Of a stretch of DNA of 32,054 nt, positions 1-32,054 are shown in pieces (the stretch's first letter is position 1; every line of letters begins with the position of its first letter). Both the position numbers and the translations under genes were made by a program. Below the pieces are notes generated by a model that was not told where the DNA came from, did not search any database, and was given only the letters and a program-made list of their open reading frames with translations. The DNA comes from Sulfurospirillaceae bacterium (lineage in GTDB: Bacteria > Campylobacterota > Campylobacteria > Campylobacterales > Sulfurospirillaceae): the NCBI GenBank assembly GCA_028692875.1, contig JAQUWL010000022.1, forward strand, positions 1 through 32,054, written 5' to 3'.

Positions 1-2305
1 CTTCTGGTGCATCAATCTCATAAGCAATACCTTCTTCTTCGCCTTCTACAACTCCATAGAATGTATGAGTGTCGTTAGCGTCATCATCTTCAACGCTAAG
101 TGTTCCTTCGTAAGTTGTATAAACATCACCATCTTCGCCATTGCTTCTGGTTTCATAAACAACAGTTTCACCACTTCCATATACTAAACGTATAGCTAAG
201 TCTTGGTGATCATATAAACTATTAGCCCACCAAATTCCATCGCCATCACCTTCAATACCACTTACTGTAACATCGCCTAGCAAAGAACCTGCATCTATAT
301 AACTAACTTTATATTGCTGACCTTGTACTAAGTCGACATTCAAATTAGCTGAAACAATGTTTTGACCAACTCCAGTTACAGTAACTGTATCACTTGTAAA
401 AAGAACAACATCGCCAGACATGTCAGTGATTTGAACTCTAAAGCTACCAGTATCGCCATCTTGTATATTGACATCTATTTGACTTAAGTGTGTCTCGGTC
501 GCAGTAAATATCTGTACTTGATCCCACAACCCATAGGAATAACTAACTTGGTTAATAGCATCTAGTCCAACCACCTCGCCATCGCCATTTCCATTTACAT
601 TCACATCGCTCACAACTGGTTGGTCGTTTGTGCCTGTGATAGTCACGGTAATCGTTTTTGGCTCACTTACAGAGCTTTCATGGATACCATCCGTTCCGTC
701 AAATCCATGTCCATCATCTGCGACATATTGGAATGTAACTGTTGAAGTCTCGCCAGCAGCAAGCTCTGTAAAGTTGCCCTCTATTCTATAATTCCATGTT
801 CCTTCTTCTTCATAGACTGACACTTGGATATCATCTGTATCTATACCGGCACCTGAGTCATCTGTGATTTGCAAAGTGTCTTCAACAACACTAAATGTAT
901 GTGTATCGCTCTCATCAAGGTCTGTTACTAACAACGCACCTGTGAAAATATTGTGTCCATCATTGTCAAGAGGCGATGATTCGCCACTATCGTGGGTTTC
1001 GTAGATAACAGTTACATTTGAATCATGAATTGCTATAGGATGATTTGCATTGAAAGTTAGGGTAATTGTATTGTTGTAGCTAGGATTTATTCCACTAACA
1101 GCTTCTTCCACACTCATATAATAATTGCCGACTGCAGCAATGTATTCTCCCGGCTCTAATGTTAAGCTAAGATATGAATTCAACCACCCACCACTGTCAT
1201 CATTTGATGCTATTTGATCATCGGTTGATAAATTGCCATCATTTCTAAATACACGAAGATAAGCATCGCCAAGGCTACTTGCTCTTATTGAAACCGTTGT
1301 AGTTTCATAAATCGTGAAATTTGTATATCCAACTGAACCTTCACCGTCTGGTACAATAGCGTGAACTTCACTTAACTCTGTACCCGTTGTTGTATTACCA
1401 TTGCCATTGATATTAATATCCTCAACAACTGGTCTGTCGTTTGTGCCTGTGATAGTTATGGAGATTGTTGCGCGGTTGCTTATACTATTGTCTGCGCCTG
1501 AGTCATCTTTGATATCGTAAGTAAATGTAACAACTTGACTCTCGCCAACGGCAAGATAGTCAAAATCCGTACCGGGTTCAAAAACCAATTGTCCACCAAC
1601 TTGTGTGATATTTCCGGCTGTTACTAAAACGCCATCTCGTAGATAAGAAACGGTCGTATCAAAACTATTGATACTTAAAACGTCGCCATCCAGGTCATAA
1701 TCATTTGGAAGAACATTGATAGCAACACTATTGTTTTCATAAACAAACGCTTGTCCATTGCCAACTGCGTCACTAACCGCAACTGGAGCGTCATTTACAT
1801 CTATACTCTCATTTCCACCAAAAAGCCCACCGCCTATTGCTCCATCGCCAAAATCAAGCAATCCTGTATCGCCAAGAATGTTTTCGCTACCGCCTTGCAA
1901 GTATCTTGCTGCTCCGTATGCACCCATGCTTGGATTGCCACCTTCGCCCGCAGCAGTCTCTTCAAGATTTGTAACATCTTCGCCTCTTAAAAGTGCTTGC
2001 TGTATCTCTTCAGCTGTCTTTCCAGTAGTTGCATCTGCAACGGTTTGTTCAGCAACGATAGCCTCTTGTCCGAAACTCTCGCTTGCATAAACGCTTTTAT
2101 CTAAAAATACCCCTTCATTTCCGCCTATGGCTATCTCTTTTCCATCAGCCAAACCTACAACAACGCTAGAACCAGCACCTACCGTGCTTATAGTCTCATC
2201 AGCATTTACAACATCGCCAACTTTTAAAATCCTATCTTCGCCCTGAGCATTTCTGGCCATTACTAGACCACTTACACTCTTTATCATTCCAACGGAAACT
2301 GCCAT
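1..2305 (-). CDS. LapA-like giant adhesin, N-terminal part (partial)
   Basis: This is the N-terminal part (about 768 codons) of a very large secreted surface adhesin; the gene continues past the left edge. The ATG at 2305 has a strong ribosome site (AAGGAG, 6 bases upstream). Residues 1-75 look like the retention module of LapA-type adhesins, with an LKVGD motif and a following beta-rich stretch. A helical linker follows, and T117-A118-A119-G120 matches the LapG cleavage motif. The rest is tandem extracellular beta domains: a cadherin/Ig-like unit opening with DVNDAPVA, VCBS-type units ending in TGTND(R/Q)PVV, and two inserted beta-sandwich domains, the first resembling pre-peptidase C-terminal (PPC) domains. 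There is no Sec signal, as expected for type I secretion, whose signal is C-terminal and outside the window. Asp/Asn/Gly-rich repeats suggest Ca2+ binding. The exporter and LapD/LapG genes lie directly upstream on the same strand. Confidence 0.9.
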   Translation of the reverse strand, partial: MAVSVGMIKSVSGLVMARNAQGEDRILKVGDVVNADETISTVGAGSSVVVGLADGKEIAIGGNEGVFLDKSVYASESFGQEAIVAEQTVADATTGKTAEEIQQALLRGEDVTNLEETAAGEGGNPSMGAYGAARYLQGGSENILGDTGLLDFGDGAIGGGLFGGNESIDVNDAPVAVSDAVGNGQAFVYENNSVAINVLPNDYDLDGDVLSINSFDTTVSYLRDGVLVTAGNITQVGGQLVFEPGTDFDYLAVGESQVVTFTYDIKDDSGADNSISNRATISITITGTNDRPVVEDININGNGNTTTGTELSEVHAIVPDGEGSVGYTNFTIYETTTVSIRASSLGDAYLRVFRNDGNLSTDDQIASNDDSGGWLNSYLSLTLEPGEYIAAVGNYYMSVEEAVSGINPSYNNTITLTFNANHPIAIHDSNVTVIYETHDSGESSPLDNDGHNIFTGALLVTDLDESDTHTFSVVEDTLQITDDSGAGIDTDDIQVSVYEEEGTWNYRIEGNFTELAAGETSTVTFQYVADDGHGFDGTDGIHESSVSEPKTITVTITGTNDQPVVSDVNVNGNGDGEVVGLDAINQVSYSYGLWDQVQIFTATETHLSQIDVNIQDGDTGSFRVQITDMSGDVVLFTSDTVTVTGVGQNIVSANLNVDLVQGQQYKVSYIDAGSLLGDVTVSGIEGDGDGIWWANSLYDHQDLAIRLVYGSGETVVYETRSNGEDGDVYTTYEGTLSVEDDDANDTHTFYGVVEGEEEGIAYEIDAPE

Positions 2306-2361
2306 AGCAAACTCCTTGTTTGTATTTTAAGAAGATACTAACTGATTTAAAAAAGTTAAGC

Positions 2362-2381
2362 TATTGTCCTAAGGTACAATA
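2362..2381. promoter_or_regulatory. Inverted repeat upstream of the adhesin gene, possible LuxR-type operator
   Basis: A 20-base imperfect inverted repeat with matching TATTGT and ACAATA outer arms lies in the 89-base gap between the LuxR gene and the adhesin start. The centre reads CCTAAGG. On the coding strand this gives TACC and TAGG half-sites of the kind bound by NarL/LuxR-type helix-turn-helix proteins. It sits about 57 bases before the adhesin ATG, so it could overlap a promoter. That the neighbouring LuxR protein binds here is inference. Confidence 0.4.
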
Positions 2382-2394
2382 AATATTTAGCTGA

Positions 2395-3006
2395 TTATAG
2401 ATGTAGTGCTAAAGAGAGTCTGTCCTTGATGCCTGTTTTTTCAAAGATAGAACTTAGATGAGCTTTAACGGTTCGTTCAGAAATACCCGTCCTTAGGGCT
2501 ATTTCTTTATTGCTAAGACCTTTTTTAAGAAGTAAAGCTATCTGAATTTCACGCTCAGAAAGCTTTTTTAACAAATCCGTACAGTTGTTTTGAGGGATAT
2601 TTGAAGATGAAGAAAATGCACAAATCATAATCTGAATAAACTCAGGATAGAGCCAAACATTACCATTTGTAACAGCTTCAAAAGCGTCCTTAAGGTGTGT
2701 ATGTGACATGTAGGTATTTGCATAGGTTTTAATACCAAATTTTAGCAAACCATACCCCTCTTCAAAACTCGGCTTGTTTGAAAAAAGCATAATCTTTACA
2801 GATGGAAAATCTTTTTGCAAAAGAGACAAAAACTCCTCAATATTAGGATATTGTCTTTTTTCCATCAAAACTATCGCATCTTCTCCACTCTGTTCCAAAA
2901 CATCATAAAAACTATTTTCATCTTCACAAACAGCAACATTTTTTCCACTAAAAGCACCGCTCCAATGTTTTAACACTTCTGCTTTTGACGAATATAGTAT
3001 TGTCAT
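2395..3006 (-). CDS. LuxR-family regulator with degenerate receiver domain
   Basis: A 203-residue protein with an N-terminal receiver-like fold (about 1-120) and a C-terminal LuxR/NarL helix-turn-helix (about 148-203, with LSEREIQIALLL and the GLSNKEIA/RTVKAHL pattern). It should bind DNA and control transcription. The receiver appears non-phosphorylatable: the acidic pair after the first strand is Ser-Ser (residues 6-7), and the usual phospho-acceptor Asp at the end of the third strand is Glu (E49 in IVLME). The protein may therefore be constitutively active, ligand-controlled or regulated by abundance. It is the last gene of the adhesin export operon (1-base gap after the HlyD-like gene) and directly precedes the adhesin gene, its likely target. 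The HTH call is firm; the target is inferred. Confidence 0.9.
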   Translation of the reverse strand: MTILYSSKAEVLKHWSGAFSGKNVAVCEDENSFYDVLEQSGEDAIVLMEKRQYPNIEEFLSLLQKDFPSVKIMLFSNKPSFEEGYGLLKFGIKTYANTYMSHTHLKDAFEAVTNGNVWLYPEFIQIMICAFSSSSNIPQNNCTDLLKKLSEREIQIALLLKKGLSNKEIALRTGISERTVKAHLSSIFEKTGIKDRLSLALHL

Positions 3007-3007
3007 T

Positions 3008-4339
3008 TTATCTCTCTCTTAAGGCATTTTGCTTGGCTTTTAAAATAGGCTTCAAAAGATAGTCAAGCACTGTTTTTTTACCAGTTAATATATCAACCGA
3101 TACTGTCATTCCAACCATTATATTAAGAGGTTTCTCAGGAGTTCCTAGGTAGTTTTTATCTGTCTTGATATGCACCAAATAGTAACTCTCTCCTTTGTCA
3201 TTCGTGAGTGTATCGGCACTAATAAGAGTCAAAATCCCCTTGAGTCCACCGTGAATCGCAAAATCATACGCCGTAAATTTTACCATCGCCTCTAGCCCAG
3301 GTCTAAGATATGCTACATCTGAGGGCTTTACTTTCGCCTCAACAAGCAGAGTATCTTCCGCTGGCACTATCTCCAAAATATCCATTCCTGGCTTGACAAC
3401 TCCAGATACGGTATTGACAAGTAGCTGTTTGACTGTACCATCCATTGGTGCTCGCACTAAAGTTCTTCTAACTCTATCCTCTAGGCTAGTTTGAGTTTCG
3501 TGGAGTCTTGACATCTCAGCTACGGCTTCATTTAGCTCTTTTTTTGCTCTATTTTTAAAGTTTAGTCTTGCTTCGCTTATCTTTTTGTAAACTTCCTCTT
3601 TTGTTGATTGTATTCTCGGTATGGATAGTCTTGCACCTTGCAGTTCCCCTTTGATGTTATTAGCTTGACGCTCCAACTGTAAAAATTCAACCTCAGACAC
3701 AAGCCCTTTATCTTTTAAAGGCTCCATAATTTTTTTCTCTTTGGTTACTAAATCGTAGCTTTCTTGAAGTCTTGCTACTTTTGTTTCAAGCTCTGTTAGC
3801 TCATTTTGTCGTTGTGCAAGTTGCTCTTGAAGTATCTGTATAGTTTTGCTGATCTGCTCTTTATTTGAGTTGTAAAAACTTTTTTCATAAACGATCTGTT
3901 TTTTCATATCAATATCAGCATCATTTGGAACTTCGAAAGGTTTGTCATTCGCCTCAGCCTCAAGCCTTAAAGACTTTGCCTTTAGCTCAATAAATCTTAG
4001 TTTACTCTCTCCAAAAGAGCTTGCAAAATTTTTATCATCTATTTTGAGTAATATTTGTCCCTTTTTAACAAAATCCCCCTCTTTAACCAAAATCTCCGAA
4101 ACAATACCACCCTCTAAATTTTGAACAACTTGAAGTTGCTGAGAAGGGATAATTTTTCCCTCTCCTCTTGTTATCTCATCTATTTCGGCAATACTTGACC
4201 AATATATCAACCAACCAACCGCAATAGCAATCAGCCAAATCAGCTTACTTGAAGCACTCGGAGCTTTTTGCAAAATAGCTTCACTTAAGCTCGACATATA
4301 TTCATAGTCTTGTTCGTCATAATGATTTTTTTTGCTCAT
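3008..4339 (-). CDS. Type I secretion membrane fusion protein, HlyD/LapC-like
   Basis: This periplasmic adaptor (443 residues) links the ABC exporter in the inner membrane to the TolC-like outer-membrane channel. It has a short cytoplasmic N-terminus, one membrane segment at about 32-48, then a biotinyl-lipoyl-like half motif (VVQNLEGGIVSEILVKEGD, about 70-88). A long coiled-coil hairpin (about 155-290) and the second lipoyl half with the beta-barrel region (PMDGTVKQLLVNTVSGVVKP) follow. Length and order are standard for the HlyD family. It lies 3 bases after the exporter gene and 1 base before the LuxR gene, so it is co-transcribed with them. The family call is secure. The specific partnership with the adjacent adhesin follows from gene order. 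Confidence 0.95.
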   Translation of the reverse strand: MSKKNHYDEQDYEYMSSLSEAILQKAPSASSKLIWLIAIAVGWLIYWSSIAEIDEITRGEGKIIPSQQLQVVQNLEGGIVSEILVKEGDFVKKGQILLKIDDKNFASSFGESKLRFIELKAKSLRLEAEANDKPFEVPNDADIDMKKQIVYEKSFYNSNKEQISKTIQILQEQLAQRQNELTELETKVARLQESYDLVTKEKKIMEPLKDKGLVSEVEFLQLERQANNIKGELQGARLSIPRIQSTKEEVYKKISEARLNFKNRAKKELNEAVAEMSRLHETQTSLEDRVRRTLVRAPMDGTVKQLLVNTVSGVVKPGMDILEIVPAEDTLLVEAKVKPSDVAYLRPGLEAMVKFTAYDFAIHGGLKGILTLISADTLTNDKGESYYLVHIKTDKNYLGTPEKPLNIMVGMTVSVDILTGKKTVLDYLLKPILKAKQNALRER

Positions 4340-4342
4340 TGA

Positions 4343-6499
4343 CTATCTCGCACCGTTTAATTTTGTCAAAACTTCTTCCTTTTTTCCATCCAAAACAACA
4401 CGTGCATTATCAAGCACGATAAGCCTATCGACCATCTCCAACAACAACATTTTATGCGTAATCAAAATCATCGTTTTATCAGCAATGTTTTCCTTAAGCA
4501 GGTTTTTGATTTTATATTCTGATGTGCTATCCAAAGAGTTTGTCGGCTCATCCAAAAGAACTATAGGCGAATCCAGCAAAAATGCCCTTGCTATGGCTAT
4601 GCCTTGTCTTTGTCCACCAGATATGCCATCTCCTCGCTCCAAAACAGGCAAGTCACAACCCAAAGGATGTTTGTCCACCAAGTCATCTACTCCACCTATT
4701 TTTATGGCTCTCAAAATCGCCTCATCATCCACATAAGGTGCCTTATAGACGATGTTTTCACGCACGGTTGCATTGAAAAGCATAACATCTTGAGAAACAT
4801 AGCCTATATTTTTTCGCAAATCCACAGGATCAACCTGATTTATATCGATACCATCAATCAAAACCGAACCACTCGTGGGTGCATATAGTCCCAAAATCAG
4901 CTTCTCAATAGTAGTTTTTCCAGAACCATTGCGTCCCAAAATACCCACTTTTTCGCCTGCACATATCTTAAAAGAGACATCTTCTAGAGCATTTTGTGTA
5001 GCACCCGGATAGGCAAAAGAGACATTTTTAAACTCTATATTGCCCATAAATTTTTCTCTACGAATAAACTTTTTACCCTCTGGTCGCTCCACTGGAAGTT
5101 TCATAATATCATTGATGGCTTTATAGGCGGTTTTAGTCTGTTCAAAACTAGAAACCAATGCTGCCACTTGCCCCATAGGTGCAATAGCCCTTGAGGATAA
5201 GATGATAGAGGCGATAAGCCCTCCCATTGTAAGCTCCATATTTTTTATCATATAGACGCCCAGTATGATAACAAATACCGTATCAAGCTGAACCAAAAAT
5301 GAGGTAACAGTTCCGATTGAGTTAGATAGGATTTTTGATTTTAGGCTTCTATTTGCAATCTCGCCTGTCGCCTCTTCCCATTTCCATTGTGCATGACCGC
5401 CTGCCGAGAGAGTTTTGATAGTCTCCAAAGCATTAAGGCTTTCAATCAAAATACCATTTTTGGCAGCACTTGCAGCATAAGTGCTTTCAATGCTTTTTTG
5501 CAAAGGACTCTTTATGGAAAAAGTATAAAGTAGTATAACAAGCATTAAAACCATAGGCACAAAAACCAAATAACCAGCTATAAAGTAAACGGTCAAAAGA
5601 AAAATAATTGCAAAAGGCAGGTCTATAATCGCAGCAATCGTAGAGGAGGTAAAAAAATTTCGAACAGACTCAAAATCTCTCAAATTGCTCGCAAAAGAGC
5701 CAACCGACCTAGGACGTGATGCCATAGTCAAGTCCATAACTTTTTCAAAAATCATAGACGACATGATAACATCGCTCTTTTTTCCAGCTATTTCCAAAAA
5801 GTAAGAGCGTGTAAATTTGAGCAAAATATCAATACCAAAAACCACTGTAACACCCAACGCAAGAACCCAGAGTGTCTCTATTGCATTATTTGGAATAACT
5901 CTATCGTAGACATTCATCGTAAACAAAGGACTTGCGAGAACAAAAAAATTCACAACCAAAGACGCCATAATAACGTCAAAATATATTTTTTTAGATTTTG
6001 CAAGAGTTCCCCAAAACCAATGCTCATCACCTTTGCTAAGTAGGTTTTCTCGCTCTTCTTGTGGCGTAAACTCTTTTTTAAGCAAAAAACAAAAACCTAG
6101 ATACTCTTCTTCCAATTGAGCGATATCCACCCAATTTTCACCCTCTTGCATATCTGGATGGATGATTTTGGCTTTTTTTGACGAATAATCAAAACCCAAA
6201 AGTATACATGCTGATTGATTTTTCAAGATTAAAATGCAAGGCAAAATCAAAGGCGAAAGCTCTTTAAGTTTTTTTTGAAACAGCTTACTAACAAAACCTG
6301 CTCTTTTTGCAGCTCTTGAAAAAAGAGACTTTCCATTGCCTTTTGGCGAAAAAAGCTCCACAGAAGTAAAACCTTTCTCCACAGGAAGTCCAGCAGTCAA
6401 TGCCTCTGCGCTATACGGAGTGTTATAGAGCTTTGTAAAAATAACCAAACACGACAAAAGCGGATCTTGCTTGGTCTCATTTATAATATCAGAAGTCAT
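4343..6499 (-). CDS. Type I secretion ABC exporter with C39-like domain, LapB-like
   Basis: An inner-membrane exporter of about 718 residues that should drive adhesin secretion. It begins with a C39 peptidase-like domain (about 1-145). In that domain the catalytic Cys position is Pro (DPLLSCL motif near residue 13), so it should bind substrate without cleaving it, as in HlyB and LapB. Membrane segments occupy about 165-450. The ATPase follows: Walker A GRNGSGKT (about 522-529), signature ISGGQRQG (about 626-633), Walker B IVLLDEPT (about 646-653) and the H-loop ITHK. I prefer the ATG at 6499 to the TTG at 6502, because AGGATAATTG gives proper spacing and the gene then starts 3 bases after the lapD-like stop. 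The lack of a protease active site fits a large RTX/VCBS adhesin substrate without a double-Gly leader. Confidence 0.95.
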   Translation of the reverse strand: MTSDIINETKQDPLLSCLVIFTKLYNTPYSAEALTAGLPVEKGFTSVELFSPKGNGKSLFSRAAKRAGFVSKLFQKKLKELSPLILPCILILKNQSACILLGFDYSSKKAKIIHPDMQEGENWVDIAQLEEEYLGFCFLLKKEFTPQEERENLLSKGDEHWFWGTLAKSKKIYFDVIMASLVVNFFVLASPLFTMNVYDRVIPNNAIETLWVLALGVTVVFGIDILLKFTRSYFLEIAGKKSDVIMSSMIFEKVMDLTMASRPRSVGSFASNLRDFESVRNFFTSSTIAAIIDLPFAIIFLLTVYFIAGYLVFVPMVLMLVILLYTFSIKSPLQKSIESTYAASAAKNGILIESLNALETIKTLSAGGHAQWKWEEATGEIANRSLKSKILSNSIGTVTSFLVQLDTVFVIILGVYMIKNMELTMGGLIASIILSSRAIAPMGQVAALVSSFEQTKTAYKAINDIMKLPVERPEGKKFIRREKFMGNIEFKNVSFAYPGATQNALEDVSFKICAGEKVGILGRNGSGKTTIEKLILGLYAPTSGSVLIDGIDINQVDPVDLRKNIGYVSQDVMLFNATVRENIVYKAPYVDDEAILRAIKIGGVDDLVDKHPLGCDLPVLERGDGISGGQRQGIAIARAFLLDSPIVLLDEPTNSLDSTSEYKIKNLLKENIADKTMILITHKMLLLEMVDRLIVLDNARVVLDGKKEEVLTKLNGAR

Positions 6500-6502
6500 C
6501 AA

Positions 6503-8464
6503 TTATCCTATTATTTTGGGTTGACCAACGAAACTGCCTTGGATATATTTAATACCCATTTTTTGCAATTTCTCTTTTTGTGTAGCATCTTCAACATTTG
6601 ATGCTATCACTTTTATATCCATACTATCGGTAATGATGCTTAGCGACCTTCTTGGCGAATCCAAATCGTTTTCGCCACCAAACAAATCAAGCAAATAAGA
6701 GGCTTGAATCTTAACATATGATGGATTTATCTTTTGCAACAAAAGAAGATTTTCGTCATTGACCGAAAAATTATCCAACCCCAATCCATAACCAAAGTTT
6801 TTGAGAAATTTTGAAAACCTCTCTAGTGTCTCAGTTGAAATAGTTGAACCATTAACCTCAAAATAGAGTGTCTGCTCACCTGTTTTTTTGAAACGTGCTA
6901 TTGTATCCTCAAGCCACGCCCAATCGTTACTTTGCATAAATATCTCTTTGCCCAAGTTAATACAAACCCCTTTACATGTAAAGATTTTAGATAGAGTCGC
7001 TTCAATAGTTTGGACAATAACATAGCGATCCATTTGGGAGCCCATCTTTAACTCCATAACGATAGGCATAAAATAGCCAGCATTGTGCAAATGACCACTA
7101 TAATCCTCTAGTCTTACAAAAATCTCGCTATGAAATTCGTCTGAAAAATCGTTGATGTTGACTACATTTTGATATGCCAACTTAAATCTTTTTTGCTCAA
7201 TTGCACTATGCAGTTCTTGTGCCCACGCCTCTTTTCCTAAAAGCACTTGTGTATCGCCTTTTGGCTCCACAAAACAGTTTATGCTAAATGCTCCTCTGGC
7301 TTTTGAGGTCGTTAGTGCAAAGTCTGCTTTTGAAAATAGCTCTTTCGGAGTCGATTTGGCATAATAGTTTGCATATCCTATATTGATAAAGTACTCTTTT
7401 TCATCTACCCCAAACCTATTGGTCAACTCTTTAGCGGACTTGTTAATAGCTTCACACAAACTCACAAATGACTCTTGTGCGGTCGCTGGTGCCAAAATGG
7501 CAAAATCCGTATCGCTCAACTTAGCACTCACATACTCAATGTTTGGCTCGATGGAGGCATTGATAAATGACGCCATCTCTTTAATAAAAGCCTCACTTTG
7601 TTGATATCCAAGTTTTGATTTTAGCCCCTCAAAATTGTTTAGTGAAATCAAAATCAAAGCCCCTTGTGCATTCTTCTCCTCACTAAGCAGGTACTCTTGC
7701 AACTTAATATTGAAATAGCGACGATTGTACATTTTGGTCACAGTATCTTGATATAAAAGCTCATGGTATTTTTGTACAGCATCAGCCTCTTTTTCAAAAA
7801 TCTCCTTGACTTTTTTTACCATACTATTCATCGCAAACACAACATTTTTAAGCTCTTTGGTAAAAGGGATATCGTGCTGGAAGATAAAATAGTTCTCCAA
7901 AATCGCTTCGGCTTGTTCCTTGACACGCACCAAAGGTTTTAAAATCAATCCTATAAGAAGTTGCAAAATAAAAAATCCAACAATAGAAACAACCACAAAA
8001 ACAGACAAAACCTCTTTAAAAATAGTCCAAAGTTGCCTATAGGCATGACCACTGTTTATCTGGACACTTAAAATTCCGTAAGGAGTCCATCCGAGCATTA
8101 TTTGAGAAGTTGCCACAGGCACAGAAAGTTTTACATAATCAATAAACCATTGTGGTACGTCTGCAAGAAGAACCCTTTGCTCTTTGACTACAAGCAGTTT
8201 TTTATTCATATCTTCAAGTAAAATTTTCTCATAATATCCGCTATCAAACACGGAATTTATCATTGTCTCTGTCGTTGATACATCATCAAACGAGGCAACA
8301 GAGCTGATAGAAAGCCCCAAAGAGTTTGCCGTATGCAAAGCATCGGTATAGGCTTGTTGTTTGATATACTCGTTTGAACTGTTAAAGTTAAACCACATAA
8401 CGCCACCAAAAATAATTGTCTGAAAAATAGACAATACAATAACGATTTGCTTAAACAGTGTCAT
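6503..8464 (-). CDS. lapD: LapD-like c-di-GMP receptor with degenerate GGDEF and EAL domains
   Basis: A 653-residue inner-membrane protein with LapD architecture. Transmembrane segment 1 is at about 7-27 and a periplasmic LapD/MoxY-type domain spans about 28-150. Transmembrane segment 2 is at about 153-175, followed by a HAMP helix (about 175-225), a GGDEF-like domain (about 235-400) and an EAL-like domain (about 410-650). Both catalytic domains look dead: the GGDEF position reads SDTDF (about 317-321), the EAL signature is EIF (447-449), and the usual DDFG is DNFS. The periplasmic loop LGWTPYGILSV contains W126, matching the Trp that P. fluorescens LapD uses to grip LapG (W125 there). Expected role: c-di-GMP binding to the EAL-like domain makes the periplasmic domain sequester LapG. 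It overlaps the lapG-like gene by ATGA, indicating coupled translation. Confidence 0.93.
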   Translation of the reverse strand: MTLFKQIVIVLSIFQTIIFGGVMWFNFNSSNEYIKQQAYTDALHTANSLGLSISSVASFDDVSTTETMINSVFDSGYYEKILLEDMNKKLLVVKEQRVLLADVPQWFIDYVKLSVPVATSQIMLGWTPYGILSVQINSGHAYRQLWTIFKEVLSVFVVVSIVGFFILQLLIGLILKPLVRVKEQAEAILENYFIFQHDIPFTKELKNVVFAMNSMVKKVKEIFEKEADAVQKYHELLYQDTVTKMYNRRYFNIKLQEYLLSEEKNAQGALILISLNNFEGLKSKLGYQQSEAFIKEMASFINASIEPNIEYVSAKLSDTDFAILAPATAQESFVSLCEAINKSAKELTNRFGVDEKEYFINIGYANYYAKSTPKELFSKADFALTTSKARGAFSINCFVEPKGDTQVLLGKEAWAQELHSAIEQKRFKLAYQNVVNINDFSDEFHSEIFVRLEDYSGHLHNAGYFMPIVMELKMGSQMDRYVIVQTIEATLSKIFTCKGVCINLGKEIFMQSNDWAWLEDTIARFKKTGEQTLYFEVNGSTISTETLERFSKFLKNFGYGLGLDNFSVNDENLLLLQKINPSYVKIQASYLLDLFGGENDLDSPRRSLSIITDSMDIKVIASNVEDATQKEKLQKMGIKYIQGSFVGQPKIIG

Positions 8465-9102
8465 AAATCTTCTCTCCTAATTTTATCTACCAGCTCTAGC
8501 CATTTTTTATTTTTTTGCATGCCTGATGGCACTATCTGACCTAAACCTTGTTGTTTTGCAAGATACAAAGCATCACCATTAAAACTGTAAACTGGAGCTA
8601 AATCGTTTCTTTGCGTTGCTGGCAAAATCTTTGTATTGATGTTATCTAAAACCAAAGGCACAGACGTTGGCGTCTCATAATATGTTAAAACCATATGTGC
8701 TTGTTGTAACTTTATAGCTTTAACATACGTAAAAAAAAGTTTTTCACTTGGAATACCCAACTGCTTTAAGGTAAAATATTTGGCAATCACAAAATCCTCA
8801 CAATCCCCCGCCCCTTTGCCTATAAACTCAATACGAGTAGCCCAATAATCGTTTTGACCCCACAACTTAATATCTGGCACAAACTGCATTTGGTTAAAAA
8901 AAGAGTTTACTTTTTCAAGCTTTTCTAGGGTATTTAAAGATACCATGGAAACCATAAGCGTATTTAGAGCCTCCAAACGACGCTTTGCATAATCTCCATA
9001 TTGAAATCTAACCTTATCAATAATTATTTGTGTAAAAAAAGTAGGATTAGCATTTAAAGTCAAAATAGCAAGCAACAAGAGTATAGAGAAAACTTTATTC
9101 AT
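8461..9102 (-). CDS. lapG: LapG-like periplasmic cysteine protease
   Basis: A bacterial transglutaminase-like cysteine peptidase of 213 residues with an N-terminal signal peptide (about 1-19, ending LNANP). The catalytic triad is readable: C101 in GAGDCEDF, H136 in QQAHMVLTYY and D153 in LVLDNIN. Acidic residues E102 and D103 next to the Cys match the Ca2+-binding neighbourhood described for LapG enzymes. Its expected substrate is the adhesin encoded downstream, which has a TAAG motif at residues 117-120. LapG normally cleaves between the two alanines, releasing the adhesin from the cell surface. It overlaps the lapD-like start by 4 bases. Length and motifs are typical of the family. Substrate assignment rests on the motif and gene neighbourhood. 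Confidence 0.95.
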   Translation of the reverse strand: MNKVFSILLLLAILTLNANPTFFTQIIIDKVRFQYGDYAKRRLEALNTLMVSMVSLNTLEKLEKVNSFFNQMQFVPDIKLWGQNDYWATRIEFIGKGAGDCEDFVIAKYFTLKQLGIPSEKLFFTYVKAIKLQQAHMVLTYYETPTSVPLVLDNINTKILPATQRNDLAPVYSFNGDALYLAKQQGLGQIVPSGMQKNKKWLELVDKIRREDL

Positions 9103-9150
9103 AGCTCAACTTTCTGGATTTGGCTTTGTGTTGATTGTCTTTATTAGGAC

Positions 9151-9179
9151 AGAGCCCCTAGCTCTTCTGAGGGAACTCT
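9151..9179. other. Weak hairpin between tolC-like and lapG-like genes
   Basis: The 93-base gap between the TolC-like stop and the LapG start holds an imperfect hairpin: outer AGAG/CTCT, inner CCCT/AGGG, and a loop of 10 bases. No T-run follows on the minus strand, so it is not a convincing terminator. It could attenuate transcription or protect mRNA ends, setting different levels of outer-membrane channel and downstream genes. Confidence 0.3.
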
Positions 9180-9195
9180 GCCTATAATTTACGGG

Positions 9196-10545
9196 TTACT
9201 TTTGTGCCTCCACCAAAGGTGTTAAAACATCTTTATGTGAGCACATTTGAATGCGATATGTTTTTGCGAAATCAGGTTGAAAATAGTCGGTTAAAACACC
9301 CATATTGTCAAGCAATCTATACTTTGCATATTCATGTGCTGATTTGGCTTCCGCCAAAGCTTGTCTTGCAGAATAGTACTCACCCTCTGCATCCAAAAGA
9401 TTTATCAAATCCCGTCTTCCAATGGCAAATTCTTGTTGATACGAATCCAAAGTCTCTTTGCTGTATTTTTTATGCTCTTCTAATAGCACTATGCGCTCTT
9501 TGGTAGCCTCATAATTTTCCCATGAAAATTTAACACTCTCTTGAAGATCCCTTTTTATATTTGCCAAAGTCTCTTTTTCTCGCAATACAAGTACAGCATA
9601 TTTTTCTTTATCAAGACTGTCTGCCCCTTTATTGTATAAGTTATATTTGAACTTCAACAAAGCTGATGCACTCTCCTGTTTTCCATCGGTTCCAGAAAAA
9701 TCTCTTCCAACAGTTCCTGCTATCTCAATATCAACTTTTGGATAAAAAGCTGCACTGCTACCATCATACATAGCGTCTGCATATCGAATATTTGCCTCTT
9801 GAACCCTTACCGAAGGGTTACATGTAAAGCTACTGTCTTTAACTTTGCTAAAATTGTCAGGGAGAGAAAACTTGAAAATAGGATGTGTTAAATCGCTAGC
9901 TTCAACCCTAGCTCCGTACACTTTTTCAAAAGTAGAAATTGCGTCTCGATAGTTATTTTGCTGGGCTATATAGTTTGATTTTGAAAGTGTTAGCCTGCTT
10001 CCCGCCTGTTGCGTCTCAGATAGTCGCCCAAACCCTGAATCTGAACGCTCTTTGATCTGTTTAAAAATAGCTTCGTGTGTTTTAACATTCTCTTCAGAAA
10101 GTTCTAGAAGTTCTTTTTGCTTCAACAGACCCAAATATGCACTAGTAAGTGCCAAAAGTGTCCTATCTGCTTTTTCAGCAACACTAAAAGCTGAAGCATT
10201 TAATCTGCCTTCTTGTTGTTTTATAATATTTTCCGTAGCATAACCATTGAAAATATTTTGTGTCAAAACCAACGAAGTCTCTTCTCGTGCTGATGAGAGT
10301 TTTTCTTGGTTCGTAGCTGGACTTTTTACACTCTCGGCTCCATATGAGCCAATTAAGTCTAAAGTCGGATAATAACCATTTTCAGCAATGTTATACTCTT
10401 TTTTAACACTGTTATAATTTTCGACCGATTCTTTAATTTTTGGATGAGCTGAGAGAATAGACTTAGCACTCTCTTCAAGCGTCAAAGAAAAAACAAAAGA
10501 TGGCAACAATACCAAGCACACAAATAAAAACCTAAAAGCTCCCAT
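9196..10545 (-). CDS. TolC-family outer-membrane protein (LapE-like)
   Basis: A 449-residue outer-membrane efflux/secretion channel with a clear signal peptide (residues 1-20, MGAFRFLFVC start, cleavage after FVFS). Two long alpha-helical repeat halves, each rich in Ala/Glu/Leu heptads, fit the periplasmic tunnel of the OEP/TolC fold. The GRRDLINLLDAEGEYYSARQ stretch near residue 380 is the typical second-repeat signature. It is the first gene of the minus-strand operon leading to lapG, lapD, the ABC exporter and HlyD, so it is probably the outer-membrane component of the adhesin secretion machine. In LapA-type systems the retention module stays lodged in this pore. A TATAAT box lies about 57 bases upstream. 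Confidence 0.93.
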   Translation of the reverse strand: MGAFRFLFVCLVLLPSFVFSLTLEESAKSILSAHPKIKESVENYNSVKKEYNIAENGYYPTLDLIGSYGAESVKSPATNQEKLSSAREETSLVLTQNIFNGYATENIIKQQEGRLNASAFSVAEKADRTLLALTSAYLGLLKQKELLELSEENVKTHEAIFKQIKERSDSGFGRLSETQQAGSRLTLSKSNYIAQQNNYRDAISTFEKVYGARVEASDLTHPIFKFSLPDNFSKVKDSSFTCNPSVRVQEANIRYADAMYDGSSAAFYPKVDIEIAGTVGRDFSGTDGKQESASALLKFKYNLYNKGADSLDKEKYAVLVLREKETLANIKRDLQESVKFSWENYEATKERIVLLEEHKKYSKETLDSYQQEFAIGRRDLINLLDAEGEYYSARQALAEAKSAHEYAKYRLLDNMGVLTDYFQPDFAKTYRIQMCSHKDVLTPLVEAQK

Positions 10546-10601
10546 TTTTCCATCTCCATGTGTAGCTACAAAATCTTTTTAGCAAACCTTAATGCGGACT
10601 T

Positions 10602-10607
10602 ATTATA
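10602..10607 (-). promoter_or_regulatory. Likely -10 box for the adhesin-export operon
   Basis: TATAAT on the minus strand inside TGATATAATAAG, about 57 bases before the TolC-like ATG. As often in Campylobacterota, there is no clear -35 hexamer, only AT-rich DNA upstream. It is the best promoter candidate for the whole tolC-lapG-lapD-ABC-HlyD-luxR operon. Confidence 0.55.
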
Positions 10608-10769
10608 TCACAATAGTTGCTATTTAAAAGATTTATAGTTTACCTTTTATAATAAAAATAATAACAATGTAACAATTCTGGTATTTTTGCCTTCTATCAA
10701 AACAGATTTTCTGGCAAAACTAAAACATAGTTTTATTTTTTTGTTCAACTTATTTTAATATTATTTAAC

Positions 10770-10775
10770 TATAAT
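10770..10775 (+). promoter_or_regulatory. Likely -10 box for the RNA helicase gene
   Basis: A perfect TATAAT in the plus-strand context AACTATAATGCG, preceded by very AT-rich DNA. Transcription would start near 10782, giving an untranslated leader of about 210 bases before the helicase ATG, much longer than for other genes here. Confidence 0.6.
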
Positions 10776-10820
10776 GCGTCCAATTCCAAAACTTCTTAGA
10801 TGGACTTCAACCAAAACCTA

Positions 10821-10953
10821 CCAGATTTGAGCAACGACTCAGTGAGTATGTAGGTTTTTACATACGATTTTGAAGAGTTGCTATTTGCTTAAAAACTCAA
10901 AAATTTTATATGTAGTAAAGCTTTGCTTTACGAAAGTGTTTCATTAAACACTT
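10821..10953 (+). promoter_or_regulatory. Structured 5' leader of the DEAD-box helicase mRNA
   Basis: Three perfect hairpins follow each other between the TATAAT box and the helicase start. GTATGTA (10846-10852) pairs with TACATAC (10859-10865) and is enclosed by AGCAAC (10830-10835) with GTTGCT (10877-10882). GTAAAGC (10915-10921) pairs with GCTTTAC (10925-10931) over a 3-base loop. AAGTGTTT (10934-10941) pairs with AAACACTT (10946-10953) over a 4-base loop. ACTC (837-840 in the 10 kb line) could also pair with GAGT in the outer arm, so alternative folds are possible. DEAD-box helicase mRNAs of other bacteria have long leaders used in cold induction and self-control. A similar role here is inference. 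The rest of the 10546-10990 gap holds only the two promoters. Confidence 0.55.
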
Positions 10954-10990
10954 GTAATTCTTTTCATTTTGTTTTGGAAAAATAAAACAT

Positions 10991-12634
10991 ATGGAAAAAT
11001 ATATGCAAAATCAAACATTTGAATCCTTTGGATTACACCCAGACATCCTTAAAGCTGTCATAGAAGCAGGCTTTAAGGAACCAAGCCCCGTACAAGCCGA
11101 GGCAATCCCTTTAGTTTTAGCAGGTAACGATATCGTCGCACAAGCACAAACAGGTACAGGCAAAACTGCTGCTTTTGGTCTTTCAACTATGAGTATGATA
11201 GAGCCAAATCAAAATCGCGTCCAAATCCTCGTCATCACGCCAACAAGAGAACTTGCCACTCAAGTAAGTGACGAGCTATATTCACTCGGCCGTTTTCGTG
11301 GAGTAAAAACTGTTACTATTTATGGTGGAAGCTCTTATTCAAGACAGATTGGGCTTATCGAAAAAGGTGCGAGCGTTATCGTGGCAACTCCAGGCCGTAT
11401 GCTTGACCTTCTTAAAAATGACCGTCTTGGCAAATTCGCCCCAAGCATTATCGTACTTGACGAGGCTGACGAGATGTTAGATATGGGATTTTTGGAAGAT
11501 ATCGAAGAGATTTTTACTTACCTTCCAAAAGAGCGTCAAACACTTCTTTTCTCAGCAACGATGCCTGACCCCATCAAAAGACTTGCGAGCAAAATCCTAA
11601 ATGATCCAAAATTTGTAAGTGTTACTCCAAAAGACCACACAACAAATGAAGATATCGAGCAACAATACTACGTCATAAATGAATACGAAAGAGACCATGC
11701 GATGATACGTCTTTTGGATGCTCTTGAGCCTGAAAAATCCATCGTATTTTGTCGTACAAAAAAAGAGGTCGATAGACTTTCAACTCAACTTATGGCAGTT
11801 GGCTACACCGCAAAAGGCTTACATGGCGATATGGAGCAAAATCAACGTGAAAGCGTTATCAAGGCGTTTCGTGGCTCACAAATCGAGATTTTAGTTGCAA
11901 CAGACGTTGCTGCACGAGGACTAAATGTTGCGGACATCTCTCACGTTTTCAACTACCATATGCCATTTGACCCAGAAAGCTATGTTCACCGTATCGGTAG
12001 AACTGGACGTGCTGGCAAAAAAGGTATCGCCATTACTCTTGTAACACCTATGGAGTTTCACTCAATGCAGAGAATCGGCAAAAAAGTCGGCTCTAAGATT
12101 GAGCACAAAATCGTTCCAAGTCTTAGCGATGTAAAAGAAAACAAATTGACCAAAATGGCGGATGACATCAGAAGTGCAGAACTAAACGAAAGTGCTGTGA
12201 AACTTCTTGCCATCCTCGAAGAAGATATGGATATCGCACAAATCGCTTTAAAATTGCTTTCAAATCTTTTAAAAGAGAACACTCCTGTTGGTCCAAACAA
12301 GATAGGCTTAGATAAAAAAACATTAGAATCAGTTGTTCGAGGCATCGAAGAGCGTGATGGAAACAGAAGTCGTGGCGGATACCGTGGAAACAGTGGTGGT
12401 GGAAGTCGTGGCGGATACAGAGGAAACTCTCCAAGAGAAGGCGGAAATAGAGATGACCGTCCAAGAACTGATAGCAGACCTCCTCGTGATGCTGGAGCAC
12501 GTGATAGCAGACCTCCAAGAGGCGATGCAAGAGGCCCAAGAGGAGACTTTAAACCAAGCTCTTCCCCAAGTGGCGATGGCAGACGCGCCCCTAGAAATAG
12601 CAGTGGTCGTGGCAATAGCGAGGGAAGACGCTAG
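10991..12634 (+). CDS. deaD: DEAD-box ATP-dependent RNA helicase with RGG-rich tail, DeaD/CsdA-like
   Basis: A 547-residue RNA helicase. Domain 1 shows the Q motif (TFESFGLHPD...SPVQAEAIP, about 9-41), Walker A AQTGTGKTA (about 53-61), the DEAD box VLDEADEMLDMGF and SAT. Domain 2 shows ATDVAARGL and HRIGRTGRAG. A helical segment (about 375-445) resembles the dimerisation region of CsdA/DeaD. In place of the DbpA-type RNA-binding domain, the last 100 residues are a low-complexity Arg/Gly/Ser/Pro tail with SRGGYRGN repeats, likely disordered and RNA-binding. It should remodel structured RNA in ribosome assembly, cold adaptation or mRNA decay. The start is uncertain: the ATG at 11003 has GGAAAAATAT just upstream and may be the real one. 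It is a single-gene unit ending in a strong terminator. Confidence 0.93.
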   Translation: MEKYMQNQTFESFGLHPDILKAVIEAGFKEPSPVQAEAIPLVLAGNDIVAQAQTGTGKTAAFGLSTMSMIEPNQNRVQILVITPTRELATQVSDELYSLGRFRGVKTVTIYGGSSYSRQIGLIEKGASVIVATPGRMLDLLKNDRLGKFAPSIIVLDEADEMLDMGFLEDIEEIFTYLPKERQTLLFSATMPDPIKRLASKILNDPKFVSVTPKDHTTNEDIEQQYYVINEYERDHAMIRLLDALEPEKSIVFCRTKKEVDRLSTQLMAVGYTAKGLHGDMEQNQRESVIKAFRGSQIEILVATDVAARGLNVADISHVFNYHMPFDPESYVHRIGRTGRAGKKGIAITLVTPMEFHSMQRIGKKVGSKIEHKIVPSLSDVKENKLTKMADDIRSAELNESAVKLLAILEEDMDIAQIALKLLSNLLKENTPVGPNKIGLDKKTLESVVRGIEERDGNRSRGGYRGNSGGGSRGGYRGNSPREGGNRDDRPRTDSRPPRDAGARDSRPPRGDARGPRGDFKPSSSPSGDGRRAPRNSSGRGNSEGRR

Positions 12635-12638
12635 TCAT

Positions 12639-12675
12639 AAACCTAGTGGCGTAAGATTTTTACGCCACTAGGTTT
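12639..12675. terminator. Bidirectional terminator between convergent genes
   Basis: A perfect 16-base-pair stem (AAACCTAGTGGCGTAA at 12639-12654 with its complement at 12660-12675) and a 5-base loop. T-rich ends on both strands suit termination of the helicase from the left and the minus-strand polyamine operon from the right. Confidence 0.9.
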
Positions 12676-12688
12676 TAAAAGACTATCT

Positions 12689-13945
12689 CTATCTCGCAGT
12701 AAGTGTCTTTGCCAAAGCCCTTTGTATACGCTCATATTGCTTGTCGATAGGATGTCCACTTTTTTCAGCCACCGCCAAAAGCCCTTTGTTTTCGGCGTAT
12801 TTTTTCTCCCAAACATAGATCTCTTTTTTTTTGTTTTCCAAAGCCATTTCCGCATCTTTGAGACTTTTAAGAAGTTTTGTTTTCTCTGATATCGCCTCAT
12901 CTTCTTTTTTGTAAATCTTCGCCAATAACTCTTTTCGCTGGTACGATTTTTCTTGCCCATCTTCCACAAACACCACTTCGTTAGCATCGGTATCTTGAAG
13001 TTTGTCAAGGATTTTGTGAATATTGGCTATTTTTGCCTCCGCACCATGAATCAATTTATTGCCTTCCTTTATCTGTTTTTTTAACTCTTGCTCGTTAATC
13101 TTATAAAGCTCTAGCTTTTTACCTATCGAAATAAGTGCGTTTTTTTTATCATAAATAGCCTGTTTAGCTCTTTTATGCTGAATCATGGTTGAGCGAATAG
13201 TAGTCATATTCCATGCGTAACTGCTCTCATCCAAAATCGGATTTGCCTTATAACGCTCCCCGTCTACACCAACACTTCCGTAAACACTAAAATAACTCAA
13301 AAACTCAAATGCTTTTTTGTCTTGATTTGAGAAGTGAAAAAGTATATTACCTGCTATAAACAGCATCAGCTCATCAAACATATCACGCAATAGATAATAA
13401 CTAAGCCCCTTAATGCTACGCAAATCTTTCAAGCTGGTATCTTCCATCACAACAATTTCAAATATATTGACTAAAACAGAGAGATATATTTTTTTAAACT
13501 CTATCGGATTGATTTTGCGAAAACTCAAATTATCGTCTATAACATAGCGAAGGAGCGCCAAAACATCCTCTTTATATGAATCATTGGCAAAAAATGTTTG
13601 CTTATGTTCCTTAAGAAGCTCTAAAGGCAAACCACACCCTCTTCTCTCTGCACAATCAGCTGGTAGCTCTATTTGGAAATATACCTTTCCGTAAACTCCA
13701 CCATCAATAAATAAGATAAGATCATTCTCCTCAAAGCCTAGTTTCGCAAAAAATTTATCTCGCAAAAAATCTTTATAAGAGCTGTATGTTTTAGGGAGTT
13801 TGCACTCACGCAACAACAAAATGCTATCTTGAAAAATCTCATCAGGGAAAAAGTACAATACGTCATTTATCTTGTAGCTTTGAGCATCGAAAGTAGCCAA
13901 CAATGCATCCAATTTTTTTTCAATCTCTCTCAAATGTTCATCCAT
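12689..13945 (-). CDS. Uncharacterised protein with C-terminal coiled coil, in the polyamine operon
   Basis: I do not recognise this 418-residue protein. It has no signal peptide and no convincing membrane segment, so it is probably cytoplasmic. Residues 1-240 are a mixed alpha/beta region with hydrophobic stretches (ENDLILFIDGGVYGKVYF near 75-92, ELMLFIAGNILFHF near 195-208) and two close cysteines (C98 and C103 in ADCAERRGCG). Residues about 255-400 are Lys/Glu-rich heptads predicting a long coiled coil with a break near a DTDANEVVFVEDGQE hairpin. It starts 18 bases after the carboxynorspermidine decarboxylase stop, so it is likely co-transcribed with the polyamine genes. It may be lineage-specific. 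I assign no function. Confidence 0.8.
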   Translation of the reverse strand: MDEHLREIEKKLDALLATFDAQSYKINDVLYFFPDEIFQDSILLLRECKLPKTYSSYKDFLRDKFFAKLGFEENDLILFIDGGVYGKVYFQIELPADCAERRGCGLPLELLKEHKQTFFANDSYKEDVLALLRYVIDDNLSFRKINPIEFKKIYLSVLVNIFEIVVMEDTSLKDLRSIKGLSYYLLRDMFDELMLFIAGNILFHFSNQDKKAFEFLSYFSVYGSVGVDGERYKANPILDESSYAWNMTTIRSTMIQHKRAKQAIYDKKNALISIGKKLELYKINEQELKKQIKEGNKLIHGAEAKIANIHKILDKLQDTDANEVVFVEDGQEKSYQRKELLAKIYKKEDEAISEKTKLLKSLKDAEMALENKKKEIYVWEKKYAENKGLLAVAEKSGHPIDKQYERIQRALAKTLTAR

Positions 13946-13963
13946 AGTATTCCAATAAAATAG

Positions 13964-15109
13964 TTAATTTCGCCTTTTGTACTCATCATAGCCAAAATGA
14001 CTTGTCACTTCATAACTTCCATCTTTGCGTAAAACCGCTAAATCTGGAAGTTTCACACCATTAAAAGTGGTATTTTTAACGATAGTGTAGTGTATCATAT
14101 CTTCAAAAATCAGCTTATCGCCGATTTGTAAAGGGGCATCAAAACTGTAATCCCCCATAATATCTCCCGCCAAACACGTTGGACCTCCAAGGCGGTACAT
14201 GTAAGGTTTTTTACCAACATCTCCAGCCCCTCGAATAGTAGCTCGATAAGGCATCGCAAGAGTGTCAGGCATATGAGCTTCTGCGGAGATATCTAAAATG
14301 ACGATATCCATACCATTGTGAACTATGTCTAAGACACTCGCCACCAATGGCCCTGTTTGCCAACCCACCGCTTCACCAGGTTCCAAATAGACTTTTATAT
14401 TGTTATAACGTGCTCTAAAATCTTGAATCAAAGAAATAAGTTTTTCCACATCATAGCCCTCGCGAGTTATGTGATGCCCACCTCCAAAATTGACCCACTT
14501 CATTTTGGGTATCAGCTCGCCAAAACGCTCTTCAAAACCTTTTAAAACCTCTTCAAGAGCACTTGCATCTTGCTCACAAAGTGCGTGAAAATGAAGCCCC
14601 TCTATGCCTTCAAGTAGGTCGTATTGCATATTTTCTTTGGTAATGCCTAAGCGACTGTAAAGCCCACAAGGATTGTACAAATCCACAGGAGATGAGGAAA
14701 TTTCTGGGTTTACACGCAAGCCACAACTTGTTTTAAGGGTGGCTTTGGATTTATATTTTTGCCATTGATTAAAAGAGTTAAAGATAAGATGGTCGCTCAA
14801 AGCTATAACCTCATCTATATCTTCTTCTTTATAAGCTGGCGAATAGGTGTGAATCGTGCCTTTAAAATACTCATTTGCAAATTTTGCTTCATGCAAACCA
14901 CTACATGTACACCCACTTAGGTACTTATCCACCAAAGGTGCAAGTGCTTTAAAAGCAAAGCCTTTGAGTGCTAGAAGCATGGTTGCACCTGAACGCTTGG
15001 CTACTTCGTTTAACAGTTTTAGATTTTCCTCCAAAAGCCCTTCTTCACACACATAAACAGGTGTTTGTATCTTATCAAGCACATTTTGTATTTGACTGAT
15101 TTTATTCAC
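13964..15109 (-). CDS. nspC: Carboxy(nor)spermidine decarboxylase
   Basis: A PLP-dependent decarboxylase of the alanine racemase/ornithine decarboxylase fold, 381 residues, normal for the family. The PLP Lys is K49 in LLALKGFAFKAL. Other family features are LSGCTCSGLHEA, the glycine-rich KWVNFGGGHH phosphate-binding segment, LEPGEAVGW and the active-site GGPTCLAGD near the C-terminus. It converts carboxyspermidine or carboxynorspermidine to spermidine or norspermidine. In Campylobacter this branch makes spermidine from putrescine and aspartate semialdehyde, replacing the S-adenosylmethionine route, so spermidine is the likelier product. It follows its partner dehydrogenase gene by 33 bases. 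TACATGTA occurs twice inside it (14196, 14902). Confidence 0.95.
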   Translation of the reverse strand: MNKISQIQNVLDKIQTPVYVCEEGLLEENLKLLNEVAKRSGATMLLALKGFAFKALAPLVDKYLSGCTCSGLHEAKFANEYFKGTIHTYSPAYKEEDIDEVIALSDHLIFNSFNQWQKYKSKATLKTSCGLRVNPEISSSPVDLYNPCGLYSRLGITKENMQYDLLEGIEGLHFHALCEQDASALEEVLKGFEERFGELIPKMKWVNFGGGHHITREGYDVEKLISLIQDFRARYNNIKVYLEPGEAVGWQTGPLVASVLDIVHNGMDIVILDISAEAHMPDTLAMPYRATIRGAGDVGKKPYMYRLGGPTCLAGDIMGDYSFDAPLQIGDKLIFEDMIHYTIVKNTTFNGVKLPDLAVLRKDGSYEVTSHFGYDEYKRRN

Positions 15110-15142
15110 TAGTTTTCCTTAGCAATATGTGAAGTTAAAAAA

Positions 15143-16357
15143 CTATTTAACCTCGAAAGTCTCTTCAGGTTTCATTTCGATGATTTTCCACGGAAGCCCT
15201 TGAACATTGAGTTCATCCATAAATGGCTTCGCATCAAATTGTTCCATATTAAACACGCCCTTTCCAGACCATGTGCCCTGAAGCATCAGTTTTGCCCCAA
15301 TCATCGCAGGCACGCCCGTGGTGTAACTCACCGCTTGCGCACCCGTTTCACGGTAACACGCTTGATGGTCGCAGACGTTGTAGATATATATTTTGCGTTT
15401 TTTGCCATCTTTTAGACCCTCAAATACACAACCGATGTTCGTAAATCCAACCGTTCTAGGTCCCAAACTTGCAGGGTCTGGAAGTAAAGTTTTCAAAAAC
15501 TCAATCGGCACGATTTTCATACCCTTATGCTCAACCTCATCGATGCGAAGCATTCCGATATTTTCCAAACATTTCATATGCGTAAGGTAGCTTTGACCAA
15601 AAGTCATAAAGAAACGGATACGTTTAAGCCCTTTGATGTTAAGTACTAGGGATTCTAACTCTTCATGGTAAAGTAAATAACTGTCTTTTGGTCCTACTTC
15701 TGGGTAATCCCACACCATTTTAACGGAGACTGGCTCTGTTTCTATCCACTTGCCCTCTTCCCAATAACGCCCTTTGGAGCTGACTTCTCGAAGGTTAATT
15801 TCTGGATTAAAATTGGTCGCAAACGCGTAACCATGATCACCCGCATTACAGTCTAAAATGTCGATGCTCTCGATGCTATCAAACAGGTACTGCTGTGCGT
15901 AGGCACAAAAAACATTCGTAACCCCTGGGTCAAAACCACTACCCAAAAGCGCCATAATGCCTGCATCTTTAAAAGCGTTATCTCGTGCCCATTGCTCTTT
16001 ATACTCAAATTTGGCAAGGTCAGGATGCTCGTAGTTTGCGGTATCAAGATATAGCACTTTGGTTTTCACACATGCGTCCATGATGGTTAAGTCTTGATAC
16101 GGAAGTGCGATGTTAAGCACGAGTGCTGGTTTGACTTTTTCGATGAGAGCAACGAGCGCATCCACATCGTCCGCATCAATCGCTGCGGTTTCAATGTTTA
16201 CATGTAAAGACTCTTTAATCTCCGCTGCGATTTGGTCACACTTGGATTTGGTTCGGCTTGCCAAAACGATTTTTGAAAACACATCTGCGTTCATTGCACA
16301 TTTTTTGGTAACAACACGACTAACTCCACCCGCTCCAATAATCAAAACTGTTGCCAT
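15143..16357 (-). CDS. Carboxy(nor)spermidine dehydrogenase, saccharopine dehydrogenase family
   Basis: An NAD(P)H-dependent enzyme of about 404 residues that condenses aspartate semialdehyde with putrescine or diaminopropane to a carboxy-polyamine. A Rossmann motif starts at the N-terminus (VLIIGAGGVSRVVTKKC). Saccharopine dehydrogenase features follow: LALPYQDLTIMDAC, LLGSGFDPGVTNVF and NCDAGDHGYAF-like residues (DCNAGDHGYAFATN). I start at the ATG at 16357, which has AAGGA 5 bases upstream. An ATG 7 codons earlier (16378) lies inside a TATAAT promoter box and would not be transcribed. The gene is first in the operon with nspC and the unknown coiled-coil gene. Substrate choice within the family is inferred from the nspC neighbour. 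Confidence 0.93.
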   Translation of the reverse strand: MATVLIIGAGGVSRVVTKKCAMNADVFSKIVLASRTKSKCDQIAAEIKESLHVNIETAAIDADDVDALVALIEKVKPALVLNIALPYQDLTIMDACVKTKVLYLDTANYEHPDLAKFEYKEQWARDNAFKDAGIMALLGSGFDPGVTNVFCAYAQQYLFDSIESIDILDCNAGDHGYAFATNFNPEINLREVSSKGRYWEEGKWIETEPVSVKMVWDYPEVGPKDSYLLYHEELESLVLNIKGLKRIRFFMTFGQSYLTHMKCLENIGMLRIDEVEHKGMKIVPIEFLKTLLPDPASLGPRTVGFTNIGCVFEGLKDGKKRKIYIYNVCDHQACYRETGAQAVSYTTGVPAMIGAKLMLQGTWSGKGVFNMEQFDAKPFMDELNVQGLPWKIIEMKPEETFEVK

Positions 16358-16376
16358 TTTCATCCTTTTTTGTATC

Positions 16377-16382
16377 ATTATA
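16377..16382 (-). promoter_or_regulatory. -10 box for the polyamine operon
   Basis: TATAAT on the minus strand about 20 bases before the preferred ATG at 16357. It gives a short leader containing the AAGGA ribosome site. It lies in the 44-base gap between rdgB and the dehydrogenase gene. Confidence 0.6.
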
Positions 16383-16401
16383 ATAGTTAAAAATTACGTT
16401 T

Positions 16402-16992
16402 TTATTTCAAACTCTTAAGTAAAATTCTAGCCAAATTTAAAGCACATGCACGATGCGAAAAGGCTTTTTTCACACTCTCGTCTAGCTCACCTAGTGTTTT
16501 TGTGTAGCCTAGTGGCATAAACATAGGGTCATACCCAAAACCATTCTCTCCTCTTGCTTGAGCGATTGCCTCACCATGCATCCATCCATGTACACAAAAC
16601 TCCCCTTTTGCACACACAATACCAATCGCCGCTGTATAAAATGCAGGCGTTTTTTCAACACCTTTTTCTTTGAGCGTATCAATAAGTTTATACAAATTGT
16701 CCTTAGCGCTCGCCTTAACACCAGCATATCTTGCACTATAAATACCCGGAATTCCGCCCAAAAGAGGCACACTTATCCCACTGTCATCGCTAAGAACTAT
16801 CGATGATTTGTCCTCAAGCCTATCAAAAACTGCCCTTGCCTTAATCAAAGCATTTTCTTTAAACGTTGTGCCATTTTCTTCGATTTCAAAAGAGCTCATA
16901 ACATCACTAAAAGAGACAACTTCACACTCACTCATCCACGCCCTAAACTCTTTAACTTTGCCTTGATTTGATGTGGCTAAAACAATTTTCAC
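16402..16992 (-). CDS. rdgB: XTP/dITP pyrophosphatase, RdgB/HAM1 family
   Basis: A 196-residue house-cleaning nucleotide pyrophosphatase that hydrolyses dITP, ITP and XTP to monophosphates, keeping deaminated purines out of DNA and RNA. Family motifs are all present: N-terminal LATSNQGKVKEF, VLSDDSGISV with the metal-binding acidic pair, GIYSARYAG, ARGENGFGYDPMF and the C-terminal SHRACAL. Length is typical of the family. It lies between mltA and the polyamine operon on the minus strand, with about 66 bases to mltA. That gap includes a TACATGTA palindrome (17009). Confidence 0.96.
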   Translation of the reverse strand: MKIVLATSNQGKVKEFRAWMSECEVVSFSDVMSSFEIEENGTTFKENALIKARAVFDRLEDKSSIVLSDDSGISVPLLGGIPGIYSARYAGVKASAKDNLYKLIDTLKEKGVEKTPAFYTAAIGIVCAKGEFCVHGWMHGEAIAQARGENGFGYDPMFMPLGYTKTLGELDESVKKAFSHRACALNLARILLKSLK

Positions 16993-17058
16993 AACACTCC
17001 TTATGGTCTACATGTAGGATTTAATCGTCGATTTTATCTATTTTTTGTTTAAAAGTTC

Positions 17059-18150
17059 TCACTTTTTTGGAAGCATTATCCAGATTTCAAGAGGCGATTT
17101 TAGTTCTCCCGCGATGCTTTCAGCTCTTGTCCCATAGCCCATAAACATATCGGCTCTATTTGGTCCTTTGATGGCACCTCCTGTATCTTGGGCAAATACA
17201 AATTTATCAACATTATACTCATCGCTTTGACTCTTCACAACCAAAAGAGAGCCTAAAGGGATAAAGCTCTTATCAACCGCAACGGAACGCTCAGGTGTCA
17301 AAACCAACCCCAGACTACCAGTTGCTTTTTGGGTCATTTTTCTAAAAAATACATAGCTTGGATTGGTGTTTAAAAGCCCATCTGTTTTAGAAGGGTTTTG
17401 CTTAAGATAGTGCTTGATACTTTGTAGTGAAACTTCGCTTGTTGAGCTAAAAATACCACGATTTATCATCTCTTTGCCTAACGATTTGTAGCTATGTCCA
17501 TTCACATCGGCGTATCCGATATAAAGCGTATCGCCATTGTCTAACGCAACTCGCCCTGAGCCTTGAACTTCCATAAAAAAGAGGTCTATCTTGTCGTCTA
17601 CATAACACAAAACTTCCGAATTTATCTTCTGTTTTGCTATCTCTTCTCTAGAGTAGTAAGGCACAACTTTGTTCCCATCCACTCGCCCTCGCACTCTTTT
17701 GCTTTTAAGCTCAGGATACAATGAGCCTAGCTCAACACTTAACAGATCATTTGGCTTTGCATACACTGGATATTTAAAACGCTCGCTTTTTACTAAGCTT
17801 CCTTGCAGTAACGGCACATAATAACCCGTCAAAAGAGAACGCTGTTGATTTGGCTCTATCTTGTAAAGCTCAAAATTGTTTATAAAAAAAGCTTTTGAGT
17901 CCTTTACATGTAAAGATTCTTCACACTCTTTTGGATATATTTTTTGGGCTTGAGATGCGGTGCAGTTATGGCGAAAAAGATGCAAAAGTTCGTCAAAATC
18001 CTCTTTTTGACCCATAAAAAAAAGTTTTTCGCTCTGTTTTGTCATTAAGGTATCTTGATAATTTGTTAGAACAACAGAAGGTTTTGGAGCACAACCAACA
18101 AAAAAGATGGTTGCAAAAACTAAAAAAATGGAGTGTTTAGCCAAAGACAC
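17059..18150 (-). CDS. mltA: Membrane-bound lytic murein transglycosylase A (MltA), lipoprotein
   Basis: A 363-residue outer-membrane lipoprotein that cleaves the glycan strands of peptidoglycan, forming 1,6-anhydromuramic products. The signal peptide ends in a lipobox (FFVGC, lipid Cys at about residue 20). The MltA domain covers the middle, with GYYVPLLQGS and MEVQGSGRVAL. The C-terminal 3D domain carries the catalytic-Asp motif in AQDTGGAIKGPNRADMFMGYG. Length is usual for the family. It starts 11 bases after the small membrane protein gene stop, so the two are likely co-transcribed. Confidence 0.95.
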   Translation of the reverse strand: MSLAKHSIFLVFATIFFVGCAPKPSVVLTNYQDTLMTKQSEKLFFMGQKEDFDELLHLFRHNCTASQAQKIYPKECEESLHVKDSKAFFINNFELYKIEPNQQRSLLTGYYVPLLQGSLVKSERFKYPVYAKPNDLLSVELGSLYPELKSKRVRGRVDGNKVVPYYSREEIAKQKINSEVLCYVDDKIDLFFMEVQGSGRVALDNGDTLYIGYADVNGHSYKSLGKEMINRGIFSSTSEVSLQSIKHYLKQNPSKTDGLLNTNPSYVFFRKMTQKATGSLGLVLTPERSVAVDKSFIPLGSLLVVKSQSDEYNVDKFVFAQDTGGAIKGPNRADMFMGYGTRAESIAGELKSPLEIWIMLPKK

Positions 18151-18161
18151 TCCATTCTCCT

Positions 18162-18326
18162 TTAAGCTGTTTTTTTAAGTTGAGCTATTTCCGCCTTGAT
18201 GGCATCAAATTCTTTATATATTTTATTGTGCTCTATAACAATCCAATGGTTAAGCCCAACATAATAAAGAGAGATAAAATAGATCAAAGCAAACCCTATA
18301 TATCCGAGTATTTGTGTGATTTCCAT
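18162..18326 (-). CDS. Small single-pass membrane protein, unknown function
   Basis: A 54-residue protein of unknown function. It has one hydrophobic segment (about residues 6-24, ILGYIGFALIYFISLYYVG) followed by a short charged helix ending in EIAQLKKTA, likely cytoplasmic. I choose the ATG at 18326 because AAGGA lies 7 bases upstream; an ATG 10 codons earlier has no such site. Its position 11 bases before mltA suggests a shared transcript and perhaps an envelope role, but nothing in the sequence specifies one. Confidence 0.7.
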   Translation of the reverse strand: MEITQILGYIGFALIYFISLYYVGLNHWIVIEHNKIYKEFDAIKAEIAQLKKTA

Positions 18327-18393
18327 GATTATGTCCTTATATTTGGTATCGCCCAATTATAACACAAAAATTTTTGTCCGCTTGCCTTTATGT

Positions 18394-18399
18394 TATAAT
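18394..18399 (+). promoter_or_regulatory. -10 box for the YajG-like lipoprotein gene
   Basis: TATAAT within ATGTTATAATTC on the plus strand, 36 bases before the lipoprotein ATG. AAGGA lies between it and the start codon. No clear -35 is visible. Confidence 0.55.
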
Positions 18400-18434
18400 T
18401 CAACCTGCCATTTTTCAATTTAAAGGATACCGAA

Positions 18435-19004
18435 ATGAAAAAAATTTCCATTTTTCTGACTTTTTTTATGCTTTTTTCTGCAGGATGCTCTTATAAAAAT
18501 GAGGCTATTGAGCTTAAGCCTTACACCTATGACTACAAAGGCGATTTGACAAAAAACAAAAAATCGGTTTTTATTCGCTCTATTAAAGATACCAGAGATA
18601 GTAAAATCGTTGGATACGTTTTACAAGACGACCGCAGAGGAACAGTGCTGTATAGCGAAGTTGATTTTGCCGAGCGATTTAAAAAAGATATGCCTCAAGC
18701 CTTGCATTTGGCAGGTTTTGAGAAAGCATATGATGACAATTCGGCGGATTTAAGTTTGGATGTTACAATTAAAAAGATTGAAATCATCTACAATGATGAT
18801 AAAAGCACAGGCAAAAACCTAGAGGGCGAGATGGAAGTTGATGTGATTATCCATAAAAATATGGAGACCATCACACAAAACTTTAGACAAAAAGGTGGGC
18901 TTTGGCTAGCACCTTCTTACACATCTAAAGACATCGAGCCATTTTTATATACGCTCTTCTCAGATAGTATCAACGATATCGTCTCAAAGCTAACACGCCA
19001 CTAA
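18435..19004 (+). CDS. YajG-like lipoprotein
   Basis: A 189-residue lipoprotein. The signal peptide (MKKISIFLTFF...) ends in the lipobox FSAGC with the lipid Cys at residue 18. The mature part has a beta-rich pattern opening with VFIRSIKDTRDSKIVGY, which resembles the YajG and LPS-assembly-lipoprotein-like families of outer-membrane lipoproteins. The conserved R-D-x-R segment and a C-terminal helix (YTLFSDSINDIVSKLT) support this. A ribosome site (AAAGGA) precedes the ATG. It is transcribed alone and divergently from the mltA operon. Its function is unknown in general; it is probably exposed in the periplasm on the inner face of the outer membrane. Confidence 0.75.
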   Translation: MKKISIFLTFFMLFSAGCSYKNEAIELKPYTYDYKGDLTKNKKSVFIRSIKDTRDSKIVGYVLQDDRRGTVLYSEVDFAERFKKDMPQALHLAGFEKAYDDNSADLSLDVTIKKIEIIYNDDKSTGKNLEGEMEVDVIIHKNMETITQNFRQKGGLWLAPSYTSKDIEPFLYTLFSDSINDIVSKLTRH

Positions 19005-19011
19005 ATACTAC

Positions 19012-19038
19012 TACGGCAAGGAGGATATCCTTGCCGTA
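19012..19038. terminator. Hairpin terminator between convergent genes
   Basis: A perfect 11-base-pair stem (TACGGCAAGGA at 19012-19022, complement at 19028-19038) with a 5-base loop lies between the convergent lipoprotein and wecE genes. T-runs are poor on both sides, so efficiency is uncertain. Confidence 0.7.
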
Positions 19039-19040
19039 AC

Positions 19041-20174
19041 TTAACGCTCAAAAAAATCAAAAATAACTCGACACACATCCTCAATAGCACGAAAACTAAG
19101 TCCATAATACATCGGCAAGCGAATCAATCTCTCACTTTGAGAAGTTGTCATCACATCTTCACGAAAAAATCTACCGTACATCAAACCAGCAGGTGCACTA
19201 TGCAATGGCACATAATGAAAAACCGCACCGATTTTATCAGCATTAAATTTTGCCAGAAGCTGAGTTCTCTCTTCTAGATTTTTAACTTTTAGATAAAACA
19301 TATGCGCATTGTGAACGCACTCTTTGGGTGTATAAGATAGCTCAATACATCCATCCATCGCCAAAGGATAAAGCAACTCTTTGTATTTATTCCAGCTACT
19401 ATTTCGGTTACTATTAATCTCATCTGCTGAGCACAACTGTCCCCACAAATACGCAGCTTGAAGCTCGCTTGGAAGATAACTACTGCCTATATCTACCCAG
19501 CTATATTTATCTACCATGCCTCTAAAAAACTGGCTACGATTTGTACCTTTTTCACGAATAATCTCCGCCCGTTTGACAAATTGTTCATCATTTATGATGA
19601 GCAATCCGCCTTCGCCACCGCTAGTATAATTTTTGGTTTCATGAAAACTGTATGCTCCCATGTGACCTATTGTGCCTAATGGTTTGCCTTTATAAGTGCT
19701 CATCATGCCTTGTGCGGCATCTTCTACAACAAAAAGATTGTGACGCTTAGCGATATCCATAATGACATCCATCTCACAACCAACACCCGCATAATGCACT
19801 GGCACAATCGCTCTTGTCTTGGGCGTAATCGCTCCTTCAATCAGCTTCTCATCTATATTCATCGTATCCTTGCGAATATCTACAAAAACGATTTTTGCTC
19901 CACGCAAAACAAAAGCATTTGCCGTACTTACAAAAGTGTAGCTTGGCATAATAACCTCATCACCCTCTTTGATATCTATCAAAATGGCAGCCATCTCAAG
20001 TGCTTGTGTGCAAGAAGGAGTTAAAAGTACTTTTTTACAACTAAGTTTCTCTTCAAACCATTTGTGACAACGATGTGTAAAATCTCCATCGCCAGATATC
20101 TTTGTGCTACCCATACTCTCAAGGACATATTTTTCTTCTGTGCCCACTTTGGGCGGTTTGTTAAAATGTATCAT
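19041..20174 (-). CDS. wecE: dTDP-4-amino-4,6-dideoxygalactose transaminase (WecE/RffA-like)
   Basis: A 377-residue PLP-dependent sugar aminotransferase of the DegT/DnrJ/EryC1 family, nearly collinear with enterobacterial WecE. Shared stretches include VLLTPSCTQALEMAA, GDEVIMPSYTFVSTANAFVLRGA, VPVHYAGVGCEMD, VVEDAAQG, and IREKGTNRSQFFRG. The PLP Lys is K181 in SFHETKNYT. It converts dTDP-4-keto-6-deoxyglucose to dTDP-4-amino-4,6-dideoxygalactose (Fuc4N), a precursor of surface glycans. It overlaps the WbqC-like gene by 4 bases. No RmlA/RmlB genes for the precursor sugar are in the window, so they must be elsewhere. Confidence 0.92.
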   Translation of the reverse strand: MIHFNKPPKVGTEEKYVLESMGSTKISGDGDFTHRCHKWFEEKLSCKKVLLTPSCTQALEMAAILIDIKEGDEVIMPSYTFVSTANAFVLRGAKIVFVDIRKDTMNIDEKLIEGAITPKTRAIVPVHYAGVGCEMDVIMDIAKRHNLFVVEDAAQGMMSTYKGKPLGTIGHMGAYSFHETKNYTSGGEGGLLIINDEQFVKRAEIIREKGTNRSQFFRGMVDKYSWVDIGSSYLPSELQAAYLWGQLCSADEINSNRNSSWNKYKELLYPLAMDGCIELSYTPKECVHNAHMFYLKVKNLEERTQLLAKFNADKIGAVFHYVPLHSAPAGLMYGRFFREDVMTTSQSERLIRLPMYYGLSFRAIEDVCRVIFDFFER

Positions 20175-20866
20175 TTGTTAAAACTTTTCATAAATTTTAA
20201 GGCTTCATCGCCTTCATTTAAAATGAGATCTATCACACTCACACCATGCTCAAAAGGTGGGAAAAGCTGATTGTATGGCTGATAACCACTATAATCCATC
20301 CACTCTACCGTTATCTTTTCTTGACTAAACAACGCCTCATCCAAATAATCTTTTGCGGACGGCCCACTAATATAGACGTCTGCTCCTAAGCTCTGGCACA
20401 ACGCCACCAATCTTTCCGTTTTTCCATCGGCTAAAACAAAATCACTTGAAGACAATATCTCTGTTTTTATACCTAAAAAAGTGTTAATTGACCTTAAGAA
20501 AAAGGTGTTAATATCAGTTAAAAATTCCATATTTTGGGCTTTGTTATATAGCTCTTCTAGCCACTCTTTATTGCTCTTAAAATGGGGTGCTTTTGCATAA
20601 TTTTGTGAAATAGTTTTTAGATGTTGCCCTGCCCATCTACTGTCTAAAACTTTGGTATCTTTGATAGTTTGTGCTAATTTTTCTTGTCTTACAGGAATAC
20701 TTAGCCAAACTGCTCCATTTTGTGTTTTGATTTTATTTCTGTTTCGCCAATCATTTTTTGTGTACTGCATATCATCGTACAAAACAAACGTATCAACACT
20801 GTTTATCATGTCAAAATACCCCTTCCATGGGATATAGTTTGACTGTAAAATAGCAACTTTTTTCAT
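20171..20866 (-). CDS. WbqC-like family protein
   Basis: A 231-residue WbqC-like protein, with the family's characteristic start (KKVAILQSNYIPWKGYFDMI, then DTFVLYDDMQYTKNDWRNRN). Members occur in O-antigen, capsule and flagellin-glycan loci next to sugar aminotransferases. They have been proposed to modify aminosugars, but the reaction is not established, so I give no activity. Conserved aromatic and Asp/Asn residues near 30-50 would form the likely active site. Its 4-base overlaps with both wecE and the glycosyltransferase gene indicate translational coupling and suggest it acts on the WecE product. Confidence 0.9.
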   Translation of the reverse strand: MKKVAILQSNYIPWKGYFDMINSVDTFVLYDDMQYTKNDWRNRNKIKTQNGAVWLSIPVRQEKLAQTIKDTKVLDSRWAGQHLKTISQNYAKAPHFKSNKEWLEELYNKAQNMEFLTDINTFFLRSINTFLGIKTEILSSSDFVLADGKTERLVALCQSLGADVYISGPSAKDYLDEALFSQEKITVEWMDYSGYQPYNQLFPPFEHGVSVIDLILNEGDEALKFMKSFNK

Positions 20867-21795
20867 AGATTAATCGTCTCTTTTACGATATAAAGTGGTC
20901 GATTTTTTACCTCATCAAAAATCTTTCCGATATAAAGCCCCACTATTCCCAAAACAGCAAACAAAAGACCAAAGAGGAAAAACATCGAAACCATCAAACT
21001 CGTCCATCCCTCAACAGGCGTATCGTAGATAAAATATCTAAGCACCAGCCAAAATGCAAAAACCAAACTAGATGATGCTATGAAAAATCCCCATTGAATT
21101 GTAAGACGAAGAGGTTTGTTGGAGTGTGACAAAATCGAATCAACAGCAAGCCTAATCAGTTTTGATAAGTTGTAAGATGACTTTCCATAAGCCCTTTGAG
21201 CGTGTTCGATTTCAATCTCCGTTTTTTTAAATCCTACAATTTTTGCAAATAGTAAAAAATCTCGGCTTTGTTCACGATAGCGGTTGATTGTCTGAATAAC
21301 TTTTTGTGAATAAATTCCAAAGTTTGCGATAGTGTTGTCGTGTTTTGTGTCGGTAAAATACTCAAGCACTCTATTGAAAACAAGTGAGCCTAAACGCTTG
21401 AAAAAACTATCTTGTCGCTCTACTCTTTTGCCAAAAACTATCTCATAACCCTCCTGAGCTTTAGCATAAAGCTTGGCTATCTCTTCGGGCTTGTCTTGCA
21501 AATCGCAATCCATAACAACCACCCACTCGCCTTTTGCATTATCAAGCCCAGCGGTTATGGCATAGTGTTGCCCAAAATTTCGAGAAAGCCGAATCGCTTT
21601 AACCCTAGTGTCGCTTTGTGCTAACGCCTCTATGCACTCCCACGAATTTTGAGGACACGCATCGTCCACCAAAATAATCTCAAAAGAATCGCTCAACTGG
21701 CAGAGAGTCTTAACCAATCTACTATGAAGCTCTTTGAGAGACTCTTTGCAACCATATATCGGCGAAACCACGCTAATATGCACTGATGATGACAT
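20863..21795 (-). CDS. Family 2 glycosyltransferase, GtrB/ArnC-like, membrane-anchored
   Basis: A 310-residue GT2 enzyme of the dolichol/undecaprenyl-phosphate sugar transferase type. The GT-A domain (about 1-230) begins SVVSPIYGCKESL, with nucleotide-binding ILVDDACPQNSW, the VKAIRLSRNFGQHYAITAGLD segment and metal-binding VVMDCDLQDKPEE. The REQSRDF and KSSYNLSKLIRLA segments match GtrB/ArnC relatives. Two C-terminal membrane segments (about 232-255 and 265-290) anchor it to the inner membrane. It likely transfers a sugar from a nucleotide donor to a lipid phosphate, which the polytopic protein encoded upstream could use. It overlaps the WbqC-like gene by 4 bases. Confidence 0.92.
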   Translation of the reverse strand: MSSSVHISVVSPIYGCKESLKELHSRLVKTLCQLSDSFEIILVDDACPQNSWECIEALAQSDTRVKAIRLSRNFGQHYAITAGLDNAKGEWVVVMDCDLQDKPEEIAKLYAKAQEGYEIVFGKRVERQDSFFKRLGSLVFNRVLEYFTDTKHDNTIANFGIYSQKVIQTINRYREQSRDFLLFAKIVGFKKTEIEIEHAQRAYGKSSYNLSKLIRLAVDSILSHSNKPLRLTIQWGFFIASSSLVFAFWLVLRYFIYDTPVEGWTSLMVSMFFLFGLLFAVLGIVGLYIGKIFDEVKNRPLYIVKETINL

Positions 21796-21844
21796 ATAAC
21801 CTCGATGGATTAGATTTGTAAATTTTGGTCGTAATTATACGCTT

Positions 21845-23497
21845 TTATTTCGATTTTTCTTCTTTAAAAAGTGGATTGTCTTTATAAATATAAAGTGTAT
21901 ATTTTTCTAGAACAATTTTATTGGAAGCCTCTGGCAATAGCTTTCTTTCAAGCGTTGTATTAAACTCGGAATAAGCATGAGATGGAACCAGCAAAAAGAC
22001 CCCTTTGCTAGCATAATCATTTTTATACCATGCGTCGCTTGAAAGCCACAAAGTCGGACTCACGCCACCTTTAATAAAAATATCAATAGGGCGTATCTCA
22101 AAAGCTCCATCGCTTAAAACCGTGTATATGTGAGAGTCCCAATACGGTGCATAGCCAATCTTCAAGCCTGTGCTTTTAATGGCTTCAAAAAGTGTTTTAT
22201 CCTCTTTAAGCTCTTTTTGCATATTTTCAGGGACGATATTTGAGTACGAAGTAGACAAAGCAAGCAAAAATGTAAATGTAAAAATGGCACGGAGTTTTCT
22301 TGAAAAAAGACTCCACATAATCGCCATAGACAATAAAATCATCATAACAAAAGGCAAAATATAGCGTATATTTCTTTTTGCAGCATAAGCTCCATCTTGA
22401 AGTGAGCTAAACGCATAGAGAAAAAAGATGATACCAAATCCAGCATAAGAGAGAATAATCACAAACTGTTGCGCTTTGGTAAGGCTATAAAAACGCTCTT
22501 TTGCAACCAGCAAAGGGGCGAAAAAAACAAATGGATATAAAAATAGTTTTAAAATACTAGCGATTCCGATGAATGACTTCAACTTGACATTGTCGCCCCA
22601 CTCCACACCAATAAAATAAAAAAATCCTAAAATCGAGTATGCGATATGAAACGGCAAATCTTGTAACGTAATCAAGTGTATCTCATTGGCTCCGCTTACA
22701 TGATGCACCATGTCGAAAATCTCATTTCTATGAATAATGCCACCAAAAAAAGCGATAAGAAAAAGTGCACCATACACAAGCGTAGCAGGAATATAAGCTC
22801 CATAATGCGAAACATCTAAACTCTTTTTTTCACTCCACGGAATATATATAACAAAAAACAGAGCACATGCAAAAGGGGCGACGTAATAGACCAAAAGACG
22901 CAGAGGATTGGCGATAACAAAAAGATATATAAGCACAAAAAATAGAACTATCCAAAGAGCTTTAAAACTGTTTTTTTCAAAAAAGATTTTGTGTATCAAA
23001 AGCAAAAAAGCCAACATCAGTATAAAATACCACGTGTAAGCTACTTCGCCATAAACCTCTTGCAAAAACATCTGAGAATACGCAGTCGTAATCGCAACAC
23101 AGCCCATAATTGTATTTGCTAAAGAGAGTCCTAATTTTTGTAAAAAAGCCCACACTAGAGCCAACATCACAAGAATAATTATAGAGACAGAAACAGAGTG
23201 GGCAAAAAAACTATTTTTTCCAGCCAAATCCCACGGTATCAACAAAAGATGTTTATAAAATACCCACAAATCATCATTTGCATACCACCACTGAGGAGGA
23301 AAAAGGTTTTTTGAAAGCACAATCTCTTTGGCTAAAATATTTGCAACAGCGGCATCTGAGTTGAAAAAAAGTTTATAAGACTCAAAAATATAAAAGGTCA
23401 AACCTGCCATGTTTAAACACAATAATCCTAAAGCCAACCATACAACAAGACTCTTTTTTTTACCAAAGCCATGCTTTTGAGACAAAATACCAATCAT
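21845..23497 (-). CDS. Polytopic membrane protein, probable GT-C glycosyltransferase
   Basis: A 550-residue protein with about 11-12 hydrophobic segments (first at about 17-37) and a hydrophilic C-terminal region (about 430-550), likely periplasmic. The first extracytoplasmic loop contains NSDAA with D48, followed by KEIVLSKNLFPPQWWY. This layout fits GT-C enzymes, which use an Asp in the first loop and a lipid-linked sugar donor. It is the first gene of the glycan operon, 49 bases before a GtrB-like gene, a typical pairing: the GT2 makes the lipid-phosphate sugar and the polytopic enzyme transfers it outside the membrane. I cannot name the acceptor. Fold assignment is by pattern only. Confidence 0.75.
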   Translation of the reverse strand: MIGILSQKHGFGKKKSLVVWLALGLLCLNMAGLTFYIFESYKLFFNSDAAVANILAKEIVLSKNLFPPQWWYANDDLWVFYKHLLLIPWDLAGKNSFFAHSVSVSIIILVMLALVWAFLQKLGLSLANTIMGCVAITTAYSQMFLQEVYGEVAYTWYFILMLAFLLLIHKIFFEKNSFKALWIVLFFVLIYLFVIANPLRLLVYYVAPFACALFFVIYIPWSEKKSLDVSHYGAYIPATLVYGALFLIAFFGGIIHRNEIFDMVHHVSGANEIHLITLQDLPFHIAYSILGFFYFIGVEWGDNVKLKSFIGIASILKLFLYPFVFFAPLLVAKERFYSLTKAQQFVIILSYAGFGIIFFLYAFSSLQDGAYAAKRNIRYILPFVMMILLSMAIMWSLFSRKLRAIFTFTFLLALSTSYSNIVPENMQKELKEDKTLFEAIKSTGLKIGYAPYWDSHIYTVLSDGAFEIRPIDIFIKGGVSPTLWLSSDAWYKNDYASKGVFLLVPSHAYSEFNTTLERKLLPEASNKIVLEKYTLYIYKDNPLFKEEKSK

Positions 23498-23602
23498 TGC
23501 TTAGCCCTAAACTTTACACTGCAAATAATAAGTCCTATAAAGACGCCAAAAATACCCTTGAAAACGAGCAATAATAGCACATTTTGACTTGAAGTTTAAA
23601 CA

Positions 23603-23635
23603 TTTGAAAACAATATTTTTTATAGTATTTTCAAA
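23603..23635. promoter_or_regulatory. Inverted repeat in the divergent intergenic region
   Basis: Perfect 8-base arms TTTGAAAA (23603-23610) and TTTTCAAA (23628-23635) flank 17 AT-rich bases between the divergent glycan operon and MFS transporter gene. It could be a regulator site or a chance feature of AT-rich DNA. I see nothing else in this 191-base gap. Confidence 0.3.
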
Positions 23636-23688
23636 GTTAAGTTAAGCTAACATTTTTCCTTATTTAAACACCAAAAATTGGATTTTTT

Positions 23689-25011
23689 ATGCTCAAAGCT
23701 GTTTTGCCTCTTAGTATCATTATCTCACTAAGATTTTTAGGTCTTTTTATTGTTTTGCCTGTTCTTTCCATTTATGCACTTCAGCTCAAGGGTGCAAATG
23801 AGTTTTTAGTAGGCATTACCATCGGTGGATATGCGATTACGCAGATGTTTTTGCAAGTTCCTTTTGGAGTGCTTTCTGACAAAATAGGACGCAAAATAAC
23901 TATTGCTATTGGTCTGATTATCTTTATCATTGGCTCTTTAGTGTGTGCATATAGTGAGCATATCTACATGTTGATGCTTGGACGATTTTTACAAGGCTCT
24001 GGTGCTATCGGAGCTGTTGGAACAGCGATGATAAGCGATATGGTAAAAGAGGAGATGAGAGCTAAGGCGATGGCTATTATGGGTGGAAGTATCGCTGCTA
24101 GCTTTGCAATATCTATGATTTTAGGCTCGGTGATTGGGGGATATTTCGGTGTAGATAAACTATTTTTCTTAACCGCTTTTTTATCTGTTTTGGCGATTGT
24201 TTTGCTTTATACAAAAGTGCCAAATCCACCTAAAATATCGCATCATTACGGTGCTGACGAAGCGGAGTTAAAGCATATATTTAAAGACAGAGACTTGATA
24301 AAGATGAACATTACAAACATGCTACAAAAGGGGATGGCAACCTTGGCATTTTTGATTATTCCTATCATTATGACTAAAACTTTTGGGTATGAAAAAAAAG
24401 AGTTATGGATAGTCTATCTTCCTGCTATGATATGCGGAGTCTTGGCGATGGCGCCCTCGGTTATATTTGGCGAAAAAAGGCACAAAGCAAAAGAGATGTT
24501 GATGGTCGGCGTCATATTTTTTGCGATAGGATATCTTTTGATGGGATATGGCAAATCGCAAATCTGGTTTATCTTAGGCGTAGTACTCTTTTTTATCGGC
24601 TTCAATATGCATGAGCCTTTAATGCAATCTATGGCAAGCAAATACGCAAAAATCCACCAAAAAGGTGCGGCTCTTGGAGTGTTTAACTCATTTGGCTATT
24701 TTGGAACATTTATCGGTGGCGTAATGGGCGGTTTCATACTTAAAGAGTACGGCGTTATGCAAATAGCGTGGATAGTTTTTGTAGTATCTATAGCATGGCT
24801 TTTTCTAATCGCAAGTTTGCGTCATCCTGGCATCAATAAAAACATATATCTTCCTTTTGCGGAACTTCAAGAGGAGCGCATTGCTTATCTTCACGATGTT
24901 CAAGGCATTGTTGAGTGGTATCGCAACGAAAGCGAGAAGATTTTAGTTATCAAATACGCTAGTGACAAAGTAGATGAGAACACCATTTTGGCGGTTTTGA
25001 AAAACACTTGA
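23689..25011 (+). CDS. MFS transporter, YajR-like
   Basis: A 440-residue major facilitator with 12 predicted membrane segments. MFS motif A is visible in the loop after segment 2 (PFGVLSDKIGRK) and ORLQGSGAIG-like residues (GRFLQGSGAIGAVG) follow in segment 4. The N-terminus (RFLGLFIVLPVLSIYALQL) and the cytoplasmic C-terminal extension (about 375-440, a compact domain with YLPFAELQEERIAYLHDV and KILVIKYASDKVDE) resemble E. coli YajR, which carries an extra ferredoxin-like domain. It should be a proton-coupled exporter or importer; the substrate is unknown. Its TGA stop overlaps the TTG start of the next gene. Confidence 0.9.
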   Translation: MLKAVLPLSIIISLRFLGLFIVLPVLSIYALQLKGANEFLVGITIGGYAITQMFLQVPFGVLSDKIGRKITIAIGLIIFIIGSLVCAYSEHIYMLMLGRFLQGSGAIGAVGTAMISDMVKEEMRAKAMAIMGGSIAASFAISMILGSVIGGYFGVDKLFFLTAFLSVLAIVLLYTKVPNPPKISHHYGADEAELKHIFKDRDLIKMNITNMLQKGMATLAFLIIPIIMTKTFGYEKKELWIVYLPAMICGVLAMAPSVIFGEKRHKAKEMLMVGVIFFAIGYLLMGYGKSQIWFILGVVLFFIGFNMHEPLMQSMASKYAKIHQKGAALGVFNSFGYFGTFIGGVMGGFILKEYGVMQIAWIVFVVSIAWLFLIASLRHPGINKNIYLPFAELQEERIAYLHDVQGIVEWYRNESEKILVIKYASDKVDENTILAVLKNT

Positions 25012-25427
25012 GTTGGCTAACTCTTTTTTGGACGAGCTTTGCCTCCGCCACATTTTTACCTGGAGGCAGTGAAGCACTTTTTGTCTATCTTTTGAGCGAA
25101 AAATTGGATGTTATATTATTGCTTTTAGTGGCAACATCAGGCAATACACTAGGCTCTTTTGTTAATTATTGGCTTGGCAAATACGCTTTAGTATTTTCTC
25201 TTTCAAAACGCTATATCACGGAAAATCAGATACAAAAAGCAGAAAAATTATTTGAGCGGTACGGCTCATGGAGTCTGCTTTTTTCATGGGCACCTATCAT
25301 CGGCGACCCTTTAACATTTGTCGCTGGAATAGCTCGTTATACATGGTGGAAATTTTTACTTATCGTTGGATTTGCAAAAATGGCACGATATGGTTTTGTT
25401 TATGCTGGATTTGTGGCTATTTTTTAA
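25008..25427 (+). CDS. YqaA-like membrane protein (DedA/SNARE-associated superfamily)
   Basis: A 139-residue inner-membrane protein like YqaA, a small relative of the DedA/VTT family. It has about four hydrophobic stretches. Family features include SFASATFLPGGSEALFVYLL at the N-terminus, a GNTLGSFVNYWLGK motif and the GSWSLLFSWAPIIGDPLTFVAG re-entrant loop with its Gly/Pro/Asp pattern. Family members are thought to act in lipid or ion handling in the membrane. The start is a TTG at 25008 that overlaps the transporter's TGA. An in-frame stop at 24975 and no ATG between make it the only reasonable start, so translation is probably coupled to the upstream gene. Confidence 0.85.
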   Translation: MSWLTLFWTSFASATFLPGGSEALFVYLLSEKLDVILLLLVATSGNTLGSFVNYWLGKYALVFSLSKRYITENQIQKAEKLFERYGSWSLLFSWAPIIGDPLTFVAGIARYTWWKFLLIVGFAKMARYGFVYAGFVAIF

Positions 25428-25459
25428 CTAACAACAAATTGGGAGCTTCGGCCCTCAAC

Positions 25460-25870
25460 TTATCTCAAAAGATTATTGAGATTTTGTTTTTTAAGTGTTC
25501 GATAGATATCAAAATCACTATCGATGCTGACTATATGTTTGATATTTTCTTTATTGGCTATAAACATCAGTGAGGCATCGGCTAGATCCATAGGGATATC
25601 GATATATTTTTCCATCATCACTCGGATATGGGCGATATCATTTTGGGATATTTCATACACTTTTATACCGCCAAGTTCTATCCACTTTAAAAAGTCTATT
25701 TGAACCTGCAAGTTAAAATCAAGCATATGAGATACTTCTGTTATGACCGACCAAGAAGTGAGTAGCTCCCCTTGAAATGTTTTGATAAAATCTAAAACCT
25801 TATGATGATATTTATCACTTCTATCAAAAAGAGCGATAATTGGTCCGCTATCAATGAGTGTTTTTTGCAT
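25460..25870 (-). CDS. PIN-domain toxin, VapC-like
   Basis: A 136-residue PIN-domain ribonuclease, the toxin of a VapBC-type module. The acidic active site is readable: D7 in LIDSGPIIALF, E45 in VITEVSHML, D95 or D98 in MDLADASLM, and D117/D119 in IVSIDSDFDIY. PIN toxins cleave RNA, often tRNA or rRNA, when the antitoxin is degraded. The gene overlaps its antitoxin by 20 bases, so translation is coupled. It is the left edge of the accessory island and converges on the YqaA-like gene with a 32-base gap. Confidence 0.9.
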   Translation of the reverse strand: MQKTLIDSGPIIALFDRSDKYHHKVLDFIKTFQGELLTSWSVITEVSHMLDFNLQVQIDFLKWIELGGIKVYEISQNDIAHIRVMMEKYIDIPMDLADASLMFIANKENIKHIVSIDSDFDIYRTLKKQNLNNLLR

Positions 25871-26108
25871 TGATTTTGTCTTTTAGTTTTTGTTTATAAG
25901 TCGTAGAAAGATCATCTTTATCACTTGCGTACTTTCCAAAAAGCTCACTTCCTAACTCGTAAGGTGTTTTTTGTTTTGACTCTTTTTTCAATGCTTCAAA
26001 GTAATAAATGAGGGCTTCTTTGATGATTTTACTTTTGGGTATATGCTTTTCTTGAGATAAAAAGTTCAATTGGTTTTCAATCGAATGATCTAAACGAACT
26101 GATAACAT
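25851..26108 (-). CDS. Ribbon-helix-helix antitoxin for the PIN toxin
   Basis: An 85-residue antitoxin. Residues 1-45 (MLSVRLDHSIENQLNFL, then IPKSKIIKEALIYYFEAL) form a ribbon-helix-helix DNA-binding domain. The charged C-terminus (YELGSELFGKYASDKDD) matches the toxin-wrapping region of RHH antitoxins. The ATG has an AGGAG site 6 bases upstream. It should neutralise the PIN toxin and repress its own promoter through the tandem repeat just upstream. The gene order, antitoxin first with overlap, is standard. Confidence 0.88.
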   Translation of the reverse strand: MLSVRLDHSIENQLNFLSQEKHIPKSKIIKEALIYYFEALKKESKQKTPYELGSELFGKYASDKDDLSTTYKQKLKDKINAKNTH

Positions 26109-26125
26109 TATTGACTCCTGATAAT

Positions 26126-26149
26126 TTGTATTACATATTGTATCACATA
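26126..26149. promoter_or_regulatory. Tandem 12-base repeat over the toxin-antitoxin promoter
   Basis: TTGTATTACATA (26126-26137) and TTGTATCACATA (26138-26149) abut head to tail and differ at one base. On the minus strand TGATACAAT within this block looks like an extended -10 element 30-odd bases before the antitoxin ATG. Tandem half-sites over a promoter are how RHH antitoxins usually self-repress. Confidence 0.6.
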
Positions 26150-26163
26150 TCTAAAGTTTAATA

Positions 26164-26187
26164 GCTAAAAGTTTAGCCCTTTTTTTG
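26164..26187 (-). repeat. Degenerate copy of the island repeat (copy E)
   Basis: On the minus strand this reads A-run, GGG, then CTAAACTTTTAGC, matching the two ends of the island repeat with the middle TC(N)AG part missing. It also contains a GCTAAA/TTTAGC palindrome followed on the plus strand by seven T's. It lies between the PIN module and MntA. Confidence 0.4.
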
Positions 26188-26252
26188 AGGTTATTTTTTA
26201 GAAAGTATAGTAATTATGATAAAATTATTCATAAAATAAAAAGTAGAAAATC

Positions 26253-26567
26253 ATGAGAGCAACAAAAGAAAATATCTTACACTATTTGCAAGAATTACGC
26301 GCAGAAGTTGAAAAAGATGGCATAACGATGCTTGCACTTTTTGGAAGCTATGCAAAAGGCGAAGAGACTGTTTATAGTGATATTGATATCGCATTTGCCA
26401 AAAATGATACATTTTTAAATGAGGGCGGTGCTGCTAAGTATTTTGATATCGTTGGCAAAATGAAAGAAAAAATAGGTAAAAAATTCCATAGAAATGTAGA
26501 TATTTTCGATCTAAACGCTCAAAGTCCTTTTAAAAAATCTATAGAAAAAGAGCTTATCTATGTTTAG
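26253..26567 (+). CDS. mntA: MntA-type nucleotidyltransferase antitoxin
   Basis: A 104-residue minimal nucleotidyltransferase. The core motif LALFGSYAKGE followed by YSDIDIAF supplies the GSx10DxD catalytic pattern, and D508-like third acid is D79 or D99-region VDIFDL near the end. In HEPN/MNT modules the MntA enzyme adds AMP residues to a Tyr of the HepT toxin and so silences it. The downstream HEPN gene overlaps by 8 bases, confirming the pair. It sits in the accessory island and is divergent from the PIN module. Some members act in phage defence, which is possible here but unproven. Confidence 0.9.
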   Translation: MRATKENILHYLQELRAEVEKDGITMLALFGSYAKGEETVYSDIDIAFAKNDTFLNEGGAAKYFDIVGKMKEKIGKKFHRNVDIFDLNAQSPFKKSIEKELIYV

Positions 26568-26925
26568 TGCAAAAGCGATAGAGAGAGTCTCTCTCATAAG
26601 AAAAAAAATTGGGTTTATAGAAGCCATAGTTTTAGAAAAAGGCTCTGTTCGCATAGCTTTAGAGGATGAACAAAATGCAAGAGCGTCGATACTCATGCAT
26701 CTCACTTCTATATCTGAGCAGTTTGACAAATTATTGCACAATGGTGAACTAGATGTGCTAGCTTACTTTGAAAAACAAGACATTAAAGGGAGTTATGAGC
26801 TTAGAAACTTTATCGCTCATGATTATGAGGGTATTGATTTGTATATCGTAGAAGATGTTATCGTGCAAAGACTTCCTATTATTAAAAATTCTGTTCTTAA
26901 GATTTTAGAACTTCAATTTTGCTGA
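26560..26925 (+). CDS. hepT: HepT-type HEPN toxin
   Basis: A 121-residue all-helical HEPN ribonuclease. The diagnostic RX4HXY motif reads RNFIAHDY (about residues 93-100). R and H are the nuclease residues, and the Tyr is the residue AMP-modified by MntA in studied systems. It overlaps mntA by 8 bases. The stop codon (26923-26925) directly abuts a copy of the island repeat, so the module ends exactly at a repeat boundary. Length and layout match HepT/DUF86-type toxins. Confidence 0.9.
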   Translation: MFSAKAIERVSLIRKKIGFIEAIVLEKGSVRIALEDEQNARASILMHLTSISEQFDKLLHNGELDVLAYFEKQDIKGSYELRNFIAHDYEGIDLYIVEDVIVQRLPIIKNSVLKILELQFC

Positions 26926-26955
26926 AAAGTTTAAAGTTTAGCTCAGACCCCTTTT
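26925..26955 (-). repeat. Island repeat, copy A (inverted)
   Basis: On the minus strand: AAAAGGGGTCTGAG then CTAAACTTTAAACTTTT. It matches copy B at 27 of 31 positions but in opposite orientation. It starts at the last base of the hepT stop codon. Together A and B bracket the orphan 320-residue gene. Confidence 0.8.
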
Positions 26956-27025
26956 GCCTTCTTTTGCCTTTAAATAAAACATCATTTTTTATGCATATTG
27001 TTTTTTTTATTTAGGGTGTTTTATA

Positions 27026-27031
27026 TATAAT
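27026..27031 (+). promoter_or_regulatory. -10 box for the orphan membrane protein gene
   Basis: TATAAT in a TTTTATATATAATG context, 45 bases before the ATG. It lies within the unit bracketed by repeats A and B, so the cassette appears to carry its own promoter. Confidence 0.55.
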
Positions 27032-27075
27032 GTATGTTGAATAAATAGTTAGGTGTTAAGAAGGAATCAACATAG

Positions 27076-28038
27076 ATGAAAAACATAATTATAGCCATAG
27101 TATTAATAACGCTTAGTGTTCATGCGAAAGATGAGCCCACCGTTAATATGAAAATACAAGCCAGTTGCAGAGCAGACGGCGATTTTTTTGATACAAGGAG
27201 TTATACCTTTTATGATATTTTCATCAGCAGTGATAAAAAAGTTTGGAATGAGCAATCTGACTCTTCTCATGAACTGGTTAATGGTGATTTAGTGTTCGTA
27301 CCAAAAAAATATCATGAATGGAATAAACCTTCTCTTCCAAAAGGGTCTAATACAAAAGCCTTGGGTTATGTTTGGATAGATGAAATTCAAAACTTTAATG
27401 CCTTATTGCAAGATATTGAGCATTTAAAGTTAAATGCAAAAAGTCCATACACAGTAAAAGAAACAACAAATATTGAAACATGGCAGTCAGAAATGCAACC
27501 AAAAACAAGAATGGAATTCAAAAATGGCCAAATGGTTATAGTCCAATTAAATCCGAAAAAAATTTATGAAACCAGAGATGTTACTAAATATAGAAATACC
27601 TATTTTCAAATCAACATGCCTGTTGATGAATGGCAAAATGCTCAAGCTCAATGCCGTGAACAAATTTCGAATGACAAAATTCAGCTAAACATAAAATACA
27701 TATCAATTGTTCTAGGTGCACTACTTGGTTTTTATATGTTGTTTTTAATAGCAAAAGCTATCAAAAGACTTATTCAAAATAAAATTGCTTTTGCTAAAGA
27801 AAAATTCGTAGAACTTAAAAAAGCGAAAGAAGAAAAACGCATAAGAGATATTGCTGAAGATGAATCAATACGTTCAAATATAAAAAAATCTATGCAAGAT
27901 GCGCAAGCAAATGAAATTCAGGACTTACAAGAGCTTATAAACAAAGCAGTGGCAAAAGGTGATTCAGAAACTGCGCAAGCTTTATTGAAAATTTTGAATA
28001 GAAAAAAAAGTTCTGATGAGCATGATGAAGGACATTAA
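27076..28038 (+). CDS. Orphan single-pass membrane protein of unknown function
   Basis: I do not recognise this 320-residue protein. It has a signal peptide (residues 1-17, ending SVHA), an extracytoplasmic region (about 18-206), one membrane segment (about 207-228, YISIVLGALLGFYMLFLIAK) and a Lys/Glu-rich cytoplasmic coiled coil (about 229-320). The outer part has two cysteines, C31 and C193, that could pair, and is rich in Lys, Asn, Thr and Trp. The topology suggests sensing or anchoring, but there is no catalytic motif. The start has a GAAGGA site about 11 bases upstream. Composition is noticeably richer in AT and Lys/Asn than the core genes, suggesting transfer. Its stop codon overlaps repeat B. 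Confidence 0.8.
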   Translation: MKNIIIAIVLITLSVHAKDEPTVNMKIQASCRADGDFFDTRSYTFYDIFISSDKKVWNEQSDSSHELVNGDLVFVPKKYHEWNKPSLPKGSNTKALGYVWIDEIQNFNALLQDIEHLKLNAKSPYTVKETTNIETWQSEMQPKTRMEFKNGQMVIVQLNPKKIYETRDVTKYRNTYFQINMPVDEWQNAQAQCREQISNDKIQLNIKYISIVLGALLGFYMLFLIAKAIKRLIQNKIAFAKEKFVELKKAKEEKRIRDIAEDESIRSNIKKSMQDAQANEIQDLQELINKAVAKGDSETAQALLKILNRKKSSDEHDEGH

Positions 28039-28070
28039 AAAGGGGTCAGGTCTAAACTTTTAACTTTTTT
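28037..28070 (+). repeat. Island repeat, copy B
   Basis: AAAAAGGGGTCAGGT then CTAAACTTTTAACTTTTTT. The left end overlaps the TAA of the orphan gene. The right end coincides with the break point of a DUF5615 toxin remnant on the other strand. Confidence 0.85.
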
Positions 28071-28111
28071 GCTCGATGAGAGATGTTATTGTCAAAAAGA
28101 AGTTTATGCAC
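28052..28111 (-). pseudogene. 5' remnant of a DUF5615 (PIN-like) toxin gene
   Basis: Downstream of the DUF433 gene, a GTG at 28111 overlaps its stop codon. It reads VHKLLFDNNISHRAKKLKV and then stops at 28052. The first 14 residues match the N-terminus of DUF5615 toxins (pattern KLLxDxNLSxRL), the usual DUF433 partner. After the GCA codon the reading frame runs into island repeat B and ends. The remaining roughly 90-100 codons of a normal toxin are absent. I infer a toxin gene cut by the repeat. Confidence 0.65.
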
Positions 28112-28328
28112 TTAATTGTGCCATAGTTGTTTTATGTTCTCTATCTGCAGCATAAGAAAGTGCCGATAAAATGTCCTCTTTTGTAAGCTTTGGAAAATCC
28201 TCTAAAATTTCATCGTAACTCATTCCATTGGCGAGCATGGAGAGGATATCATAGACGGTGATTCTTAAATTTCGGACGCACGGCTTACCGCTTCTTTTTG
28301 AGGACTTTACAGTGATGTTTGAGTTCAT
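28104..28328 (-). CDS. DUF433 antitoxin, partner toxin missing
   Basis: A 74-residue DUF433 protein with the canonical pattern SGKPCVRNLRITVYDILSMLANGMSYDEILEDFPKL followed by EDILSALSYAA. DUF433 proteins are winged-helix-like antitoxins (VapB45 type), normally followed by a DUF5615 PIN-like toxin. I start at the ATG at 28328, which has AAGGA 7 bases upstream; the ATG two codons earlier sits too close to that site. Only the first codons of the toxin remain downstream, so this is an orphan antitoxin that may still act as a repressor or protect against related toxins. Confidence 0.88.
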   Translation of the reverse strand: MNSNITVKSSKRSGKPCVRNLRITVYDILSMLANGMSYDEILEDFPKLTKEDILSALSYAADREHKTTMAQLSA

Positions 28329-28405
28329 TAGCATATCCTTTTATAAATTTCTTAAAGCATTAAAGTAGTGATTGGAGACTTGTTGTTGTATCATATAATT
28401 GGGCA

Positions 28406-28455
28406 GATAAAATGGGACGGACAACTTTAATTTAAACCACATTAAAAGTTTTATC
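28406..28455. repeat. REP-like imperfect palindrome
   Basis: GATAAAA (28406-28412) pairs with TTTTATC (28449-28455), and AACTTTAAT (from 28423) pairs with ATTAAAAGTT with one bulged base, around a loop of about 10. The GGGACGGAC segment forms an asymmetric bulge. A stem-loop with a GG-rich side segment resembles repeats linked to REP-associated tyrosine transposases in other genomes, as I recall them. It lies just before island repeat C in the 28329-28566 gap. Confidence 0.4.
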
Positions 28456-28462
28456 TTCAAAA

Positions 28463-28493
28463 AAAAGGGTCGCAGCTAAACTTTTGACTTTTT
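28463..28493 (+). repeat. Island repeat, copy C
   Basis: AAAAGGGTCGCAG then CTAAACTTTTGACTTTTT. It is nearly identical to copy D and lies between the DUF433 promoter region and BrnT. Confidence 0.85.
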
Positions 28494-28566
28494 AGGTAAA
28501 TTTTAGATTATTGACATTGTACATACAAAAGCGTTATACTTTTCAAAAGATTCATAAAGGAAACAT

Positions 28567-28851
28567 GTGAAGTTCGAATGGAGTCAAGAAAAAAGTGCTT
28601 CAAATCTTCAAAAACATGGTGTGAGCTTTGAAGAAGCAAGAGAAGTTTTTGATGACCCATTTCACATCTCGAAGCTCGATGTACGGTTTGATTATTGTGA
28701 GGAGCGTTGGATAACATTGGGTGCTACTTCAAAAGAGAAAATTTTAGTTGTTGCCAATATGTTTTTTGATGAATTTGGCGAAGAGATAGTGCGTATCATT
28801 AGTGCAAGATATGCCAATAAGAGTGAAAAGGAATTTTATGAAAACCATTAA
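28567..28851 (+). CDS. brnT: BrnT-family toxin
   Basis: A 94-residue BrnT (DUF497) ribonuclease toxin with a RelE-like fold. Family features: KFEWSQEKSASNLQKHGVSF at the N-terminus, EAREVFDDPF, RWITLGAT and the C-terminal VRIISARYANKSEKEFY, whose Arg and acidic residues are the usual active-site group. The start is a GTG at 28567 with AAAGGA 5 bases upstream; no ATG fits. BrnT inhibits translation under stress and is neutralised by BrnA. It overlaps the antitoxin start by 14 bases. Toxin-first order is typical for BrnTA. Confidence 0.92.
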   Translation: MKFEWSQEKSASNLQKHGVSFEEAREVFDDPFHISKLDVRFDYCEERWITLGATSKEKILVVANMFFDEFGEEIVRIISARYANKSEKEFYENH

Positions 28852-29065
28852 AGAAAGAGAACTCTACGATAGTTATGAGCTTGAAGAATCGTATGATTTT
28901 GAAGGTGGTGTGCGAGGGCGATTTTACGAGCCTAAAAAAATCCCAACGACACTCAGACTCGATAATGACATTATTTTATATTTTAAGAAAAAAGCGAGTG
29001 AACAAAAAGTGTCGTACCAGTCACTTATCAATGCATTTTTACGAAAAGAGATAGGCTCTTTATAA
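28838..29065 (+). CDS. brnA: BrnA-family antitoxin
   Basis: A 75-residue antitoxin paired with BrnT. The C-terminal part (KIPTTLRLDNDIILYFKKKA, then VSYQSLINAFLRKEI) is a ribbon-helix-helix dimerisation and DNA-binding domain, and the N-terminal part (GVRGRFYEPK) is the toxin-contacting segment. I choose the ATG at 28838, with AAGGA 5 bases upstream and a 14-base overlap with brnT, rather than an ATG 12 codons earlier that has no such site. It should repress the brnTA promoter. Confidence 0.88.
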   Translation: MKTIKERELYDSYELEESYDFEGGVRGRFYEPKKIPTTLRLDNDIILYFKKKASEQKVSYQSLINAFLRKEIGSL

Positions 29066-29085
29066 TTTTTACAGCGAAAAAAAAG

Positions 29086-29118
29086 AAAAAAGGTCGCAGC
29101 TAAACTTTTAACTTTTTT
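29086..29118 (+). repeat. Island repeat, copy D
   Basis: A-run, GGTCGCAG, then CTAAACTTTTAACTTTTTT. It lies 20 bases after the BrnA stop and is the right-hand boundary of the accessory island. Core-type genes begin beyond it. Confidence 0.85.
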
Positions 29119-29174
29119 GCCAAAATACACTTTTGTATTATCTCTTCCATGTGGGAGGGTTTGATGTTACATGT

Positions 29175-29190
29175 AAGCTTTCCAAAGCTT
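29175..29190. terminator. Palindrome at the end of the HxlR gene, possible terminator
   Basis: A perfect 16-base palindrome (AAGCTTT, CC, AAAGCTT) overlaps the first base of the HxlR stop codon complement. The minimal loop and lack of a T-run make terminator function doubtful. A TACATGTA motif abuts it. Confidence 0.35.
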
Positions 29191-29516
29191 TATGTCCACT
29201 TTTCTCCCCACGCATGCATTGCCTGAATGACTAAAATCATATCTTCACCTTTAGGCGTAAGGGTGTATTCAACCGTTGGCGGAATGGTCAAATATGCTTT
29301 TCTCGTAAGAATATTGTGATGTTCAAGCTCTTTGAGTTTAAGAGTAAGTGTTTTTGGGCTAATATCATGCAGAGTTTTTCTGAGTTCACCAAAACGCATA
29401 GTGCCTCCAAAAAGATGCTTGATAATCAAAAAAGACCACTTCCCTCCAATGATATTAAGTGCTTTTTCGGTTGCGCATTCTGCTCCGCCAGTGCATTGTG
29501 AAAATGGTATTTCCAT
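29190..29516 (-). CDS. HxlR-family transcriptional regulator
   Basis: A winged-helix regulator of about 108 residues. The HxlR core is clear: ALNIIGGKWSFLIIKHLFGG, MRFGELRKTLHDISPKTLTLKLKELEHHNIL, and the wing segment PPTVEYTLTPKGEDM. Two cysteines near the N-terminus (C8 and C14 in SQCTGGAEC) could sense oxidants or electrophiles, as N-terminal Cys does in relatives such as YodB. I prefer the ATG at 29516 (GGAG upstream); an ATG 5 codons earlier is possible. It is divergent from a nitroreductase gene, its probable target. Confidence 0.9.
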   Translation of the reverse strand: MEIPFSQCTGGAECATEKALNIIGGKWSFLIIKHLFGGTMRFGELRKTLHDISPKTLTLKLKELEHHNILTRKAYLTIPPTVEYTLTPKGEDMILVIQAMHAWGEKWT

Positions 29517-29633
29517 TGTAATTTTCTCCATTAGTTTCTTTTAGGTAATTATATGAATAAAGGGTAACTACTTGAAATAATATACTAAACAAACTAAAAT
29601 TTTACACAACATTTCAAAAGGCAGGTATTGTTT

Positions 29634-30158
29634 ATGAATCTATCTGAAGCCATTTATCAAAGACGCAGTGTGAGAGAATTTTTACCCAAAAAAGTAGAGC
29701 CCCAAAAGATTGAAATTCTTTTCAAAACAGCCATGCAAGCACCATCCGCTGGCAACCAACAACCATGGGAATTTTTAGTTGTTACATGTAAGGAAAAACT
29801 TCAAGCCCTTGCAAAAGCACATCCCTATGCAACACCGCTTGAAAATGCACCTCTTGGCATTATTGTTTTATGCAATGAAAATGGTCTTAGATTTCCAGAG
29901 TATTGGCAACAAGATTTAGCAGCAGCAACACAAAATATTTTACTGCAATGTGTAGAGCTAGACCTTGGTGCTGTTTGGACAGGAATCGCACCAGATACTT
30001 CACGCATGGAATACATAGAAAAGCTTTTTGCATTGCCATCTAACGTCAAAGCATTTGCACTTTTAGCTGTTGGATATCCGCTCTATCCACAAAAAGAAGA
30101 GAGACGTTTTAAGGCAAATAGAGTTCATTATGAAGAGTATAAAAAAGCATCTTTTTAA
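29634..30158 (+). CDS. Nitroreductase-family FMN flavoprotein
   Basis: A 174-residue nitroreductase-family enzyme using FMN and NAD(P)H to reduce nitro compounds, quinones or flavins. The N-terminal RRSVREFLPKKV and MQAPSAGNQQPWEF motifs bind FMN phosphate and ring. DLAAATQNILLQCVELDLGAVW is the dimer-core helix, and FALLAVGYPLYPQKEERRF closes the flavin site. I start at the ATG at 29634 with AGG upstream, rather than a TTG two codons earlier. Divergence from the HxlR gene suggests induction by the substrate or oxidative stress. The physiological substrate cannot be read from sequence. It contains one TACATGTA (29783). Confidence 0.92.
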   Translation: MNLSEAIYQRRSVREFLPKKVEPQKIEILFKTAMQAPSAGNQQPWEFLVVTCKEKLQALAKAHPYATPLENAPLGIIVLCNENGLRFPEYWQQDLAAATQNILLQCVELDLGAVWTGIAPDTSRMEYIEKLFALPSNVKAFALLAVGYPLYPQKEERRFKANRVHYEEYKKASF

Positions 30159-30181
30159 AGGGCTGAGTTAAACTCAACCCT
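30159..30181. terminator. Hairpin terminator between nitroreductase and dcd
   Basis: AGGG/CCCT and TGAGT/ACTCA stems separated by one mismatch, with a 3-base loop, lie between convergent stop codons. A TACATGTA starts at its last base. Confidence 0.6.
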
Positions 30182-30190
30182 ACATGTAAG

Positions 30191-30751
30191 CTACTTCAAA
30201 ATCCTTGGAAGTGTTATGCCTATTTGACCTTGATATTTGCCTTTTTTATCTTTATAAGTGGTATCGCACTGTGTGTCGCCTTCTAAGAAAAGCACTTGCG
30301 CGATACCTTCATTGGCATATATTTTAGCTGGAAGTGGTGTTGTATTTGAGATTTCAATAGTGATATGTCCTTCAAATTCTGGCTCAAATGGAGTAACATT
30401 TACTATAATACCACATCTTGCGTAGGTGCTTTTTCCCAAACAAATAGCAAGTACATTTTTTGGGATTCTAAAGTATTCTACTGTTCGAGCTAATGCAAAA
30501 GAGTTGGGTGGCACGATACAAATATCGCCTTCAAAATCTACGATATTTTTATCATCAAAGTTTTTTGGATCAACCACTGTGGAGTTTACATTGGTAAATA
30601 TTTTAAACTCTCTACCTACGCGAATATCGTATCCGTAGCTACTAACGCCGTAACTGACTACATCGGTTCCGACTTGATCTTCGCAAAAAGGTTCTATCAT
30701 TTTTTCTTTGAGTGATTTTTCTCGTATCCAGCTATCTGCTTTTAAACCCAT
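30191..30751 (-). CDS. dcd: dCTP deaminase
   Basis: A 186-residue dCTP deaminase that converts dCTP to dUTP and ammonia, feeding dTMP synthesis. Family motifs: [10 protein letters not shown] start, [52 protein letters not shown] with the catalytic Glu, and the C-terminal nucleotide-binding [10 protein letters not shown] use the ATG at 30751, which has AAGGA 5 bases upstream and gives the standard family start. An ATG 18 codons earlier would include the promoter. It is divergent from accB, an order also seen in Campylobacter. Confidence 0.96.
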
Positions 30752-30793
30752 GTTTATCCTTAATCTTAAGTGAGTGCATATATTATGTGTGCT

Positions 30794-30799
30794 ATTATA
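30794..30799 (-). promoter_or_regulatory. Extended -10 promoter for dcd
   Basis: TGTTATAAT on the minus strand, a TGN-extended -10, about 43 bases before the dcd ATG. It sits within a GTGTG...CACAC inverted repeat that may bind a regulator. The accB promoter must lie in the same 94-base gap but is not clear. Confidence 0.55.
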
Positions 30800-30845
30800 A
30801 CACACTTTGTATGGCTTAAAAAATTAGAAAAAATCAGGAGATTTT

Positions 30846-31313
30846 ATGAACAAACACGAAATTAGAGAGCTTATGCGCTTTTTTGACAAGAGTGATATCA
30901 CAAAGGTTAAGATTAAAGATGGTGATTTTTCGATAGAACTTCAAAAAGGTTTTGAAGGTGGTGTTGTTATGACATCTGCTCCTTCTTCAATAAGCACTTG
31001 TGCTCCTGTTTCGTCCTTGTCTCAGGCATCTAAACAAGAGACTGCTTTAGCTCCCGTCACTACAAAAACAGCAGAGTTATCACTAAAATCCCCAATGGTA
31101 GGAACATTTTACAAAGCTCCATCTCCAACTTCTGAGCCTTTTGTTAAAGTTGGTTCAATAGTTAAAAAAGGACAACCGATAGGCATTATTGAGGCGATGA
31201 AAATAATGAACGAAATCGAAGCTGAATTTGACTGTCGTATTTTAGAAATGCTTGCCGAAGATGGTCAGCCTGTTGAGTTTGACATGCCGTTATTTGCGGT
31301 GGAGAAAGTTTAA
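30846..31313 (+). CDS. accB: Biotin carboxyl carrier protein of acetyl-CoA carboxylase
   Basis: A 155-residue BCCP. The N-terminal region (1-40) is the dimerisation segment with the usual MNKHEIRELMRFFDKSDITKV start. A Ser/Pro/Thr/Ala-rich linker spans about 45-78, and the biotinyl domain follows (about 80-155). The biotin-accepting Lys is in the EAMKIMNEIEA motif, and the thumb region reads KAPSPTSEPFVKVGS. It carries CO2 from AccC to the carboxyltransferase, the first step of fatty-acid synthesis. AGGAG precedes the ATG. accC follows after 78 bases. Confidence 0.96.
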   Translation: MNKHEIRELMRFFDKSDITKVKIKDGDFSIELQKGFEGGVVMTSAPSSISTCAPVSSLSQASKQETALAPVTTKTAELSLKSPMVGTFYKAPSPTSEPFVKVGSIVKKGQPIGIIEAMKIMNEIEAEFDCRILEMLAEDGQPVEFDMPLFAVEKV

Positions 31314-31331
31314 TGCAGTGCTCTGTGCAAA

Positions 31332-31380
31332 ACACTAGCTTTAGTGTGAGGAATTTAATGTGGGCTTTGCCTGCATTAAA
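31332..31380 (+). promoter_or_regulatory. Two hairpins between accB and accC
   Basis: ACACTA (31332-31337) pairs with TAGTGT (31342-31347). TTTAATG (31354-31360) pairs with CATTAAA (31374-31380) around an inner GGC/GCC stem and a TTT loop. The second hairpin ends exactly one base before the GGAGG site of accC, so it could control accC translation or mRNA processing. Confidence 0.45.
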
Positions 31381-31391
31381 GGAGGTAAAAA

Positions 31392-32054
31392 ATGGCTAAA
31401 ATCGAAAAGATTTTGGTTGCAAATCGTGGTGAGATAGCTCTTAGGGCGATAAGGACCATTAAAGAGATGGGCAAACAAGCCATTGCGGTTTACTCTACGG
31501 CAGACAAAGATGCACTTTATCTTCAACATGCCGATGCAAGCATCTGTATCGGCAGTGAAAAGTCAGTACACAGCTACCTAAATATTCCTGCGATAATAAG
31601 TGCGGCCGAGATAAGTGGTTGTGATGCAATTTTCCCAGGATATGGATTTTTGAGTGAAAATCAAACTTTTGTTGAGATTTGCAAACACCATAAAATAAAA
31701 TTTATCGGACCTTCTGTTGATTCGATGGTGTTGATGAGCGACAAATCCAAAGCCAAAGAAGTTATGAAAAAAGCCGGTGTGCCTGTTATTTTGGGTAGTG
31801 AAGGTGCACTTAAAGATGTAGAAGAGGCAAAAAAATTAGCCAAAGAGATAGGGCTTCCTGTTATCGTTAAAGCAAGTGCAGGCGGTGGCGGACGTGGTAT
31901 GCGAGTGGTTGAAAAGATGGAAGATTTGGAAAAAGCCTTTTTAGCCGCAGAAAGTGAAGCCGCAACTGCTTTTGGCGACGGCACACTTTATATGGAAAAA
32001 TATATAAAAAATCCTCGCCATATCGAAGTGCAAGTTATCGGCGACAGTCACGGC
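31392..32054 (+). CDS. accC: Biotin carboxylase of acetyl-CoA carboxylase (partial)
   Basis: The first 221 codons of biotin carboxylase; the gene continues past the right edge (family length is about 445-450 residues). It begins MAKIEKILVANRGEIALRAI, the standard N-terminus. HPGYGFLSEN appears here as IFPGYGFLSEN, and MSDKSKAKEVMKKAGVPV follows. The ATP-grasp glycine-rich loop KASAGGGGRGMRVV and YMEKYIKNPRHIEVQV complete the visible part. It carboxylates the biotin on AccB using ATP and bicarbonate. GGAGG lies 6 bases before the ATG. Confidence 0.96.
   Translation, partial: MAKIEKILVANRGEIALRAIRTIKEMGKQAIAVYSTADKDALYLQHADASICIGSEKSVHSYLNIPAIISAAEISGCDAIFPGYGFLSENQTFVEICKHHKIKFIGPSVDSMVLMSDKSKAKEVMKKAGVPVILGSEGALKDVEEAKKLAKEIGLPVIVKASAGGGGRGMRVVEKMEDLEKAFLAAESEAATAFGDGTLYMEKYIKNPRHIEVQVIGDSHG

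Follow-up and report, generated by a model that had tools for sequence, protein, structure and literature searches.

The window, that is, the whole stretch of 32,054 nt analysed here (contig JAQUWL010000022.1 of the Sulfurospirillaceae bacterium assembly GCA_028692875.1), carries on its minus strand a gene cluster in the order TolC, LapG, LapD, LssB, HlyD, regulator and adhesin. The first gene encodes a TolC-family outer-membrane channel (9196..10545; TIGR01844 above cut-off), and is followed by genes for a LapG-like periplasmic cysteine protease (8461..9102; PF06035 above cut-off, NF045674 below its cut-off) and a LapD-like c-di-GMP receptor (6503..8464; Pfam LapD_MoxY_N, PF16448, above cut-off, together with GGDEF and EAL domains). 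The NCBIfam LapG and LapD equivalog models were the best matches of these two proteins, yet below cut-off, and the GGDEF signature string is absent from the LapD-like protein. Next come an LssB/LapB-type permease/ATPase of a type I secretion system (T1SS) at 4343..6502 (TIGR03375 above cut-off) and a HlyD-family T1SS adaptor at 3008..4339 (TIGR01843 above cut-off), which lies 1 nt from the regulator gene at 2395..3006. The last gene, at 2..2305, is cut by the contig end and encodes the first 768 amino acids of a giant adhesin with a LapA retention module (NF033682, 72 bits against a cut-off of 50), Cadherin/Big repeats, and the residues TAAG at 117-120, a putative LapG-type site. The regulator is thus placed between exporter and adhesin, as the preliminary description of this DNA had it, with the exporter upstream and an adhesin bearing the LapA retention module downstream. 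No kinase was found in Pfam scans of the 18 window proteins.

The regulator gene (minus strand, ATG at 3006 and stop at 2395) encodes 203 amino acids that combine a pseudo-receiver with a LuxR/GerE helix-turn-helix, as judged from the open reading frame, the Pfam search, a structural model and a family of 73 members. GerE (PF00196) was the best Pfam match, at 56.4 bits (cut-off 23.5), and Response_reg (PF00072) was not found at E<=0.01, all Pfam matches being of the helix-turn-helix type. In an AlphaFold2 model built with 3 input sequences (mean pLDDT 82, pTM 0.58), a receiver fold is joined to the LuxR-type helix-turn-helix. The top VIA match of this model was the REC domain of RcsB (Z 16.6, 127 residues, rmsd 2.2), and its Foldseek list was headed by LiaR, VraR and VpsT. 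A PDB search with a profile of the REC portion returned five weak receiver matches, including DesR and LiaR/VraR (best E 4e-4), and VpsT was not among these five. From the model and the profile alignment, the receiver-like domain extends over about residues 1-115 (2662..3006), with S7, K8, E49, S76 and T98 at the five catalytic positions. It is followed by a linker motif, W118-L-Y-P-E-F123 (2638..2655), which stands where VpsT has its c-di-GMP motif and is without the Arg of that motif, and by a modelled helix at residues 121-134, on which position 128 is I, V or L in 68 of the 73 family members. The DNA-binding domain comprises residues 146-203 (2398..2571) on the evidence of Pfam, and its recognition helix includes R178, which covaries with operator positions 3 and 14 as described below.

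To place the catalytic positions, a profile of 33 family members was aligned to NarL and the alignment was read by hand. Column 49 of the profile falls on the Asp of the NarL segment LLLDLNMP, column 76 on a Ser, and column 98 on a Lys. In the window regulator the corresponding pocket consists of E49 (codon at 2860..2862) at the acceptor position, a retained S76, T98 in place of the Lys, and S7-K8 in place of the acidic pair, the last assignment being drawn from the family alignment and from where beta-1 ends in the model; four of the five canonical catalytic residues are absent by this alignment. The earlier claims that a Glu occupies the acceptor position and that the acidic pair is missing were therefore borne out, and the structure prediction agrees with them, since it gives a receiver fold in which E49 ends beta-3 (residues 45-49).

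The preliminary description also suggested that the Asp-to-Glu change mimics the active state. Were E49 a natural phosphomimic that locks the receiver on, the regulator would be constitutively active through this residue, and the location of E49 at the acceptor position, together with the retention of S76 and of the aromatic Y95 of the Y-T pair, is compatible with such a role. The family as a whole argues against it. The catalytic Lys is found at its column in 0 of 73 members, and the acceptor column across the 73 regulators, window included, is variable (D48 E9 N5 I4 H4 S2 A1); both acidic-pair positions are acidic in just 6/73 and the Ser/Thr site is retained in 30/73. On a quick tree computed with the acceptor column removed, E versus non-E at the acceptor accounts for 4 changes, among them a separate E in L056, and the D of L050, L052 and L053 is nested within the E clade; Glu was both gained and lost within one clade, and members with D and with E have gene order, box and spacing in common. 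In the related QstR, D58E and D58A are reported to leave activity unaltered, and the same paper reports likewise for VpsT, the phospho-site being dispensable in both (PMC6237807). A phosphomimetic role of E49 is accordingly very improbable, and the earlier suggestion was not upheld. The best reading of the alignment is that E49 is a neutral variant, arising by drift in a pocket already dead across the family, because the Lys is absent from 73/73 members, the acceptor is variable, and D is nested within the E clade.

Relatives of the regulator were sought in 44 genomes of the window's family (19 matching at the family threshold of E<=1e-12) and in 298 genomes of its order (59 matching at the order threshold of E<=1e-20). 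The 71 neighbourhoods fetched and the window make up 72 neighbourhoods, which hold the 73 regulators. A same-strand HlyD-like gene lies directly upstream of the regulator in 73/73 cases, at a distance within 50 nt in 60 and of 447-1067 nt in 13; homologues of LapD and of LapG occur in 34/72 neighbourhoods each. The association was also examined in reverse, and 22 of the 26 LssB matches above the curated cut-off in the 44 family genomes adjoin a regulator when matched by coordinates. Of the remaining four LssB loci, three lie on contigs that end before the place of the regulator and one (G033:C197) is without it. Below the LssB cut-off, the regulator was present at 0 of 7 sampled T1SS loci. Some loci depart from the common arrangement. 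In L064-L074 (family f11, genus g15) the regulator lies 447-680 nt after HlyD and, at several of the loci, is directly followed by a second LapG-like ORF. In L043 (G002:C59) and L061 (G022:C1) the LssB gene is split into two ORFs while the rest of the cluster is apparently intact; decay or sequencing error are both possible.

An imperfect inverted repeat, TTGTACCTTAGGACAA, lies between the regulator and adhesin genes (2364..2379, minus strand) and is proposed as an operator on the grounds of this position and of cross-genome conservation; one of its arms reads GGACAA. The consensus of the box across relatives, TTGTAC-N4-GTACAA, is an inverted repeat upstream of retention-module adhesin genes, and was first spotted by eye and scored afterwards. 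Within 400 nt downstream of the regulator, a site of 10/12 or better occurs at 25/73 loci, where dinucleotide shuffles predict 1.4, and one of 11/12 or better at 16/73, where they predict 0.05. Throughout the 72 neighbourhoods, 24 of the 25 sites scoring at least 11/12 precede a retention-module ORF, mostly at 56-63 nt; when positions 3 and 14 are left free, 29 of 58 adhesin-like ORFs score at least 9/10, compared with 0.95 in mononucleotide shuffles. The 845 remaining ORFs of these neighbourhoods served as a control: at the same distance, 12 of them reach 10/12 or more, and 8 of these 12 (in L092, L093, L094, L097, L099, L102, L107 and L113) have adhesin-like N-termini according to an iterated profile. 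Boxes also stand before an oppositely oriented adhesin (L057), before adhesins that lie kilobases away from the end of the regulator itself (L092, L097, L105 and L113), before second adhesins (L049 and L062) and, at sites fetched in addition, before adhesins on separate contigs (L164, L167 and L169). In L049 (around 9314-12955 and 13037-17731) the frame of the first adhesin is apparently broken near its start, and the second adhesin, which has its own box, is intact.

Within the window, one site is found at up to two mismatches against 1.59 expected by chance, so the loose pattern alone proves nothing there and the weight falls on cross-genome position. With regard to autoregulation, no box scoring at least 10/12 was found before any regulator, HlyD, LssB, LapD or LapG ORF; two TolC ORFs have an upstream site that reaches 10/12. 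A scan of the family with the pattern gave 37 rows, compared with 12 for the reversed control. A wider regulon in the regulator's own genome was considered and rejected, the sole other pattern match (C10:128502, two mismatches allowed) being inside a coding region, and non-adhesin targets were likewise discarded: of the 15 family matches fetched from outside the gap between regulator and adhesin, 10 are not followed by a retention-module ORF, as chance would give. Adhesin-linked boxes occur in 18 of the 19 family genomes that bear the regulator and in 0 of the 25 others, a co-distribution that is not independent evidence because the 25 genomes without the regulator are also without over-cut-off adhesins.

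The box is missing in the L058/L059 paralogues, in L085 and L103, and in the L064-L074 group, where neither a downstream box nor a retention-module adhesin was detected; it is weakened in G020 and G028:C21. L058 and L059 (G038:C9 and G035:C6) carry a paralogous regulator, with a different recognition helix (AESTVKVH and TEATIKVH respectively), before adhesins that have no box, and their upstream regions have in common a stretch resembling ACTAAAA[CT]GTG, perhaps the paralogue's own operator.

The distance from the box to the putative promoter is also constrained. In the window, the -10-like hexamer TAGTAT (2335..2340, minus strand) lies 23 nt after the operator, and a ribosome-binding-like AAGGAG (2312..2317, minus strand) stands before the adhesin ATG. 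Across relatives, the 51 sites scoring at least 8/10 show TA...T 23 nt downstream in 31 cases and 24 nt downstream in 12, or 43/51 together; other offsets give 0-7 of the 51, apart from offset 0, where the TA belongs to the tail of the box itself. These 51 sites were drawn from all 58 adhesin-like ORFs without hand-picking, and theirs is the figure to trust; in a hand-picked set of 40 sites with recognisable boxes, TA...T stands at 23 or 24 nt in 40/40. If the hexamer is taken as -12 to -7, the centre of the box would fall near -43.5 from a start deduced from sequence, and the dyad would overlap the -35 position at a fixed distance. The lux box has TGTA-N6-TACA geometry and is centred near -42.5, and class II LuxR-type activators contact RNA polymerase from about this position. 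The geometry here is the same as that of the class II lux box bound by LuxR, with a putative centre near -43.5; the window regulator differs from LuxR in that it has no autoinducer-binding domain, its sensory half being a pseudo-receiver.

Centred at about -43.5, the box extends over the -35 position and could stand in the way of polymerase; the regulator might then repress the adhesin gene from an operator over the -35 region and be removed when export is on. The 23- or 24-nt spacing seen in 43/51 sites would, however, be needed for activator contact and not for a repressor, no repressing signal is evident, and positive regulation of bapA is reported for the analogous proteins PprB and CsgD (PMC3510237). 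Repression is accordingly given a low probability, and activation is preferred on account of the fixed spacing and these two analogues. Taken together, the conserved inverted repeat, its fixed spacing to a -10-like hexamer and its recurrence before other adhesins give good support, from comparative sequence, to the earlier proposal that the regulator acts on adhesin transcription.

Covariation between the box and the recognition helix bears on which protein binds the box. Box scores were collected for 37 loci, with the best site taken per locus, and the covariation was assessed on the tree. G..C at box positions 3/14 is found at 32 of 35 sites that go with Arg178 and at 0 of 16 that go with another residue, several of these 16 sites being noise. 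The clean non-Arg cases are Val/Ile178 with TTATAC-N4-GTATAA in L093, L099, L107 and L108 (one end base changed) and Gln178 with TAATAC-N4-GTATTA in L110. Independent helix/box pairs number 2 on well-supported branches of the tree and 4 on all branches, which leaves significance out of reach; with 2 to 4 independent pairs, the covariation is suggestive and not proof that the regulator is the binder, and residue 178 is the probable specificity residue. The alternative is that the box belongs to another protein, a global regulator such as one of the FleQ or Crp kind, and that the LuxR-type gene is no more than a neighbour. This is in keeping with a box defined purely by conservation and position, and with boxes at second adhesins far from the LuxR-type gene. 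It fits poorly with the covariation of residue 178 of the LuxR-type protein, with the absence from the regulator's own genome of any further match outside a coding region at two mismatches, with the distribution of adhesin-linked boxes (18/19 versus 0/25 genomes, the latter also lacking over-cut-off adhesins), and with a TGTA-N6-TACA geometry that suits LuxR-type dimers. We regard another binder as quite improbable, and take the LuxR-type regulator to be the candidate binder of the box.

The preliminary description raised the further possibility that the regulator answers to c-di-GMP or another ligand, as VpsT does. VpsT is reported to bind c-di-GMP through a Lys and the motif W[F/L/M][T/S]R (PMC7288161), and R134A of VpsT to disrupt this binding (PMC3359988). 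The motif was found within residues 112-130 of 0/73 regulators, the window reading WLYP; an Arg at the fourth motif place likewise occurs in 0/73, and a Lys at the offset-matched column 107 in 3/73. VpsT-type binding is not expected, because the Arg is absent from that place and the motif from all 73 regulators, and a response in the VpsT manner is unlikely on these alignments; the c-di-GMP signal probably reaches the adhesin system through the LapD homologue. A more general version is that the pseudo-receiver senses a ligand or the redox state before box binding, either c-di-GMP or another molecule through a surface formed by Y95, N97, W118, Y120 and P121, or a disulfide at C27. Conservation of Y95 (70/73), N97 (67/73), W118 (70/73) and P121 (67/73) in the family alignment, far above that of the pocket, points in this direction, as do the well-conserved Y120, the use of c-di-GMP or Cys-mediated dimers by other pseudo-receiver proteins, and the LapD-type c-di-GMP receptor encoded in the same cluster. 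Against these points stand the 0/73 count for the VpsT motif and the fact that W-L-x-P-E is common in ordinary NarL-type linkers. C27 is present in just 17/73 regulators, and in the model it ends beta-2, outside the alpha1-beta2 loop. A sensing role of this kind is considered rather unlikely.

Dimers mediated by a Cys at DD+19 are described for the Campylobacterota pseudo-receivers Hp1021, Cj1608 and Abu0127 (PMC12632262). C27 of the window regulator (codon 2926-2928) lies at K8+19, and the 17 members that have it include most of the window's clade; its equivalence to the DD+19 Cys is uncertain because C27 ends beta-2 in the model.

The arrangement extends beyond Campylobacterota. In a plasmid collection, the best match to the window regulator was from Halomonas sp. 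PA16-9 (31% identity), the one among the 117 records listed for this query whose gene order was inspected. The order there reads TolC-LssB-HlyD-regulator, followed by a box, TTGTCCATCGGTACAA, which scores 11/12 and lies 23 nt from TAGGAT, and then by an adhesin with a retention-module-like start; the record shows broken frames for LssB and HlyD. The acceptor region of the Halomonas regulator, WLSTT, has no Asp or Glu, and the Lys place is without Lys. When this regulator was used as a query of the collection, the sole further match was on a 149-kb plasmid of Marinomonas algicola (L209, NZ_CP061942.1), which carries a complete Lap-type adhesin system with the regulator, in the order TolC-LptE-OmpA-LapG-EAL-ABC-HlyD-regulator and a divergent giant adhesin-like ORF. 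The candidate box there scores 9/12, a value reached by 350 of 2000 shuffles, so that chance could produce it. On the same plasmid, genes annotated as LptE and OmpA separate TolC from the LapG-like peptidase, and the cluster is flanked on both sides by mobile elements.

Several known systems resemble parts of this one. The window contains a retention-module adhesin, a LapG-like protease, a LapD-like receptor and an LssB-type exporter, and in this it matches the Lap system of Pseudomonas fluorescens (LapA-LapG-LapD-LapB/C/E); a dedicated LuxR-type regulator within the cluster does not figure in the portion of the source that describes the Pseudomonas system, and a title cited in PMC13090378 places Pseudomonas RTX adhesins under FleQ. 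VpsT of Vibrio cholerae and QstR likewise join a pseudo-receiver to a LuxR-type helix-turn-helix, VpsT being among the best structural matches. I128 corresponds to a hydrophobic dimer residue of VpsT on the post-receiver helix, if the alignment offset, set by hand, is right and the dimer is as predicted. The window family differs from VpsT in lacking W[F/L/M][T/S]R and in its proposed target, an adhesin rather than polysaccharide genes. CsgD governs curli and cellulose as a master regulator, and its gene lies outside the exporter cluster; the NCBIfam CsgD model matches residues 50-196 of the window regulator at E 1.1e-11, far below its cut-off. In Salmonella and E. coli, CsgD, likewise a LuxR-type helix-turn-helix with an atypical receiver, is reported to turn on bapA, which encodes a giant adhesin exported by a T1SS (PMC3510237). 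The window regulator, in contrast, lies within the exporter locus, and its box is found almost exclusively at adhesin genes. PprB of Pseudomonas aeruginosa, of the NarL/LuxR type, is reported in the same paper to bind the bap promoter region (bapABCD) and to be required for adhesin expression (PMC3510237). PprB, however, belongs to a classical two-component system with the kinase PprA, whereas the window receiver is without the catalytic residues and Pfam found no kinase among the 18 window proteins scanned.

The gene order, the pseudo-receiver state, the box, its spacing and distribution, and the helix/box covariation are properties of the sequences themselves. From them, we consider it likely that the regulator serves as an activator dedicated to LapA-type adhesin genes, independent of phosphorylation and produced alongside the exporter. 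It would be the final protein made from the exporter cluster, presumably co-transcribed with TolC, LapG, LapD, LssB and HlyD, would dimerise, and would bind TTGTAC-N4-GTACAA about 43.5 bp upstream of the putative adhesin start. A class II-type contact with RNA polymerase would then lead to transcription, rather than repression, of the adhesin gene. Adhesin transcription would be coupled to exporter expression, because the regulator is made together with the exporter, and gene order suggests that the exporter comes first and the adhesin second. LapD and LapG would subsequently govern retention of the secreted adhesin by c-di-GMP.

A broader proposal is put forward tentatively, as somewhat short of an even chance. 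A kinase-free family of LuxR-type regulators in two phyla (Campylobacterota and Gammaproteobacteria), each encoded last in its exporter cluster, may license transcription of giant adhesins solely while the matching type I exporter is made, acting both in cis and in trans by way of a single conserved adhesin box, and the pseudo-receiver may sense the state of the exporter or a ligand through Y95/N97/W118-Y120-P121. No recognisable description of a T1SS-linked LuxR-type regulator or of the adhesin box in Campylobacterota was found in the open-licence PMC literature, as far as the text of those sources could be consulted. The switching of pseudo-receivers between on and off has been called a mystery (PMC12632262), and the present family would make one directly testable, because a regulator, a probable operator, probable targets and a probable specificity residue come together in it. 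The family also predicts which genes of Campylobacterota are LapA-type adhesins controlled in common, some of them far from any exporter, and it would add control at the level of transcription to a system best known for adhesin retention governed by c-di-GMP.
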